Below the pieces are notes generated by a model. The model was given only the letters and a program-made list of their open reading frames with translations. It was not told where the DNA came from and ran no database searches. Of a stretch of 64,000 nucleotides of DNA, positions 1 to 64,000 are shown piece by piece. This stretch comes from Aminobacter aminovorans (lineage in GTDB: Bacteria; Pseudomonadota; Alphaproteobacteria; Rhizobiales; Rhizobiaceae). The stretch spans positions 124,001 to 188,000 of the forward strand of contig NZ_UFSM01000002.1 in NCBI RefSeq assembly GCF_900445235.1, written 5' to 3'. Made by a program: the position numbers and the translations under genes. The first letter of the stretch is position 1. Each line of letters opens with the position of its first letter.

Positions 1-504
1 ATGGTGATCGATCCGGTGTGTGCGCTGGTCTTCGAGGCCGAAACCGAGGAAGACGATGTGATGCGCCGTCCGCCTCGCAACCCGGACGCTCCATTGTTCT
101 CCGGCGCCTTGATCGGATGGGGACTTGTTCAGGGGACGCTGGCCTTCGCATTTCTCGCGGGCATATACCTTGTCGCCCTGAAGCAGGGCATGGCCGAGAA
201 CGAAATCCGGGCGCTGATTTTTTTCTCGCTGGTGCTGACAATCGTGGGGCTGATTTTTGTCAACCGCTCCTTCAGCGCATCGCTTCTGACCGCGATCATC
301 AGGCCCAATCGATCGCTCATTTTTGTTGTCGTGGTCGTCGCTTCAACGCTGGGCGGCACACTTCTGTGGCCGTTCGCCACCAGTCTCTTTCGCTTCGGGC
401 CGCTGCATCTCAACGATCTGGCGGTGACGTTTGCGGCGGGATTTGCCGTGTTGGCATGCCTGGAGTTGCTGAAGCCACTCTGGCGCAGGCACCTGAAGGG
501 CTAG
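1..504 (+). CDS. Cation-transporting P-type ATPase, C-terminal part (cut by window edge)
   Basis: The reading frame is open from the first base, so the gene is truncated by the window and the first Met is probably internal. The 167 residues begin with a conserved block (IDPVCALVFEAE, then DDVMRRPPRNP) that lies at the start of the C-terminal membrane domain of P2-type cation ATPases. About four hydrophobic helices follow (near residues 35-60, 68-88, 103-125 and 138-158). The catalytic DKTGT, nucleotide-binding and actuator domains would lie upstream, outside the window. By family it pumps a cation (Ca, Mg or another divalent ion) across the inner membrane, but the ion cannot be told from this piece. 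It is followed 43 bp later by a permease gene on the same strand. Confidence 0.8.
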   Translation: MVIDPVCALVFEAETEEDDVMRRPPRNPDAPLFSGALIGWGLVQGTLAFAFLAGIYLVALKQGMAENEIRALIFFSLVLTIVGLIFVNRSFSASLLTAIIRPNRSLIFVVVVVASTLGGTLLWPFATSLFRFGPLHLNDLAVTFAAGFAVLACLELLKPLWRRHLKG

Positions 505-547
505 AAGCAGATTCTATCAGCCGACACCAGTAGTCGTTGGAGATGAG

Positions 548-1660
548 ATGGTCGTTAGCAAAGGTTGGAACGTGAAGGAAGCTCCAGGCAGCGACAGAAT
601 GAACGCCGAAAATCCGCGATCTCGTGGAAGCCATTTCAGCACGCTTGTGTTGGCAGCCGCTTCGATCGTTGGGATTGTCGTCTGCGCGCTGTTGGCTGAG
701 CCATTTTTGGGCGCGATCACATGGGCAATGGCACTGGCAATCCTCTTTGTCCCTCTCCATGCCAGGGTCGAGACAAAACTGAAACATCCCAACCTCGCGG
801 CATTGGCTTCGGTTCTGACCATAGTACTCCTTGTCGTTGTCCCGACAGCCTTTCTTGTAGAACGCCTGGTCGAGGAGGCTGCTTCTGGGGCAGCCTCCAT
901 CCGAACCCGGGTAGCGGATGGAGAACTCCAACGCTTCTTGGAGGCCCATCCCGGCATCGCGCCTATTGGGAAGTGGATAAATCAACAGATCGATCTGCCG
1001 TCGATTTTGGCGAGCCTTGCGACTTGGCTGAGCAATGCCGGTGCAACGTTCGTGAGGGGCTCTGTGTTGCAGGTGGCGGAAGTTCTGCTGACGTTTTACA
1101 TGCTTTTCTATTTCCTGCGTGATCGCAACGCAGTCGCGCGCCTGCTTCATGATTGGATGCCGTTGGTGAGCGCCGATACCGAGCGACTGTTCCAGCGGGT
1201 GTTCGATACCGTGCACGCGACGGTATACGGGACGTTGGCGGTCGCCGCGGTTCAGGGTTCTTTGGGCGGGCTGATGTTCTGGATGCTCATGTTGCCGACG
1301 CCCCTTCTTTGGGGCGTGGTGATGAGCCTACTTTCCGTCGTGCCAGTGCTGGGTGCGTTCATCGTGTGGATACCAGCGGCAATCCTCCTGCTGCTTGATG
1401 GTCACTGGGCCAAGGCCCTAATTCTCGCGGCCTGGGGTGGCATCGTTGTAGGCGGCATCGACAATGTCCTTCGTCCGATGTTTGTGGGAACCCAACTGAG
1501 GCTCCATACGATTCCCGCTTTCATATCGATGATAGGTGGGCTCGCCCTGTTCGGCGCTCCCGGATTCATACTCGGACCCCTGGCTGTTACAGTGACGATG
1601 CTCCTGGTCGAGGTATGGGCTGCGCGTGATAAACTCAACAATCGCAAGCAACAGGAATGA
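548..1660 (+). CDS. AI-2E family transporter (PerM/YdiK-like permease)
   Basis: This 370-residue polytopic membrane protein has the layout of the AI-2E/PerM family (PF01594): two hydrophobic segments at about 33-75, a helix near 83-103, a soluble region at about 104-165, and then clustered helices to the C terminus. The late block GGIDNVLRPMFVGTQLRLHTI matches the conserved family signature (only its middle is diagnostic). Members export small molecules or, in some cases, ions, and the substrate cannot be inferred here. The ATG at 548 is preceded by GGAGATGAG, a fair Shine-Dalgarno. An in-frame ATG at 599 is an alternative start. The gene follows the ATPase closely and may be cotranscribed with it. 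Confidence 0.85.
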   Translation: MVVSKGWNVKEAPGSDRMNAENPRSRGSHFSTLVLAAASIVGIVVCALLAEPFLGAITWAMALAILFVPLHARVETKLKHPNLAALASVLTIVLLVVVPTAFLVERLVEEAASGAASIRTRVADGELQRFLEAHPGIAPIGKWINQQIDLPSILASLATWLSNAGATFVRGSVLQVAEVLLTFYMLFYFLRDRNAVARLLHDWMPLVSADTERLFQRVFDTVHATVYGTLAVAAVQGSLGGLMFWMLMLPTPLLWGVVMSLLSVVPVLGAFIVWIPAAILLLLDGHWAKALILAAWGGIVVGGIDNVLRPMFVGTQLRLHTIPAFISMIGGLALFGAPGFILGPLAVTVTMLLVEVWAARDKLNNRKQQE

Positions 1661-1748
1661 CCAGTGCGGACGTGCCCTGCGGTCGGCAGCTCGGGACAAA
1701 CGCACGGATAGCTACCAGTCGCATCCGGACCGGCGGGCGGCCCGCCGC

Positions 1749-2370
1749 TTACACCGCGGTGCCGCCAGCACGCCGATGCCGGCAGTGAGCGCCATGGCAA
1801 AGGCACCCCGGAAGGTGACGCGCAGCGTTGCGCGAAGGATGTTGGCGCCGATGGCGCCCAGCAGAGCGAGGAAAAGCAGAGACGCCACCGAACACCCCCA
1901 TCGCCGGCATGGAGACCGGCGAAATCAGCACCATGAGCAGAGGCATCGCCGCGCCCAAGCTGAAGGCCGCCGCCGAGGTCAGCGCCGCCTGGATCGGGCG
2001 CGCCGTGGTCATTTCGGAGATGCCGAGTTCATCATGGGCGTGCGCGGCCAGTGCATCCTTGGCCATGAGCTGATCGGCGAGCTGGCGGGGCCAGACCCGT
2101 CTCCAGCCCGAGCTTGACGTAGATCAGCGCCAGCTCCTCTCGCTCGAATCCGGGCTGGGTCCTGAGTTCCTCGCGGTCACGGTCGAGGTCGGCAATCTCG
2201 GTGCCCGACTAGGAGCTGACCGAGACATACTCGCCGGCGGCCATCGACATGACATCCGCGACTAGACCCCTTTACCGGCGACGAGCATCTGCGAAGTCGG
2301 CGCGGCGGCCGACACAACGCCGACGATCAGGCTGGCGGTCGAGACGATGCCGTCAAAAATATGGATACCG
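1749..2370 (-). pseudogene. VIT1/CCC1-family iron/manganese transporter, decayed
   Basis: On the minus strand, pieces of a VIT-family transporter can be read across three frames. DGIVSTASLIVGVVSAAA lies near 2360. MSMAAGEYVSVSS, the family's most conserved motif, lies near 2240 and is followed by a TAG where Gln is normally found. A dimer-interface helix block (DLDRDREELRTQPGFEREEL) follows, then MAKDALAAHAHDELGI and AAAFSLGAAMPLL, and a C-terminal SLLFLALLGAIGANILRATLRV piece in another frame. An extra C in a C-run near 2090 shifts the frame, another TAG lies near 2267, and more shifts occur near 1880 and 1765. Intact relatives carry Fe/Mn into a storage compartment or out of the cytosol. 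This copy cannot be translated as one chain. Confidence 0.85.
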
Positions 2371-2407
2371 GATGTTTATGGCATCCTCCGAAATCGGTCT
2401 GACAGAC

Positions 2408-2432
2408 GCCCACTCCCGATCAGGGAGTGGGC
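2408..2432 (-). terminator. Hairpin downstream of groEL
   Basis: A perfect 10-bp stem (GCCCACTCCC / GGGAGTGGGC) with a 5-nt loop lies 15 bp past the groEL stop codon. No clear U-run follows on the minus strand, so it may be a weak terminator or an mRNA-stabilising hairpin. Confidence 0.55.
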
Positions 2433-2447
2433 AGCTTAATCTAGATC

Positions 2448-4091
<1,644 letters not shown>

Positions 4092-4138
4092 TCAAGTTTA
4101 GGCAGCTTTCGTTGACTGATGGACATTCGAAGAAGCCG

Positions 4139-4453
4139 TCAGGCGGCCTTCTTCAGCGTGGCGGTCTGCTCGATCACGCCCATCACGTCGCTTTCCTTCA
4201 TGATGACTAGGTTCTCGCCGTCGAGCTTGATCTCCGTGCCGGACCATTTGCCGAACAGGATGCGATCCCCCGCTTTGACGTCGAGCGGCTGAAGCTGACC
4301 GGCATCGTTGCGCGCGCCGGACCCGACAGCGATGACTTCGCCTTCCTGCGGCTTTTCCTTCGCAGTGTCGGGGATGATGATGCCGCCGGCCGTCTTTTCG
4401 TCAGCTTCGATGCGGCGGACCAGGATACGGTCATGCAATGGACGGAACGCCAT
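4139..4453 (-). CDS. groS: Co-chaperonin GroES (10 kDa)
   Basis: This is a 104-residue GroES, the heptameric lid for the GroEL ring. It starts at [14 protein letters not shown], the standard family N terminus. An in-frame start seven codons upstream is less likely because AAGGAG lies just before the ATG at 4453. The mobile loop region [14 protein letters not shown] (about residues 17-30), which contacts GroEL, is intact, as is the roof segment near 50-60. The order groES-groEL is the usual bacterial one. The long leader up to the CIRCE element (about 160 nt) suggests transcription starts near 4640. Confidence 0.97.
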
Positions 4454-4611
4454 GTCGTTCTCCTTCAAGGACAAACAGATTTAGAGGTTCTTCCGCACCG
4501 GATCAGCAATATCGGCTCGATGCGGAGCGCCGCGACCCTTCATCAGGCATCGCACGCGCATATCGAGCTAGTTTTGCGTCATTGCGGTTTCAAGAGGTCA
4601 TTCCAAAAATT

Positions 4612-4638
4612 TTGGCACTCACCGGGAGAGAGTGCCAA
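4612..4638. promoter_or_regulatory. CIRCE operator (HrcA-binding)
   Basis: TTGGCACTC, nine bases, GAGTGCCAA. This is a perfect 9-bp inverted repeat with 9-bp spacing, matching the CIRCE consensus TTAGCACTC-N9-GAGTGCTAA at 8 of 9 positions in each arm. It sits about 160 bp upstream of groES. In this class HrcA represses the operon and heat shock relieves repression. Confidence 0.93.
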
Positions 4639-5108
4639 TATGCTGTTATCATGCAGCTATTTCGTCTGAGCGAAGGATTTCCCGCTTGAATTTTTGCAGC
4701 GGTTCAACAAAATCCTCCGAGTCTGGCTCGCACCTGCGCAGCCGCAACTTAAATGCAATCCGAGGAGTTTTTTTGCGGACGGAGGCCACCGATGAACCGA
4801 CAGAAGCTCTCGTCGATCATTCCCTCTCTCGTGCCGGAAAAATCCGACCTTTCGCTTGACCGCCTGCTTACGCCGGCGAGGCCTTCAAGCTTCCCCATGA
4901 CGTGCTGAGTAACCACATGCTCTACCTTCAAGAAAAGCCTCCCATCCTGGGCTTCGGACGCCTGCGCGGTGGAATCGATGCCGGCATTGCGCCAGCCGCC
5001 GAATGCCCGGCGGCAAATCTCAGAACTGAGCGGTCATACGGATCTGGCGACCGCCCTCATATTTTGGACCGGCTGGATGCATGATCGCAAGAGAAGGAGA
5101 AAAGCAGG
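4639..5108. other. Intergenic region between groESL and usg; no firm gene
   Basis: Short open frames exist on both strands (for example around 4792-4908 and 4840-5084 plus), but none has recognisable family features or a clear ribosome site. The stretch should contain the groESL promoter (minus strand, overlapping CIRCE) and the usg promoter. AGAAGGAGAAA at about 5091-5102 is the usg ribosome site. Confidence 0.5.
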
Positions 5109-5384
5109 GTGAAGACGGTTAGCAGGGAATTCCGCCTGCAGATGGATGGCTACGGCCTGACGACGGCCGAGATTCACTACCATCTTCCAGATCACCCAAG
5201 CCTATTGCAGCTCTATGTCTGGCAGGACTACGACCTCGCGCCTGAGTTTCCTGAACTGAAAGGTTTTCTGGACTACTGGGAGCGTGAGCTGGAGGGCCCA
5301 CTCCATTCCGTGCGCGTCGCCCATCATCGCCTCATCAAGCCCTCGGAGTGGCGCGCCGTCGACGGCATCATAGCAAGACACTGA
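5109..5384 (+). CDS. Usg-family protein
   Basis: This is a 91-residue protein of the alphaproteobacterial Usg family (COG5425). It has the aromatic-rich core DGYGLTTAEIHYHLPDHPSLLQ near residues 12-33, VWQDYDLAPEFPELKGFLDYWERE near 35-58 and a basic C-terminal end. The database wording that links it to phosphoribosylanthranilate isomerase is historical, and no biochemical role is established. No signal peptide or membrane segment is seen. The start is GTG, set by the strong AGAAGGAGAAA just upstream. It appears monocistronic, and homologues usually lie among stress or housekeeping genes. Confidence 0.85.
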   Translation: MKTVSREFRLQMDGYGLTTAEIHYHLPDHPSLLQLYVWQDYDLAPEFPELKGFLDYWERELEGPLHSVRVAHHRLIKPSEWRAVDGIIARH

Positions 5385-6236
5385 AAGATGCTATTCTGCT
5401 TCGTTGGTGGCCCGTGGGAGGTCTTTAGTACACACTGGCTAGACGCTCTGGCACCGGCTTCTGACTTCAGGCAGAAGGTTAAATTCCAAGCGCGATCTGC
5501 TTAACGCTGCTGATTACCAGTCCATGGCATTTAGCCTCGCCCCCCGCATTTTCACTGTTATGCCAAGTTTCAGCCTTCGCTGAAGAGGTTGACTAGTTTC
5601 AATAGCTGGATACTCAGATGTCCCTGCCGAGACCCTACCGAAATCCGAGTCCTTCATGAGGGCATCGACCTAAATACTACGCCCGCTCAACGCTGGCTGC
5701 GAACGCGTGTGGCGTGCGTAGTGTGGGTACGATTTACCAAGCCATTGCCACGTCCGCTTTCAATAGGATCGGCTCTCGATCCAGTATGTATTGGCACGGC
5801 CTCCACACGCAGATAACCGCTCAGGCCGGTTTCCTGATGCTCGTTCACATGGCGGTGGAACGCCCAGTCGCCAGGGTTTGTCGGCTACCATGCCACCTCC
5901 ATCGAGATCGAAAACTCTCGCAAGGGGACCTGTGAGCCGACCTGGCTGTTTGCCGCGCAGCGTCATCCTTCGTTTTCTCCGAGATGAGCCGTCTTTAGAA
6001 ACGATCGATGCACCGCCGGTGCGGAGCGGCGCCGGCCACAAATGGGCCTCGGCGTCGTCAGCCGTTGCGTGCTTTACCGACACCAGACGGCGCGGCATCG
6101 GCAGATGAGCAATTCATGGCGTAGAGTAAAGATCACGGGTGCGCTTTTGACTACACCTTGCGCTTTAAACCGCACTGCCTGTCGTACCTGAACAATGAAC
6201 GATAATGTTGCATTATCGCTCATTTGATGGCCTAAT
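5385..6236. other. Gene-poor stretch with one gene remnant
   Basis: Apart from the multicopper-oxidase scrap at 5788-5945, no coding frame with recognisable content is seen. The last 100 bases should hold the promoter of the recombinase gene. Confidence 0.5.
5788..5945 (-). pseudogene. Multicopper oxidase, C-terminal remnant
   Basis: Minus-strand translation gives VGSQVPLREFSISMEVAW, a TAG stop, then PTNPGDWAFHRHVNEHQETG and LSGYLRVE. The NPGDWAFHCHxxxH pattern is the C-terminal type-1/type-3 copper site of laccase/CopA-like oxidases. The copper-ligand Cys has become Arg (HRH for HCH), and a stop codon interrupts the frame. Nothing of the N-terminal domains is visible nearby, so this is a short decaying fragment. 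Confidence 0.75.
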
Positions 6237-7496
6237 GTGAAAATGGCCTCTAATGTCGAGCAAAATCCGGAAAACCATACCAAACTGCACTCTCCTCGAC
6301 GAGAGAGCACGTCTGAAAACGCTGTTCTGGACGGGAAAAGCCCCGCTGATGCCGTTTCCATCGATGCCTTGCCCGACATTGTCGATGTCGTGATGGCCAT
6401 GGGCTGGCAAGCGGAGCCGATGAATGCGCCGCAATCTGACGCCGTAGGTTCGGACGACAAGGCCCCCTCCCCTACCCTGCCATCTGTCGACGTCATGCCC
6501 GCCGGCGGCCTTGTGGGCCAGCTCGGCGATCTGGCTGAACGGGCACGCGGTTATGTCGAGGCGGCCAGTTCCGCCAACACCCGCCGCGCCTATGGTGCCG
6601 ACTGGAAGCATTTTTCCGACTGGGCCCGGCGCCAGGGTTTTGCAACCATGCCGCCGGATCCCGAGACCGTCGGGCTCTACATCACCGCACTCGCTTCCGG
6701 CGCCGGCGGCGACAAGAAATCCGTCTCGACCATCGAAAGACGGCTCTCCTCGCTCGCCTGGAACTATGCCCAGCGCGGGGCAGAAAAACTCGACCGGAAG
6801 CACCGTGCCATCGCCACCGTCATGGCCGGCATCCGCAACGCCCATGCCCGCCCTCCCCGACAGAAGGAAGCAATCCTGCCCGAGGATCTGATGGCGATGC
6901 TGGAAACGCTCGAACGCGGCACTTTGCGCGGCTTGCGCGATCGCGCCATGTTGCTGCTCGGCTTCACCGGTGCGCTGCGCCGCTCGGAGATCGTCGGGCT
7001 CGACTGCGGTCGCGACCAGACCGAAGACGGCCGCGGCTGGATCGAAATCTTTCCCGGCAAGGGCATCCTGGTCACCTTGCGCGGCAAGACCGGCTGGCGC
7101 GAGGTCGAGATCGGCCGCGGTTCAGCCGACATTACCTGCCCGGTCGTGGCTTTGGAGACATGGCTGAGCCTTGCCCGCATTGGCCATGGCCCCTTGTTCC
7201 GGCGTATCACCGGCCAGGGCAAAAAGGTCGGCACTGAGCGGCTGAACGACCAGGAAGTCGCCCGTCTGGTCAAGCGCACGGCACTTGCCGCCGGCGTGCG
7301 CGGCGACCTGACCGAGGCTGAACGGACCAGGCTTTTTGCCGGCCATTCGCTACGCGCCGGCCTCGCCTCATCGGCCGAAGTCGAGGAGCGTTACGTGCAG
7401 AAGCAGCTTGGCCATGCCAGCGCCGAAATGACCCGCAAATACCAGCGCCGCCGCGACCGCTTCCGCGTCAACCTCACCAAGGCAAGCGGGCTTTAG
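6237..7496 (+). CDS. Tyrosine recombinase / phage-type integrase
   Basis: This 419-residue site-specific recombinase has a SAM-like core-binding domain at about residues 100-205 (VEAASSANTRRAYGADWKHF) and a catalytic domain at about 215-410. Catalytic residues visible are Arg248 (ALRRSE), His370 and Arg373 (HSLRAG), His393 (LGH) and Tyr402 (TRKYQ), so all the key groups are present. The first 90 residues are low-similarity and probably disordered. The start may be GTG 6237 or ATG 6243. Enzymes of this type often lie next to repABC loci in rhizobia, where they may resolve plasmid multimers or drive integration. No att site could be identified by eye. Confidence 0.9.
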   Translation: MKMASNVEQNPENHTKLHSPRRESTSENAVLDGKSPADAVSIDALPDIVDVVMAMGWQAEPMNAPQSDAVGSDDKAPSPTLPSVDVMPAGGLVGQLGDLAERARGYVEAASSANTRRAYGADWKHFSDWARRQGFATMPPDPETVGLYITALASGAGGDKKSVSTIERRLSSLAWNYAQRGAEKLDRKHRAIATVMAGIRNAHARPPRQKEAILPEDLMAMLETLERGTLRGLRDRAMLLLGFTGALRRSEIVGLDCGRDQTEDGRGWIEIFPGKGILVTLRGKTGWREVEIGRGSADITCPVVALETWLSLARIGHGPLFRRITGQGKKVGTERLNDQEVARLVKRTALAAGVRGDLTEAERTRLFAGHSLRAGLASSAEVEERYVQKQLGHASAEMTRKYQRRRDRFRVNLTKASGL

Positions 7497-7516
7497 TCGA
7501 AAAGGCCTCCCCCAGA

Positions 7517-7954
7517 TCAAGGCAAGGGCGGCAGTGCTAAAAAGGGATCAAGCGAGCGAACACCCAAAGGCTCGAAATGTCGCATATTCCTGGTCAGAAC
7601 CGTGAGGCCGTGCACTTGGGCAGTGGCAGCAATCGCGATGTCTTCAAAGCCCGGTTGGTGAGCCCGAGCATGATCCAGGATTTGGCCAGCAGCATGGGCG
7701 CACCTCAAGTCGAATGGCAATAGTTTTTGCGCATAGAGGTATTCGATGCTCTGCCACCATTCTTTTAGTGTTTTCGACTTGGTCGTTGCGCCTTCCCGCT
7801 CCACCTTCGCAATTCCAGACATCACCTCAGCTGCCGATATCACGGACAGAAACAAATGCGGACTAGCCTGATCCAGCCAATCGATTAGTCGTCCCTCACC
7901 GCCGCGTTTCGACGGGGCGAGCGCCGAAATCACATTTGTGTCAACCAGGAACAT
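7517..7954 (-). CDS. PIN-domain toxin (VapC/FitB-like ribonuclease)
   Basis: This is a 145-residue PIN-domain protein with the usual acidic site: Asp5 in MFLVDTNVIS, Glu42 in SAAEVMSG, and a C-terminal Asp in FEDIAIAATAQVHGLTVLTRN. In the VapC/FitB family this domain is an Mg-dependent RNase that cleaves tRNA or rRNA and arrests growth when free of antitoxin. It overlaps the upstream antitoxin gene by one base (TGATG-type junction), which points to translational coupling. Next to the replication genes its likely role is post-segregational maintenance of the plasmid. Confidence 0.9.
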   Translation of the reverse strand: MFLVDTNVISALAPSKRGGEGRLIDWLDQASPHLFLSVISAAEVMSGIAKVEREGATTKSKTLKEWWQSIEYLYAQKLLPFDLRCAHAAGQILDHARAHQPGFEDIAIAATAQVHGLTVLTRNMRHFEPLGVRSLDPFLALPPLP

Positions 7955-8196
7955 CAGAGGTCGACAGACCTGCTCGCTTTTCCGGTCCGCGCAGGGATAT
8001 CCTCCTCATCCCCCGGAAACGACGCTAGCAAGCGCCCGAAACTTGGAACGTGCGACAGTTTCTCGTACTCATCGAAAGAAAGGACAACAGCTTCCTTCCT
8101 GCCGTGTCGAGTGATGATTGCCGGATTGCCGCGGACAGCCTGATCAATGACTGCAGAAAGCGTCGCCTTAGCGTCCTTGAGTTGAATCTCTCTCAT
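7954..8196 (-). CDS. Phd/YefM-type antitoxin
   Basis: This 80-residue protein begins MREIQLKDAKATLSAVIDQA, followed by GNPAIITRHGRKEAVVLSFDEYEKL. This is the standard Phd/YefM fold, with an N-terminal DNA-binding and dimerisation domain and a C-terminal toxin-neutralising tail (about residues 50-80). It is the first gene of the two-gene operon with the PIN toxin. By family it binds the operon promoter and represses it, alone or with the toxin. Confidence 0.9.
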   Translation of the reverse strand: MREIQLKDAKATLSAVIDQAVRGNPAIITRHGRKEAVVLSFDEYEKLSHVPSFGRLLASFPGDEEDIPARTGKASRSVDL

Positions 8197-8418
8197 CTGC
8201 TTATCCTACCATGACCACTGTAGTCATATAGCCACGGGACCACACAAGAACAAGAGTACCAAAGGCCGTTCGCGTCCAAGATCCTCGTCTGAGGACCATC
8301 CGGCGCACCGCCCCTCCCCCGCACCAATGCCACGACCGTCTCTGTATGACGGCCATCTCCGGCATGACGACGCAGTTGCTCGAAGCGGCGCTGCGACTGC
8401 TCGTCGTCTGCGCAACGC

Positions 8419-9627
8419 TCACCCTGCCTTTGCCTGTGCCCCTCCCCTTCCGCGCAGGAGCGCCATCAGCACCGGCCCGATCGAGAATTCTCCGGTCTGT
8501 GCCTTGGCAGTGAGGCTGCGCAGATAGCCGCCGGGGCTGGAAATGGCCTCGCCCTTCTGCAGCATCGCCGCCACCATGATCGCGGCATCGACCGCCCCCA
8601 TGGCCTCGCAGGCCTGGTTCCACGCATCCGGACTGACGCCGAGGGCGCCGCGCACCAGATTTGCCGTTTCCACCAGATCGGCCCAGCCCGAAATACCGTT
8701 TCGTGCGTAATCGGCAATATCCGGGCAGGCGCGCAGCACCATGCCAAGCGGATAACCCGTTGGCGGCTGGCTCCTGGTTTCCGGTTTCACCGCAGCGGTT
8801 GCGCCGTGGCCTTTTTCGAGGCCGGGTTCAAGTTCATGAGGGTGTGTATTTGAATTCTGTATGTGGCGCTCGAAATGAGACTCATTGGCGCTTGTTTCTT
8901 CAGTTTTTACGTGACTTTCCAGCGCCTTGCGCACCTCCTGGGCAAGCATCGCCAGTTCCGCGGAAATCGGTTCGAGCTCAAGCCGGCTTGCCGTGCGGGG
9001 AATGGCGGCCACGATCTCGCGATAGCTCAGATGCAAGCGCTGCCAATCGGCGGCAATGCCCTCCTCGAGGCCGAAGGCGATCATCTTGGCGATGTCCCGA
9101 CGCAGGATGGTGATGCGCTCGCGAACGAGCAGCAACGCCCGTCGTTCGGCCCTGACAGCTTCGGCCATGCGCTCGAACTCTGCGGCTCGGGCCAAAAGCG
9201 GCGTCAGGTCGAAACCAAAGGCCTGCTCGATCGCGCCATCGAAGCCCTTGCGGGCGTAGCGCTTGCCATTGGGGCTGTCGCGACGCACCACCAGGCCGCA
9301 GTCGACCAGCACCGCGAGATGCCGCCTCAGCGTCGCCGGCGCCATGCCGTGTGCCCTCAGCGCCAGTTGGGCGTTCGAGGGAAACACCACCAGCCCCTCC
9401 CCTTCCACGAGATCCGTGTCGGGATGGAAGCTCAGCAGCGCGTTGAGTACGGCAAGCGCGCGATCGCTGGCGCCCAGCAATTGCTTGGCCTCGCAGACGG
9501 CACGAAACACCTGCCATTTGTTGGAGCTGGCGCCAGGCGCACAACTGTCCGCCGCCATCTGACCTGCCACCATGGCAACCGACAGCGACCGCCGCCCAAA
9601 GGGCGTCGTCGAAATATGCGGATCCAT
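8419..9627 (-). CDS. repC: Replication initiator RepC
   Basis: This is the 402-residue initiator of a repABC replicon. The start MDPHISTTPFGRRSLSVAMVAGQ is typical of RepC, and the N-terminal winged-helix region (about 55-160, with GLVVFPSNAQLALRAHGMAPATLRRHLA) recognises DNA. The C-terminal half contains the RepC signature region around PTGYPLGMVLRACPDI. In this family the origin lies inside the repC coding sequence and RepC is rate-limiting. The ATG at 9627 is preferred over an upstream TTG because AGGGGA lies just before it. The gene is third in repA-repB-repC order, with a 156-bp gap after repB that carries the putative regulatory RNA and a hairpin. Confidence 0.96.
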   Translation of the reverse strand: MDPHISTTPFGRRSLSVAMVAGQMAADSCAPGASSNKWQVFRAVCEAKQLLGASDRALAVLNALLSFHPDTDLVEGEGLVVFPSNAQLALRAHGMAPATLRRHLAVLVDCGLVVRRDSPNGKRYARKGFDGAIEQAFGFDLTPLLARAAEFERMAEAVRAERRALLLVRERITILRRDIAKMIAFGLEEGIAADWQRLHLSYREIVAAIPRTASRLELEPISAELAMLAQEVRKALESHVKTEETSANESHFERHIQNSNTHPHELEPGLEKGHGATAAVKPETRSQPPTGYPLGMVLRACPDIADYARNGISGWADLVETANLVRGALGVSPDAWNQACEAMGAVDAAIMVAAMLQKGEAISSPGGYLRSLTAKAQTGEFSIGPVLMALLRGRGGAQAKAG

Positions 9628-9636
9628 AATTCCCCT

Positions 9637-9650
9637 GCCTTTCAAAAGGC
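9637..9650 (-). promoter_or_regulatory. Small hairpin before the repC ribosome site
   Basis: GCCTTT-TG-AAAGGC forms a 6-bp stem just upstream of AGGGGA, the repC Shine-Dalgarno. In repABC leaders, alternative hairpins set by the countertranscript RNA control repC expression, and this fits that layout. Confidence 0.4.
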
Positions 9651-9686
9651 AAAAGAAATCTGCTCACCAGTTAGGTGCCGTGACTC

Positions 9687-9783
9687 TTGACACTGATTCG
9701 GGGAAATGCGATTCTCTAGTTGTTCAGGCTATGAGAAGGGCTTCCACGACGGCAACGTTTTTGGGGGCCTTTTTCTTTTGCGT
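9687..9783 (+). ncRNA. Putative countertranscript RNA (incA/ctRNA) between repB and repC
   Basis: repABC plasmids encode a short antisense RNA in the repB-repC gap, on the strand opposite to repC. Here the plus strand has TTGACA at 9687-9692 and, 17 bp on, GATTCT, giving a start near 9720. A T-rich segment follows GGGGGCC at about 9765-9780. The location and orientation are as expected, but the transcript ends and the terminator hairpin are not clear by eye. It should down-regulate repC and act as an incompatibility determinant. Confidence 0.5.
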
Positions 9784-10812
9784 TCAGTCTCCTGATTTCA
9801 CGTTTTCAGAGTCCCTGTACGCCTCGTAGAGGCGTTCGAGATTGCCTGCGATCCAACCGCCAAAGCCGGCTGCACCCTTGTTCCTCAGCGCGAGCGTATA
9901 CGCACTGCCACTCGCCTTCACAGTCGCGCTCACGGACCTGTCCGCGGCTTCCCAACGTTCGGGTTGAGCGGCTTTAGAAGCTTTTGCCGGTTTCTTCGTC
10001 AGTTCCCGAAACACGGCCTGGAAGCGCGCATCGCTGTCTGCACTCCTGATTTCGGCCTGAGCGAGAAATGACAACAGAGAAGGTATCGCAGATAGATCAA
10101 TCGCTTCGGCGAGATCCATCCAGCGGCGGCGTCCGACTTCCGGCGCTGGCCCGATGGCTTCGATAAGATCAAGCGGGATTCCGCGCACCACGCCGATCAG
10201 TTTGGACAATGCACTCTTGTCTACGCCGAGGGCGGACATGATGACCTCCCGCGAAAAAGAGCGGTCCTCAAGGCGCGCCGCAAACAGCGCCCGCTCGATG
10301 AAAGACAGATTGGCTCGCGCATTGTTTTCCTGGCCTTGGCTCACGACCAGCTCATCATCGGAAAGCTGCCGGACAACGGCACGAACTTTCAGCCCAAGCT
10401 GCGAAACTGCGGCCAGCCTGCGATGGCCATACGCCACCTGAAAGCGTCCCTTGGCTTCAGGGTGTGGGCGAACAAGGATCGGCACCTGTTGGCCGTGATC
10501 TCTGATCTGCTCTACCAGCTGAGCGAGTTCGATGGCGTCCATCTCCATCCGGTCGCGGACAATCGAAGCGTCGAGAAGCGACGTGTCCAGCTCGACGACG
10601 GTCTGCCCCTCGGCCATCTGGCGCTCAAGATCATGGGCGCGTTCGACCTTCTGCGTGATATTGCCAAGTGTCTTTGCAATCCCGCCCACCGGGGACGTAG
10701 ATCGCGCCGCGGAAGAAACCAGACCCGCGATCGGCCGCGAGGCCGACAACGTTTCAGCCGCCCTCAGGGGTTCGTTGCTGCCGGACACTTCGATAAGGTT
10801 CTTTCGAGCCAT
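9784..10812 (-). CDS. repB: Plasmid partitioning protein RepB (ParB family)
   Basis: This is a 342-residue ParB-type centromere-binding protein. The ParB/Srx nuclease-like domain runs at about 85-175, including QQVPILVRPHPEAKGRFQVAYGHRR and GQENNARANLSFIERALFA. The HTH follows at about 180-215 (VIMSALGVDKSALSKLIGV), then a RepB-specific C-terminal domain. It binds the parS palindromes and works with RepA to segregate the plasmid. The start overlaps the repA stop by one base (TAATG), a sign of coupling. An upstream in-frame start at 10827 is less likely. Confidence 0.95.
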   Translation of the reverse strand: MARKNLIEVSGSNEPLRAAETLSASRPIAGLVSSAARSTSPVGGIAKTLGNITQKVERAHDLERQMAEGQTVVELDTSLLDASIVRDRMEMDAIELAQLVEQIRDHGQQVPILVRPHPEAKGRFQVAYGHRRLAAVSQLGLKVRAVVRQLSDDELVVSQGQENNARANLSFIERALFAARLEDRSFSREVIMSALGVDKSALSKLIGVVRGIPLDLIEAIGPAPEVGRRRWMDLAEAIDLSAIPSLLSFLAQAEIRSADSDARFQAVFRELTKKPAKASKAAQPERWEAADRSVSATVKASGSAYTLALRNKGAAGFGGWIAGNLERLYEAYRDSENVKSGD

Positions 10813-12002
10813 TATTTCCGGCCCCACGTGCCTTTGAGGAGAGCCTCAATTTCGGAATTGACCTGGTTCAGCGAGTCCATGGCCCGATCGTAGGTACCAC
10901 GTGTAAACTGGGCCCTGTCGACTTCATACAGCGTCTGCTTGGTGACACCCGCATCGGAGATTGCGGTCGACTTGAGCATCGGATGCTGCAGCATGCGGGT
11001 ACCGAAGATGGCGCGCATGAAGCCAGTCATCTGGCTTTGTGGCCCGTCATTGGGCTCAAAGCGGGTCACGAGGTAACGCATCCAGTCGTAGCTTGTGCGG
11101 CCCCCTGCCTTCTCGACGACATCCATGAGTTCGCTGGTCATGGAGAGAAACTGGCTCATCGACATGACGTCAAGCATTTGCGGATGCACAGTGATCAAGA
11201 CCGAGGTGGCTGCACACAAGGCCGACATGGTCAGAAAACCCAGCTGCGGCGGGCAATCGATCACCACGACATCATAAAGGCTCTCTATGGGTGCAAGAGC
11301 CTCGCCAATGCGGGCAAAAAACATCGACTCCGCCGTTCCCTTGGCAATTGCCGTCGGCGTTTCGTGCTCGAACTCCATAAGCTCAAGGTTGCCTGGAACG
11401 ATGTGCAGATTGGGCGTGTAGGTAGCCCGAACAATGTCCGCTATCGACCGAGGGTTCTCGTAACGGATCGCACCATAAAGGGTTTCGCCTTCGCCCACAT
11501 CCAGTTCAGGCTGATGCCCAAACAGCGCCGAAAGTGACGCCTGAGGGTCGAGGTCGACGGCAAGAACGCGATAGCCACGTATGGCGAGATATTGAGCAAG
11601 GTGCGCCGACGTCGTCGTCTTTGCTGAACCGCCCTTAAAGTTCATGACCGCTACGACCTGGAGTTTCTCACCAGACCGTCGCACCGGCACATATTTCTGC
11701 GAACCATTCTTTTCGTCGAGGGTGACACGAATACGGTTCATGTCATCGGGCGTATACATGCGCCGGCCATTGGCCATTGGTTCGGGACCATAGCCCTCGG
11801 ACGCAACTTGCCGAAGATAGCCTTCAGCGATGCCAATGTACTGCGCAGCCTCTGCGGGCGTGAACTGCCTGATCGTCTTCTGAGAAGTTGGCGGGAAAAT
11901 CTTCTGCTGGTGCAGCTGCAACTGCCGTGACAGTTCCCGCGAATCCGCGGACAACATCGACGGAAGATGCTCCTGCTCGTGACTTATCTTGCTGTGCAAC
12001 AT
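10812..12002 (-). CDS. repA: Plasmid partitioning ATPase RepA (ParA family)
   Basis: This is a 396-residue Walker-type partition ATPase. An N-terminal wHTH region (about 40-95, FTPAEAAQYIGIAEGYLRQVAS) binds the operon promoter. The deviant Walker A is FKGGSAKTT near 122-130, and the following DLDPQASLSALFGH and VVVIDCPPQLGF motifs are intact. Type Ia ParA proteins of this kind both drive segregation and repress the repABC operon. It is the first gene of the operon. The region upstream carries two parS sites within about 470 bp and a third further out. Confidence 0.96.
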   Translation of the reverse strand: MLHSKISHEQEHLPSMLSADSRELSRQLQLHQQKIFPPTSQKTIRQFTPAEAAQYIGIAEGYLRQVASEGYGPEPMANGRRMYTPDDMNRIRVTLDEKNGSQKYVPVRRSGEKLQVVAVMNFKGGSAKTTTSAHLAQYLAIRGYRVLAVDLDPQASLSALFGHQPELDVGEGETLYGAIRYENPRSIADIVRATYTPNLHIVPGNLELMEFEHETPTAIAKGTAESMFFARIGEALAPIESLYDVVVIDCPPQLGFLTMSALCAATSVLITVHPQMLDVMSMSQFLSMTSELMDVVEKAGGRTSYDWMRYLVTRFEPNDGPQSQMTGFMRAIFGTRMLQHPMLKSTAISDAGVTKQTLYEVDRAQFTRGTYDRAMDSLNQVNSEIEALLKGTWGRK

Positions 12003-12220
12003 CCCCTGAACCTTGAACTGCGCATTTCGCGAAAAAACAAACCAAACTGCGCAGTCAGAGTATGGCCCGATTCGTGAAGATTTGACAAACGCTTAACCAT
12101 AAACGCTCAAGTGGCGTGCCGGCGCTCATCGCGCGACGGCAAACAACCTTTGCAAGCCTGATATCTCCTTCGTCGCTTCGACGCAGTGGTCGCCGGATGG
12201 GGAGCCCTCACCTCTGAAAA

Positions 12221-12236
12221 GTTGTCCGCGGACAAC
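12221..12236. promoter_or_regulatory. parS site 1
   Basis: GTTGTCCGCGGACAAC is a perfect 16-bp palindrome. It fits the repABC parS consensus GTTNNCNGCNGNNAAC at every fixed position. It is the predicted RepB binding site, about 220 bp upstream of repA. Confidence 0.9.
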
Positions 12237-12434
12237 TCGGCCCGTCAGCCAGTCACATAACGGCCGCAGCGCATAGGCAACCGACAGCCAGACACGATAC
12301 TTTGCGACTCGGTCAAGCCCATCAATGCCCCCTCGTTTCAAGAGTTGCCGCAAACAACCGCAAACAACATTGCATGCGATAGCACTGGGGCTCGCGCCGC
12401 CGAATTCACTTCTATATCGCCCCGGTCGATTGCG

Positions 12435-12470
12435 GCGATGAAAAGTTGTCCGCGGACAACTTTTCATCGC
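12435..12470. promoter_or_regulatory. parS site 2, embedded in a 36-bp perfect palindrome
   Basis: The same 16-bp parS core (12445-12460) is flanked on both sides by GCGATGAAAA and its complement, giving 18-bp arms with no mismatch. The extra symmetric 10 bp per arm are not required by the parS consensus. Confidence 0.9.
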
Positions 12471-12756
12471 AGATCCGCAATGCGTCGGCCCACGCAACCG
12501 CGCAGCCCACCACAATGTCGCATTCTTCAGCCGACAGGAGGCGGGCGGCCTTCAAAGTCGACCAGAATGTGCTGTATCTTTGGAGGGGAGAGTAACGGCC
12601 CTGCGGTGCGGCGTTTTATTTCGACCCGGCATTGACATGGCCGCTGCCGTCGTGCGCTAGAGCAGTCGCCCGGACAACTCTGCGATGCCAGCGACAGTGC
12701 GTCACGTCATGGATGTCAGAGAAGTTCATTCGGACGACGGCGGCCACTGGCGAAAA

Positions 12757-12772
12757 GTTGTCCGCGGACAAC
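12757..12772. promoter_or_regulatory. parS site 3
   Basis: This is a third exact copy of GTTGTCCGCGGACAAC, preceded by GAAAA as in sites 1 and 2. It lies about 755 bp upstream of repA. Confidence 0.88.
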
Positions 12773-13720
12773 TCTCGGTCCTACAAACGTAAAGCATCTA
12801 CTCTTCCACCGGCGACTTCGATGGACCTGGCTATGGCAAGGGAATAGCGTCGACACATAAGCGAAGTCCGGTTCCACTACCGTTCCAAGCACCGTCTGCG
12901 GAAAGGTCTCACCGATGGGCTCTTGCGGTCATGGCGCGCTCTAATGTCACAACAACAGGACCCATCCATAATCTACTAAATTAGTAGACTTAAGCATCTT
13001 CTAGGATGCAGCTGGCGGAGGACAGAGGGAATGGCGTCGAACCGCAACACCAACCCATTGGAGTTGACCGCGGCACGACGCTTGCTGGGGTAATCCGGGC
13101 ATTCGAAGGCGTCCTCGACGCCCACTTCGCAATTGGCGCCACTTACACATCGAAGCTGTCCGAGTGTCGGTCGCGCCTTCAGTCGCCGGAAGGTGCTTGA
13201 TCTCACGCCTTGGGCGGCTACCACTGTCCGTACCCGATCACGGCTCAGGTGCACGCTTGACTGTGGCTGTCGATGTCGATGTCGTCGAACACACCGACTG
13301 CTCGATCCGCTAACACAATGGCGGCTACCCGGGCCTTTTATCGAAAGTCTGTTTTCGGAAGCAGTGGCACCGGGATGCAACCCAGAAATCGCCGAGTGCA
13401 TCCTCATTCACTGCTGCACTAGGGAAGGTCCTAAGTTCCGGGTTGCGGGACCAGGGTATATAGACCCGATTAATCGACGAGGCATTCACCTCCTGACCAT
13501 GAGGGTGCGCCTGAATGCCGGGGCAAGCTTTTCTTGAAGCTCGGCCAGCCCGAACGTGGCAAGGCAAATCTCGACAAGCTGGCCTTCTTGGCTCTGGCGG
13601 TTGCAACGAATTCAGTTCCTTGAAGCTAGCAATCGGCGAAAACGACGGCACGCAGGCCAAGTCACTGAAAAAGAGGAGCCTGGAACAAACTACTCATAGG
13701 GTAGGGCGCCAAATCGAGAC

Positions 13721-13795
13721 TTAACGAAGTCCGAAAAACGACAGGATCGCCAGGACAATGACGACCAAGCCTACCAGATAAATGATGTTGTTCAT
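13721..13795 (-). CDS. 24-residue membrane peptide
   Basis: The minus strand encodes a 24-residue peptide starting MNNIIYLVGLVVIVLAILSF and ending FGLR. It is a single transmembrane helix with a charged C terminus. The ribosome site AGGAGG lies 7 bp before the ATG, which is strong support for a gene this short. I recall near-identical short peptides annotated as hypothetical proteins in many Rhizobiales, but this cannot be checked here. The function is unknown. Confidence 0.65.
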   Translation of the reverse strand: MNNIIYLVGLVVIVLAILSFFGLR

Positions 13796-14505
13796 CGTCG
13801 CTCCTCCTGATGCCCTTGATGGGCCGGTTGATCACAACGCCAAGCACTCTCGGAAGTTCCAGCCAGCGCGAGCCGCGCCCGAGCGATGCACGAGCGAGCG
13901 CGCCTCACTGCGGCCGCTTGAGATGGCGCCATTCAAACGCCTAGACCCCCGTCGGCAAGGTCGCCAGGTCGCCCCTGAACAAACGGCGGTCGTGCCAGTA
14001 TGCACAAAGGTATATCGCGCAAGAGACTTTGGGCCTCGGCATGCGAACCCCTAGGAGGGGGCTGATGTTCGCGCGTCGCGGTGGCAAGTCACTTTATAGC
14101 GGTCGAAGCCAGCCAAGTCGCAGAACCTGATGAGAAAGCGAACCACTTGGCCGCATGTATAAAGGGGGGGGGGGGTAAAGCCCCCAGCCCTTAACCAAAA
14201 TGTGGAATCCGTGCCGACAGACGACCCGAAGCCGTTTTTCGCACGGGTGTTTGCAGGCGCAGTTCTTGCTGACAATATCTTCATGAGGCATTTTCAGCGA
14301 GTCGCAGAATGCCTTGCTTGGCATGGCTGTCGGGAGTTTCGCGACCGATGGTTGTTCGCGTTCTCGCTTTGGATCATGCTTTCCGCATGATGTTTATGTC
14401 CACGTTCTTTCCCCTGATCTGAACGACTGAAAGTCGTTCCGGCGCTTTTGCGCCATTCGGATCAAACGGCTCCGCTTGACGCGGTAGCCGCACGGAGAAT
14501 GTGTA
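13796..14505. other. Non-coding stretch with a 12-G homopolymer
   Basis: No convincing gene is seen. A run of 12 G lies at 14164-14175, immediately followed by TAAAGCCCCC, so the end of the run can pair with the C-run. A related GGGGTAAAGCCCC occurs at 15490-15502. Confidence 0.4.
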
Positions 14506-15297
14506 ATGTCCAAAATCGAGCATGTCGGCCTGACTTCCGGTCAGGTCCAGAGCTTCATTGACGATGGTTTCGTCAAACTGGAAAATGCCTTCGGCGCCGA
14601 CCTTGCAAAACAAGGTAGGGACGAATTGTGGGCCGATATAGGTCTGTTGCCGGATGAGCCCGAGAAATGGGTTCAACCCGTTGTTCGGGTGGGGTTCAAG
14701 TTCTCGCTCCCCTTCATCGGAGCCGCCAACACACCGCAACTTCACAAAGCCTACGATCAGCTCGTCGGGGAAGGCCGCTGGCTTGCGCCCCAGGGCCTCG
14801 GAACCTTTCCGATCCGCTTTCCCTCGCCAGAAGCGCCCGGGGACGATGGCTGGCATGTGGATGTGAGCTTCGGCACCGGCCATCCAGATTTCATGGAATG
14901 GCGGGCCAATGTGAAGAGTAGCGGACGCGCTTTGTTGTTGCTGTTCCTGTTTTCGGATGTTGGCCCGGACGACGCGCCGACGAAGATACGGAAAGGCTCG
15001 CATGCCGTCATTGCGCAGGAGCTGCTGCCCTATGGCGAGGCGGGCGCAACTCTCCGGCAGCTCTCGGCCTATGGCTACGCTTCGACAGAGGGTTGTGAGG
15101 TGGAACCAGCGACGGGCGCGGCGGGCACGGTCTATCTATGCCACCCATTTCTGGTCCATGCCGCACAGGCTCACCGGGGGCAGCGGCCACGCTTTATGGC
15201 GCAACCGCCGCTCCTGCCGAAAGGCGAGTTCGACCCGGCCTTGCCGCCATCTCCGGTTCAGGTCGCTATCCGTCAGGCATGTGGGATGACGTCTTGA
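14506..15297 (+). CDS. Phytanoyl-CoA dioxygenase (PhyH) family protein
   Basis: This 263-residue protein is of the Fe(II)/2-oxoglutarate oxygenase superfamily, PhyH branch. The metal triad is visible as WHVDV (His and Asp, near residues 123-125) and a distal HPFLVHAAQ, with Arg in QRPRF for the 2-oxoglutarate carboxylate. The family hydroxylates varied small molecules, so the substrate cannot be assigned. The ATG is supported by GGAGAA upstream, and a hairpin follows the stop. It stands alone between the replication and conjugation blocks, where traI or other tra genes are often found in related plasmids. Confidence 0.85.
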   Translation: MSKIEHVGLTSGQVQSFIDDGFVKLENAFGADLAKQGRDELWADIGLLPDEPEKWVQPVVRVGFKFSLPFIGAANTPQLHKAYDQLVGEGRWLAPQGLGTFPIRFPSPEAPGDDGWHVDVSFGTGHPDFMEWRANVKSSGRALLLLFLFSDVGPDDAPTKIRKGSHAVIAQELLPYGEAGATLRQLSAYGYASTEGCEVEPATGAAGTVYLCHPFLVHAAQAHRGQRPRFMAQPPLLPKGEFDPALPPSPVQVAIRQACGMTS

Positions 15298-15303
15298 TCG
15301 CCT

Positions 15304-15340
15304 GAGACTTCGGGGCCGCTGCGCGCGCCCCCGGAGTCTC
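15304..15340 (+). terminator. Hairpin after the PhyH gene
   Basis: GAGACTTCGGGG pairs with CCCCGGAGTCTC (12 bp with one G-U pair) across a 13-nt GC-rich loop. It starts 6 bp past the stop codon. No U-run follows, so termination may be only partial. Confidence 0.5.
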
Positions 15341-15944
15341 AATGCGCTTGTCGCGCAATTCCCAGTTTTGCGACAAAATCGCCGACGCTGATTCTTAGGG
15401 GAGTATCCGTCGCAAACATCATGTGAGAAAATCAGACTCGCGTAATCAATTCTATCGACGGGAAGTACACCACATCTGAGTTAGGGGCTGGGGTAAAGCC
15501 CCGCGCTTCTTTTGCCGCATGCTAACGCGGTGAGCACCAGTGCGTCGGAAGATGTTTTGGCCTCACCATTGTGCCCTGCTGCCAGCGCCTCATCAAGACA
15601 TGACGTGAAAAATGCAGTTTCGGGACTTCCACCGAATTAATTGACCCGTATTTCGCTTCCCCGCTTGCTGATCAGAACCCCAACAGTCCTCAGCTGTTCC
15701 GGACATCCTGGAATTCCATTCTCGCATCTCCCACCCACAGCTTTCTCTCCATAAAATTAGAGACGACTAAAGTAAAAAGGCGAGCAAGGGTTCATTAGCC
15801 GACGGTCAACGAAAGGGGCCTGCCAATAACTTGCGCAGCCGGCTTGCCCTCTCTTGGGACTGTAGAATTCTACACTCTCCCCAATACGCAGTCTGTGATG
15901 ACTTCGCCCCGACCCAACGCAGGGACTGAGAGGGGAGGTGCCAC
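15341..15944. other. Upstream region of the trb operon
   Basis: No gene is seen. It contains a GGGGTAAAGCCCC hairpin at 15490-15502, a 14-bp palindrome at 15861-15874 and a strong ribosome site (GAGGGGAGG) just before 15945. The trb promoter must lie here. Confidence 0.5.
15861..15874. promoter_or_regulatory. Candidate operator (14-bp palindrome) upstream of trbB
   Basis: TGTAGAATTCTACA is a perfect dyad 70 bp before the trbB start. TraR-type regulators bind 18-20-bp dyads (tra boxes) before trb operons in Agrobacterium and Rhizobium. This one is shorter and its sequence differs, so the assignment is a guess from position and symmetry. Confidence 0.35.
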
Positions 15945-17030
15945 GTGCGAGACATACTCAAGGGCCTGCGAGCGACTGGGGACGTTGCGCTTTCTGCTCA
16001 AAAGCCAACCTCGTCGAACTTGGGCCCACCAGTGGCCGGGCGGCATGAGGCATCCGATATGTTGCAACCTCGCTCCCATCCTCGCCTCATACGCAAGCTG
16101 CGGGATGCACTTGGCCCAATCCTTTGCTCAGCGCTCGATGAAGCATCGGTCGTCGAGATCATGCTGAACCCCGACGGGCAGCTCTTCATCGAACGGCTTG
16201 GACACGGCATTTCGTCAGCCGGCCGGATGAACGCTGCCACTGCCGAGACCGTGATCGGTGGTGTCGCGCACGCGCTTCGCTCCGACGCCGACGAGAACCA
16301 TCCAATCATCTCTGGCGAGTTGCCGATTGGCGGGCACCGCTTCGAGGGATTGCTACCTCCGGTTGTGTCGGCTCCGACATTCACTATACGGCGGCGCGCT
16401 TCGAAGCTGATCCCGCTTATCGACTACGTATCCTTGAACATCATGACCGAGCTGCAGGCAGCGGTGATCCGCAATGCGATCACTTCACGGCTGAACATTG
16501 TCATCTCCGGTGGGACGGGCTCCGGCAAAACGACACTGGCGAATGCGGTCATCGCCGAGATCGTCGAAACGTCGCCGCAGGATAGGTTGCTCATTCTCGA
16601 GGACACGGCGGAGATCCAATGTGCCGCAGAGAATGCGGTAGCACTGCATACCAGCGACACAACCGATATGGCCCGTCTGCTCAAGAGCACGATGCGGCTG
16701 CGACCAGATCGCATCATCGTCGGCGAGGTCCGTGATGGTGCGGCCCTTACATTGCTAAAGGCCTGGAACACCGGCCATCCCGGTGGCGTGACAACGATCC
16801 ACTCCAATACGGCGATGTCAGCGTTACGACGCCTGGAACAGTTGACCTCGGAGGTTAGCCAGCAGCCGATGCGTGAGGTGATTGGAGAAGCCGTCGATCT
16901 CGTTGTGTCGATCGAGCGAACGCCGAGAGGCCGACGGGTACGCGATGTCATACATGTCGAGCGTTTCGCCGGCACTCAGTACCAAACAGAGATTTACGCT
17001 CATGTCGAGGACCGCCCCCATGTCGCATAA
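15945..17030 (+). CDS. trbB: Conjugal transfer ATPase TrbB (VirB11-like)
   Basis: This is a hexameric secretion ATPase of the P-type T4SS, acting on the cytoplasmic face of the inner membrane. Walker A is [10 protein letters not shown] near residue 190, the Asp-box DTAEIQ follows, and Walker B/His motifs lie in [15 protein letters not shown] and [12 protein letters not shown]. Two starts are possible. GTG 15945 has a strong GAGGGGAGG ribosome site and gives 361 residues. ATG 16059 gives 323 residues, the family's usual length, but has a weaker site. It is the first gene of the trb operon, and trbC begins before its stop. Confidence 0.95.
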
Positions 17031-17397
17031 CCGCCAAGCGGCTTTCATCATCGGTGCTTTCACGCTGTGGCTTTCATTCTTCCTGGCCGATCCGGCGTTT
17101 GCCAGTTCCGGAGGTGGTCTGCCTTGGGAAGCCCCGTTGCAAAGGATCCAGCAATCAATCACCGGGCCTGTTGCCGGCTTCATTGCGCTGGCAGCTGTTG
17201 CCGTGGCTGGGGGGATGCTGATCTTCGGCGGCGAGCTGAACGATTTCGCGCGCAGGCTGATGTATGTGGTGCTGGTTGCCGGCATTTTGCTCGGCGCCAC
17301 TCAGATTGTAGCGCTGTTCGGTGCAACTGGCGCTTCAATCGCAGATGCCGGCACCTCTGCTGCGTCTTACGAGACGGGGCTGCGAACCCATGGCTGA
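17020..17397 (+). CDS. trbC: TrbC, conjugative pilin (VirB2-like)
   Basis: This 125-residue pilin precursor has a signal-like N terminus (about 8-30, ending ADPAFASS) and two hydrophobic helices (about 48-70 and 76-97), as in cyclic TrbC pilins. After processing it forms the conjugative pilus. The start ATG 17020 overlaps the trbB end by 11 bp. ATG 17002 is an alternative. Confidence 0.9.
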
Positions 17398-17689
17398 TGT
17401 TGGCGCCAACCTCCAACGCAACCGCATCCATCGAGCTCTTTCGCGTCCAAACCTGCTGATGGGCGCGGACCGCGAACTGGTGCTCGTCACCGGGCTCGCG
17501 GCCGTCATCCTGATCTTCGTGGTCCTGACACTCTATTCCGCGCTGATTGGGATCGCGGTCTGGATCGTGGTGGTTGCTATACTTCGCATGATGGCCAAGT
17601 CCGATCCAATGATGCGGCGGGTCTACGTCAGGCACATCGCCTATCGCCCATACTACCGACCTACTTCGACGCCTTGGCGACGTTACTGA
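17390..17689 (+). CDS. trbD: TrbD (VirB3-like)
   Basis: This is a 99-residue inner-membrane protein, the usual TrbD length. [20 protein letters not shown] is followed by two closely spaced helices (about 30-70), as in VirB3-type subunits that support the TrbE ATPase. The start overlaps the trbC stop by 8 bp. Confidence 0.92.
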
Positions 17690-17701
17690 AGGCCGAAGAC
17701 C

Positions 17702-20176
17702 ATGGCTTTGCTGCGTTCCTTTCATAATTCCGGTCCCTCCTTTGCCGATCTCGTCCCCTATGCGGGGCTGGTCGCCAACGGCGTCATCCTGCTGAAGGAT
17801 GGAAGCTTGATGGCCGGCTGGTACTTCGCAGGGCCGGATTCCGAGAGCTCTACAGATTCCGAGCGCAGCGAGATTTCTCGCCATATCAACACGGTCCTTT
17901 CGCGCCTCGGTTCGGGCTGGATGATACAAGTCGAGGCGGTGAGGGTGCCAACCGTCGCATATCCGGTATCTGCCGAATGCCATTTTCCAGATCCCGTCAC
18001 GCGCGCCATCGACGACGAGCGACGCGCACATTTCGAGCGCGACAAGGGTCACTATGAGAGCCGCCATGCGCTGATCCTGACCTATCAGGCGCCGATACAG
18101 CAGCGATCGGGGCTAACCCGCTATTTCTATTCGGACGAGGGGAGCCGGGCGGTAAACTATGCCGACACTGTGCTGGAGGCGTTTGAGACGGCGATCCGGG
18201 AGGTCGAGCAGTATCTCGCAGGCGTCTTGTCGATCAGGCGTATGGTAACGCGGTCGGTCGAAGAACGCAGCGGGTTTCAGATCGCGCGCTACGACGAACT
18301 GTTCCAGTTCATTCGCTTCTGCATCACAGGTGAGAACCATCCTGTACGACTGCCTGACATCCCGATGTATCTAGACTGGCTGGTTACGGCAGAGCTGCAA
18401 CATGGTCTGACGCCCGTTGTCGAAAACCGCTTTCTTGGCGTCGTCGCGATCGACGGCCTTCCGGCCGAAAGCTGGCCCGGCATCCTCAACTCCCTCGACC
18501 TGATGCCGCTGGCTTATCGATGGTCTTCGCGCTTCATGTTCCTTGACGCATACGAAGCCCGTCAGAAGCTCGAGCGCACCCGCAAGAAATGGCAGCAGAA
18601 GGTCCGACCGTTCTTCGACCAGCTGTTCCAGACGCAGTCGCGCTCGATCGACCAGGACGCCATGACGATGGTGGCAGAGACGGAGGATGCAATCGCACAA
18701 GCTTCCTCGCTACTTGTCGCTTATGGCTACTACACGCCGGTGATCGTCTTGTTTGACGAAAGCAGCACTCGCCTTCGCGAGAACTGTGAGGCGGTGCGTC
18801 GCCTGATCCAGGCTGAGGGCTTCGGAGCGAGGATCGAAACGCTGAATGCGACCGAGGCGTTCCTGGGTTCATTGCCTGGCAACTGGTACGCCAACATCCG
18901 CGAACCGCTCATCAACACTCGTAACCTTGCCGACCTCATTCCGCTGAATTCAGTCTGGTCCGGTAGCCCGGTTGCCCCTTGCCCATTTTATCCGCCGGCC
19001 TCTCCGCCGCTCATCCAGGTAGCGTCGGGCTCAACACCGTTCCGGCTGAATCTGCACGTCGACGATGTCGGCCACACACTGATCTTCGGTCCCACTGGGT
19101 CGGGAAAGTCGACGCTGCTTGGGCTGATCGTAGCCCAGTTCCGGCGCTACCCCGAGGCCCAGATCTTCGCCTTCGACAAGGGCCGATCGATGCTGCCTCT
19201 CACACTGGCCGCTGGCGGCGATCACTACGAGGTCGGAGACAGCGACGTTGCTGCGGGGGAGGGGGAGAACTCCGGTCCGGCTCTCGCCTTCTGCCCACTT
19301 TGGGATCTCGCCACGGATGCCGACAGGGCCTTCGCGTCGGAATGGATCGAGACGCTCGTCGCACTGCAAGGTGTTTCGATCACACCCGATCACCGCAACG
19401 CCATATCCAGGCAAGTCGCGCTTTTGGCTGAGGCCCGCGGGCGCTCGCTCTCGGACTTCGTCTCCGGCGTTCAGATGCGGGAGATCAAACAGGCTCTCCA
19501 CCACTACACCGTCGACGGCCCGATGGGACAGTTGCTCGACGCCGAAAGCGATGGCCTGTCGCTCGGCTCTCTGCAGACCTTCGAGATCGAGCAACTGATG
19601 AATATGGGCGAGCGCAATCTCGTGCCCGTCCTGACCTATCTCTTCCGCAGGATCGAGAAGCGCTTGACTGGTGCTCCGAGTCTGATCGTCCTCGACGAGG
19701 CATGGTTGATGCTGGGGCATCCCACATTTCGCGACAAGATCAGGGAATGGCTGAAGGTGCTGCGCAAGGCCAATTGCGCCGTCGTGCTCGCCACTCAGTC
19801 GATTTCCGATGCCGAGCGTTCGGGGATCATCGATGTGCTCAAAGAATCCTGCCCGACTAAGATCTGCTTGCCAAATGGAGCGGCGCGTGAGGCAGGCACC
19901 CGTGAGTTCTACCAGCATATCGGCTTCAACGAGCGTCAGATCGAAATCATCGCCACTGCTGTCCCCAAGCGTGAATACTATGTTGCTTCGCCCGAAGGCC
20001 GGCGGCTGTTCGATATGTCGCTCGGACCAGTCGCCCTGTCCTTCGTGGGTGCCTCCGGCAAGGACGATCTCAAACGCATTCTCGCGCTGAAGCGCGAAAA
20101 TGGCCCGGACTGGCCGATCCATTGGCTCGAATTGAGAGGAGTTGGCCATGCCGCATCGCTCGTTCCATCGACATAG
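17702..20176 (+). CDS. trbE: TrbE, conjugal transfer ATPase (VirB4-like)
   Basis: This 824-residue protein is the largest T4SS ATPase. The N-terminal CagE/TrbE/VirB domain spans about 180-390. Walker A GPTGSGKST begins at residue 463, and Walker B is LIVLDEAWLML near 661. ATQSISDAERSGI near 698 matches the conserved motif after Walker B. It energises pilus assembly and substrate transfer at the inner membrane. It lies 12 bp after trbD. A long antisense frame overlaps it and is judged a shadow. Confidence 0.97.
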   Translation: MALLRSFHNSGPSFADLVPYAGLVANGVILLKDGSLMAGWYFAGPDSESSTDSERSEISRHINTVLSRLGSGWMIQVEAVRVPTVAYPVSAECHFPDPVTRAIDDERRAHFERDKGHYESRHALILTYQAPIQQRSGLTRYFYSDEGSRAVNYADTVLEAFETAIREVEQYLAGVLSIRRMVTRSVEERSGFQIARYDELFQFIRFCITGENHPVRLPDIPMYLDWLVTAELQHGLTPVVENRFLGVVAIDGLPAESWPGILNSLDLMPLAYRWSSRFMFLDAYEARQKLERTRKKWQQKVRPFFDQLFQTQSRSIDQDAMTMVAETEDAIAQASSLLVAYGYYTPVIVLFDESSTRLRENCEAVRRLIQAEGFGARIETLNATEAFLGSLPGNWYANIREPLINTRNLADLIPLNSVWSGSPVAPCPFYPPASPPLIQVASGSTPFRLNLHVDDVGHTLIFGPTGSGKSTLLGLIVAQFRRYPEAQIFAFDKGRSMLPLTLAAGGDHYEVGDSDVAAGEGENSGPALAFCPLWDLATDADRAFASEWIETLVALQGVSITPDHRNAISRQVALLAEARGRSLSDFVSGVQMREIKQALHHYTVDGPMGQLLDAESDGLSLGSLQTFEIEQLMNMGERNLVPVLTYLFRRIEKRLTGAPSLIVLDEAWLMLGHPTFRDKIREWLKVLRKANCAVVLATQSISDAERSGIIDVLKESCPTKICLPNGAAREAGTREFYQHIGFNERQIEIIATAVPKREYYVASPEGRRLFDMSLGPVALSFVGASGKDDLKRILALKRENGPDWPIHWLELRGVGHAASLVPST

Positions 20177-20957
20177 GCTGCGAACTGCCGGCGCCGCAGT
20201 CATTTTCGTTGTATCCGCAACCGCGCCGGGAACCGGCCATGCCGGCGGCGTAACGGGCCAGGCGACCGAATGGACACAGCTTCTCAACAATGCCGAGTTG
20301 ATTGCGCTTGTCGGCAAATCGGCCGAGCAGGTCAATAACCAGATCAAGCAGATCACGCAGCTGGCCGAGCAGATCCAGAACCAGCTCAACATCTACAATA
20401 ACATGCTGCAGAACACCGCCCGGCTGCCGAAACACATATGGGGACAGGTCGAAGGCGACCTCAAGAGGCTGCAGGCCGTCGTCGGACAGGGGCAGGGCAT
20501 CGCGTTTTCGATGGGCAACGCCGATGACGTGCTCAGGCAGCGCTTTCAGAGCTTTGCGGAATTCAAGACAGGCCTCGCCGATGGTGAGACCTTTTCCGGC
20601 AGCTACCAGACTTGGTCGACGACGAACCGCGACACCATTGCCGGCACGCTCAAGGCGGCAGGGCTGACGGCTGACCAATTCACCTCGGAGGAGACGACCA
20701 TGAGCTCCCTGCGCTCCATGTCGGAGAGTGCCGACGGCCAGATGAAAGCGCTGCAGGTCGGCCACCAGATAGCGGCCCAGCAGGTAGCACAATTCCAGAA
20801 GCTGCGCGGGCTGGTCTCACAACAGACGATGATGATGGGAACGTGGTTCCAGTCCAGACAAGCGGACAAGGATCTCGCGCAAGCACGCCGCGAAAACTTC
20901 TTCAATTCGACGCTCCCCAATGTGCGGGGCGGCCAGATGATGGAGCCGCGCTGGTGA
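20148..20957 (+). CDS. trbJ: TrbJ, conjugal transfer protein (VirB5-like)
   Basis: This 269-residue periplasmic protein has a signal peptide (about 1-32, ending GHAGG) and a long helical, Gln/Asn-rich body (IKQITQLAEQIQNQLNIYNN near 65-85), typical of TrbJ/VirB5 minor pilus-tip proteins. The start ATG 20148 has GAGAGGAG just upstream and overlaps the trbE end by 29 bp. The last 25 residues (ARRENFFNSTLPNVRGGQ then MMEPRW) resemble the C terminus of the next gene product, TrbK. Confidence 0.92.
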   Translation: MPHRSFHRHRLRTAGAAVIFVVSATAPGTGHAGGVTGQATEWTQLLNNAELIALVGKSAEQVNNQIKQITQLAEQIQNQLNIYNNMLQNTARLPKHIWGQVEGDLKRLQAVVGQGQGIAFSMGNADDVLRQRFQSFAEFKTGLADGETFSGSYQTWSTTNRDTIAGTLKAAGLTADQFTSEETTMSSLRSMSESADGQMKALQVGHQIAAQQVAQFQKLRGLVSQQTMMMGTWFQSRQADKDLAQARRENFFNSTLPNVRGGQMMEPRW

Positions 20958-21166
20958 ACTCTACCGTGGTCGTTGGAATGGCTATCGGGATCGCAATAAG
21001 CGTCTGCGCCGGGAGCGCCATTTGGATGCTGCATCAACCCATACCGGCAAAGGAGGCGCCAGCAGCATCACTGGAGAACGCGCGGCGTGAGCGGGCGGAA
21101 AACTTCTTCGGCGCAGGTCCCGATCGGAATGTGCGCGGCGGCCAGGAGATGCGACCGCGATGGTAA
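20954..21166 (+). CDS. trbK: TrbK, entry-exclusion family protein
   Basis: This is a 70-residue protein with one N-terminal hydrophobic segment (about 4-25) containing SVCAGS, a possible but imperfect lipobox. The position between trbJ and trbL is that of trbK, which in related plasmids encodes a lipoprotein that blocks redundant conjugation into cells already carrying the plasmid. The GTG start overlaps the trbJ stop by 4 bp (GTGA). Its C terminus, [12 protein letters not shown] preceded by ARRERAENFF, closely matches that of TrbJ. Confidence 0.8.
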   Translation: MNSTVVVGMAIGIAISVCAGSAIWMLHQPIPAKEAPAASLENARRERAENFFGAGPDRNVRGGQEMRPRW

Positions 21167-22350
21167 CTGTCGGACAGCTCAACAAGGGTCATTTCGCCTT
21201 GACGGTGATCGCAGCAATCCTTCTCGCCAGCACGCCTGTGCTGGCGCAGCAGGGCTCGGTGCTGACCACACTGGAGAACCAGGTCGTGACCGCCGCGCGG
21301 GGCTGGCAGACAACAGTGATGAATGCCGCGCGTTCGCTCTTCTGGATCCTCGCCGGGATCGAGGTCGCGATTGCGGCTGTCTGGCTGGCGATAAACACCG
21401 CCTCGCTCGATAGCTGGTTTGCGGAACTCGTCCGCCGGATCATGTTCATCGGGCTCTTCGCCTTCATCCTCGATCAGGGGCCAAGTTTTGCCAAGGCGGT
21501 CGTCGACAGCCTGTTCCAGATCGGCGCCAGCGGCGGATCAGCCTCACCTGCCAACATCTTCGATGCCGGCATCCGTGTCGCCTCTAAGATGTCACAGCAG
21601 GCAAAGTTCGGCCTGTTTGAAGACAACGCACTGGCGATAGCCGCCGTCTTTGCCATGGTCGTGGTCGTTGTTTGCTTCAGCCTGGTCGCCGCCATCTTCG
21701 TCGCGGTCCTGGTCGAGATGTATGTCGGCCTTCTCGCCGGCATGATCATGCTTGGCCTCGGCGGCTCGTCATCCACCAAGGATTTTGCCGTTCGCTACCT
21801 CATCTATGCTTTCTCGGTCGGGATGAAGCTCATGGCGCTGGTGATGATCGCCCGGATCGGTTCGGAAGTTCTGATTGGCCTGGCAGAAGCTCCGACGGCA
21901 AAGTCAGAACAATTTGTCACCACGCTGGCCATCGCCGGCATAGCCGTCGTCGTGTTCATCATCGCAATGTATGTGCCAGCCATCCTCCAGGGTGTGGTGC
22001 AAGGGGCCTCTGTCACCGGTGGCATGGAGGCGATACGTCACGGCGGGCAAGCAGCGACCTTCGCTGCGGGTGGCGCTTTCCTTGGTGCAAGTGCTGCAGC
22101 AAGCGGAGCTTCGGCGGCAAGTGTCGCCCGGGGCGGCGGCTCCTCCATGGCGACGGCAGCCATCCGAGGTGTGGCCTCTGGCATTGCCAGCGCCGGATGG
22201 GCAGCCGGATCGGCGGCCAGGGACAAGGCGATAGCTACCCCTGGAGCCCATGCGGGATCGCTGCTTGGGCTCGCCAACGCCAAGCTCGACCAGAGCCGGC
22301 CGCCCGACAGGGTTGTGCCTGCACCGCAGCCTGTCGATGAGAGCAGATAG
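21160..22350 (+). CDS. trbL: TrbL (VirB6-like) inner-membrane channel protein
   Basis: This 396-residue polytopic protein starts with a signal-like segment ([11 protein letters not shown] near 25) and has at least five further hydrophobic helices between about 55 and 290. A Gly/Ala/Ser-rich, low-complexity C-terminal region (about 295-385) follows. This is the standard TrbL layout: a scaffold of the inner-membrane translocation channel. The start overlaps the trbK stop by 7 bp. Confidence 0.94.
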
Positions 22351-22367
22351 CCAGGAGGGGACCCATC

Positions 22368-23030
22368 ATGGCCGAGCGCGCACCGCCCGAAAACCCTTAT
22401 CTCGCCGCTCGCCAGGAATGGAACGAGCGCTACGGCTCCTACATAAGGGCTGCTGCAGCCTGGCGCATCGTCGGCATCGCCGGAATGGTCATGGCAGTGA
22501 TCGGCTTCTCTTATGCGCTGTTCCAGAGTACGCAAGTCAAGCTCGTCCCCTACATCGTGGAAGTCGACAAGCTTGGCACATCGGCACATGCGGGTTTCCC
22601 GCAGCAGATCGAATATGCCGACACGCGCGTGGTGCGCGCAACGCTCGGCGGTTTCGTCTCCAATTTCCGAAGTGTGACCCCTGATGCGGTGGTGCAAAAG
22701 CAGTACATTGACCGCACCTACGCGCTGTTGAGGACGTCAGACCCGGCGACCGAGAAGGTCAATGCGTGGTTCCGCTCGAGCTCACCTTTCGACAAGGCCA
22801 AGACCGCCACGGTCGCCATCGAGGTCAACAACATCGTGGCGCTCTCACCGCAAACGTTCCAGATCGACTGGACTGAATTCGAACGCGACCGCAAGGGCAA
22901 GGAGACGGCGGTGCGCCGCTTCCGCGGCATTGCCACAGTGACGCTGACCGCGCCGCAGGACGAGGGCGTCATCCGGCTCAATCCTATCGGTCTCTACCTT
23001 CGCGACTTCGACTGGACCGCGCAGCTATGA
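22368..23030 (+). CDS. trbF: TrbF (VirB8-like)
   Basis: This is a 220-residue bitopic inner-membrane protein. The cytoplasmic N terminus [19 protein letters not shown] is a clear TrbF signature, with one helix at about 35-55 and a periplasmic NTF2-like VirB8 domain to the end. It nucleates the T4SS core complex. AGGAGGGG lies just before the ATG. Confidence 0.95.
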
Positions 23031-23046
23031 AAGGCATAGCCCACCC

Positions 23047-23895
23047 ATGATCATTGCTATCAGAAACGTCGGTGCAACTCTCCCAATCGCGGCCACGCTT
23101 GTTGCGGCAATCGCCGCTGCTCCAACCTTTTCACAGAAATCCCATGCCGAGGGCATGAGTGCCAACGAGCAGAAGGGGACAGCAATTTCCGGACAATGGC
23201 GCGGAAAGAAAGGCCTCGTCACCAAGGGTGCCGACGGCAAAGTGATCTTCCTCTATGGCGAGATCCAGCCGTCGGTCGTCTGTTCGCCCTTGCAGGTATG
23301 CGACATCGAACTCCAAGCAGGCGAGGCGGTGCGCGACGTCCTCGTCGGCGATACGGTGCGCTGGAAGGTTGAGCCAGCGACTTCCGGCGCCATCGGCGGG
23401 CAGGCGATCCATCTGATCGTCAAGCCGTCGGAGCCGGATCTTGTTACGTCGATGGTGGTCACCACATCACGGCGAACCTACCACATCCAGCTCAAGTCGC
23501 ATCAAAACCAGTATATGGCGCGTGTCGGTTTTGAGTATCCGGAAGATGTGAGCGCAATACTGGCCGACATGAACGCTCGACTCGAGGCAAGCATAGTTCC
23601 AGGCGCCGGCGTTCCCGCTGAGCAATTGAATTTTCGCTATTCCGTCTCCGGCAATGCGCGTTGGCGCCCAACGCGGGTCTATTCCGACGGAACCAAGACC
23701 TACATCCAGTTTCCGAGATCGGTCTCCGGACAGGATGCGCCGGTGCTGTTCGTTGTTTCCGGGGGAGAGAACCGGGTCGTCAATTATCGGATGAAGGGCG
23801 ACATGATGGTGGTGGACTATCATATTGACCGCGCTGTCCTTGTCTCAGGCGTCGGCTGGAAACAGGAAAAGATCACCATCAGGCGAGGGGGCTGA
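23047..23895 (+). CDS. trbG: TrbG (VirB9-like)
   Basis: This 282-residue periplasmic/outer-membrane core component has an N-terminal signal segment (about 8-32) and a VirB9/TrbG/CagX domain covering the rest. Blocks such as [29 protein letters not shown] (only the family pattern is meant) lie near 138-165, and [23 protein letters not shown] text near 200-220. It forms the outer ring with TrbH and TrbI. Confidence 0.95.
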
Positions 23896-23896
23896 G

Positions 23897-24325
23897 ATGC
23901 GCGGGATCTTTGCCGTTCTGCTTTTGTCGTGCGCCGGTTGTCAGATGTCCACGACCGACGGCCTGGTCGCCAGTTCAGCGCCGCCTGAGATCTCGGGATC
24001 CGCTGCGAGCGCCATTGCAGGCGACATGGTGACCAAGCTTGCCGAACAGATTGGTCCTGCAACCGGCACCATCGTCTTGAAACCCGACAGCTCACCCTTC
24101 GGGCAGGCGCTCGAGGCGTCGCTGAAGAACTGGGGTTATGCCGTCGCCACCGACCAGAAGACCGACGGCCAGAAAGAAATCCCGCTCGCCTATGTCGTCG
24201 ACAGCCATGAGGGGCAGGTCCTTGTGCGAATGTCGACAAGTACCATTGAACTTGGACGCGCTTACCAGACGACAATGTCGGGGGCGTTTCCTGCAAGTCC
24301 GCTCTCTGTCATGCGCCGCGGATAG
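23897..24325 (+). CDS. trbH: TrbH lipoprotein
   Basis: This 142-residue small secreted protein has an N-terminal signal and lipobox ([11 protein letters not shown], lipid Cys near residue 13 or 16). It is probably an outer-membrane lipoprotein of the T4SS core, equivalent in position to VirB7. It begins one base after the trbG stop, with AGGCGAGGGGG as ribosome site inside trbG. Confidence 0.9.
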
Positions 24326-24337
24326 GGGAGGGGAGGA

Positions 24338-25645
24338 ATGGTTCAATCCTTGAAGCTGGGCGGTGCACCAAATGAGGAGAGCGGCTTTCATATCCGCCGC
24401 CTCAACCGGCTGCCGGTGATTGTGGCCGGCCTCCTGGTCATACTGTTCTTCGCCGTCATCATCTTTGGCCTCACGTCGCGCGGCCTGTTCTTTCGTGGTG
24501 ACGATACAATCGATCCCGCCTCGAATATCTCGGCATCAACATTCGCCGACCAACTGAAACGTGGAGTGTCGGACGGTATCATCGGCGAGCCGGCCGAAGC
24601 GACCACACTGCAACCGTCGCCGATTGCTCTGGCGGAGCCGCAGAAGGCGGCCGACAATCCGTTTGAAACCCGGCCACGCAGCGATAGGCAATCTGCCGAA
24701 CAGAGCGAACCCGAGGAGGTCTGGAAAGCTCGCCTCGAGCGCGAGCAGCGCGAGCAGTACATTCGTGAGCGCCATCGTCAGAAAATGGCACGGTTGCAGG
24801 CCAATGATGCTGCCTACGACTCGCCTCTTGCCATCAGCCTCAACAAGCTTGAGGCGACTGAAACGGGCGAACTGACGAACATCGGAAAAGCCCCGGCAGC
24901 ATCCGCAACCTCTCCCTCGGCTGCCAATCTCTATGCCGCGGCTCTCCAGGCGGGCATCGGCGGTCAGAACCTTGATCCGAATGGCCAGCGCTCCAAGGCA
25001 GATTTCTACAACGCTGACATGAGGGAACCCGGCTATCTGCCGAACAAGATCGTGCCGCAGCAATCGCCCTACGAGTTAAAACGCGGTTCGGTAATACCGG
25101 CGACATTGATCACCGGCATCAATTCGGCCCTGCCCGGCCGCATCACCGCCCAGGTCAGTCAGAACGTCTATGACAGCGCCACCGGTCATCGTCTGCTCGT
25201 TCCCCAGGGAACCAAGCTTTTCGGCCGTTACGACGCCGAGGTTTCGTTCGGCCAATCACGCGTGCTCGTTGTGTGGACCGACATCATCTTTCCGAATGGC
25301 TCGACTTTGCAGATCGGCGGCATGGCGGGCACGGACGCTGAAGGCAAGGGCGGCTTCAAAGACAAGGTCGACAACCATTATTTCAAGACCTTCGGCTCGG
25401 CGATCCTGCTCGCAATTATCGGCACCGGGATCGACATGGCTGTCCCCCAATCGTCGACGCGCGCCAACCAGGACCGAGCGTCCGATGCAGCCAGGCGGAA
25501 TTTCACCGAGACCTTCGGGCGGGTGGCAGAACGCACCATCAGCAAGAACCTCGACGTCCAACCGACCCTAGAAATCCGACTAGGCTACAAATTCAATGTT
25601 CTGGTCGACCAGGACATTATCTTTCCAAGTGCGTACGGCGGTTGA
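24338..25645 (+). CDS. trbI: TrbI (VirB10-like)
   Basis: This 435-residue protein has one inner-membrane helix at about 27-47 and a charged, disordered linker with EREQREQYIRERHRQKMARL near 130-150. A C-terminal VirB10/TrbI beta-barrel domain spans about 240-425 (YELKRGSVIPATLITGINSA, then VPQGTKLFGRYDAEVSFGQ). It spans the envelope and gates the T4SS outer channel. It is the last gene of the trb operon, and the next gene is convergent. Confidence 0.96.
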   Translation: MVQSLKLGGAPNEESGFHIRRLNRLPVIVAGLLVILFFAVIIFGLTSRGLFFRGDDTIDPASNISASTFADQLKRGVSDGIIGEPAEATTLQPSPIALAEPQKAADNPFETRPRSDRQSAEQSEPEEVWKARLEREQREQYIRERHRQKMARLQANDAAYDSPLAISLNKLEATETGELTNIGKAPAASATSPSAANLYAAALQAGIGGQNLDPNGQRSKADFYNADMREPGYLPNKIVPQQSPYELKRGSVIPATLITGINSALPGRITAQVSQNVYDSATGHRLLVPQGTKLFGRYDAEVSFGQSRVLVVWTDIIFPNGSTLQIGGMAGTDAEGKGGFKDKVDNHYFKTFGSAILLAIIGTGIDMAVPQSSTRANQDRASDAARRNFTETFGRVAERTISKNLDVQPTLEIRLGYKFNVLVDQDIIFPSAYGG

Positions 25646-25802
25646 GACCTGCGAGCGAGATAGTAGCCCCATCTTGCTACCACGATCAGGCTTTCTGGCG
25701 GATACGGTCATCAGCCGCTCAGTCTTAAACCGTCTTCCAGGAGTTCGCAGCGGCTGCGAAATTCCAGATCGCTCTCCAAACACGGTGATTGTGGAGCGAC
25801 GA

Positions 25803-26900
25803 CTATTTGGCTTCGGTTCTGTCGAACCTTTCAAGGTCCACGCCTATTGAAGACAAGCCATCCTTCACCGTCATCAGGATTTTTTCCTGGTGCTTTTCTG
25901 GAAGCAAGTTCAGCCCCATTTTAATGGCCTCGCGCCAATGCGGGCCACGGTTCCAAGCTTCCGCGAATACCTCGGCGAGGTCGTCCTGGCGACGGGTTTC
26001 TTCGAGCGCTTCGATCAGCAATCTCGCTTGGTAGACGTCTTTCTCACGCTTCGCGAGGCCATTGAAATCAGATCGTCTGCGTGAAGCTACGATCAGCTTG
26101 TGCACAGCATATCGTTCCGGTGCCGGGACTGTGACAGAAACTCCAGAGCGATGCAGCATCACGGTACGGACCGGCTCATGGATCAGGAAATCAAGAAAGC
26201 GCAAGGGCTGAGCCGACGCTCCTCCCAATGCAGGCATCGGGCTTGCATGATCGGCGTACTCATCGGATCCGCGATTCGGGGTTAGGAATTCCACCTTATA
26301 CCGCGAGGCGCTCTCAAATTGTGTTACGCGCGTCGGATCTGTACGGTGAGGTACAGCGCGGAAGGTTGGATCAACTTGTTTCAAGATATCCAGAATCGGG
26401 GGCAGGCTATCTTCAACCGATGACGACACCGAATAGTGCTGCGCGAAGTCGACGTCGCCGGTCTGCAGTGAAGAGCCTGGTAGGCGTACTCCGAGAAAAC
26501 CCGCATAGGTCTGGAAAGCCACAGTCCCGACTAGAACACCCCGCAGACGGAAGAGTCCGGCATTGCTTATGGCCTCCACAATATCACCGGTGAACCGATC
26601 TGGTGCCGTGAGTCCGGCCTCACGGGTCAGGGTAGACACGAGTTTTCGGCGACCGCGCAGGTCCTCCTTGATTTTCTGAAATGCCTCGACCCTCTTGGCG
26701 ACATCAGGATCGTCGGCGGGGCCGACATATTTGCGGGTCTTCTTTGGCTGCGTCTCCTCAAAGTACCAATAGTCTCGATTTTTCACGGGAACACGCACGA
26801 AGTTGCCTGCGGTCGAATACTCGGCCTCAAACGACGCGTCGAGACACCGCTGTCCCAACTCCGCAAACACGGTTCGATAGACGAGATCGATGGTTTTCAT
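25803..26900 (-). CDS. GSU2403-family nucleotidyltransferase-fold protein
   Basis: This 365-residue protein resembles the GSU2403 family of nucleotidyltransferase-fold proteins. The N-terminal half has a conserved YWYFEETQPKKTRKYVGP-type segment. The nucleotidyltransferase core includes GVLVGTVAFQTYAGFLGV and the acidic TGDVDFAQ motif (a DxD-like metal site). The C-terminal half is helical. Related folds occur in type IV toxins such as AbiEii, but activity here is unproven. ATG 26900 is chosen over GTG 26930 because the GTG falls inside an operator-like repeat. It is convergent with trbI. Confidence 0.75.
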   Translation of the reverse strand: MKTIDLVYRTVFAELGQRCLDASFEAEYSTAGNFVRVPVKNRDYWYFEETQPKKTRKYVGPADDPDVAKRVEAFQKIKEDLRGRRKLVSTLTREAGLTAPDRFTGDIVEAISNAGLFRLRGVLVGTVAFQTYAGFLGVRLPGSSLQTGDVDFAQHYSVSSSVEDSLPPILDILKQVDPTFRAVPHRTDPTRVTQFESASRYKVEFLTPNRGSDEYADHASPMPALGGASAQPLRFLDFLIHEPVRTVMLHRSGVSVTVPAPERYAVHKLIVASRRRSDFNGLAKREKDVYQARLLIEALEETRRQDDLAEVFAEAWNRGPHWREAIKMGLNLLPEKHQEKILMTVKDGLSSIGVDLERFDRTEAK

Positions 26901-26912
26901 GTTCTGACTGCC

Positions 26913-27000
26913 GTTATAAGAAAATTGCACAACCCTTATAACCAGCGTTTAAGCTGCAGGCAACTCGCTGGTTATCAGATAATTGCAAAACACGTATAAC
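26913..27000. repeat. Two 30-bp direct repeats upstream of the nucleotidyltransferase gene
   Basis: Copies at 26913-26942 and 26971-27000 match at 25 of 30 positions (shared frame GTTATNAGANAATTGCA, then AACNCNTATAAC). Each has short internal dyad character (GTTAT ... ATAAC). They sit just upstream of the gene's ATG and look like a pair of operator sites. Their 58-bp spacing is a little over five helical turns. Confidence 0.7.
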
Positions 27001-27182
27001 TTGCTTCGTCGTTGCGATTAGCGCATCTCGATCCAAAAATGCGGTGCCCGAAAAGCCATAACGCGACATGACCGGCGAGCAGGGACATCGTCCCCCGCGT
27101 GAGGGCCTACATGCAAGATTGGAGACGTCAATCGCCAGATTGTGCGATTGCGTGACATTACCCGTCCGATACCCCAGGCGTT

Positions 27183-27923
27183 GTGAAATCGTTACAAATC
27201 TCTGAGCCCGGAGAAGTAATCTTGGACGGACAGATCACGTCACTCATTGATGCGCTCGACACATCAAACGACCAACGATCGATCCGGAGTGCGTTGAAGT
27301 CATTCTCGGTTGCTTGTGGCTTCGAACGCTTCGCCTATTTTGAGATAACGTCGAAGGACATTTCTACGCTCAACAGTTATCCGCCCGAGTGGCAGCATGA
27401 CTATCTGCAAAGCCAGTTTGCGCGTATCGACCCAGTCGTTACGATGGCAAAGCGCCTCATGCAAATGTTCGCCTGGTCTGCTCAGGATTGGCCAAGCCGC
27501 TATCTCACGACGGAAGAAAAGCGGTTCCGTTCCATGGCCAAGCAATACGGCCTCCGCTCCGGGCTGACGATTCCGGTGCAGGGCAGCTATGGCAGCATCC
27601 TGATGCTGTCACTCACATCTGCGCAGGCTACAAATCCGACGATTGGCAGCGTAGCGCGAGCGGAACAGGCGGTCCTGTACATACATCATCGGCTTCGCGC
27701 CATCGCCGACACCGAACTCATGAGTTGCTCTCTGCGCCTGTCATCTCAAGAGGCCGTATGCTTAAAATGGGCAGCGAAGGGAAAGTACATGCGAGAGATC
27801 TCACTCATTACCAATCTTCAGTATCGAACTGTCCAGTTCTATCTCGACAATGCCCGCAAGAAACTTGACGCGACCAATTTGGTGCAGGCCGTTTCAATCG
27901 CGAAAGACAAAAGAATTATCTGA
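27183..27923 (+). CDS. LuxR/TraR-family transcriptional regulator
   Basis: This is a 246-residue protein. The N-terminal autoinducer-binding domain (about 20-165) keeps Trp70, Tyr74, Asp83, Pro84 and Trp98, the usual acyl-homoserine-lactone pocket residues. The C-terminal GerE/LuxR helix-turn-helix spans about 185-240 (LSSQEAVCLKWAAKGKYMREI, then TVQFYLDNARKKL). The start is GTG. It lies 1.5 kb past the trb operon and is the best local candidate for the conjugation regulator TraR. No LuxI gene is adjacent; the nearest is near 40.0 kb. Confidence 0.88.
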   Translation: MKSLQISEPGEVILDGQITSLIDALDTSNDQRSIRSALKSFSVACGFERFAYFEITSKDISTLNSYPPEWQHDYLQSQFARIDPVVTMAKRLMQMFAWSAQDWPSRYLTTEEKRFRSMAKQYGLRSGLTIPVQGSYGSILMLSLTSAQATNPTIGSVARAEQAVLYIHHRLRAIADTELMSCSLRLSSQEAVCLKWAAKGKYMREISLITNLQYRTVQFYLDNARKKLDATNLVQAVSIAKDKRII

Positions 27924-28151
27924 CGAAATCCACCAGGCACCGGAGTGTATTCACCTAAGCTGACTACGCTTGATATCCACACGATGAATCGTAGGCTTGG
28001 AAAGCAGAAACTGGATTGATGATTCTGACCACTGCACCAAGCGCGGAGTGCTACATTAGCAGCCATTGCCTTAAAGACGATTTCCCTGACAGTGTTGACT
28101 CCATTTGCTACTCGTTCGAGTAATGGCGTTTCTCAAATCGGGGCGACACAT

Positions 28152-28625
28152 ATGGATGACGAAAACGATGCATCGGCAGTAACCGTCAAAACGGGCGACG
28201 GAATTGCTGTTACAAAGAAATCGCCGAGGCGTAAGAAGGCTGCGGAAGCCGGTAGTACTGCGTCAAAACCTGCGCCTGCAGAAAAGCCTAGCACCAAACG
28301 CAAGACCTACAGCCAAAGTGAGAGAGCCGAGAAGCTCAAGCTGATCAGCACAAAGGTCGCTGAGGGCAACAGCCCGCTGCAGGAAGTGGTCAAGAGCGCC
28401 GGGATATCGGTGCAGACCTACTACCAGTGGAAGCGCAGCGAAAAGCCTGCCGCCAAGAGGAATGAAGTGCCGGCCGCTCGGAAGGTCGTGAAGACCGCAA
28501 CTGGTGGCAATGATCTGGCCGAGCTCGTTCAGCTCGAAGCGGAAAACAATCGGCTTCGCGCCCTGCTGGCGGAAAAATTGCGCGCAGAAAACCTTGAGCT
28601 ACGCAAGAGGCTGGGGCTGAACTAG
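28152..28625 (+). CDS. SyrB-family regulator
   Basis: This 157-residue protein is homologous to rhizobial SyrB. It has a Lys/Ala/Pro-rich disordered N terminus, then YSQSERAEKLKLISTKVAEG, the HTH-like block VKSAGISVQTYYQWKR, and a C-terminal leucine-zipper-like helix LVQLEAENNRLRALLAEKLRAENLELRKRLGL (pattern only). The HTH resembles the one in IS3-type OrfA proteins. SyrB in Sinorhizobium was linked to repression of syrM, but the target here is unknown. ATG 28152 is chosen over an upstream TTG at 28092. Confidence 0.8.
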   Translation: MDDENDASAVTVKTGDGIAVTKKSPRRKKAAEAGSTASKPAPAEKPSTKRKTYSQSERAEKLKLISTKVAEGNSPLQEVVKSAGISVQTYYQWKRSEKPAAKRNEVPAARKVVKTATGGNDLAELVQLEAENNRLRALLAEKLRAENLELRKRLGLN

Positions 28626-28799
28626 AACGTTCGCGAACGTGCCAATTGAAATCCGACGCTCTTAATTGCGCGGAGTAACAATGCTCTCCAGCATCGCAAT
28701 TGCGCTGTCCGTTGCCGCGGACAGCTGCGTGCTGTATGTGCACATCAGGAGCAGTGACGCCGAGCGCCTGCCACTTTCAAGAATTGCCTGGAATGGACC

Positions 28800-29390
28800 A
28801 TGAAGACGCCACAGCGGACATTCGTTGTTGAGTTCAAATCGCGACGACAGTCAAAGTCGCATGCAAACTCGATTTGGGGAGATACAGATCTCAAAGCTTT
28901 GGCCAAAGAAGTCGAGGACCAGCAGGCGGACCTGAGTTATCCGGGCCACGCACGCCATACGGCCGGCACCGGTGCAGTCACATCGCCTGTCAAGGTCGAC
29001 ACGCACTCCTCAGACGAACCAGCAGTTGCCGCCGACCTTGCTCAAATCGCTGGTGGGGCTACCGTTAATTCGCCGACTGATGGATTGCCTAAGCTCAATG
29101 CCGCCCAGTCTGAGGTCGCGTCTGTTGGGGCAGCGCAGGAGGACGTGCATTCGTCGCGACCTCGAAAGATATCAAAGCGCACTCCTCAACGACGGGCACA
29201 GCGCGGACAGCCTGCAGGGAATAGCGTACATCAAACCGAGCAGGTTAAGATTGCTGCAGAGCCCTTCAAGCTGGATGATATCACCGCGCTTGACGCAGAG
29301 AACAAGCGCCTCCGACATCTACTGGTCGAACACCTTCGTGATCAGAATTCGCGGCTCAAGCAAATGCTTGAGCGATTTGATCTCAGCTAG
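28800..29390 (+). CDS. SyrB-like hypothetical protein
   Basis: This 196-residue protein has an N terminus (RTFVVEFKSRRQSKS, then SIWGDTDLKALA) of a kind I recall from rhizobial hypothetical proteins. It has a disordered middle and a C-terminal helix (LDAENKRLRHLLVEHLRDQN) that clearly parallels the last 30 residues of the neighbouring SyrB-like protein. The HTH block of SyrB is not evident. The shared zipper suggests possible heterodimers. The function is unknown. Confidence 0.65.
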   Translation: MKTPQRTFVVEFKSRRQSKSHANSIWGDTDLKALAKEVEDQQADLSYPGHARHTAGTGAVTSPVKVDTHSSDEPAVAADLAQIAGGATVNSPTDGLPKLNAAQSEVASVGAAQEDVHSSRPRKISKRTPQRRAQRGQPAGNSVHQTEQVKIAAEPFKLDDITALDAENKRLRHLLVEHLRDQNSRLKQMLERFDLS

Positions 29391-29482
29391 GCCCCAGAGG
29401 CAGAGCATATCGCCTCGACCTGAACGGTTGCACGGGCGCAGTTGGCGACCCAGGGCATATCCTGATGGATGGAGACGAAGCA

Positions 29483-29853
29483 ATGGACATACGATCGACA
29501 CTGACAGGCCTCTGTGATGCCTTCAACGCACACGATCTCGACCTCATCATGGAGTACTTTTCCGATGACTGCGTCTTGGAAATGCCAAGGGGGACAGAGC
29601 GTTGGGGTTCACGGTTCAAGGGAAAGTCGAACGTACGAAAGGCGATAAGCGCACGCTTCGAAGGTTTGCCTGATGTCCACTATGGCAGCGCGGCACATTA
29701 TGTGGACGCGGTTGCCGATACCGGGATCTCCAAATGGACCCTCACGGCAACCACGAGCGAGGGGAGGAGCGTGGAGGTCCAAGGTTGTGACTTCTACACA
29801 TCCCGGGAGGGAAGTTGATCCGCGAGGATTCCTACTGGAAGATCATCGAATAG
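29483..29853 (+). pseudogene. SnoaL/NTF2-like protein, C-terminal frameshift
   Basis: The frame encodes a SnoaL-like cone domain (LCDAFNAHDLDLIMEYFSDD, then GCDFYTSREGS) and hits a TGA at 29816. One base away, the next frame reads KLIREDSYWKIIE and then stops, which is exactly the expected family ending. A single-base deletion near 29810 is therefore the likely cause. A shortened product could still fold poorly. A sequencing error is the alternative. ATG 29465 is another possible start. Confidence 0.75.
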
Positions 29854-29978
29854 AGAGCGTGAAGCTGGCGCCTTGCGTCCCCACGATCGGATTAGGCGCC
29901 TTACGATTCCATCAAGGTTTCGCTTCTTTTGTCGACCCTTGCGAACATGGACCTATGTCATGACCAAGGGAGGTGCTT

Positions 29979-30766
29979 ATGCGACTTGTGGATGCCTGGG
30001 CTTTGATCAAGGAAAGCGCATTTGCTTTCCTCACTGACAATGCTTTCAGCCATGGTGCGGCGATGGCATTCTATGCGGCAACCTCGCTGGCGCCACGCTG
30101 AACACCATCTGGAAAGTCGAACCCACCGGCAACTCGGTGTCAAGACCGGTGCGCGCTCGTGCAGCGAGCCTGGGCCTCGTCGCGGCACTCGGGTTCCTGC
30201 TTCTTGTTTCCCTTGTCGCCAGCACGGCAATCACGGCCATGAGCGACGTGATCAACGCAAATCTGCCCTTCGGTACCCTGATCCTGGGAGTGATCAATAC
30301 GCTCGTCTCGTTCGCGCTCATCACCGCTATGTTTGCTGCAATCTACAAAGTGCTGCCCGATCGCCGGCTCGCTTGGCGCGATGTGATAACCGGCGCTCTT
30401 GTGACGGCCTCGTTGTTCACGTTCGGCAAATCCCTTATCGGCTGGTACATCGGCACCAGCGCCACAGCATCCTCGTATGGCGCAGCGGGGGGCTTGCTGG
30501 TCATTTTGCTATGGGTCTTTTACTCCTCGCAGATATTTCTCTTTGGAGCAGAGCTGACGCGGGCTTACTCGGTAAGGCATGGCAGCAGGTCTGATCTCGA
30601 GCCGGTGGTCGATGCAGACTTGGCCACCTGGTCGTCCATACCAAAGCCCGATATGTCTGCCGGCACCCAATCGAAAAATCTAGCCACGATGTCACTGATT
30701 GCGGTGGCAGCAGCTGTTGGAATTACGCTGGCTGCTCGACGGGTGATGTCCAGAAGGTCCCGTTAA
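29979..30766 (+). pseudogene. YihY/BrkB-family membrane protein, internally deleted
   Basis: ATG 29979 opens with LIKESAFAFLTDNAFSHGAA and MAFYAATSLAP, a normal YihY/BrkB N terminus, then meets a TGA. In the next frame the protein resumes at TLNTIWKVEP, some 70-80 residues further along the family alignment, and runs to the end with four helices and GGLLVILLWVFYSSQIFLFGAE. So an internal segment is deleted and the frame is broken. Family members are polytopic inner-membrane proteins of unclear function (once named RNase BN). Confidence 0.85.
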
Positions 30767-30852
30767 AGGTGAGCGGTTGGTCTGGCGACGTCGAGATAGC
30801 GGGGCTGCCTGATAGCGAAATCGCCAACGCCGCCGGCACGCCAGGCGCCTAA

Positions 30853-31728
30853 GTGCCATTTGCCTCGCGGCGACCGGGAACCGTCGAGCGCTCCGCGCAT
30901 TTCGAAGGGGTGAACAGGGCAATTTCAACCATAGAACCGAACGGATCACCAGGCTGGACCATCAAACTGGGCGATTCACCGGTTGTTGGCACCGCCATCC
31001 ACAATGGTACTGACGTGAACAGTGCCTGCCGATCGCTGATGTGTCTGCCCGAACCGGAACGTCTGCGCGAGGAAGACCCTTACACTGAGCACTTCATTGC
31101 CGATTTCCCGACCCAGATCGTTGTTCATCGGTCGCGTTTTCAGGTCGACCTGAACCGCGCGCGTGATGCTGCGATCTACTTGGCGCCAGAACAATCCTGG
31201 GGTCTGAAAGTCTGGCAGCAGTCGCCCTCTGAAGACATCACAACGGAGGCTCTCGCCTTCCATGATGCCTATTACGCCGAGCTGAAGAGAGTGCTGACCG
31301 GAATCGAGCACCGACACGCTAAGTTCGTCCTAGTCGACGTCCACAGCTACAATCACCGGCGCGGTGGGCCCAAAGCAACACCTACGTCACAGGAAAAAGC
31401 GCCCGACATCAACATCGGCACGTTCTCTATGGACCGAAAGCGATGGGCGCCAATTATCGACCCATTCATCGAGGCGCTGCGTGGCCAATCCGTTAATGGC
31501 AAACCACTGGACGTACGCGAGAATATATCTTTCCAGGGCAAAGGCGAACAAACACGTTTCGTCCATGCCAACTTCCCCAAAACCGGTTGTGCCATTGCGG
31601 TAGAGTTTAAGAAGATTTTCATGGACGAATGGAACGGCGAGCCCGACCAGGCGACGATCAGCCAGTTGCGCACGATGCTGACGTCCACAATTCCTACCCT
31701 CGAGTCTGCGCTGCGAGACATGGCATGA
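30853..31728 (+). CDS. N-formylglutamate amidohydrolase-like protein
   Basis: This 291-residue protein is of the N-formylglutamate amidohydrolase family (COG3741/COG3931 type), zinc-dependent hydrolases that cleave N-acyl amino acids. Zinc-site elements visible are AIHNGTDV (His) and VDVHSYNHRR (Asp-x-His-Ser), with a later AVEFKKIFMDEW Glu-containing stretch. The first possible start is GTG 30853, preceded by AGGCG; GTG 30910 is an alternative. Its stop overlaps the next start (ATGA). No other histidine-degradation (hut) genes are near, so a role in histidine breakdown is unlikely. A role in the adjoining pathway is inferred. Confidence 0.85.
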   Translation: MPFASRRPGTVERSAHFEGVNRAISTIEPNGSPGWTIKLGDSPVVGTAIHNGTDVNSACRSLMCLPEPERLREEDPYTEHFIADFPTQIVVHRSRFQVDLNRARDAAIYLAPEQSWGLKVWQQSPSEDITTEALAFHDAYYAELKRVLTGIEHRHAKFVLVDVHSYNHRRGGPKATPTSQEKAPDINIGTFSMDRKRWAPIIDPFIEALRGQSVNGKPLDVRENISFQGKGEQTRFVHANFPKTGCAIAVEFKKIFMDEWNGEPDQATISQLRTMLTSTIPTLESALRDMA

Positions 31729-33593
31729 AGCCGAGGCTCGTAGACGAGGCATCACTCCTGGCTCCAATCGAAACAGGTCTCGATGCGCTGCTGAAAGAGG
31801 GCAAGCCCATTCGTCACGATTTCGCGGATGGCTGCCGTTTGCACATAGACAGGCCGCTTCCCTTTCTCTGCGTTTACGTCGGCCCCGGTCATGACGCGGC
31901 ATTCGACGCCGTGTCTGCCAGTGCTTCCTACTTGATCGCAACCGGGTCCAACCTCGCCGGCGAAGTAGCCCGGCTGGTGGCGACATCGATGCATGATCGC
32001 TGCGGTTCGTTTTTGATCATCGACATTGGCGAACTCGCCGAAGACCGCTTCCTGACCGACGACGCACCGTTCCTCCCACCCTTCGAAATTGCACTGGCGG
32101 GCGGAGACACGATAGAAGAAAAGGCAGCTCTGAGACGGTTCGCGGCCGCAGCCTCCAAGCGAGAGGCAAAGTACAGGACACCGCGCGTCGGCGACTTCAA
32201 CCCGGCCGCATCCGAAGAACCGCTGCTTTCAGATATTCTCGGCGATATACCGTGCCTGACCGTGCGTTTTGCGCCGATCTATCGGACGCCCGGCGGCAAA
32301 GGCACGTATCCAGCCTTGCGCGACCTTGTCGTAGCCAACATGGTCGACTCCGCGCTGCAGGCAGTCAGCGCCTTCCTCAAGGCATCGCAACTCGAACCTC
32401 CAACAACCCACCGTTCACTAGGGCGCCGGGTCTTCATTGACGCGGTTGCGCGCGCCGATCTTGACATAGACAAAGTTGCATCTGCTTTCGACTTCCTGCT
32501 GGCCGTTACACCTATCAATGCAGAGCAAGCTTGGCTGGAGTTCGAAGCAGGCGGGTTCGAGCGAGCACCCCATCTGCTTTATCGGCCTCTTGAGTTCCAG
32601 GTGACCGCCGAGAAACGGAAACTCTACTCAGTCTCGCTCGACCATCTTGAAGATCCGCTCCTTGCCGGACTGCTTTCCGAAAAACAGCAAGAACTTGACT
32701 TGCAACTATCGATGCTGGCGGCGCGCGAAACTCCACGATTCGCTGAACTCGGGCGTGCCCTCTACGGCCGCGTCGAGCCGGAACTTGCCGCAAGGGCTCG
32801 ACGCATTCTCGATAAGGCAACTGTCCTTGAGCCGGGGACAATGCAGAAGTGCCTCGACGCGGATGCAGTTGCTGCCGCAGCACGAGACATGATAGCCCGA
32901 TATCGCGCTAACTCCCCCGATTTCGAAGCATCCGTGGAAATTCGCTCGGATTTGCCTGCCGGCCTACTGGTCTCTAGAAACCGGCTGCTCGTCTCCCGGG
33001 ACACAAGGATCGCAATTGGGCGTCTGATGGCGTTGCTCAGTCACGAGATCGGCGTTCACCTGTTGACCTATTTCAACGGCGACATGCAGGGGCTTGCTAT
33101 CCTGCGCAGCGGCCTGGCCGGCTATGAGGGCATGCAGGAAGGGCTGGCGGTGCTGGCGGAATATCTCGTTGGCGGGATGACTGCGGCAAGGTTGCGGCTG
33201 ATTGCGGCGAGGGTTCTCGCATGCCAGGCGATGCTTGACGGGGCGAGGTTTGAGGAGACCTTCCGTTTCCTTCACGCGGATTTTGGTCTCGACCGCCGTA
33301 GCGCCTTCAACGTAGTGTTGCGTGTTTTCCGCGGCGGCGGTTTTGCCAAAGATGCCATCTATTTACGCGGCGTTGTGCAAGTGCTTGATCATTTAAGTCA
33401 CGGCGGCAGTCTGACACCCTTCTGGATTGGCAAGATCTCTGCAAACCATTTTGGTATCATCACGGAGCTGAGCGCGCGCGGCCTTTTACGAGCCCCGCGA
33501 CTAGAGCCGGCGTTCCTTTCTTCGGAAGTCGCGCGACCGCGCCTTAAAAAGGCGATCGCCGGGATGGATCCAATCGACATGATTGAAACTTGA
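31725..33593 (+). CDS. QEGLA/DUF1704 protein, MATCAP-like metallopeptidase homologue
   Basis: This is a 622-residue protein of the family labelled flavohemoglobin expression-modulating QEGLA motif protein (DUF1704). The C-terminal half carries HEIGVH (His440, Glu441, His445) and MQEGLA with Glu472. HExxxH plus a Glu about 30 residues on is the zinc site of the eukaryotic tyrosine carboxypeptidase MATCAP, which belongs to the same domain family. The N-terminal half (about 1-250) is of unknown fold. The start overlaps the previous stop by 4 bp, so the two are coupled. Substrate unknown; peptide trimming is an inference. Confidence 0.85.
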   Translation: MKPRLVDEASLLAPIETGLDALLKEGKPIRHDFADGCRLHIDRPLPFLCVYVGPGHDAAFDAVSASASYLIATGSNLAGEVARLVATSMHDRCGSFLIIDIGELAEDRFLTDDAPFLPPFEIALAGGDTIEEKAALRRFAAAASKREAKYRTPRVGDFNPAASEEPLLSDILGDIPCLTVRFAPIYRTPGGKGTYPALRDLVVANMVDSALQAVSAFLKASQLEPPTTHRSLGRRVFIDAVARADLDIDKVASAFDFLLAVTPINAEQAWLEFEAGGFERAPHLLYRPLEFQVTAEKRKLYSVSLDHLEDPLLAGLLSEKQQELDLQLSMLAARETPRFAELGRALYGRVEPELAARARRILDKATVLEPGTMQKCLDADAVAAAARDMIARYRANSPDFEASVEIRSDLPAGLLVSRNRLLVSRDTRIAIGRLMALLSHEIGVHLLTYFNGDMQGLAILRSGLAGYEGMQEGLAVLAEYLVGGMTAARLRLIAARVLACQAMLDGARFEETFRFLHADFGLDRRSAFNVVLRVFRGGGFAKDAIYLRGVVQVLDHLSHGGSLTPFWIGKISANHFGIITELSARGLLRAPRLEPAFLSSEVARPRLKKAIAGMDPIDMIET

Positions 33594-33603
33594 TGGAGTC
33601 CCG

Positions 33604-34650
33604 ATGCGCATTGCCCTCTTTGTCAATTCCGTTGAGAAAGAAACTGCTGGCTACACGACGACCACACTTTCCCTTACGGCAGTTCAGCGTGGACATTCGG
33701 TTGTTTATGTAGAACCCGGCGACTTCATCCTTCGGCCTGATGACAGCCTCGCCATCAGCGGCGTGGTTCTGCCTGCCGCCTCCTACAAGACCCCTGAAAA
33801 GCTGCACACGGCCCTGCTGGAGGCGAGTACCCAGAAGAAAACATTTGCCGCAGGCGATATCGATCTATTGTTTCTGCGCAATGACCCCTCGCTCGACGCT
33901 ACAGAACGACCATGGGCCGCCAATGCTGGTATCATGTTTGGGCGGCTTGCCGCGGAACGCGGCGTGATGGTGGTCAATGATCCGGACGGACTGGCCCAAG
34001 CGCAGAACAAGCTCTACCTCCAGGCATTCCCCGAAATAGTCAGGCCCACGACGCTGATTTCGCGCAGCATCACCGAAATACGCGCTTTCATCGACAACCA
34101 GCCGAAGGGCTGTATCGTCAAGCCGCTACAGGGATCGGGTGGCAAGAATGTCTTTCATATCGCTACCGCCGATGATTTCAATCTGAACCAGATATTCGAG
34201 GCGGCGAGCGGTGATGGCTATCTGATCGCCCAGGCCTATATTCCCGAGGCTAAAGCAGGTGACGTGCGTCTGTTCCTCCTTAACGGCCGCCCGCTGATGC
34301 GGGATGGCAGCTATGCGGCCTTTCGCCGGGTGCCAGCCAAAGGCGACGTTCGGTCCAATATCCATGCCGCAGGGACTTCGCGGAAGGTCAAGGTAACGGA
34401 CAAGATGTTGGCTCTGGCCGAGATTGTGCGCCCGAAGTTGGTGAACGACGGCATGTTTCTCGTCGGGCTCGACATTGTCGGCGACAAACTCCTTGAGATC
34501 AACGTCTTCACGCCAGGCGGACTGACAAGGCTCGCCACCATGTACAAAGCGGATTTTGCCGCAACTGTCATTGATGCGCTGGAAGAAAAGTTCGCGCTCA
34601 GACAAGCCTATGGAATGGCAATGTCCAATGCCCGCCTGGCGACGCTTTGA
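33604..34650 (+). CDS. Glutathione synthetase-like ATP-grasp ligase
   Basis: This 348-residue protein resembles prokaryotic glutathione synthetase (GshB). An N-terminal pre-ATP-grasp domain spans about 1-125 (LFLRNDPSLDATERPWAANAG, then VVNDPDGLAQAQNKLYL). The ATP-grasp core follows, with CIVKPLQGSGGKNVF near 171-185, LIAQAYIPEAKAGDVRLFL, and the metal site GLDIVGDKLLEINVFTPGGL near 292-311. Such enzymes join a carboxylate to an amine through an acyl phosphate. True GshB normally sits elsewhere, so this is probably a paralogue making another amide. ATG 33604 lies 10 bp after the previous stop. Confidence 0.88.
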   Translation: MRIALFVNSVEKETAGYTTTTLSLTAVQRGHSVVYVEPGDFILRPDDSLAISGVVLPAASYKTPEKLHTALLEASTQKKTFAAGDIDLLFLRNDPSLDATERPWAANAGIMFGRLAAERGVMVVNDPDGLAQAQNKLYLQAFPEIVRPTTLISRSITEIRAFIDNQPKGCIVKPLQGSGGKNVFHIATADDFNLNQIFEAASGDGYLIAQAYIPEAKAGDVRLFLLNGRPLMRDGSYAAFRRVPAKGDVRSNIHAAGTSRKVKVTDKMLALAEIVRPKLVNDGMFLVGLDIVGDKLLEINVFTPGGLTRLATMYKADFAATVIDALEEKFALRQAYGMAMSNARLATL

Positions 34651-35229
34651 AACTGGAGACACGAGTCAGCTGACCACGAGTTCCCGGAAAACGGTCTCGA
34701 TACCGACCTTTAGCGCCTGACCGTGGCTGCGCGCGAAGATTTCGCAACTTTGCCACGCGACGCGACGTTTCACGCGCTGTCCGGATCGGCGTTTCCATTA
34801 TGATCAACAACGCCAAAATCTTGCGACTTCGCTCCAACAGTCGCCTCCACGAAGCCTTCTGCGGCCAGTCCTCGACGTAGTAGTTCGCGAACTGCGGAAG
34901 CCCGGCTCGGCCGTTCCAGCTGCACAATTGACTGCAGAGCGACCCTGCTGGACAAACAAGCAGCGAGCAAGCTCGAACCTGCAGGAGATGAGCTTGACCG
35001 CCGGTTGCAAATTCATCTGCAGCGATGACGGAACGTCGGCCGTCTCAGTTACCCATCTTTCAGGGGGCAACCACCATCGGCTTCGCGCATTTTGTGCCAA
35101 GATACGGAACCCTGAAATCTCGCTAGCATAATCAGCGGCCTTGAAACGGGGTCAATCGCCAATTGTGGCGAGTGACAGATCCGCTTCGCTCGACCAGCTT
35201 CTCATCCAGCCCATGGTTGGAGATGAGAC
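34651..35229. other. Intergenic region before the kinase gene; no firm gene
   Basis: No supported gene is seen. A minus-strand frame at about 34770-34970 faintly resembles a ribbon-helix-helix protein. GTCAGCTGAC at 34664-34673 is a 10-bp palindrome. CTCATC at about 35201 and GATGAG at about 35221 could pair around the GGAG ribosome site of the next gene. Confidence 0.35.
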
Positions 35230-36198
35230 GTGACAAAAAGGCCAGAGAGTTCTCCTCACATGCCAGCTCCGCCGACCAAAGCCCTCCTGGTAGACCGATC
35301 AGGAGCGGGCCGGGCCGGCGCACATCATGGCGAGCTGATCCAGGGCGTCTTCCAGGATGAGAGGGGACGGCTTCATCGTGGATTGGTCACACTCCCGCTC
35401 AGTCACATGAGTTCCCTTGCGGTTTTCCGGATCACCGGCGGCCAAGGGGTTAGCGTGATGCCACCGGAGAAGACGAAGGCTGCAAAAGCAGCATCGCTGA
35501 CGCTGAGACACCTCAATAAAGATAGTCGAGGCGGCCTGCTCACTGTTGAAAGCACAATTCCTGTCGGACATGGATATGGCTCCTCCACCGCCGATGTCGT
35601 TGCCACGATTCGAGCTGTTGCCGATGCATTTGAGACCGGTCTCCGGCCCTCGGTCATCTCTCGCCTGGCGGTCGAGGCAGAGCAAGCCAGTGACGCGATA
35701 GCTTTTGAGGACCAGGCTGTCTTGTTTGCCCAGCGAGAAGGCTTGGTGATCGAGCATTTTGGCGACGCACTGCCGCCGATCCGCGTCATAGGTTTCAAAG
35801 CGAATGACGGTCAGTTGGTCGATACGCTTGCCTTGCCGCCGGCTCGCTACTCCAGTGAGGAGATCCAGACATTCTCTATGTTGAGAGGGCTGGCTGCCCG
35901 CTCGATACGGTTTCAGGACCCGCGGCTATTGGGGCAGGCCGCGACACTCAGCGCAAAGATCAGTCAACGTCATCTCCCAAAGGCGCAATTCTCGACTGCC
36001 CTAGGGATCGCCGAACAGGTTGACGCCTGCGGAGTTCAGGTCGCCCATAGCGGATCTCTCATTGGGATCATCCTGGATGCATCGGCGGTCGGCATCGCCG
36101 ATGCATCGCGCAGAATTGCGCATGCGGCGACCGCAGCCGGCTTCAAAGACGTGGTTGTGCAGTGGATCTATTCGGGGGGAGGCGCAGTTGAGATTTGA
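35230..36198 (+). CDS. GHMP-family kinase, PduX/L-threonine kinase-like
   Basis: This 322-residue protein has the GHMP fold. HHGELIQGVF near residues 32-41 resembles the substrate loop of PduX-type L-threonine kinases. The ATP-binding motif 2 is PVGHGYGSSTADV at 111-123; the SSTAD form is typical of PduX/BluE. By homology it would phosphorylate the side-chain hydroxyl of threonine or a related amino alcohol. No other cobalamin gene is present, so a cobamide role is unlikely here. The start is GTG with GGAG upstream; ATG 35260 is possible. It overlaps the next gene. Confidence 0.8.
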   Translation: MTKRPESSPHMPAPPTKALLVDRSGAGRAGAHHGELIQGVFQDERGRLHRGLVTLPLSHMSSLAVFRITGGQGVSVMPPEKTKAAKAASLTLRHLNKDSRGGLLTVESTIPVGHGYGSSTADVVATIRAVADAFETGLRPSVISRLAVEAEQASDAIAFEDQAVLFAQREGLVIEHFGDALPPIRVIGFKANDGQLVDTLALPPARYSSEEIQTFSMLRGLAARSIRFQDPRLLGQAATLSAKISQRHLPKAQFSTALGIAEQVDACGVQVAHSGSLIGIILDASAVGIADASRRIAHAATAAGFKDVVVQWIYSGGGAVEI

Positions 36199-37225
36199 TC
36201 CAGACTATTTCGAGGCGCTCGAGACGCCGCGCATGGCTCGGCTGGCAGAAAACGTGGTTGCCGCAGCTTTCCCGCTGATGAAACTGATGCCCGCCCGCTT
36301 CATCCTCGACCGAGCTGAAGCATCAGGCGAACTCAAAGCGAATGCGCATATTGTCGAGACCACCTCAGGCACATTCGGGATGGCGGTGGCACTCCTTGCA
36401 GCAGCGCGTGGCTATCGTTTGACGCTCGTCACCGCCTCAAGCCTGATGGATCCCAAGTATCAGGCACGACTTCAGCGCCTGGGCGCCGAGGTCATTGCAC
36501 TTGACGATCCCCGGGGCGACGGCAACCAGACTGGCCGGCTCGATAATCTGGGCAGCATATTGCACCGGGAGCCGGAGGCCTTTTGGACACGGCAGTACGA
36601 CAGTGATGGAAACTGGCTGGCTTACGCCCGGTTGGCCGATCTTTTAGTGCGCGCAATGGGCCAGATAGACTGCCTGGTTGGATGCATAGGAACTGGCGGT
36701 TCGCTCTGCGGTACCGGTACGTTCTTGCAAAGGGTTTTCCCCCATCTCAGGATTATTGGCGTCGACACCCACCGCAGCATCCTGTTTGGACAACCGCTCG
36801 GAAAACGGCTTCTCCGAGGCCTCGGCAACAGTGTCTTGCCCCGAAATGTACGCCACGAGCTAATAGACGAAATCCACTGGGTCGGTGCTTATCCAGCATT
36901 CCATGCCGCTCACCGCTTGTTCCGGCAGCATGGGATATTCATGGGTCCCACCAGCGGCGCCGCCGCCCTTGTCGGTCAGTGGGTGAGCAAGACCAGCCCG
37001 GACGCGCGGATCGCTGTGATCATGCCTGATGAAGGCCATCGGCATGCCGACACCGTTTACAGCGACATCTGGCTTTCCACCTTGCCTGGCTGGAGGACCC
37101 CGGCATCCACGACCCCGACGAAAATCTCCAGAATCGAACCCAGATCGGAGACAGCGTGGACCCGTTTCGACTGGCGTCGACGTCGTCTTGAGGATGTGAT
37201 GCGGCTCCAGTCAACGGAAGGCTGA
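36188..37225 (+). CDS. Cysteine synthase-like fold-type II PLP enzyme
   Basis: This 345-residue protein is of the cysteine synthase/cystathionine beta-synthase family. Ungapped comparison from VETTSGTFG back to the N terminus places Lys32 (FPLMKLMPAR) at the Schiff-base position. The usual SxKDR is replaced by LMKLM. TTSGTFG replaces TSGNTG in the substrate loop, and GCIGTGGSLCG is the PLP phosphate-binding loop. The start is taken as TTG 36188 because GGGGGGAGG lies just before it; it overlaps the kinase stop by 11 bp. It probably does beta-elimination or replacement on an activated amino acid, perhaps the phosphorylated kinase product. Confidence 0.82.
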   Translation: MRFDPDYFEALETPRMARLAENVVAAAFPLMKLMPARFILDRAEASGELKANAHIVETTSGTFGMAVALLAAARGYRLTLVTASSLMDPKYQARLQRLGAEVIALDDPRGDGNQTGRLDNLGSILHREPEAFWTRQYDSDGNWLAYARLADLLVRAMGQIDCLVGCIGTGGSLCGTGTFLQRVFPHLRIIGVDTHRSILFGQPLGKRLLRGLGNSVLPRNVRHELIDEIHWVGAYPAFHAAHRLFRQHGIFMGPTSGAAALVGQWVSKTSPDARIAVIMPDEGHRHADTVYSDIWLSTLPGWRTPASTTPTKISRIEPRSETAWTRFDWRRRRLEDVMRLQSTEG

Positions 37226-37251
37226 GCCGTAGTTCCGAATGATGGGAAACG

Positions 37252-38499
37252 TCACTGGCCATTTATGAACCAGGTCCAGGCATCCGCAGTCGTGTCGAAT
37301 GTCTGATAGCACAACTCCTTCGGGGCCGATCGATCGAGATCCTTCAGGCCACCAGCAGTAACGACCGCAACGACGCTGTCGCGTGCGCCAATCAGACCAC
37401 GATCAGCCAGCGTCCTTATCGCCATGAGAGGGGTAACCGATGCCAGTTCCGCAAAAATCCCCTCTCTCCTGGCGAGGAGAGACTGCATGTCGATCAGCCC
37501 ATCATTGGATACCGGTACTGCCTGGCCTGACGATTCCCGAAGTGCCTTGAGCGCCTGGTACGTACTGCGCGATGTGCCAATCGAAACAGCGAGAGGGTCG
37601 AACCGAACCTCCTGCTCCAGAACGTGATCGGTTCCTCGAGCGAGAGAGGCCGACAGCGAGCCGTGAACTTCTGCCGCAACCATTTTTGGCAAGCGGTCGA
37701 TGATGCCGTCGCAATAGAGCTCCCTGAACCCAGCCCACACGCCGGAGAGAGCGTCGCCATAGCAGACTGGCATGACGCACCAGTCTGGAACTTCACCAGC
37801 TCTTTGTTCGATGATTTCGTACGCGATCGTCTTGTAACCCTCGATGGCAAGCGGATGACCACCGACGACAGGAGCGCTGAAGGGAGACGTTATGAACCAG
37901 CCAAACCGCTCCTGCGCTTCAGCGAGGAACTTCCATCTGTCCACCTTGTTGACCAGCGGAATGACTATGGCGCCGTGTTTCCTGATCTGGGAAAGCATCG
38001 CGCCGGCCGTGCCCGCAAATGTTGCCACGACGCAGTCCATGTCTGCTCTTGCAGCGTAGGCGGCGAGCGAAGCACCGGCATTGCCGGATGAAGCCGTGGC
38101 CACGACGTTGGCGCCTTGCGCACGCGCAATCGATACCGCGACGGTAGAGAACCGGTCCTTGTAAGACCATGTCGGATTGCGGCCCTCATCCTTTATGAAA
38201 AGGTTGGTTGTGCCCAATGATGAGCCTATCCGCGGACAGGAGAGCAAGGGTGTCTGCCCTTCGCCCAAGGTGACCATGTCGGTGCCCGTGCATGGCAGCC
38301 TTGGGCCGCTTTTCCACAGTGACAAACCACCATGTGGTTCCCCGGCAACAGTGCCGCCAATCACGGGCCGCCCGTAGATTGGTGCCAGGTTGGCGGGGGC
38401 GACCGGCGCGCAGATCGGACACCCCCTGGAGTCGATTGTCATCGATGTGGGATAATGTGTCTCGCACCTAATGCAGGAATAGCCTGTTACGCGGCCCAC
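37252..38499 (-). CDS. Threonine synthase-like PLP enzyme
   Basis: This 415-residue fold-type II PLP enzyme has an N-terminal zinc-ribbon (Cys9, Cys12, Cys27, Cys30), as in many archaeal-type threonine synthases. PTWSYKDR carries the Schiff-base Lys114, and SSGNAGAS near 137-144 is the substrate/PLP loop. True threonine synthase converts O-phosphohomoserine to threonine. Here, next to a phosphorylating kinase and a second PLP enzyme, a different phosphoamino-acid substrate is likely. The start is GTG with GGTGGAG upstream. It is convergent with the cysteine-synthase-like gene (26-bp gap) and divergent from the XRE gene. Confidence 0.87.
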   Translation of the reverse strand: MGRVTGYSCIRCETHYPTSMTIDSRGCPICAPVAPANLAPIYGRPVIGGTVAGEPHGGLSLWKSGPRLPCTGTDMVTLGEGQTPLLSCPRIGSSLGTTNLFIKDEGRNPTWSYKDRFSTVAVSIARAQGANVVATASSGNAGASLAAYAARADMDCVVATFAGTAGAMLSQIRKHGAIVIPLVNKVDRWKFLAEAQERFGWFITSPFSAPVVGGHPLAIEGYKTIAYEIIEQRAGEVPDWCVMPVCYGDALSGVWAGFRELYCDGIIDRLPKMVAAEVHGSLSASLARGTDHVLEQEVRFDPLAVSIGTSRSTYQALKALRESSGQAVPVSNDGLIDMQSLLARREGIFAELASVTPLMAIRTLADRGLIGARDSVVAVVTAGGLKDLDRSAPKELCYQTFDTTADAWTWFINGQ

Positions 38500-38666
38500 G
38501 ATTGAAACTCCACCGCTGGCGTGAATGTAACGGCGACTGCAAGAACCAGAACGTACGGAGCAACTCGGATGGCTCGTCCATACCAGTGCTTTGCATGGTC
38601 TTCAGATGTAGCGCAGTTGAACTTCCGATGCTGAGACGCCTGCTTCATCGTTCCTCTCAAAGGATT

Positions 38667-38723
38667 GCGAGTCTATACTCGCCCTTGAAACAGGCATATC
38701 GGTTGAAGTCAATCGAAATGACT
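38667..38723. promoter_or_regulatory. Two dyads between the threonine-synthase-like and XRE genes
   Basis: GCGAGTCTATACTCGC at 38667-38682 has 6-bp arms, and AGTCA (38707-38711) pairs with TGACT (38719-38723). Both lie in the 273-bp divergent intergenic region, 50-105 bp before the XRE gene, and are candidate operators for it. Confidence 0.4.
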
Positions 38724-38772
38724 CCTAAAGTGTGCCATTCTATAGTGATCAAACAAGGCGGCTGTGCGAAAC

Positions 38773-39027
38773 ATGAATCTACGTTACCGACTGGGCATCA
38801 ATGTGCGTCGGCTGCGCAAGGAACGAGAACTGTCGCAAGAGAGGCTCTCGATTCTCTCCGGCCTCTCTCGTGCGTACGTAAGCAGCGTGGAGACGGGGCG
38901 CCGCAACGCAACGTTGGACACTCTGGAAATCCTGGCGAGGACCCTTGGGGTCGAGGGCTTCGATCTGATCGCGCCATCCAACTCATGTGATGCTACGCCT
39001 GACAATGATAGCAACGAAGAAAGCTGA
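38773..39027 (+). CDS. XRE-family helix-turn-helix regulator
   Basis: This 84-residue protein is almost entirely a Cro/CI-type HTH: LRYRLGINVRRLRKERELSQ, then LSGLSRAYVSSVETGRRNATL at about residues 30-50. This size is typical of restriction-modification C proteins and of small stand-alone XRE repressors. It is transcribed away from the threonine-synthase-like gene and likely controls the shared intergenic region. ATG 38773 is preferred; GTG 38764 is in frame. Confidence 0.85.
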   Translation: MNLRYRLGINVRRLRKERELSQERLSILSGLSRAYVSSVETGRRNATLDTLEILARTLGVEGFDLIAPSNSCDATPDNDSNEES

Positions 39028-39174
39028 TATCTTTTATGCGGCTTTCAAAGCTCATTCTAAGACAAAAATTTGCTATTGACCGCAATGGCGTCAGCGTCTT
39101 TATGTAACCGACAAACAACTTCGATACTACCTTCGTCAAATTGCACTGCTTCTCGAATTGCGATTGCTTCCTTT

Positions 39175-39960
39175 ATGCTTTCTACGCCTTGGGAGGCCAC
39201 GATACGGATCGATGACGAAATAGTAATCCTTGAACTCGCCCAGGCAGCGTCGGAGTTTTCGGAGATAAGGACGACAGCCGAGGTCCTAAAGGCCCTGCAG
39301 GGCCATCTTGCACATTATGGTTTCAGCGACCTTCTAATCACCGGCCTGCCCGTTCCGGAAGATCGATATTGGCACCGCGAGGTCCTCTGCGATGGATGGC
39401 GTCAAGACTGGTATCGTCGTTATGTCGAGGAGGGGCATTTTCAACATGACCCTTGCGTGGCTCGATGCAGACATCGCCCATTCCCCTTCTTGTGGAGCGA
39501 TTTGAAACCTGAGGTCATGTCACCGCGCGCAAAATTGGTGATGGACGAGGCGCGGGACTTTGCGATGAACGACGGCCTGTGCGTACCAATCCATATCCCC
39601 TTCCGGGGACCTGCAGTGGTAACAGCGGCCGGGGACAAAATAGAGCTATCTCCATTTGCCCGGCCTCTGGTCGAAGCTCTGTGCCTGAAAGCCTTTCAAG
39701 CCGTATGTCGCCTTGAGGGACTCCTTGACCTCGAATGCGGGCCAATCCTGGGGCAACGAGAAGCAGAAGTGCTTCAGTGGAGTGCCGCGGGCAAATCCGC
39801 GGAAGTCATCGCGATCATTTTGAACGTATCGACATATACGGTTCAGTCGCATCTCCGCCACATCCGCGAAAAGCTGGGCGCAAACAACGTCCAGCGAGCG
39901 ATCACCAAGGGACTGGTTCTTGGTGAAATCCAGGCGGGCAATGACAAGATCTGGCGATAG
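39175..39960 (+). CDS. LuxR-family quorum-sensing regulator
   Basis: This is a 261-residue protein. The autoinducer-binding domain (about 35-180) keeps the aromatic pocket (Trp79, Tyr80, Tyr83, Asp92, Pro93, Trp107). The GerE-type HTH is at about 193-250 (LGQREAEVLQWSAAGKSAEVI, then TVQSHLRHIREKLG). ATG 39175 is chosen; the frame extends upstream without homology. It lies 42 bp before a LuxI gene on the same strand, so the two form a standard luxR-luxI pair and probably one transcript. Confidence 0.92.
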   Translation: MLSTPWEATIRIDDEIVILELAQAASEFSEIRTTAEVLKALQGHLAHYGFSDLLITGLPVPEDRYWHREVLCDGWRQDWYRRYVEEGHFQHDPCVARCRHRPFPFLWSDLKPEVMSPRAKLVMDEARDFAMNDGLCVPIHIPFRGPAVVTAAGDKIELSPFARPLVEALCLKAFQAVCRLEGLLDLECGPILGQREAEVLQWSAAGKSAEVIAIILNVSTYTVQSHLRHIREKLGANNVQRAITKGLVLGEIQAGNDKIWR

Positions 39961-40002
39961 TGACGATCACGCCAGCTTTCTACAATTGGCACGGAGGTCG
40001 CC

Positions 40003-40653
40003 ATGGGTCGCATTGTCGTCGTCGATTGGTCAAACCGGAAGCTGTTTCAGAGACAGTTGGAGAGACATTTCCGACTGCGTCACGAAATCTACGTCGCCGA
40101 AAGAAAGTGGCAGGCGATTGCCCGGCCTATCGACATCGAGATGGACGCTTTCGATACGGAACATGCAATTTACCTGCTTGCTCTGGATCGCTCCGGCGAC
40201 GTCATAGGCGGTTCCCGGTTGGTCCCGACGACCTGCCCACATCTGCTTGGTGATGTCTTTCCACAACTTGCCAATGGCTCACCACCTCGCGCCGCCGACA
40301 TCCATGAATGGACACGCTTCTTCGTTGCATTCCCCTATCGCACAGCGGGCAAACCCGCCCGCCTGGCGGGGGAGGTGCTCTGCGGTCTGCTCGAGGCTAG
40401 CTTGCAGTTGGGAACTCGACAGATCAGCGTCGTTTGCGAGGCGTTCTGGCCGGAGCGACTGAGATCGCTGGGCTGGTCGGTGGCGATCCTGGGCGAACGA
40501 CTGCAGCTTGAGGACGGCGAAATAGTTGGCGCACTCATCGAGGTCACGCAGCCGGCACTGGACGCCACCAGACGTTCTTACGGCATAGAAGGATCGGTCT
40601 TGCATATGACGGACTCGCTGTCGCCGATCCGTGCGACGGACGCGGCGCGATAG
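40003..40653 (+). CDS. Acyl-homoserine-lactone synthase (LuxI family)
   Basis: This is a 216-residue autoinducer synthase. The invariant residues are present: Arg26 in LRHEIYVAERKW, Trp36, Asp48 and Asp51 (EMDAFDTE), Arg72 (GGSRLVPT), and Glu102 and Arg105 (HEWTRFF). It makes an N-acyl-homoserine lactone from S-adenosylmethionine and an acyl carrier protein thioester. The acyl chain cannot be told from sequence. GGAGGTCGCC precedes the ATG. TraI of Ti-type plasmids would normally head the trb operon; here the synthase lies 14 kb downstream of it. Confidence 0.95.
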   Translation: MGRIVVVDWSNRKLFQRQLERHFRLRHEIYVAERKWQAIARPIDIEMDAFDTEHAIYLLALDRSGDVIGGSRLVPTTCPHLLGDVFPQLANGSPPRAADIHEWTRFFVAFPYRTAGKPARLAGEVLCGLLEASLQLGTRQISVVCEAFWPERLRSLGWSVAILGERLQLEDGEIVGALIEVTQPALDATRRSYGIEGSVLHMTDSLSPIRATDAAR

Positions 40654-40655
40654 AC

Positions 40656-41198
40656 ATGAGACTGTCAAACCTAGAGCTCTGCCTCGGTAAGCTTCTGCTC
40701 TCCGATGAAAATCGCGCGACAGCATTCGATATTGATGGCGACCAAGAGGAGTTCTCAGGGGGACAATTTCGGGAAATCTTCGATCGCCTCCGACGCAGCC
40801 CGCATCAGGAAGCCATTCATGCGTTCAGCGTTGCCCACGCGGATAGCACGGTTGGCTTTTTCGTTCTCCGAGAAGCGCCTGCACTGCCCGACTGGGCGTT
40901 CCCCGGCGTGATGACGCTGCACAACTTTCGGATCAGCAGACAGTTCCAGCGCCAGGGCCTGGGCGCCGCCACAGTCCGGAAGATGGCGCAATGGGTGGCT
41001 GACAACCGCCCGGCAGTTTCGCAGTTGATGTTGTCCGTAAATAGTGGAAACGAACAGGCGTTAGCCTTCTACCGGAGCTGCAGCTTCCGGGCGACTGGCG
41101 TTACCCTTGATGGGCGCATTAGCCGCGAAATGATCATGGCAAGCGAAATTGCCGCCCTCCTGGTCGATGCTGAGCTGGCGGCGCGCCCACTCGAATAG
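40656..41198 (+). CDS. GNAT-family N-acetyltransferase
   Basis: This 180-residue protein has the GNAT core: FRISRQFQRQGLGAATVRKM contains the acetyl-CoA pyrophosphate loop (RQGLGA), followed by LMLSVNSGNEQALAFYRSCSF, the typical beta5/alpha4 segment. It transfers an acyl group from acyl-CoA to an amine; the substrate is unknown. It begins two bases after the luxI stop, so it is in the luxRI operon. It could modify the product of the upstream pathway. Confidence 0.87.
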   Translation: MRLSNLELCLGKLLLSDENRATAFDIDGDQEEFSGGQFREIFDRLRRSPHQEAIHAFSVAHADSTVGFFVLREAPALPDWAFPGVMTLHNFRISRQFQRQGLGAATVRKMAQWVADNRPAVSQLMLSVNSGNEQALAFYRSCSFRATGVTLDGRISREMIMASEIAALLVDAELAARPLE

Positions 41199-41287
41199 CG
41201 GCAATGTGCCCGCCCCGATTTCAACGCCATCTCGACACGCTCCTGCTTGATGCAGCAACCGAGGTGGATAGAGACGGTTCAAATTGA

Positions 41288-41563
41288 CTATCCGCCGACA
41301 GTCACCTCCCGTCCGAACTGAAGCACCGGTCCGTCAGTCAACCCATTCAGATCAACAGACTCTGAGAGCTGCGCTTCGGCATAGCTGGGATGTGTAGTGA
41401 CGTCCTGGTTCGTCTCGAAAATGTAGACGCGTTGGCGGCTATTGTCGCCTTCCTCGACAACCCGCGAAACGCAACCGATAGTTTCGGGTGCGTAGCCCGT
41501 CTGATTGGAAGCCCGCTCGCGCGCAACCGCCTCGGTGACTGCCATTACGGCAATGAAGTTCAT
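41288..41563 (-). CDS. Hypothetical 91-residue protein
   Basis: The frame reads MNFIAVMAVTEAVARERASN and then GCVSRVVEEGDNSRQRVYIFE, with no family I recognise. A good ribosome site (TTGGAG, 6-bp spacer) before ATG 41563 supports it. No signal peptide or membrane helix is obvious. It is convergent with the GNAT gene. Confidence 0.5.
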   Translation of the reverse strand: MNFIAVMAVTEAVARERASNQTGYAPETIGCVSRVVEEGDNSRQRVYIFETNQDVTTHPSYAEAQLSESVDLNGLTDGPVLQFGREVTVGG

Positions 41564-41621
41564 CTGTTGCTCCAAATGTCCGTTCCACCCGCGACGTGGT
41601 CGCTCTGACATGCAGTGGAAC

Positions 41622-41827
41622 CTACCACGGTCCCGGGGGGCACTTCTGGGGAGACCCTGGCGGTATCTCGATCGGCCCTACCCCGGGAGGAGGGATTGGA
41701 GTGGGCGAGGGCGGCGGTACGCCCGGCGGCTCAGGCGGTGGAGTTTCGGGGGTGGAGCAGGACGCGCCGGCTCGGGATTTGGATTGTCAGGGGTCGTCGC
41801 AGGATTGTTCGGATCGGGCGTAGGCAT
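41622..41827 (-). pseudogene. Small proline-rich protein, frameshifted
   Basis: From ATG 41827 the minus strand reads MPTPDPNNPATTPDNPNPEP and ARPAPPP. After a one-base shift it continues ETPPPEPPGVPPPSPTPIPP, PGVGPIEIPPGSP and QKCPPGPW, then stops. Both halves are strongly Pro-rich, and the total span (206 bp) is not a multiple of three, so one base is lost or gained in a CCACCCCC run. A sequencing error or slippage is possible. Low-complexity Pro-rich peptides of this kind occur in rhizobia without known function. Confidence 0.55.
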
Positions 41828-41993
41828 GTTCGTCGAGGCTCCCAGCTAGTCGGGGTCTACTTTTTTCAATGCGCGAGTTTGCCACCTGTTCCGCCAATCC
41901 CGATGAAAGACTGCGCCGCAGCGTCACCACATCCGCGATGTGGCGACCACCGGTGGCTATGTAAACCCGACACAAGTCGCTTTTTTCATGGGG

Positions 41994-42110
41994 CTAATAG
42001 CCCGCCAGCCACAAGATGCCGCTAGCGGCACCGAACGCCACCGCGATGTAGAACAGGTCTGTCCATCGTGGTCCTGAAAGGTCGCTCAAATGGTGGTCAA
42101 TACCCGCCAT
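41994..42110 (-). CDS. Small membrane peptide (38 residues)
   Basis: It reads MAGIDHHLSDLSGPRWTDLF followed by a hydrophobic helix ending GILWLAGY. One membrane segment follows a polar head. The start overlaps the next small frame by 25 bp, suggesting coupling. No family recognised. Confidence 0.4.
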   Translation of the reverse strand: MAGIDHHLSDLSGPRWTDLFYIAVAFGAASGILWLAGY

Positions 42111-42169
42111 GTGATCGTCACGAGACCTCCCAGAACCACGGAGATATATAGCGCGTCTTCGAAGGTCAT
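42086..42169 (-). CDS. Small membrane peptide (27 residues)
   Basis: It reads MTFEDALYISVVLGGLVTIT and then WRVLTTI, a single hydrophobic helix. It lies just upstream of, and overlaps, the 38-residue peptide. The ribosome site is weak, so the call is tentative. Confidence 0.35.
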   Translation of the reverse strand: MTFEDALYISVVLGGLVTITWRVLTTI

Positions 42170-42345
42170 TGTCGCTGCGAGACGACTTCAGATCAGCCGT
42201 CATTTTCGCCTCCCTGTGAAGACCGCTTAACTCCCTGGCCCGCAGACTGTTCCATGTCATTCCGCCTCTGTGACGTGTATTCGGGCATCTGGCAGCTTGC
42301 GGTGAATTTGGGGGCGCCCGCTAAGTTCTGCGGGCTCCTGCCAGA

Positions 42346-42584
42346 CTAAGCAGCGTCCGACATTTGGTCGAAAATGCCCTCTGGAACGCCGAGAGCTCGC
42401 GCAATGCGGTCCCGATATCCTTTTTCGAAGCGATATCCGGCTTCGATGCTCTCCACTTAATCGACCGCAACCCGCTTGTCACAGCGACGGAGCTGATCGA
42501 GTAGCCCGAATGGCGGTAAGCCTGGATGGCGGGCATTACATGTGCAATTGTTGATAGAGCTTCTGCCCGCGTTGCAATAGACAT
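42346..42584 (-). pseudogene. Remnant of a small regulator-like protein
   Basis: It starts MSIATRAEALSTIAHVMPAI with a sensible frame. The adjacent frame then continues LDQLRRCDKRVAVD, a TAA stop, and VESIEAGYRFEKGYRDRIAR and ALGVPEGIFDQMSDAA. The second part looks like the end of a small DNA-binding-type protein. A frameshift plus a stop indicate decay. The family is not firmly identified. Confidence 0.45.
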
Positions 42585-42842
42585 TTGGCCTCCAATTTTG
42601 AGAACAGCGCAGACGTTTGAAATGCGTCAGCGCTGCTATTCAGGTGGCATGCCGGGAAAGCCGGCAACCGAAAGCGTCACTCCCGAAACGGTGAGAGGCG
42701 GGATCGTAACATGGGTGCCTAGCCCCCCGAGTGATCAAGCCATTCTGCCGATATCAGATCGTCAAACGACCGAGCATCATTGATGGAATTTGGATGGAAC
42801 TTGATAGCAATGCGTTCGTTGGCACTCAAAGGACGTGCGCAA

Positions 42843-43010
42843 ATGGCCGAAGAACCCGCTGAGCCCACCAACGTTGAAGAGTTCACGATCCCGCGCTTGA
42901 TGAAAGAAGGCAATGTCACCCAGACACAAGCCAGGCAACTGATTGTTGCGCTCGGCCACGACTGGTCATCGCTGTTCCTGGAAGCCAGATTTCTGGCGAA
43001 AAAACGTTAG
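42843..43010 (+). CDS. Small DUF3606-like protein
   Basis: This 55-residue protein contains GNVTQTQARQLIVALGHDWSS, which resembles the helix pair of DUF3606 proteins (VTPEQARELIxxHG). These short cytoplasmic proteins are common in rhizobia and of unknown function. Upstream in-frame starts (42780, 42813) exist, and ribosome sites are weak for all. Confidence 0.5.
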   Translation: MAEEPAEPTNVEEFTIPRLMKEGNVTQTQARQLIVALGHDWSSLFLEARFLAKKR

Positions 43011-43242
43011 CCAATCGCCGCACAAAGTGGCCTAAGACTGCTGGCGCAGTTATTTTTGAAGAACGCGCTCCTCCTCCGACCCACTCCATGCAGCGGCATC
43101 AATTTCTGCAGACAAGCTCCTTGCTCTCCGGTTTTGTCGACGCAACGCTGATGGCAAGGAGTTTACCCGACAGACCGGAACCAACTAGCTCAAGAATGCT
43201 TTACCTCCTCCTGACCTCACCCAAATCCAAAAGGAGCGAGAT

Positions 43243-43584
43243 ATGAACACTCTGATCGAAAGCGACAAAGTCATTGGAACCGAAGTCTACGGACCCGACG
43301 AAGCCCATGTCGGCGAAGTGAAGCGGCTGGTGCTGGAGAAGACCGGAGGCAAGGTCGCACACGCCGTTCTGGGTTTCGGCGGCTTCCTGGGAATGGGCCA
43401 GGACTACTATCCGATCCCTTGGAGCAAGCTTACCTACAATGAGGCATTGGGCGGGTTCCAGATAGACATCACCAAGGATCAACTGGATGAAGCGCCGCGC
43501 TATGATCAGGCGAGCGAATATGATTGGTCCGACGACAACAACCGCCGGATCTACGACTACTACGGCGTTCAGCCGTACTGGTAA
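43243..43584 (+). CDS. PRC-barrel domain protein
   Basis: This 113-residue protein has a PRC-barrel covering about residues 5-85 (SDKVIGTEVYGPDEAHVGEV, then PIPWSKLTYNE), followed by a Tyr/Asp-rich tail. Stand-alone PRC-barrel proteins of this kind are often stress-induced in Rhizobiales, and the role is unknown. AAAAGGAGCGAG before the ATG is a strong ribosome site. Confidence 0.88.
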   Translation: MNTLIESDKVIGTEVYGPDEAHVGEVKRLVLEKTGGKVAHAVLGFGGFLGMGQDYYPIPWSKLTYNEALGGFQIDITKDQLDEAPRYDQASEYDWSDDNNRRIYDYYGVQPYW

Positions 43585-43844
43585 GACGCACATGTGACGA
43601 TACGGCCCTCGCCCGCGGGAAGTTGGCGGGGGTCATGACAGGGTAGCTTGGTAACGTGGGCGACAAGCCAGTTCGCTCGGTTCCTCACGCCTTGCCCCCT
43701 CAAGTCGGCGGGGCTTGTTTACGTCTAGAGAAGGAAGGTCGGGTGCCAGGAACCAAATGAGCAAGCCCGCCGTTCTCGCATTGAATAATGCCAAGTTGAT
43801 CCAAAGGGTGAGCATGTCTGCCATGACGCAGTGGCGAGGATAAG

Positions 43845-44453
43845 ATGGCGGCGAAGGGGCTGGTATATGGTCCGTTAGGTAGCAGTTGCGTGCATCTTTG
43901 CGTCGACATGCAGAGACTGTTCGCGCCAGGGGGTCCCTGGGCTATACCGTGGACTCAGAAGGTGATGCCGGCGATTGAGGAACTGGCGGCGAGACACGCG
44001 CAACGCACCTTGTTCACGCGGTTCATTCCTGCAGCTCGTCCCGGAGAAGGCCAAGGCATGTGGGCGCGGTACTATCGTCGCTGGGCCGAAGTCACGTTGG
44101 CAAGCATTGATCGGGATTTCGTGGAGTTGATGCCCACCCTCAGACGGCTGGTACCCCCGGCGAAGGTTCTCGACAAGCACGTTTACTCACCTTGGACGGA
44201 AGGGCACCTCGATTCAGTGTTAAAGAACTGGGAGGTCAACACACTCGTCATAACCGGCGGGGAAACCGATGTGTGTGTCCTGGCAACCGTGCTCGGTGCG
44301 ATCGATAGGGGCTTTCGAGTTGTCCTTGTGACGGACGCTTTGTGCAGTTCTTCGGACAGCACCCACGATGCAATCATGGAATTATATCATTCGCGGTTTA
44401 GTGAACAGGTGGAGGCGACCACGGTCCAGGGAGTATTGGACGGCTGGCATTAG
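43845..44453 (+). CDS. Cysteine hydrolase, isochorismatase-like family
   Basis: This 202-residue protein has the family triad Asp21 (LCVDMQRLF), Lys111 (VLDKHVYS) and Cys144 (GGETDVCVLATVLGA), including the usual cis-peptide segment before the Cys. Members hydrolyse amides or vinyl ethers (nicotinamidase, N-carbamoylsarcosine amidase, isochorismatase); the substrate is not predictable. It appears monocistronic and is followed by a terminator. Confidence 0.9.
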   Translation: MAAKGLVYGPLGSSCVHLCVDMQRLFAPGGPWAIPWTQKVMPAIEELAARHAQRTLFTRFIPAARPGEGQGMWARYYRRWAEVTLASIDRDFVELMPTLRRLVPPAKVLDKHVYSPWTEGHLDSVLKNWEVNTLVITGGETDVCVLATVLGAIDRGFRVVLVTDALCSSSDSTHDAIMELYHSRFSEQVEATTVQGVLDGWH

Positions 44454-44652
44454 GCTGTTTGCGGCGGGCGATCCATGAAGACCTCACTCAGTTCTACTGC
44501 ATGGTCGGAGCCGGCATTTCAGAAGCGCGCTGCGCCCGAGCGCCAATTCGGGGCTTCTGATCCGCGCGGCCCAGCATTCTCTTCGAACCAGCTGGCCGAA
44601 ACGCGCGACGCCTCGGTTTCGGTGTCGATGAGCAATTTGCCATTTGACGAAG

Positions 44653-44684
44653 GCCCGCGGCCGAAAGGTTGCGGGGGCTTTTTT
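44653..44684 (+). terminator. Rho-independent-type terminator
   Basis: GCCCGCGGCC-GAAA-GGTTGCGGGGGC, followed by TTTTTT, lies 200 bp after the cysteine hydrolase gene. The stem is imperfect, but the loop and U-run are typical. Confidence 0.65.
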
Positions 44685-44744
44685 GCAACCATGCACAACG
44701 GACAGCGTTGGTATGGCCGGGAGGCTAAACCTAGGAGAACGATC

Positions 44745-44993
44745 GTGAGGAAACTCATTATTGCACTCGGTGCTGCGGCTCTCATGAGCGGTGCAGCCTT
44801 TGCCGCGACCGTCGATGGCGTGGTCAAGGAATACATCAAGGAGACGAAGGTCATCACACTGGAGGATGGCAAGAGCTTCACAGTACCGCCAGATGTGGCG
44901 ATCCCCCCAGAAGTTGCTGTCGGCGCCAAGGTCTCGATTTCGACCGCCGATGACGACGCGACAAAGGTGACCGGGGTAACGCTCTCGCCATAA
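44745..44993 (+). CDS. DUF1344 small periplasmic protein
   Basis: This 82-residue protein has a signal peptide (KLIIALGAAALMSGAAFA, cleavage near residue 19) and a short beta-rich domain (VDGVVKEYIKETKVITLEDG, then FTVPPDV) typical of DUF1344 proteins of Rhizobiales. The function is unknown. The start is GTG with AGGAGA upstream, and a terminator follows the stop. Confidence 0.82.
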   Translation: MRKLIIALGAAALMSGAAFAATVDGVVKEYIKETKVITLEDGKSFTVPPDVAIPPEVAVGAKVSISTADDDATKVTGVTLSP

Positions 44994-45007
44994 GATTTTT
45001 AGCATTT

Positions 45008-45036
45008 GCGCCCCGCTGGCTAGGCTGGCGGGGCGC
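45008..45036 (+). terminator. Hairpin terminator after the DUF1344 gene
   Basis: A perfect 9-bp stem GCGCCCCGC / GCGGGGCGC with an 11-nt loop lies 14 bp past the stop codon, followed by ATTT. Confidence 0.6.
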
Positions 45037-45390
45037 ATTTCTGCTAAATTGCAGCTAACCTAATGCCGAGCCTGTACGCCGGCTCTTTTCGACAGATTTG
45101 CCAATCGAGACTGCAGATACGCGGGTGGAGCGCTGGCAACGCCCAGCCTTTAAGCGCTCCCAGCAATTGGCCTGCCGAGGTCCACCTCGGGCAGAACTCG
45201 TCTTTTGGGGCGCTCAGATAGTTGCCAGATTGCCCGATTGACCTTTTGGGTGCCGACTACCAGGGAGGAGGTGTGTCCCTGAAAAAGTTATGCGCGTATC
45301 GCGGAACGACGGTTCAACCGTTGATGACTCGACTGACTTTTGCGAGTTTGCCAAACATTCTCTGCGTGACGGTCATACCGGAGGTAAGCG

Positions 45391-45654
45391 ATGCCTTTTG
45401 GTGGAACTTGTTTTGGGCCCGGCGATCTGGATTTCATGGCGCGCATCCTGATGGAAACCCTGCCGCCTTCTGCCACTGACATGGATAAGCAATTGCAGAC
45501 CGCATCGTTGCTCTGTCTATACGGATCGGGCGTCACCGACACGGATCAACTGATCCATATCCTCAAGGAAGGGAGCCATAGTCGCGCTCGTCAAGACTGG
45601 CGCAGGATGCCCGGGCGTTCTCCCTCCTTGTCGGGAACACCCTCTGGCCGGTAA
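45391..45654 (+). CDS. Hypothetical 87-residue protein
   Basis: It reads MPFGGTCFGPGDLDFMARIL and then CLYGSGVTDTDQLIHILKEG, a plausible small soluble protein. CCGGAGGTAAGCG before the ATG is a strong ribosome site. The last 25 residues are basic and low-complexity. No family recognised. Confidence 0.4.
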   Translation: MPFGGTCFGPGDLDFMARILMETLPPSATDMDKQLQTASLLCLYGSGVTDTDQLIHILKEGSHSRARQDWRRMPGRSPSLSGTPSGR

Positions 45655-46059
45655 CGCCGGCCAGCATTTTGGCAAATTGGCGCGTCGGCCGCCTTCCCAC
45701 AACTGCCTAAAGGCCAGCTTTTTTTGCGGCTCGACGGAACCCGGTCAAAATACGTGAGTTAGGATAGCCCGTGTAAACGTGGTCCGTCCCTCAGCCACGT
45801 TTGGTGAAGCCTCCGGGTTCATGCCCCTGCAGCTTTCGCACAATGGGCTGAGCGCTGCCGTTGCATCGCTCCAAGTGGGGCCCGCCGCTTCTCCTCGACC
45901 CGGAAGCGGTGGGCCCTTTGTAGCGCGCGGGGTCTGTCGCATCGCTGCCGCGGTAAAGTCTTTGTGCCGACGGCAGACGCAGGACCGACCAAGGTCCAGA
46001 TCCCATTGCGCCATAGATGCGCTGCGTAGAGCGGCGCGATGCGCGAGGGACCAAGCCTG
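45655..46059. other. Intergenic, no gene seen
   Basis: Short overlapping frames only; no recognisable motif. It is the junction between the small-gene region and the exopolysaccharide locus. Confidence 0.4.
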
Positions 46060-47232
46060 TCAGACGCGCACCAGATCCCTGAGCATTCGTTCAAAGTGCT
46101 CGACGTAGCGCTCCTCCGAAAACTCCTCGAATACTCGGCTGAAGCCCCCTTCAGCGAGACGTTCAGCAAGTTTGTTGTCAGTGAGCAACAATTCAAGCTT
46201 CGCGGCCAGGTCGCCAACATCTTCAGGGTCAAAGAGTAGCCCGTTTTCGCCATCTTCCACATATGTCGGAATGCCGTCGACGCGCGTTGCGACTATAGGC
46301 TTGCGTGCAGCCATAGCCTCCAGGAGCACGCGGCCCATCCCTTCCGTGCGAGAAGGGAGCACCATAGCGCGACAGCCGGCAATAAGACGCATCGCTTCCT
46401 CGTGCGGCACACCAGCTCGAAAAGTGATACGAGGATTTTTGGCCGCCAGTTCCTCGAACCAGGATCTGTCGGGACAGTGCCCGACCACCAGGAGTGTGAC
46501 AGACGGGAATTTGTCCGAAATCGCATTGAATGCACGGATGAGAACGTCGACGCCCTTGAGAAACCATGGAGAGCCCAGGAACAAGATATAGTTGCCATGG
46601 CTTTCAACATGAGCGGGACCATCTTCCCGCTCGATAAGGGAAAGCGGTGCGAAGTCATGAAAGACGACGGATTTCGGCCAAATGGCCCCCGGCAAGCCAT
46701 CAAGTTGTGCCGGATAGAGAAGCTTAAGCAGGTCAGCGCGTCTTAGAACGGCGGGGACGAGCCAGCCGGCCGCCCATGCCCGCAGCCGCGAACCCATATC
46801 TGACGAGTAGCGGTACCCCTTGGTTGGATTGCCGGGGACGTCGATGATCAGGGGTGTTCCGGTCAACCTGCTGACAACCAATCCCGCGATCGACGGTATG
46901 AATGGGCCATAAGTGACTATGGCATCGTAACGCCCCCCGCTCAAAGAAAGCAGCACGCCCTTGAGCGAAAAATACAAAAATGTCCTGAGAGGTCGCAAGA
47001 AGCCAGACGATGAAGCGATCATCGCATGATACCGGAAACCACCCAAGACCTGGAAACGCCTGGCAGCCGGCCGCCGCGTGTCATCATCCTCGCTCGACCA
47101 TCTGGTTGTAACCAGATCGCCGTGGCTCATACGTGAAAGATGGAAAAGTACATTTCTTCGCTCGGTAATGCTGGGCGGCACGGGTCCAGGATGAATGAAC
47201 AAAACCCTGTAGCGTCGCCTATTCACCGCCAT
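46060..47232 (-). CDS. GT4-family glycosyltransferase
   Basis: This 390-residue GT-B enzyme has an N-terminal domain with VLFIHPGPVPPS and a C-terminal domain with LFLGSPWFLKGVDVLIRAF. The donor-site motif is SRTEGMGRVLLEAMA (EX7E), followed by GLLFDPEDVGDLA. It transfers a sugar from a nucleotide donor to a growing lipid-linked oligosaccharide on the cytoplasmic side. ATG 47232 (MAVNRRRYRV) is chosen; it overlaps the upstream glycosyltransferase by 14 bp, so the pair is one operon. Confidence 0.92.
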   Translation of the reverse strand: MAVNRRRYRVLFIHPGPVPPSITERRNVLFHLSRMSHGDLVTTRWSSEDDDTRRPAARRFQVLGGFRYHAMIASSSGFLRPLRTFLYFSLKGVLLSLSGGRYDAIVTYGPFIPSIAGLVVSRLTGTPLIIDVPGNPTKGYRYSSDMGSRLRAWAAGWLVPAVLRRADLLKLLYPAQLDGLPGAIWPKSVVFHDFAPLSLIEREDGPAHVESHGNYILFLGSPWFLKGVDVLIRAFNAISDKFPSVTLLVVGHCPDRSWFEELAAKNPRITFRAGVPHEEAMRLIAGCRAMVLPSRTEGMGRVLLEAMAARKPIVATRVDGIPTYVEDGENGLLFDPEDVGDLAAKLELLLTDNKLAERLAEGGFSRVFEEFSEERYVEHFERMLRDLVRV

Positions 47233-48430
47233 GGGCTTTTGAGCCTTGCTCAGAGTAGCGCGCGAGAATCCGGTCCACACTCTCTTCCCAGGAAAACGTC
47301 TCCGAGAACCTACGAACGAAATCCCGATCATAAGCGTGGAAAAGTGCTTCGGCCAGCGCCTTGGCGAACGCTTCTGGGCTCCGCTCCACCAATGTGCCCA
47401 CCCGCACGTCCGTCACAATTTCGGGATTTCCCCACACATTTGTAGCGACAACGGGCGTGCCGCACGCAAGAGACTCGATCAGTACGTTCGGCCGCCCCTC
47501 TTTGCTGCTCGCAAGGCAAGTCACATCCGCTGCATTGTAATATAATCCCAGCGCCGTCTGCGGTACGTCGCCGGCCAAAACGACATCCACCGATCGACCT
47601 GACCTCTCCAAACTGGATTGAAGTTCCCTGGAACAATCTCCCTCTTCACTCGCAGCTCCGACAATGACCAAAGTCGCCCGGATGCCATAGCGCTCGTCCA
47701 ACACCTTTAGTGCATCGATGAGAATGTGGTGCCCCTTGCGCTCCACGAGGTGTCCGACGGAAAGCAGCACGTTTCCCTCAAGTCGTTTTCCGCCATTCAG
47801 TCGAGCCAGCTGCAAACGGGCTTCGTCTCGATCAATGGGATAGAAGCGATCGCGATTGACGCCGTTTGGAATGACCTCGATCTTTTGTGGTGGCAGGCCG
47901 AGTTCGAGCGCCTTCTGACGCAGCGCTTCGGCCACGGCAAACACCCATCGCGCCCGCCCAAGCGCCCACAATATCTGCCGCCTTCGTCCGGGGTATTCCG
48001 AAAGGACATTCATCTCGTGCCCGCGCAGGGTGATCGAGACAGGTTTTCCAATTGCCGCACCCAGAATGACGCCGGCAACACCATCAGGAAATGCCAGATT
48101 ACACTCTATGACATCGATCTCCTTCGCTCTGCTCAGGACATGAGGGAACAAGCGAAGGGCGAGAAATATCGGATCAAGGGGTTTCAGATATCTGGGAATG
48201 GAGAAGAAACGAGGATACTGGATTTCTACCCCATCGATCCTGTCCGCAGGCGGAATCCCTCGTCTGAGCCTGTATCGGCTGAGAAAGCCGGCGCCCGGGA
48301 AGTAAGTTACCGGAGCGACCACGGTAATCGTGGCTACCTTGGCCAGAGATTTCAATCGTTCGAGTACGAACACCCCGAAATTGGGCATCGTCCGGTTCGG
48401 AAGCAAGGTACTAATCGCCAGAATTCGCAC
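47219..48430 (-). CDS. GT4-family glycosyltransferase
   Basis: This 403-residue GT-B enzyme begins VRILAISTLLPNRTMPNFGVF and has a glycogen-synthase-like acceptor domain (LRGHEMNVLSEYPGRR). The C-terminal site is SVGHLVERKGHHILIDAL with SSKEGRPNVLIESLACG (EX7E). GTG 48430 is chosen because homology starts there; the frame extends 80 codons upstream into the divergent gene without similarity. It is first in the two-gene minus-strand operon. Confidence 0.9.
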   Translation of the reverse strand: MRILAISTLLPNRTMPNFGVFVLERLKSLAKVATITVVAPVTYFPGAGFLSRYRLRRGIPPADRIDGVEIQYPRFFSIPRYLKPLDPIFLALRLFPHVLSRAKEIDVIECNLAFPDGVAGVILGAAIGKPVSITLRGHEMNVLSEYPGRRRQILWALGRARWVFAVAEALRQKALELGLPPQKIEVIPNGVNRDRFYPIDRDEARLQLARLNGGKRLEGNVLLSVGHLVERKGHHILIDALKVLDERYGIRATLVIVGAASEEGDCSRELQSSLERSGRSVDVVLAGDVPQTALGLYYNAADVTCLASSKEGRPNVLIESLACGTPVVATNVWGNPEIVTDVRVGTLVERSPEAFAKALAEALFHAYDRDFVRRFSETFSWEESVDRILARYSEQGSKAHGGE

Positions 48431-48596
48431 GTGGCGCCTTTCGTCCGCGCGATCATCTCGCGTGGTGAACCGATACCATATCAGGTAATCTGAGTCGACG
48501 AAGCGACCGTTGGCGGTATTATTGCCTTGCTGTGAACCTGGCGAAGCTCGAGGCCCTCCAAATGCCCGCCTGCCTTGCAAAATCATCGGTAGCCGC

Positions 48597-49781
48597 GTGA
48601 CGAAGATATTGTGGTTGTGCCCGCGGATCCCGTGGCCTCCAGAAGATGGCGCAAGCGTTGCATCGGCCACATTGATCCGTCAGCTCGGATTGCTGGGGCA
48701 CCAGATAGAATTGATCTGCTTTCCCCAAACCGATCCGGTCATCACCGAACTGGAGGTTGCTGCTCGGCTTGGCACCCAAAAATGCTCGTTCATCAGACGG
48801 GGTCCGCTAACACCACGATACAAAGCCCTGGCTGCGGCGCGTCACATGATAACCCACCCGCTCGCGCCCCTGACGATGCGCGAATTCTATGAACCCAGGC
48901 TCAAGAAAGCGCTCTTCGAGGGCGTGGCTACCGATGCTGAGATCATGGTTTGCGATACACTTCACGTCTGGGGGGCCGTAAGCAACGCGCTTCCCTTCAT
49001 CATCTATCGCGCCCACAACGTCGAGTCACAAATATGGAAACGGGCGTCGAAACACGCGACTAACCCAATATTGCGGATACTTCTTGCGTTTCAGGCCTGG
49101 TGCGTCTTTTCAGCGGAGCGCAGTCTCGCCCGTCGCGCCAATGCCGTGGCCACCGTTTCGGACACGGACGCAAAGTCTTTCACCGATCTGTATGGCGCCG
49201 AGCGTGTGGTGACGGTGCCGATAGGGTTCAACTTCGAAGCTCCGTTGGCGGCCAGTCCAGGCAAAACCGTCAATCTGCTGTTCGTCGGAAAACTCGATTG
49301 GCCACCCAATGCCGAGGGGTTGAGATGGTTCTTGCGTGATATATGGCCAAAAGCGGCCGCCAAACGGCCCCAGCTCAGGCTCCGGATAGTCGGCTCCGGC
49401 CGAAAGCCTGATTTCTCCCCCCTTGAGGGCGTGGAATTTCTGGGTCGGGTCACCGACCTCGTACCGCTATATCGGCAGTGCGACCTCGCGATTGTACCTG
49501 TCAGATATGGCAGCGGGACCAGAGTAAAGGCCATCGAGGCCGCCCGCTACGGACGTGCCCTGTTGAGCACTGGATTGGGAGTGGAGGGGCTGGCGCTCGA
49601 CGATGCCAAGCACTATCTGCGCGCGGAATCTGCCGCCGAATGGATACAGGTCTTGACGAGGGTAACACGTCTCGAATGCGCGGAGCTCGGTGCGCGCGCC
49701 TTCCAGCATCTGCGCGAGGATTTTGACGAGCGAAATTGCGCAAAGCGGTTCGAAACTCTGTTGCCATCCAATAAAGGCTAG
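48597..49781 (+). CDS. GT4-family glycosyltransferase
   Basis: This 394-residue GT-B enzyme reads ILWLCPRIPWPPEDGASVAS at the N terminus, VGKLDWPPNAEGLRWFLRDI at the start of the donor domain, and SGTRVKAIEAARYGRALLST near the end, in place of a canonical EX7E. This layout resembles sugar transferases whose donor domain starts NxEG. GTG 48597 is the likely start. It is divergent from the two minus-strand glycosyltransferases with a 166-bp gap, which probably holds both promoters. Confidence 0.88.
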   Translation: MTKILWLCPRIPWPPEDGASVASATLIRQLGLLGHQIELICFPQTDPVITELEVAARLGTQKCSFIRRGPLTPRYKALAAARHMITHPLAPLTMREFYEPRLKKALFEGVATDAEIMVCDTLHVWGAVSNALPFIIYRAHNVESQIWKRASKHATNPILRILLAFQAWCVFSAERSLARRANAVATVSDTDAKSFTDLYGAERVVTVPIGFNFEAPLAASPGKTVNLLFVGKLDWPPNAEGLRWFLRDIWPKAAAKRPQLRLRIVGSGRKPDFSPLEGVEFLGRVTDLVPLYRQCDLAIVPVRYGSGTRVKAIEAARYGRALLSTGLGVEGLALDDAKHYLRAESAAEWIQVLTRVTRLECAELGARAFQHLREDFDERNCAKRFETLLPSNKG

Positions 49782-49925
49782 GCGTCTGTAGTCGAAAATT
49801 GGCCGACCAAGGGCTTCCTGACGTCCTTTCGATCGGTGGACGATGTCCTGGAGGCGGCTCATACGTACCCATTCCCCTGGTCTTTCGATGGTTCCGGCTG
49901 TGCGCGCACTCCATGACTAGCTCGA

Positions 49926-50867
49926 TTGCAAACGTTGACCCTGCGCGACATGAACAGCAATATGCGGGTGCTCGACCGGGACAAGTTGGTGATGACGTTA
50001 CGCAAGTTGCTTGTCAGCGCATTGGACCGGCCTGGAGGCAGATCAGCGCTGGCCAAGATCGCCTGCCTTTATGCAAAGAGATTGGCCGGAGCCCATTCCA
50101 GGCCAGTGCGCGTCTTTTACGATCGCCTCTCCAGCAGTTGGGGTCGGGAATACGATGGAGAACACGTCGTCGACGGCGCCAAGTTCGAGTATTATGGCGG
50201 GCATCTCATGGCACGAAACGGTGCGGCCCCTTGGCGAGAGTTGGCCCGCAAGTACTGGTTGCAGCATTTCGAGGTGCGCTCCGGTGACGTCGTGCTTGAT
50301 GTGGGCGCCGAGGTCGGCACTGATACCGTTCTCTTCGACGCAGTGGTGGGATCGGGCGGTGTCGTCTTGGCTATCGAAGCTCATCCCGTAACTTTTTTGC
50401 GCCTGAAGAGAACCCTTCAGCTTTCGCATTGCCATCGAACCGTCCCCATACTTGCAGCCATCTCGGCGGTCGCGGGTCCAGTCTTTATAGAGGACGGCCC
50501 GGACAGTCTTTCGTCCACAATCTCGATGGGCTTAGAAGGTCAAGAACGACACATGGTGCCTGGTGTCACTCTTGATGCACTTTGCGAAGAACATGGCATA
50601 AAGGACGTGGCCCTTCTGAAGATGAATATTGAAGGCGCCGAAGCGCCAGCGCTGCAGGGAATGTCAAAGTGTCTGCAGAATACTCGCAATGTCGTCATCG
50701 CTTGCCACGATTTTCGCGCCGATGCGGGCGAGGGAGAACTGTATCGCACGCGCGACAAAGTCTGTGCCAAACTAACGTCACTCGGCTTCGAATTGCTTCC
50801 CAACAGCTTCAACCCCGCAGTGGATCATATCAGCGCCCGCGATCATGTCTTTGCGCGTAGACGATAA
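49926..50867 (+). CDS. FkbM-family methyltransferase
   Basis: This 313-residue protein has an SAM-binding motif I (VVLDVGAEVGTDTVLF) near residue 120, then VLAIEAHPVTFLRLKRTL, and the FkbM signature LLKMNIEGAEAPALQGM near 237 (usually KIDVEGxE). FkbM enzymes O-methylate sugars and polyketides. In this locus O-methylation of an exopolysaccharide sugar is the likely role. It follows the glycosyltransferase by 144 bp. Confidence 0.88.
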   Translation: MQTLTLRDMNSNMRVLDRDKLVMTLRKLLVSALDRPGGRSALAKIACLYAKRLAGAHSRPVRVFYDRLSSSWGREYDGEHVVDGAKFEYYGGHLMARNGAAPWRELARKYWLQHFEVRSGDVVLDVGAEVGTDTVLFDAVVGSGGVVLAIEAHPVTFLRLKRTLQLSHCHRTVPILAAISAVAGPVFIEDGPDSLSSTISMGLEGQERHMVPGVTLDALCEEHGIKDVALLKMNIEGAEAPALQGMSKCLQNTRNVVIACHDFRADAGEGELYRTRDKVCAKLTSLGFELLPNSFNPAVDHISARDHVFARRR

Positions 50868-51357
50868 GCTCAATTCCGCGGGTCTGCCGCGACCGGCCCC
50901 ATGCGTGGTCCTTGGCGCGTAGCCCGATGCAGAGCAACTCAGCATCATCAAGACTGGTTGTATTGCCAGCGATAGGAAACAAATCAATTATCGAGAAGCG
51001 GCATCGGGGTGTCACTCAAGGTCCGGAGGTAACCGATGAGTTCGGCCCGTTGCTTCTCCTCCTGCAGTCCCGGGAAACTCAAGTCTGTTCCAGGTAACAA
51101 GTCTGATCCAGGTAAAGTGAGCGGGGCTGGCGATAAACAGCCTTAATTCCTCGAAGCTCCAATCGCGACCAGCGCCCTATAGACTGGACGATATTGGACG
51201 TCGCCTTCCGAACCCCTCCGCCGCCCTGCGATACCCGATAGGTTGGCTTGTTTGGAACCTGGTCCCTGATGCTGAAAGATGACAGGCTCCGTACTAGCTG
51301 ATGATTTCACGTCCCCGTCGCAAATAGGAGGCGCATGCCAAAGCAACCACCGGTCGC
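50868..51357. other. Intergenic region with a tandem 18-bp repeat
   Basis: No gene is seen. Two tandem copies of an 18-bp unit (CAAGTCTGNTCCAGGTAA, one mismatch) lie at 51080-51115. The region separates the convergent FkbM and phosphatase-fold genes. Confidence 0.5.
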
Positions 51358-52845
51358 CTACAACCCTCGCAGTTTTTCTGCATTACGGACGCCCGAGCCG
51401 GGCGAGGTCGAAATGATCCGTCCGGTCATGGCAACAGGGGCGGGAAGGTTGAAATAGCTGAGCAGCGTCGGCGCGACATCCCGCAGCGAGACGCGCCCGG
51501 CGCCTTGACCGGATGTCGAAACGGGATCCCGAATCCAAAGGATGCCGTCAGGATGATGCATCCCGCTCTTCAATCCCTCGACCTGGTAGAAGAGCCGGAA
51601 GAAGGGTGTCGAGTGGCCGCCTGATCCCGTCAGAGGAACATCCTTCGAAAGTTGCCGGTATATGTTGCATCCGGCATGAATGTCGGTTCCGCTGCAATGC
51701 GCTTCCATGGCCGGCCCCTCGGGTAGAGAAAGCGCGCGCAGAGCTTCGGCCGCAGCTTGTGCAGATGCCTCTGTCTCGAAGCGGATGTGGAACTGTTCCG
51801 ACATCACCGGCTCGACCTTGTAGGGCCCTGCTACGCCTGCAAACTCCAGCACCCGTTCAAAAACGCGAGGGCGATAATAGGTCTTGCCGCCAATCTCTTC
51901 ATAAACGAGGCATGGCTGCTGACTGAGCGCCGAACACAATATCAGCACCGTTCTTCCATCGTCAGTGAGCGCCAGCGCATCACCGATCAAGCGGTCCATT
52001 TCCTTGTAGCCGAACAGAATCGCGCTCCGATATTCCGATTGCTCGATCGGATCGGGCTGAACCGTGAAAATCTCGGGATTCATGTTGCGCCAATACATGT
52101 GCTGGAAATGCGCAGTGCTGTTTATGAAGAACGTCGCGAAATCCGGCTTGTGAGCACGGTGCCAATGTTTGAAGACGTCCCACTGCAGCTTGTCGAGAAT
52201 GGTCGCCCGCTTCCATCTGGCACTCGGGTTCCTACGCTCCTCAATCAACTGGCGTACGATCGATATTGCCGTGTTGGCCGACAAACCGTGTCTCAGCATG
52301 AAGCGCAGGAAGCGTAAATAGTCTCCTTTCGAGAGCGGGACACGATCATTGGTGTATTCCTGGACATTGCGCTGAACAAAGGTGAAGTAGTCCTCGAATG
52401 CACCGGCCGGATGGGGCCGCGTGCCGGTCGCCCACGGATCCGGCAAGATCGCCCCGGTTATGGGCAGGTCGTATCGCGCGTTCATGCTGCCGCAGACAAA
52501 CACGCTCCGGCCGGCTTGAGAGATGAGATCCCAAATCTGCGGACTATCGAGTCTGTGTCCGTCTCCCAGATGAAAGATACCGTGCTGATCGTATGACAGT
52601 CCGCTATGAACAGTTATCCACTGAATCCATGGCTCGAGATTGGGAGCTGCCTCCTCGGCATCAGTAGTGAAAATAGAGGATGCATCGTAAAGTCGCTTAA
52701 AATTGGGAAGCTCCCCCGCCTCCATGAATCGAGAAATCAGCGTCGGACTGAGTTCGTTGAATTCAAGCAGAACGACGGCGCATTTGTCTGGCCGCACTGG
52801 CGATAGTTTGGTCGTGACGTTGTCACTGGACGGCCCCGAACGCAT
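51358..52845 (-). CDS. Alkaline-phosphatase-superfamily protein
   Basis: This 495-residue protein has the overall pattern of type I phosphodiesterase/nucleotide pyrophosphatase-like proteins: VVLLEFNELSPTLISRFMEAG and LPNFKRLY at the start, TVHSGLSYDQHGI near 85, PDFATFFINSTAHFQHMYW near 240, and GGHSTPFFRL near 430. Several canonical metal ligands differ: FNEL for GLDG, and LCSALSQ where SDHG is usual. Catalysis is therefore uncertain. Within this locus a role in adding or removing a phospho-substituent on the polysaccharide is plausible but unproven. Confidence 0.72.
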   Translation of the reverse strand: MRSGPSSDNVTTKLSPVRPDKCAVVLLEFNELSPTLISRFMEAGELPNFKRLYDASSIFTTDAEEAAPNLEPWIQWITVHSGLSYDQHGIFHLGDGHRLDSPQIWDLISQAGRSVFVCGSMNARYDLPITGAILPDPWATGTRPHPAGAFEDYFTFVQRNVQEYTNDRVPLSKGDYLRFLRFMLRHGLSANTAISIVRQLIEERRNPSARWKRATILDKLQWDVFKHWHRAHKPDFATFFINSTAHFQHMYWRNMNPEIFTVQPDPIEQSEYRSAILFGYKEMDRLIGDALALTDDGRTVLILCSALSQQPCLVYEEIGGKTYYRPRVFERVLEFAGVAGPYKVEPVMSEQFHIRFETEASAQAAAEALRALSLPEGPAMEAHCSGTDIHAGCNIYRQLSKDVPLTGSGGHSTPFFRLFYQVEGLKSGMHHPDGILWIRDPVSTSGQGAGRVSLRDVAPTLLSYFNLPAPVAMTGRIISTSPGSGVRNAEKLRGL

Positions 52846-53473
52846 ACAGACCTGCTCCGTAACGGATCGCCTTCTATTCGCATGCTGAGGGGGAGTGTAA
52901 TCTCCTCATTTGGTCATAGCAATTGCGCCACCGCCAGAGACGTTTGCGCGGCCGCCGCATGCTCCAGGCGACAGGGGGCCGAGGACTTGTGCGGGTCCAT
53001 TTGAAGAAACGCGCGTGAGCGAAATCCCAATGTAGACGCCAGTCCGACCCGCCCGATCACACCGGTGAGAGAATATTCCACAATGACATAGTAACATCCT
53101 TAATACGGCAATTCTTCATTCAAAATAGAGTTTATAAGAACTACGCGCAGTGACGATCAGCACTCGCCTTGATCGACCCATTTCGGCAACCGACCGTTGC
53201 ATTCTATACGACATCTCCAGTGGTGTGCACGGCGTAATTGGGACCGCCGCCTATGCCTGAATTAGGCCAAACTTATAAATGAGAACCCCCGTGCATTTTA
53301 CGGCTCCTCCCCGGATGCCTCAGTGCACGCGGTTGTCCACAGCCTAGCGGCTTGCGGTGCCGAATGGATCGCTGCAGGATATTCATCCAACTCTTAAGGC
53401 AGCTTGATTCTATCGGCTGGTACCGGCGCAGCAGCATTGGCTGGAGGCTCGCACGAGAAACGAAAGGTTGGAA
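52846..53473. other. AT-richer upstream region of the RTX gene
   Basis: No supported gene is seen. The stretch 53090-53300 is clearly richer in A and T than its surroundings and probably holds the promoter of the RTX-repeat gene. Confidence 0.4.
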
Positions 53474-55234
53474 ATGTCACGACTTGATTTGCTCAATTCA
53501 CTCATTGGGCCTGTGATATCAGTCTCCGCATCGTCCGGGCTCGGGCAAGATTTTGCTCAATATGAGCAGGCATTCACAACATACAGCGCCACCCACATGT
53601 CCGCCGACGGCACAGCGTGGGCTTCATCAAACTATTATGATAGAGCCTTCATCAACTACGTTTGGTACATGCGGACGGGAGACAAGACATATCTTGACCA
53701 AGGCAATGCGATTGCTGCCGATTACCTCAGGAATTATGTTGAGGCGAACGATTATAGTATCGCATCATGGTGGTCCATGCCTAAAGGCATCACGGCACAC
53801 TATCTGATAAATGGAGACCAGGCCAGTCTAACTGCAATCGGCAAGCTGGCAGACCAAGTCGCAGGCGCATGGAACAGGGATAACAATTGGGCGAACCTTT
53901 TTGACCCCCACCTTTCCGGGGGGCGTGAGCAAGCCCGCAGTCTGGAAACCTTGACTCAGGCGATCATCATTGACGCACCCTCCGTGGGCGTCCCCAAGAT
54001 GCAGGCCAATGGTGATGATTGGGGAGTGGCCGGCGGGAACGATTTCCGGGCGCTCGCTAAGTCTCTGGTCGAAAAGATTCTGACCTCAGAATTTCAGAAT
54101 GCCGACGGCTCCAGGCCAAATTACATGGAAGGGGCGGCGGCCGACGGCTCGCCAATCGACAAGCCCTTCATGAACGGACTGATGAACGAGTCCCTGATCA
54201 ACTATTATGAACAGGTCGATGCTGATCCACGCATCATAACCTTTGTGAAAACCAATCTAGACTACATGTGGGCGAACGAATGGGACCCCACGGCCAAGGC
54301 TTTTCAATACATCGACAAGACGTCCGTCAATGGCGTTCAAGATACTCCGACAGCCGACGTGAACATGCTGATCGTGAGCGGGTTCGGCTTTGTCTACAAG
54401 CATACTGGCGATGCTACGTATCTAGAGCGTGGCAACCAAGTCTTCGAGGGTGGCGTTGATGGCAGCTGGCTGGCAGGCTCCAAGCAATTCAATCAGCAGT
54501 ATACCAGCTCCTACAACTACCTTGCCTACATTCAGGGCAAATCAGATACCTCCCTGGAGCCGAGTGCCGGCACTAGCACAGACACGGACAAGGGCATCGA
54601 CACAGGCACAGGCACAGACGGCCTCGCCGGAAGCGTCGAAAAGCTCGTGCTCACGGGGAAGGGAGGCAGGGACCATCTCGTGGGTGGCGCCGGCGACGAC
54701 CAATTATATGGTCAAGGCGGCAACGACAGGCTGGATGGCGGCAGCGGAAACGATACGCTTTATGGAGGTCTCGGTGCCGACGTCTTAAACGGAAACGATG
54801 GTGCCGACACGCTTCATGGTGAAGCTGGCAACGACACTCTCAAAGGAGGAGGCGGCAATGACAGGCTGAATGGCGGCGCCGGCAAAGACACTCTTGAGGG
54901 AATGGAGGGCCTCGACGTCCTGACCGGCGGGCAGGGAAATGATGTGTTCCTGTTCCGATCGACGATCGAGACCGCTAAAAACCTGCCCGATGTAATCACT
55001 GATTTCGAACACGGGATTGATCGGGTGAATCTGAGCCTCATTGACGCCAATCTGCGCGTCCAGGGCGATCAGGCGTTTTCCTTCATAGGCGACCAACAGT
55101 TTAGCGGAAAAGCAGGCGAGCTTCATTTCGTCAATCATGTGCTGTCAGGTGACGTGGATGGAGATAAGGTTGCCGATTTCGGCATCCAGATCGAAGGAAG
55201 CTCCGTGCTGACCACAGTGGACTTTGTCATCTAG
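53474..55234 (+). CDS. RTX-repeat secreted protein with probable glycan-active domain
   Basis: This is a 586-residue protein. Residues 1-360 are rich in Trp and Tyr with repeating helical pairs (SNYYDRAFINYVWYMRTGDK, LDQGNAIAADYLRNYV, SYNYLAYIQGK), which suggests an alpha/alpha-toroid of the kind found in polysaccharide hydrolases and lyases; this is inferred, not a firm family match. Residues 395-490 carry about eight calcium-binding nonapeptide repeats (GGxGxDxLx), then a C-terminal type I secretion-like end (DFGIQIEGSSVLTTVDFVI). No N-terminal signal is present, so export by a type I system (PrsDE-like) is likely. Rhizobial exopolysaccharide glycanases such as ExsH follow this plan. Confidence 0.8.
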   Translation: MSRLDLLNSLIGPVISVSASSGLGQDFAQYEQAFTTYSATHMSADGTAWASSNYYDRAFINYVWYMRTGDKTYLDQGNAIAADYLRNYVEANDYSIASWWSMPKGITAHYLINGDQASLTAIGKLADQVAGAWNRDNNWANLFDPHLSGGREQARSLETLTQAIIIDAPSVGVPKMQANGDDWGVAGGNDFRALAKSLVEKILTSEFQNADGSRPNYMEGAAADGSPIDKPFMNGLMNESLINYYEQVDADPRIITFVKTNLDYMWANEWDPTAKAFQYIDKTSVNGVQDTPTADVNMLIVSGFGFVYKHTGDATYLERGNQVFEGGVDGSWLAGSKQFNQQYTSSYNYLAYIQGKSDTSLEPSAGTSTDTDKGIDTGTGTDGLAGSVEKLVLTGKGGRDHLVGGAGDDQLYGQGGNDRLDGGSGNDTLYGGLGADVLNGNDGADTLHGEAGNDTLKGGGGNDRLNGGAGKDTLEGMEGLDVLTGGQGNDVFLFRSTIETAKNLPDVITDFEHGIDRVNLSLIDANLRVQGDQAFSFIGDQQFSGKAGELHFVNHVLSGDVDGDKVADFGIQIEGSSVLTTVDFVI

Positions 55235-55590
55235 CCCTCCATGCCGACCCCCAACCTGACAGCGTTGCGGCCATAGTTCCTCGAGTTCGCCGCTGTTCGA
55301 CACATTCGCTCCGGCTCGCTTTCAAGCCTGAGCTGAGCATTGTCGTGCGCGGCCCCCGGTTCCTGCCTGCAACCCGATTGCGGCGGGCAGGACAACACTG
55401 CTTGACCCTAAGGCCGCTGAACATCAACATGTGATATGCGCATTTGGGCGCGTCAGGTGTATGGTGCCCAAGAACGTGTATCTGGAGCTACGATGTTCGG
55501 CCAGTCTGGCAACCAACGACTTGAAGACTCGAAGCCGCCAGACAACAAGTAGTATTCTGCTAAGTCGTTGGTCTCATTTTAGGGAGACAG
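55235..55590. other. Intergenic, promoter region of the export operon
   Basis: No gene is seen. CCTGCC at about 55363 can pair with GGGCAGG at about 55386. AGGGAGACAG before 55591 is the ribosome site of the next gene. Confidence 0.4.
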
Positions 55591-56562
55591 GTGGACACTT
55601 CCCCAACCATGCATGACCGGACGGATGCTCTCATGGTGGGAGCACTCACCATGCTACGGCGGCGATATGCGCTTATTATTATTCCACTTCTGCTCTTTCT
55701 TCCGTTCAGCTACGCGATCGCATCATTTTGGCCTGGCAATTATGCTGCCCGCACCCTTCTTCTGGTTCAGCAGACGAAGAGCACCAATCCACTCTCGACG
55801 GATCAAGGGTCAACCTTCCCTTTGTTAAGCGAAAGGATTGATGGGCTTCGCGCGCTCCTGTTCAGCGAACATGTTCTGGGAAATGTCGTCGACGACCAGT
55901 TTGGTACAGCGATCGGCGAAAATGAAAAGCGGTTACGCATACAAGAGCTTCGGCGATCCTTGTGGCTCGAACCTATCGGCAACGAGTTTCTCCAGATCAC
56001 CTATACCGGCAAAATGGCCCAAGGCCTCGGTGTCAGACTGGAAATAGTTCTGATCAGATTCACTGAAGCACTGATGCGTCAAGGTGGCCGAAATGTCGGC
56101 GACCTTTTGTTGGAACGACGCGCAAGGGAACTCAATGACGCAAAGCGGGCAGTTGACCAACTTGCCGCGCAACGCGACACGGTTCCGATCACCCAACGTG
56201 GCGAATTTGAAAAGAAGTTATCCAGTGCCACGCTGAAGCTGGACGCCGCTCAAACCGTATATGACGAATATCAACGCCAGCTTGGCAGCTCGGCACCTGG
56301 TCCAGGCGTGGATCTGGTGAACTCTGCATCCAGCATGATAGTCGTCGATCCGCCGAGTGATCCCCAGTTTCCCTCGATGTCAAAGCTGTACAAGCTTGCG
56401 ATCATCTTTGGCGCAGGCGTGCTCTTTTCATTCGGATTGGCTTTCGCCGCGGAGATGATGGACCCCTACGTAAGGGATCGTCGGTCCATCGCAAAGATCA
56501 CTGGATTGAATTTCGTCGCCACTATCGGAAGAATCGACCAAACGCGCGATGGACGGCCATGA
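55591..56562 (+). CDS. Wzz/GumC-type polysaccharide co-polymerase
   Basis: This 323-residue protein has two membrane helices (about 25-47 and 267-288) bracketing a periplasmic, coiled-coil-rich region with the Wzz domain (AARTLLLVQQTKSTNP near 52). In rhizobial ExoP this part is fused to a C-terminal tyrosine kinase; here the chain ends soon after the second helix and the kinase-like part is a separate gene. It controls chain length and export. The start is GTG with AGGGAG. The stop overlaps the next start (ATGA). Confidence 0.88.
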   Translation: MDTSPTMHDRTDALMVGALTMLRRRYALIIIPLLLFLPFSYAIASFWPGNYAARTLLLVQQTKSTNPLSTDQGSTFPLLSERIDGLRALLFSEHVLGNVVDDQFGTAIGENEKRLRIQELRRSLWLEPIGNEFLQITYTGKMAQGLGVRLEIVLIRFTEALMRQGGRNVGDLLLERRARELNDAKRAVDQLAAQRDTVPITQRGEFEKKLSSATLKLDAAQTVYDEYQRQLGSSAPGPGVDLVNSASSMIVVDPPSDPQFPSMSKLYKLAIIFGAGVLFSFGLAFAAEMMDPYVRDRRSIAKITGLNFVATIGRIDQTRDGRP

Positions 56563-57758
56563 ACAGGCGATTGCTCTACGCCGCACTTGCGCTAGGTTTC
56601 TCTTCGGTCTTCACGCACGCTCAGAACGCCACACCAGTTCAATCACGAGTAACCACTCAGGTATTGAGCAAGGCAGATCGGCTTCTAGTCCGCCTTCTTG
56701 GCTATCCCGAACTGAGTGGCGAATATCGCATAGGCCCCGAAGGGGACATAACCATGGCGGTTATCGGCCGGGTCAATGTATCGGGTCTGGATGCCGCGTC
56801 GCTTGAAAAGCTGTTGTCGGACAGGGTAACTGAAATTACCGGCAAGCCCGGCAAAGCGACCGTGGAAGTCATTGCATACAAGCCCGTTTTTGTGACCGGC
56901 CTCGTCGAGAATTCGGGCGCGGTCCCCTGGCAGCCCGGCCTGACCGTGTTGCAGGCAGTGGCCCTGGCTGGTGGTTTGGTACAGCCAACTTCGAAACTGA
57001 ATGACGAACCCGGGTCGGTCGAGCGCAGTGATGCCGAGTACCGCAAACTTCTCGACGACCAGATACGAAGCGTTGCCACGATTGCTCGCCTCAAATCGGA
57101 ACGCGCCCATGCTCCGGCCATTGCCATTCCCGACATCCTGACAAAGCTTGCAGGCAAAGATGCAGCGCAAGATCTCATCCAGCGCGAACAACTCGTGCTT
57201 AGTTCCCGAATGGGCTCACTGGATGCACAACTGGCCGCGAACGCTCGCGCCAAAACAGCAGCCAACGACGAACTCCACCGCCTCCAGGAACAACGAACTC
57301 TTTTGGACGGGCAGATAGAACAGCAGCGTAGCACTGCGGCCGAAATGAACGATCTGCAAAAGCGCGGAGTCGTACGGGCTGAAACGGCCCGTGAAGCCGC
57401 TTTCCGACTTTCTGACATCGAGGAGAAGCGCACGAATACACTCGTTGCCATCGCCCGCGTTCAGTCCCTGATTTTTTCTTTGGAGAGTGGAGAGACGGTT
57501 ATAAAGTCAGACAGCTCTTCCAGGTTGGATCTAGACATTTCCCGCCTCGAGCAGAAGATCTTCCAGAATTCCATCGAACTGGAAATATGGCGGTCGGATA
57601 CCGTGAAGCAAAGCGAGTTCTTGATCCGCTACCAGATAGTTCGCAATGGCGGCGTAATCACGCCGGACGCGAAATTTTATTCAGAGCTTCTTCCCAAGGA
57701 TGTACTGGTCGTTGGAGATGATGGATCGTCAACCCCGAGCGCGGTGGGTGACAAATGA
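56559..57758 (+). CDS. Wza/ExoF-type polysaccharide export protein
   Basis: This 399-residue protein has a signal peptide (about 1-22, no lipobox Cys, so probably not lipidated) and a PES domain (LSKADRLLVRLLGYPELSGE, then YRIGPEGDITMAVIGRV). An SLBB-type segment (VFVTGLVENSGAVPWQPGLT) follows near 110-130, then a long coiled-coil region (about 165-330). The coiled coil and length are like rhizobial ExoF more than enteric Wza. It forms the outer-membrane or periplasmic exit path. Both ends overlap neighbours by ATGA, so this is a tight three-gene operon. Confidence 0.9.
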   Translation: MNRRLLYAALALGFSSVFTHAQNATPVQSRVTTQVLSKADRLLVRLLGYPELSGEYRIGPEGDITMAVIGRVNVSGLDAASLEKLLSDRVTEITGKPGKATVEVIAYKPVFVTGLVENSGAVPWQPGLTVLQAVALAGGLVQPTSKLNDEPGSVERSDAEYRKLLDDQIRSVATIARLKSERAHAPAIAIPDILTKLAGKDAAQDLIQREQLVLSSRMGSLDAQLAANARAKTAANDELHRLQEQRTLLDGQIEQQRSTAAEMNDLQKRGVVRAETAREAAFRLSDIEEKRTNTLVAIARVQSLIFSLESGETVIKSDSSSRLDLDISRLEQKIFQNSIELEIWRSDTVKQSEFLIRYQIVRNGGVITPDAKFYSELLPKDVLVVGDDGSSTPSAVGDK

Positions 57759-58477
57759 CACGACACGAGCTGGCCTTTGCAGATCTGCCGCCATCGTCAG
57801 AAGCAACCAAGCCCAGATGGCTCGTGGAACTCGAACTGCTGGCGCTTGGGATCGCCGCCAACCACCAGCGCGTGATCGCTCTGTCCGCCCCAAGCCCGAA
57901 TTCCGGGGTAACGACCATTTCCCGCGCGCTGGCCAATGTGTTTGCACAGTCGGGATTGACGACCCTTATCATCGATTGGACTGGACCCCTCAGTTACACA
58001 AACAGGTATACACTGCAAGATCGGCTTCGGAACTATGATTACGGGTCCCTCCGCCCACCAAACTGCGCGATCCTCAGATTGGCGACAGTCGGCATCGTGC
58101 CGGATGTCGGACAACTGATTGAGGTGCTCGAGAGCAGCGCGTTGAAGTTTGACAGGTTGGTCTTCGATCTACCTCCCCTGACGGGTGTGCAGCTTGGGCA
58201 AATGAACCCGCTTCGTGCAGCCGCGTCAGCCGACGCATTCTTTTTGATATGCACCAGACATCGTGAAAAACGCAGAGTCTTGTTCAATGCGGTCGAAAGT
58301 GCCTTCAAGGCAAGCGTGCCAATCAGCGGCCTGATCATGAACGACGTCCATCACAGCTATATCGGCAATGAAGTTGTTCGTTGGGCAAACAGGTATCTGC
58401 GTTGGGTCCCTCCGATCAAGAATTCCATGGTGCGATTGGGAAAATCAGTGAAAGAACTTGAAGAGGGGACGGATTAG
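57755..58477 (+). CDS. BY-kinase/CpsD-like protein with altered P-loop
   Basis: This is a 240-residue MinD/BY-kinase-like protein. The position of Walker A reads SAPSPNSGVTTISRALANVF: the invariant Lys before the Thr pair is Val, so normal ATP binding is doubtful. The Walker A-prime region is LIIDWTGPLS rather than DxDxR. A Walker B-like VFDLPPL is present near 143. There is no C-terminal tyrosine cluster. It may act as a non-catalytic regulator of the Wzz-like partner encoded two genes upstream. Confidence 0.8.
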   Translation: MTRHELAFADLPPSSEATKPRWLVELELLALGIAANHQRVIALSAPSPNSGVTTISRALANVFAQSGLTTLIIDWTGPLSYTNRYTLQDRLRNYDYGSLRPPNCAILRLATVGIVPDVGQLIEVLESSALKFDRLVFDLPPLTGVQLGQMNPLRAAASADAFFLICTRHREKRRVLFNAVESAFKASVPISGLIMNDVHHSYIGNEVVRWANRYLRWVPPIKNSMVRLGKSVKELEEGTD

Positions 58478-59097
58478 CCTTTTCCATTTTTCGAAACCCA
58501 ACCACAGCAGCAGGGGAAATAGCGCGACGTCACTTCGATTTCATGTGGTCAATGCCGATGACTTCAGGGCTCGCCAGATCGCGCTTGTTCACCCAATTGC
58601 AGCTAAGCGAGAAGGCGCTGCTGTTGACTGCCTTGCAGCCACCGCAGCACCTGAGAGTACATCTGTTTCGTGGACGGCTATTGGGGCGATACGATACGTC
58701 AAATGACATTCGCGCTTCTCAACCCAGACAGACGACGGCTTCACTAGCGTTAGTAGATCTTGCGTGGTGGCCGGCTCCTCACCGGGCTATCACGGGGACC
58801 TTGGAGAAAAATCGGACGTTTTCCAACCGGAGGGGCGGGCCTGTTCGGGACGTGACCGGTTGACCAAAAACACCGCCTGAGGACGCCCAGCGTACAACAC
58901 TAATGCTAGCTCGAACGACTCTAGTTCCAGGCCTGCCGTAGCGGATGGCCGCCGCGATAGACGCTCGCCTTTTATTTCGAGACAATGCCTTCCATGCGTT
59001 CCGCGCGGCAAATAGCTCAGCACGGGTACCGTTGAATGCCTAACTGAACTGGATAGGAACATCGGGCCGATGAATTCCGACCAGGTGCTGCAACCTG

Positions 59098-59410
59098 GCG
59101 CGTCGGTCCTGGCTGCAACTCCTTACCGTCGAGACTGAGCAGATCGAAGGCGTAAAAACACGAGGCTCGCGCTTTCCCAACGAATCACGCTGACCAGCCT
59201 TTTGAAGGCGGAACGGCCGGTCTCATCCTGCACAACCATCTCGCCGTCGAGGACGGCAGCATCACGCCTGATCTAGGCGCGGGCACCAGCCAGCACTGCC
59301 GCTTATTTCATCGACCAGTCGTGACCGTTGCGGGGTGAAGGCGCTTACTTCGGTGCCAGCTATATGTATCTGGGTCCTATAGCCGTCATATCTGATTTCA
59401 TCCGTCCAGG
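59098..59410 (-). pseudogene. ATP-dependent DNA ligase (LigD/LigC-type) remnant
   Basis: The minus strand reads WTDEIRYDGYRTQIHIAGTE in one frame and, after a shift, AVLDGEMVVQDETGRSAFKR and LVSVIRWESASLVF, then FDLLSLDGKEL in another frame. These are ligase motif I and the following adenylation-domain blocks. The nucleotidyl-acceptor Lys of motif I (EIKxDGYR) is Arg. Only about 100 codons survive, with stops and frameshifts. The parent gene would be a non-homologous end-joining ligase. Confidence 0.8.
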
Positions 59411-59505
59411 CGCGTCGCCCCGGGTGGCTTGTTGACCAGTGTCGGGATGCAGGGTGGTATGAACGCAGATCGCCCCTGATCTCTCATCGACCACCTGTTG
59501 CTAAA

Positions 59506-59537
59506 GCGGCCCGCTTGGGTTTACCAAGTCGGGCCGC
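59506..59537. repeat. Strong GC-rich hairpin
   Basis: GCGGCCCGCTTGG pairs with CCAAGTCGGGCCGC across a short loop (13 pairs with one mismatch). There is no adjacent gene end, so it may mark the former end of a lost gene. Confidence 0.45.
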
Positions 59538-59992
59538 CTGCATTGCGTGGTGGGGTGGGCATGGCAGCCGACGCAATACTCAACTCTTGAATTTACGCTC
59601 TGCTTCGACGTCGCACCTCACCGTGCAAGCCTAATGTTGCTCTCGCGGGGGTTGCGGGCAATAGCCCATTGGATCAGGGTGTCGTAGCCAATTCGTAACA
59701 CAAGGCAGGCGAAGCGCTGTGGCTTAACGCCCCGACGGTGGAGGCGCTTCAGCTGCCCGTCCTCGTAGGGTCAAACGAGACATACCGGCCTCTTGTGCGC
59801 AGGCCGACCGACGGCTTTAGCAACCGCGGCATCCCGCGCCTGAAAATATGGCCAAGCCGCTTCCAGTCCGTAAATCAGGCCTTCGCAGTACATTATACTG
59901 GCCGAACCAAAAGCTTCCGCATGCCTGCTTTATGGTGACGAGCTCAGGCGACCCGTCGATGACTTAGGGGAGTCTATACTGCTCAGCTTAGC

Positions 59993-61132
59993 CTATGACT
60001 GCTTGCCGCTCCTGGAGATATTCCACGCAGCTCCGCTCGGACCAACCAAATACAACAGACCGCCGAATGCGGATGCCATGGTGGATAGCGCAACATATCT
60101 TGCCAGCGACAATAGCCCCCAACTGCCGGGCGCCAGCAGAACAAAACCGCAGGCCACGACAATTCCCGTCGCCAGCATTGGATTTCCCGCCGCAATCCAG
60201 ATCAAGCCAGACGCAAATGCCGCGATGAATGCGTATGGGGCAATCGACCTTATGGCTTTTCCCGATATGAACATGAAAGCTGTCCGGCCTCTTCGAGGAT
60301 CTGCTAGCCCAGCGAGCATCACGAGTTGCTGAATGTTGCCGGCCCCCAGCCTGATCCGCCTGCGGATGTCCTGGACCGACCGGGACACTTCCAATTCCTC
60401 AATACGAATTTCGGAGGCATAGACTGCTTGGGCGCCGGTGGCGACAATCTTCATTGGAAGCACGAAATCGTCGTTTATCGTGTCACTCGCTAGCTTGGTC
60501 CACAGACTTCTTCGGACAAGATAGAAGGCTCCATGGGCCCCCATGACCGATCCAAACGCCGATTCAAGTCGTTTTACGTTGGTCTGATAACGCCAGTACG
60601 CCCTTTCAGCGAATGATGAGCCGGCGCTGAGGTGATACGAACCACAAACGACACCTATACGTTTATCACCGAAATAGCATGCGGCCGATATCAGTGCGTC
60701 TGCATCCAACAATGAAGACGTGTCGGACAATGCAATTATCTCTGCCGTTGACTTCCCAATAAGTTCGTTAATCACCGCGACTTTTCCGATATTCTGCCGG
60801 TATACCGCGACAGAAACCCGCTTGTGATCTGCCTTTTGCTCAGACATCACTGCGGTAAGAACCTGCTCCGTTCTATCGCTGCAGCCATCGAGCGCTATGG
60901 TGACGGTGAGGTCGCCCGGGTATTCCAAAGCAAATAGATTTCTTACCTTGTCAGCAATTACCTCCTGCTCATTGTGGGCAGGCACAATTAATTCCATAGC
61001 TGGGAAAACGACGGGCCTATCCATTTCCCTGCGGGTGCTTGGTTTTATCCGCGTTAAAATCCAGAGTATTGTTGGATACAAAACGAAATGGTACACTAAC
61101 AGCCCGATCGACACGAAGAAGACAGTTGCCAT
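59993..61132 (-). CDS. GT2-family membrane glycosyltransferase
   Basis: This 379-residue protein has an N-terminal helix (about 3-25), a GT-A domain (ELIVPAHNEQEVIADKV near 50, IALDGCSDRTEQV near 82, IALSDTSSLLDADAL near 133 as the DxD-like site, NDDFVLPMKI near 220 with the catalytic Asp), and RRIRLGAGNIQQL near 263 in place of QxxRW. Three or four helices follow at the C terminus. This layout suits a processive or lipid-linked sugar transferase. The opposite orientation to its neighbours suggests its own promoter near 61.2 kb. Confidence 0.9.
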   Translation of the reverse strand: MATVFFVSIGLLVYHFVLYPTILWILTRIKPSTRREMDRPVVFPAMELIVPAHNEQEVIADKVRNLFALEYPGDLTVTIALDGCSDRTEQVLTAVMSEQKADHKRVSVAVYRQNIGKVAVINELIGKSTAEIIALSDTSSLLDADALISAACYFGDKRIGVVCGSYHLSAGSSFAERAYWRYQTNVKRLESAFGSVMGAHGAFYLVRRSLWTKLASDTINDDFVLPMKIVATGAQAVYASEIRIEELEVSRSVQDIRRRIRLGAGNIQQLVMLAGLADPRRGRTAFMFISGKAIRSIAPYAFIAAFASGLIWIAAGNPMLATGIVVACGFVLLAPGSWGLLSLARYVALSTMASAFGGLLYLVGPSGAAWNISRSGKQS

Positions 61133-61443
61133 CGCCAGGATTTCTCCCTGTGCCAGCGCCTGACTGCATTTTCCAAAGTCCTAACCACCCGAACCCAAGC
61201 GGCCGCGCTCACTGCAGAGCCCGTGTCAGGCCGTTATGGCTACTCTGAAACGGCGGGACTGTCGACCAACTCCTAGCGCTCTAACCCGATGAAGACATGC
61301 TCAAGTCCACGAGGCCACTGTAACCGGGAACAGCCTGGCTCCGGAGGCCCAGGCCCCAACGAATGTCGAAGGCACGGTTTGGTTGCAAGAATGCGCCCTC
61401 CCATATAGGGTTCTCGAGCGGCCCAGAAGGATGATCGTGTACT
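61133..61443. other. Divergent intergenic region
   Basis: No gene is seen. It should hold promoters for the GT2 gene (minus) and the acyltransferase gene (plus). AGAAGGA at about 61425-61431 is the nearest ribosome-site-like run to the latter. Confidence 0.4.
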
Positions 61444-62031
61444 TTGTACAGCCGGCCAGCCGAACCTTTGAAAGCAGCTCGAACGGTCGTCGCATTATGG
61501 CGAGGGCTGTTGTTTCCCGCAAAATGCAAACTGCTTGGCAGGCGCTTCTCAGCGGGCCGAAATCTGAAGATCTTTGGCCGCCTTCACCTCAAGGGCCCTG
61601 GCAAGGTGGTCCTTGGAGACAATGTCGTCATCGATCGATTGGTTACGCCCTGGACTTACAGTTCGGAGGCTCAGATTACGATAGGAAGCGACACCTATCT
61701 GAATGGCACGCGCTTCGGATGCAAACAGTCCATCTCGATTGGCCGCCTCGGAATTTTAGGCGACGCGTCGATTTCCGACACAGATTTCCATAGCACCCAT
61801 GTCGACCGCCACAGCCAACTTGCCAGTGTCCGAACGGCACCCGTGGCGATCGAGGAGAATGTATGGGTTGCCTCGGCGGTCGGAATCTTGCCGGGAACCC
61901 GTATCGGGACAAACTCGGTCGTTGGCTACGGAGCGGTGTGCGCGGGCGTCTACCCGGCAAACTCGATCATCGTGGGCAATCCAGCCAAAGTCGTAAAGGC
62001 TGTTCCGGGCACTCAGGAGACTGAAAACTAG
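61444..62031 (+). CDS. Left-handed beta-helix acyltransferase
   Basis: This protein of about 195 residues has hexapeptide-repeat character (VVLGDNVVIDRL, ITIGSDTYLNGTRFGC, ISIGRLGILGDASI, then VGILPGTRIGTNSVVGYGAV and IIVGNPAKVVK). This is the serine acetyltransferase/NodL/WcaF-like family, which O-acetylates sugars using acetyl-CoA. The ending GNPAKVVKAV is diagnostic. The exact start is unclear: TTG 61444 is the earliest in frame and no strong ribosome site decides it. Confidence 0.85.
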   Translation: MYSRPAEPLKAARTVVALWRGLLFPAKCKLLGRRFSAGRNLKIFGRLHLKGPGKVVLGDNVVIDRLVTPWTYSSEAQITIGSDTYLNGTRFGCKQSISIGRLGILGDASISDTDFHSTHVDRHSQLASVRTAPVAIEENVWVASAVGILPGTRIGTNSVVGYGAVCAGVYPANSIIVGNPAKVVKAVPGTQETEN

Positions 62032-62106
62032 CTGGTCGCGCCTATTCGGCGAAGGCCCAATGATGCCGAGAGTGGGCTAATCAGAAACAGCAGGTCGCCG
62101 GCGCGA

Positions 62107-63615
62107 ATGGATGAAAAGCACCCTCAGTGTTCGGCAAAGACCCCCGATGAGATCGGGCGTCTCGACCGCGCTCTGATCAGTGGCGTTGCCTGGACTGGCG
62201 GCTCACGCTGGCTTGCGCAGATTTACACGTGGCCGGCAACTGTCGTTATTGCACGTGTCCTTGGGCCCGAGGCGTATGGCTTCATGGCCGTTTCGACTAT
62301 TTTCACCCGCTTCTTATCGGTCATAGCCGAGGCTGGCCTCGGTTATGCGATCATCATGTCTCCAGACGTCAGCCGATCCACGATCAGGCAACTGAATACA
62401 GTTGCCGTATTGCTGGGATGCGCTGCCGTCGTCATGGCAATGGCGCTATCGCCCTATGTCGCTGCCTTTTTTGGAGAGGAAGCCGTCCGAACGGTTATCT
62501 TGGCGCTCAGCGTCATTTTCGTCATAGAGGCGCTCGCTATTGTTCCGGTTGCGGTCCTCAGGCGAGAGTTCCGTTACAAGGAGCTGGCGATATCTGAATT
62601 TTCAAGGTCGATTTCCGATACGACGATTACTCTATGCCTCGCGGTGGCCGGCTTTGGATACTGGGCATTGGTATGCGGTTATCTCGGCGGTGCAATGATC
62701 TCCTTGTTCATAACGGCCTATTTCGGCCGCCAAGGGTATGAATTGCCGCGCGCAGCGCAAGTCCGACCGTTCATGGTTTTTGGATTGAATTTTGTCTCCC
62801 AGGGCATTTCGTCATTGATCTGCTCGTCTGCCGACATCGCTGTAGCCGGGCGGTTACTCGGCGCAAGCACGACAGGCCAATATGTCTTTGCATTGACATT
62901 GGCGGCCACCCCCTTGGAGAAAATCACGTCGCTGGTAACGCGGGTAACACCCGGACTGTTTTTGGAAGTCCGTCAGGATCCCGATAGCCTGAAGCGATAT
63001 CTGACCTCGATAACGCGCCATCTCGCCCTGGCTGCCTTCCCACTATTGTTTGGCCTCGCGGCAATTGCGAACGAGTTCTTTCACATCGTCATGGGGCCTT
63101 CCTGGGCGGGTGCGGTCTGGCCAATGCGGCTCCTGTGCGCGCATGTGGCAATCGCATCCGTTTTTGCGCTCCTGCCGCAGATTCTTCAGGCATGTGGCCG
63201 TCCAGGCATTCCAACGCGCCAGGCATGGATCGCTGCTGTCGTTCTGCCGCTTCTGTTTATCATTTTCGGCTCGGCATGGGGCGCCGTCGGTATCGCGGCC
63301 GGCTGGCTGGTCGGTGCCTTGGTGATAAATGCGCCGCTCCTCGTTGCAACATTGCGGGTGGCGCACACTTCTCTGCTTGAATACGTATCCAGCATGTGGC
63401 CAGCAGCCTCCGCCTCGGCGCTCATGATCGTGACGGTCCAACTGACAAGAAGCGTAATCGCTTCGTTCGACATATGGCCTCCCTTGCAACTCCTAGCCAT
63501 GATTGCGGTCGGTGCGGCGACCTATATCCTGGTATTGCTGGTGTTCCACCGACAGGTCGTAAACCAGATGACCGGCTACTGGCGGGGCAAGCGCCTCGAA
63601 CTGGAGCAGAAATGA
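62107..63615 (+). CDS. Wzx-type polysaccharide flippase
   Basis: This 502-residue protein has about 12-14 hydrophobic helices and the N-terminal signature ALISGVAWTGGSRWLAQIYT and VIARVLGPEAYGFMAVSTIF of the MOP/Wzx (polysaccharide transport) family. It moves the undecaprenyl-linked repeat unit across the inner membrane. The presence of Wzx together with Wzz, Wza and a Wzy-like gene points to a Wzx/Wzy-dependent exopolysaccharide. The stop overlaps the next start (ATGA). Confidence 0.94.
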   Translation: MDEKHPQCSAKTPDEIGRLDRALISGVAWTGGSRWLAQIYTWPATVVIARVLGPEAYGFMAVSTIFTRFLSVIAEAGLGYAIIMSPDVSRSTIRQLNTVAVLLGCAAVVMAMALSPYVAAFFGEEAVRTVILALSVIFVIEALAIVPVAVLRREFRYKELAISEFSRSISDTTITLCLAVAGFGYWALVCGYLGGAMISLFITAYFGRQGYELPRAAQVRPFMVFGLNFVSQGISSLICSSADIAVAGRLLGASTTGQYVFALTLAATPLEKITSLVTRVTPGLFLEVRQDPDSLKRYLTSITRHLALAAFPLLFGLAAIANEFFHIVMGPSWAGAVWPMRLLCAHVAIASVFALLPQILQACGRPGIPTRQAWIAAVVLPLLFIIFGSAWGAVGIAAGWLVGALVINAPLLVATLRVAHTSLLEYVSSMWPAASASALMIVTVQLTRSVIASFDIWPPLQLLAMIAVGAATYILVLLVFHRQVVNQMTGYWRGKRLELEQK

Positions 63616-64000
63616 CGGCGCAATCGACATGGCTCGCAACAATATCATTCATGGTTTTGTGCGGAGCTGCGTTGGCAATCTCCGGAAACCTGGCCGTTCC
63701 GCTTCTCGGTATTTCCGCGCTGCTCGGCGGCATCGTCCTGATTTATCTGGCGGCGTATTATCCCTTTGCATTGGCAATCACCTTTGCCGCCTCGAGCATG
63801 TTCCGAATCCATGAAGCGCTTCTGATGCTGAGCCCGCTGAGGCTTCCCCTCATATTGGCCGCTATTACCGCGGTCTCGCTGCTCTGGCATCTGGTCAAGG
63901 GCAACCTACGGCCTGAGTGGACGTCGCAGATTGTATGGTTCGTCCTCTTTTTCGGACTGGTGTCGTTTGGCGTGCCACTCGCCGCCAGTCCCTCGGCGGC
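63612..64000 (+). CDS. Probable O-antigen ligase/Wzy-like polymerase, N-terminal part
   Basis: The frame opens at ATG 63612, overlapping the wzx stop, and stays open to the window end (129 residues). It has four or five hydrophobic helices (about 6-26, 28-48, 50-60, 72-90, 105-125), as in the first third of the Wzy/WaaL family. No catalytic motif falls inside the visible part, so the assignment rests on topology and on its position after wzx. Confidence 0.65.
   Translation, partial: MTAQSTWLATISFMVLCGAALAISGNLAVPLLGISALLGGIVLIYLAAYYPFALAITFAASSMFRIHEALLMLSPLRLPLILAAITAVSLLWHLVKGNLRPEWTSQIVWFVLFFGLVSFGVPLAASPSA

Follow-up and report, generated by a model that had tools for sequence, protein, structure and literature searches.

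A candidate quorum-sensing-linked cassette for an amino-acid derivative on a plasmid of Aminobacter aminovorans

We begin by considering the window, the whole stretch of 64,000 nucleotides of Aminobacter aminovorans plasmid DNA that was analysed, in which ten genes lie close together. The ten genes are where the first-pass annotation had placed them and, with the corrections given below, belong to the families that it had named (Pfam and NCBIfam matches). The leftmost (30853..31728, plus strand) had been called N-formylglutamate amidohydrolase-like: the family stands, with 81.6 bits to Pfam FGase, but the match to HutG (TIGR02017) is 27.9 bits against a cut-off of 278.75. It is followed on the plus strand by a MATCAP/QEGLA gene (31725..33593; TIGR02421, 362.1 bits, over the cut-off of 338.65) and a GshB-like ATP-grasp gene (33583..34650) of the PRK12458 glutathione synthetase subfamily (466.6 bits, over the cut-off of 408). 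A gap of about 580 bp then separates the GshB-like stop (34650) from the start (35230) of a GHMP amino-acid kinase (35230..36198, plus strand; Pfam GHMP_kinases_N, 48.3 bits), which has a conserved motif around GSSTADV. Next come an SbnA-like PLP beta-replacement enzyme of the MKLMPAR subfamily (36188..37225, plus strand; Pfam PALP) and a threonine-synthase-like (ThrC-like) PLP enzyme with an N-terminal CxxC ribbon (37252..38499); the latter is on the minus strand, so that the six enzymes do not form one operon. The regulatory genes, all on the plus strand, are a small XRE-family regulator (38773..39027; Pfam HTH_3, 50 bits), a LuxR-type AHL receptor (39178..39960; Autoind_bind 84.8 bits, GerE 54.2 bits) and a LuxI-type AHL synthase (40003..40653; Autoind_synth 65.8 bits), the scores of the pair all being over the cut-offs and the synthase being the single PF00765 match of the whole genome. 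A GNAT acetyltransferase (40656..41198, plus strand) completes the set. The start-stop overlaps claimed for genes 1-2 and 4-5 are confirmed: the MATCAP start and the FGase stop share an ATGA at 31725-31728, a four-base overlap also annotated for this gene pair on plasmid pAA02, and the TTG start of the SbnA-like gene at 36188 overlaps the kinase stop at 36196-36198. The same window contains a trb operon and repABC, with a second (solo) LuxR gene adjoining the trb operon (27183..27923, plus strand; Pfam Autoind_bind, 101 bits).

Judged by their occurrence in other genomes, the ten genes are two units: unit A (30853-34650), with the FGase-like, MATCAP/QEGLA and GshB-like genes, and unit B (35151-41198), with the GHMP kinase, the SbnA-like and threonine-synthase-like enzymes, XRE, LuxR, LuxI and GNAT. 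Among 10 Aminobacter genomes, four have both kinase and MATCAP, three the kinase only, two MATCAP only (that is, unit A without unit B) and one neither; in two of those with both, the units are 45 kb and 364 kb apart. In A. carboxidus (L015) and genome G006 (L016), the same left flank enters unit B directly, with no unit A between them, while L104-L107 have a complete unit A with no unit B nearby. The two units are adjacent in the window, in L014 and in pAA02, and this adjacency is what speaks for the claim that six enzymes form one pathway. Because the units occur independently, however, and unit A is close to the kinase in only 2/33 kinase loci, we abandon that claim as very improbable; unit A seems to be a chance neighbour of unit B and lies outside the cassette discussed below. 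The "amide-linked" nature of the product is left unsupported, since the ATP-grasp ligase and the peptidase on which it was based belong to unit A.

Unit B, in comparison, is a conserved and widely shared cassette. The kinase is present in 7/10 genomes of the genus, 24/394 of the family and 5/397 of the order (overlapping samples; 30 different genomes). At 33 kinase loci collected regardless of gene context, the SbnA-like gene accompanies the kinase in 33/33, the ThrC-like gene in 27/33, XRE in 24/33, LuxR in 23/33, LuxI in 22/33 and GNAT in 16/33. GNAT is not seen at seven of the 22 luxI loci (L015, L066, L071, L074, L100, L101 and L102), in three of which (L071, L074 and L102) the available stretch stops just beyond luxI. 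At the 11/33 loci where no luxI is seen, a contig end is close by in four; kinase-SbnA pairs with no luxI in the stretch examined include L051, L052, L054 and L061. The 30 genomes with a kinase have 67 LuxI-family matches between them, from which we estimate that less than 1% would have a luxI within 10 kb by chance. In 23 other loci, the identity of the five shared proteins to their counterparts in the window ranges over 37-98%, which argues that the gene set is not due to chance, and their distances are correlated (r 0.82-0.93; 0/2000 permutations for each of 10 pairs), although the loci are related and are not independent tests. These comparisons support the kinase and the SbnA-like enzyme as a fixed pair, and LuxR-LuxI as members of the cassette. 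Named plasmids that carry the cassette come from Mesorhizobium, Bosea and Aminobacter and include pMLb of M. japonicum MAFF 303099; the luxI-bearing loci L067 and L072 are on contigs of more than 5 Mb. In L056, L057, L058, L064 and L109, trb genes or others for type IV secretion lie close to the cassette or to the kinase. No published description of the cassette was found in the open-access literature searched, and it is apparently undescribed so far. Other GHMP-kinase loci, in Rhizobium and Pelagibacterium, have a nucleotidyltransferase, a CDP-alcohol transferase and an Asn-synthase as partners. An Lrp gene and a long E1/transketolase-like gene on the window's own plasmid (plasmid 95-98 kb) were considered as cassette-linked and rejected because the long protein shares only 28% identity with the cassette TKT and has an ORF of 939 aa; it is taken for a pyruvate dehydrogenase E1.

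The next question is how the cassette may be controlled. A 26-bp imperfect palindrome (the K-box, 35151..35176), 79 bp 5' of the kinase start, is a putative quorum-sensing operator; it was obtained by phylogenetic footprinting, a simple dyad search alone being insufficient. The K-box is conserved in 5/5 close relatives, and a similar element is present at -65 to -87 in 25/43 kinase loci (searched from -60 to -90; one picked by hand) and in 2/4 held-out loci, L100 and L101 having both this box and the one at luxI. It was not found at the luxI loci L021, L056, L071, L074, L078 and L102. The second box (the L-box, 39938..39960) is 65 bp 5' of luxI and is weak in the window alone (p 0.04); across loci, the sequence that best matches a locus's own K-box falls between -55 and -72 relative to luxI in 20/21, compared with 14% for shuffled K-boxes. 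A third element (27127..27156), 5' of the second luxR, is conserved in 5/5 within otherwise poorly alignable DNA and is the second-highest site in the plasmid scan, though outside the training set. The narrower matrix used in that scan outperformed a broader one (17 K- and 10 L-boxes), with which the kinase site alone, at 19.7, scores above the highest value from 20 shuffled versions of the window (19.6). A fourth strong plasmid match (292931) is inside an ABC-transporter coding sequence and was treated as chance. The gap between the ThrC-like and XRE genes holds a conserved island (38716..38738), in which AAATGACTCCTAAAGTGTGCCAT is invariant in 5/5 close relatives and which may be an XRE operator or promoter. 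These patterns support an operator-like element shared by the kinase operon, luxI and the second luxR; most likely, LuxR and the LuxI-made AHL are the switch, acting through this palindrome, and the second LuxR is probably a member of the same regulon.

We turn our attention to the enzymes. The kinase had been described as PduX-like, which is not supported at equivalog level: it has GHMP-level profile matches only (Pfam, NCBIfam), mevalonate kinase being the highest-scoring NCBIfam model (34.9 bits; cut-off 403), and no cob or pdu genes are listed in the annotated cassette neighbourhoods examined. For the SbnA-like enzyme the SbnA equivalog (TIGR03945) is the best NCBIfam model, although its 191.4 bits are below the cut-off of 349.95; the cysteine synthase model scores lower (142 bits), and the closest solved structures are those of SbnA. 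According to the passages on SbnA in PMC12414870, Lys47 holds the PLP while Arg132, Tyr152 and Ser185 select O-phosphoserine. The residues aligned to the first three (K32, R117 and Y137) are invariant in the 28 homologues aligned of 43, whereas the Ser185 position is an invariant glycine (G168). In three plasmids from three genera, the SbnA-like enzyme and the GNAT are a single fusion protein, which supports the view that the two act together. Related kinase-SbnA pairs in Azospirillum and Streptomyces come with an ArgH-like lyase and an ATP-grasp, once beside NRPS genes. A search of the window's plasmid for an ASL/ArgH or ATP-grasp partner gave no match (E 1e-10; plasmid only), and the annotated cassette neighbourhoods examined list no SbnB-like gene of the ornithine-cyclodeaminase type, so that the release of a free diamino acid would lack an explanation.

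The ThrC-like enzyme does not reach the threonine synthase cut-off (TIGR00260, 138.2 bits vs 167.1); its SxKD motif is found by pattern in 31/33, L065 among these with a different stretch. Elsewhere, ThrC-like genes are grouped with an amino-acid ABC importer (EhuB-type or other), a DoeB-like deacetylase and an M24 hydrolase, and in L095 and L098 they sit with the importer and deacetylase. The window's own plasmid has importer, DoeB-like deacetylase and M24 hydrolase genes about 52 kb from the cassette, the EhuB-like protein being encoded at about 222652-223434 of the plasmid. Its deacetylase scores 275 bits to DoeB (TIGR02994; cut-off 402.7), its M24 protein is far from DoeA, and its EhuB homologue (TIGR02995; cut-off 190.9) is just below threshold at 188.1 bits, those of L095 (233.4) and L057 (210.6) being above. 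The EhuB positions that we take to be ectoine contacts differ in the homologues of these loci, most of which have Arg in place of EhuB's Glu. This grouping supports the placement of the ThrC-like enzymes in uptake and degradation sets. Histidine-related or other roles are possible too, because the GntR regulator of the own uptake operon passes the HutC cut-off (234.3 vs 220) and, among distant ThrC-like genes, one is by hutPH (Cytobacillus) and one by a metal ATPase (Mycobacterium).

Combining these observations, we propose, with a probability of about one half, that unit B is a mobile cassette whose enzymes produce a single small molecule when cell density is high and help to reclaim it. The gene logic of the cassette is well supported; the chemistry is inferred. 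The kinase would form O-phospho-L-serine or -threonine, from which the SbnA-like enzyme would eliminate phosphate and add an amine, giving a 2,3-diamino acid (2,3-diaminopropionate or 2,3-diaminobutyrate) or a closely related N-substituted compound. This would be N-acetylated by the GNAT to a product analogous to the N-acetyl-diaminobutyrates found in ectoine metabolism. The importer would recover the acetylated product, the deacetylase would free the diamino acid, and the ThrC-like enzyme, a predicted lyase, would eliminate its beta substituent, the remaining parts of this reclaim half being encoded elsewhere on the window's plasmid. The earlier suggestion of a quorum-linked, amino-acid-derived and probably acylated product is thereby retained, as luxI at 22/33 loci, the SbnA-GNAT fusions and the shared operator-like elements all point to it. 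More speculatively, and with much less confidence, the whole may be a "self-opine" system, in which a quorum turns Ser or Thr into an exported, acetylated, ectoine-like diamino acid that only cassette carriers re-import and degrade, as a private density-controlled resource or a second signal tied to plasmid transfer.

Several known systems resemble parts of this scheme. In the staphyloferrin B route of S. aureus (SbnI, SbnA, SbnB), as outlined in sections of PMC12414870, an amino-acid kinase likewise feeds an SbnA-type PLP synthase whose PLP lysine, Arg132 and Tyr152 have equivalents here; the cassette differs in its GHMP kinase, GNAT and LuxR-LuxI, the shorter N-terminus and sub-equivalog score of its SbnA-like enzyme, and the lack of a listed SbnB-like gene nearby. 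The ectoine uptake and degradation system (EhuABCD, DoeA, DoeB, EutB) shares an EhuB-type importer, a DoeB-like deacetylase, an M24 hydrolase and a PLP lyase, but the own-plasmid proteins depart from its models as noted and the proposed ligand is another. SbnI is a kinase of a family other than GHMP. The diaminobutyrate genes of pacidamycin and friulimicin comprise a Thr kinase and a cysteine-synthase-like enzyme, and those clusters differ from the cassette, whose plasmid has no ArgH-like lyase or ATP-grasp match. Opines and rhizopines combine plasmid-coded synthesis with uptake and catabolism of a private amino-acid derivative, together with quorum sensing; the cassette product, in contrast, would be made and used by the free bacterium, with other enzymes. 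The luxR-linked biosynthetic gene clusters of PMC5872303 also join biosynthesis genes to a LuxR regulator, and the main text of that paper does not contain the terms Mesorhizobium, Aminobacter, cysteine synthase, kinase, pyridoxal or threonine.

Alternatively, the product may be not a free diamino acid but an intact N-(2-amino-2-carboxyethyl)-amino acid similar to ACEGA or EDDS, which would serve as a nutrient in the manner of an opine, or chelate metal, and would be acetylated and re-imported. EDDS offers a parallel for such a product, the absence of a matched ArgH/ATP-grasp release partner on the plasmid agrees with it, and the Arg in place of EhuB's Glu fits a more acidic ligand; SbnA, the nearest characterised enzyme, itself makes ACEGA (PMC12414870). 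We nevertheless regard this as unlikely, though the most serious of the alternatives, as the DoeB-like deacetylase is similar to enzymes that act on N-acetyl diamino acids and no TonB-dependent receptor or siderophore genes are listed in the annotated neighbourhoods examined. It is less probable again that luxR-luxI is a plasmid conjugation switch and the enzymes are riders outside LuxR control. The trb operon and repABC of the window, the secretion genes at five other loci and the element at the trb-adjacent second luxR would suit such a switch, but the element 5' of the kinase is conserved in 5/5 and luxI accompanies kinase-SbnA at 22/33 loci, two of them on the contigs above 5 Mb. LuxR-LuxI control of both transfer and the enzymes is possible.

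Two further readings concern the chemistry and are both quite improbable. If the SbnA-like enzyme used sulfide or another thiol, the product would be cysteine, beta-methylcysteine or a thioether, then acetylated; cysteine synthases share the fold family, glycine stands at the Ser185 position, and on the Paracoccus plasmid L056 some 9 kb separate cysND and the kinase, but the SbnA model is clearly the higher-scoring and no sulfur-assimilation genes are listed near the cassette in the annotated neighbourhoods examined. Slightly less credible still is that the quorum-sensing signal is itself made or modified by these enzymes, which could, for instance, supply an unusual head group or acyl precursor. 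The tight linkage to luxI is what this reading would predict, and a gene adjoining luxI I1 of M. japonicum is required for its unusual AHL (PMC10470506), yet kinase-SbnA pairs occur with no luxI in the stretch examined.

Under the preferred reading, a diamino acid made at high cell density and later reclaimed, the cassette seems to be a small group of genes for an amino-acid derivative, governed by a luxR-luxI pair of its own. M. japonicum MAFF 303099 has four LuxI homologues, of which the I1 product is reported (PMC10470506), and an orphan quorum circuit in this strain would gain a candidate output. The predicted operators, a binding protein and a pathway of three enzymes open the question to direct experiment, and the answer would tell whether plasmid-borne quorum sensing in rhizobia governs metabolism besides transfer.

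We begin with the gene content of the window, where profile and sequence searches recover all ten genes that the first-pass annotation had listed; the ThrC-like gene lies on the minus strand, and for the gene named PduX-like the models used go no further than GHMP kinase. The genes fall into unit A (FGase-like, MATCAP/QEGLA and GshB-like; window 30853-34650) and unit B (GHMP kinase, SbnA-like, ThrC-like, XRE, LuxR, LuxI and GNAT; 35151-41198). The single pathway of six enzymes that the annotation had drawn across both is not upheld, since the finding is of two units that occur independently. In ten Aminobacter genomes, the kinase has matches in seven and MATCAP in six: both are present in four, the kinase only in three, MATCAP only in two and neither in one, with 364 kb (G003) and 45 kb (G001) separating kinase and MATCAP. 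Unit A is complete in four genomes (L104-L107), and no unit B gene lies near it in the 15-20 kb read of each; L107 has just a 26% LuxR match, of the kind of the second luxR (a solo gene beside the trb genes). Conversely, in A. carboxidus (L015) and G006 (L016) the trb genes, the second luxR and two small genes of the left flank are retained together with unit B, and unit A is missing from the interval. Of 33 kinase loci, 2 have unit A genes at a distance of 10 kb or less from the kinase, and A. aminovorans pAA02 is a further case where the units adjoin.

The 33 loci come from searches of the genus (9), family (20) and order (4), kinase fragments at L010, L022 and L023 having been excluded beforehand. 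Neighbours are counted by tblastn (E 1e-6) within 10 kb of the kinase at 30% identity or more (60% for Ehu, 40% for XRE, 35% for LuxR). By this measure unit B is a conserved cassette, and the expected co-conservation is borne out for it: SbnA-like is found at 33/33 loci, ThrC-like at 27, XRE at 24, LuxR at 23, LuxI at 22, GNAT at 16, the Ehu-type transporter at 13 and a DoeB-like gene at 11. The quorum-linked cluster of unknown product proposed earlier therefore stands for unit B, through luxI, and loses unit A. Among the 11 loci lacking luxI, a contig end is near in L017, L076, L082 and L103, and luxI was not found in the stretch read of L018, L075, L077, L079, L081, L083 and L084. From the 67 PF00765 matches of the 30 kinase-positive genomes, some being fragments, we estimate that chance would place a luxI within 10 kb of fewer than 1% of kinase genes. 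Over the 24 loci holding all five (L056 and L080 dropped), kinase, SbnA-like, ThrC-like, LuxR and LuxI give distance matrices that correlate at 0.82-0.93; none of 2000 permutations comes up to this for any pair, and common descent of the hosts may contribute.

The kinase is present in 24/394 genomes of the family sample (E 1e-10) and 5/397 of the order sample (E 1e-25), the window's own genome counted in each. The window lies on C2, a 420,426-bp contig that carries repABC (window about 8446-11936) and trb genes (15945-25642) and is therefore a plasmid. Among the named plasmids that bear the cassette are pMLb of M. japonicum, that of Mesorhizobium B2-1-1, Aminobacter MSH1 pUSP2 and two of Bosea; plasmids are not its sole location, since it also sits on a 5.4-Mb contig (L067) and an 8.4-Mb contig (L072). 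On the left flank of the cassette, relatives also keep the gene (28092-28625) for a small protein that has a transposase domain, HTH_Tnp_1. The pAA02 copy (L049 16001-21991) is a mosaic: its kinase and SbnA-like proteins are 97% and 92% identical to the window's, versus only about 60-73% for ThrC-like, LuxR, LuxI and GNAT, which suggests recombination between the SbnA and ThrC genes. Degraded extra copies or broken cassette genes, in pieces only, occur in Aminobacter and relatives (L022 9792-11902, L023 9541-9941, L018 11312-12005, L080).

We turn our attention to the control elements. The K-box, a 26-bp imperfect palindrome before the kinase (35151-35176), is conserved in 5/5 close relatives, and of 43 kinase loci examined over -60 to -90, 25 show a comparable element, located at -65 to -87 (one hand-picked). 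In each of the 21 loci that have both this element and luxI, we compared the K-box of that locus with the sequence within 150 bp of luxI, and the best match (the L-box) is at -55 to -72 in 20. The mean is 14.6/23 matches, whereas shuffled K-boxes average 12.0 and reach no more than 12.8 at the level of the set over 2000 draws; the window's luxI site by itself is weak (p 0.04). Of the held-out loci, L100 (-83, -66) and L101 (-80, -73) have both boxes, L102 has neither, and L103, whose stretch includes no luxI, lacks a K-box. A matrix built on five sites of the window's group, the kinase and luxI sites being in training, gives four non-overlapping plasmid sites above 19.0, the highest of 30 shuffles: before the kinase, before luxI, inside an ABC gene, and before the second luxR, which was not in training (27127-27156; conserved 5/5 amid poorly aligning DNA). 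The signal is less clear with a broader matrix. We infer that LuxR, not XRE, binds these putative sites; the genome has one LuxI (PF00765) match. The DNA that separates the ThrC-like gene from XRE, which are read divergently, contains an invariant island (38716-38738), possibly an XRE autoregulatory site.

The closest solved structure to the SbnA-like protein is S. aureus SbnA, and SbnA is also its best NCBIfam model (191 bits, below the cut-off of 350); relative to SbnA its N-terminus is shorter (first aligned residue 31 versus 46). In SbnA, Lys47 binds PLP and Arg132, Tyr152 and Ser185 select O-phosphoserine (PMC12414870). These align with K32, R117, Y137 and G168, all invariant across 28 homologues chosen from 43, so a phosphoamino acid from the neighbouring kinase would likely be the first substrate. 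Cupriavidus taiwanensis, Paraburkholderia phymatum and Mesorhizobium L-2-11 have fusions of the SbnA-like protein with a GNAT domain, and for this reason GNAT probably acetylates the product of the SbnA-like enzyme. In Azospirillum and Streptomyces (L051 9932-15730, L052 9920-14670, Streptomyces strain NBC_01707), related kinase-SbnA pairs have ATP-grasp and ArgH-like lyase genes as partners, NRPS genes adjoining in Streptomyces; sets of this kind are known from diaminobutyrate pathways. In Rhizobium and Pelagibacterium, a GHMP kinase accompanies nucleotidyltransferase, CDP-alcohol phosphatidyltransferase and Asn-synthase-like genes (L053 9094-13585, L063 7528-11530), a set with an unusual phospholipid head group as its possible product.

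The putative genes for making and reclaiming can be apart. Mesorhizobium INR15 has the order kinase, SbnA, MFS transporter, GNAT; its make half (L109 4157-14414) has, in addition to the transporter and GNAT, genes for MmgE/PrpD, Lrp and an E1/transketolase-like enzyme of 800 aa. An enzyme of the E1/transketolase type (L050 7411-9789 and homologues) is encoded no more than 10 kb from the kinase in 5/33 genome loci; on pMLb, B2-1-1 and Paracoccus plasmids it accompanies a divergent Lrp. INR15 and P. phymatum group a ThrC-like gene with genes for an ABC importer of amino acids, a deacetylase of the DoeB-like kind and an M24 hydrolase, the kinase not being beside them; the INR15 reclaim half (L095 576-8134) is some 20-25 kb from the make half on the same plasmid. 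In MSH1 and Bosea, importer and deacetylase adjoin the cassette. On C2, EhuB-D-C-A, DoeB-like, GntR and M24 genes lie outside the window, about 52 kb past unit B (C2 217389-223434). Their deacetylase scores 275 bits against DoeB (cut-off 402.7) and their EhuB 188.1 (cut-off 190.9, exceeded by two other EhuB homologues). The GntR (L119 10552-11355; C2 about 218.6-219.4 kb) passes the HutC cut-off (234.3 versus 220), and distant ThrC-like genes have hutPH for neighbours in Cytobacillus (L096) and a metal ATPase gene in Mycobacterium; GntR and the Cytobacillus neighbourhood make a histidine link of the uptake operon possible. At the EhuB Glu and Phe positions, presumably ligand contacts, the homologues of cassette loci have Arg and Ser/Ala (Gly and Tyr in L095), which suggests a ligand related to that of EhuB but different from it. 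For ectoine degradation, the proposed route is DoeA, followed by DoeB acting on N-acetyl-diaminobutyrate (PMC5924519).

We find no description of the cassette in the open-access literature searched, and it is apparently undescribed in print. The class of its product is a reasoned guess; unit B itself is a real quorum-linked cassette, with putative roles in making and reclaiming that product.
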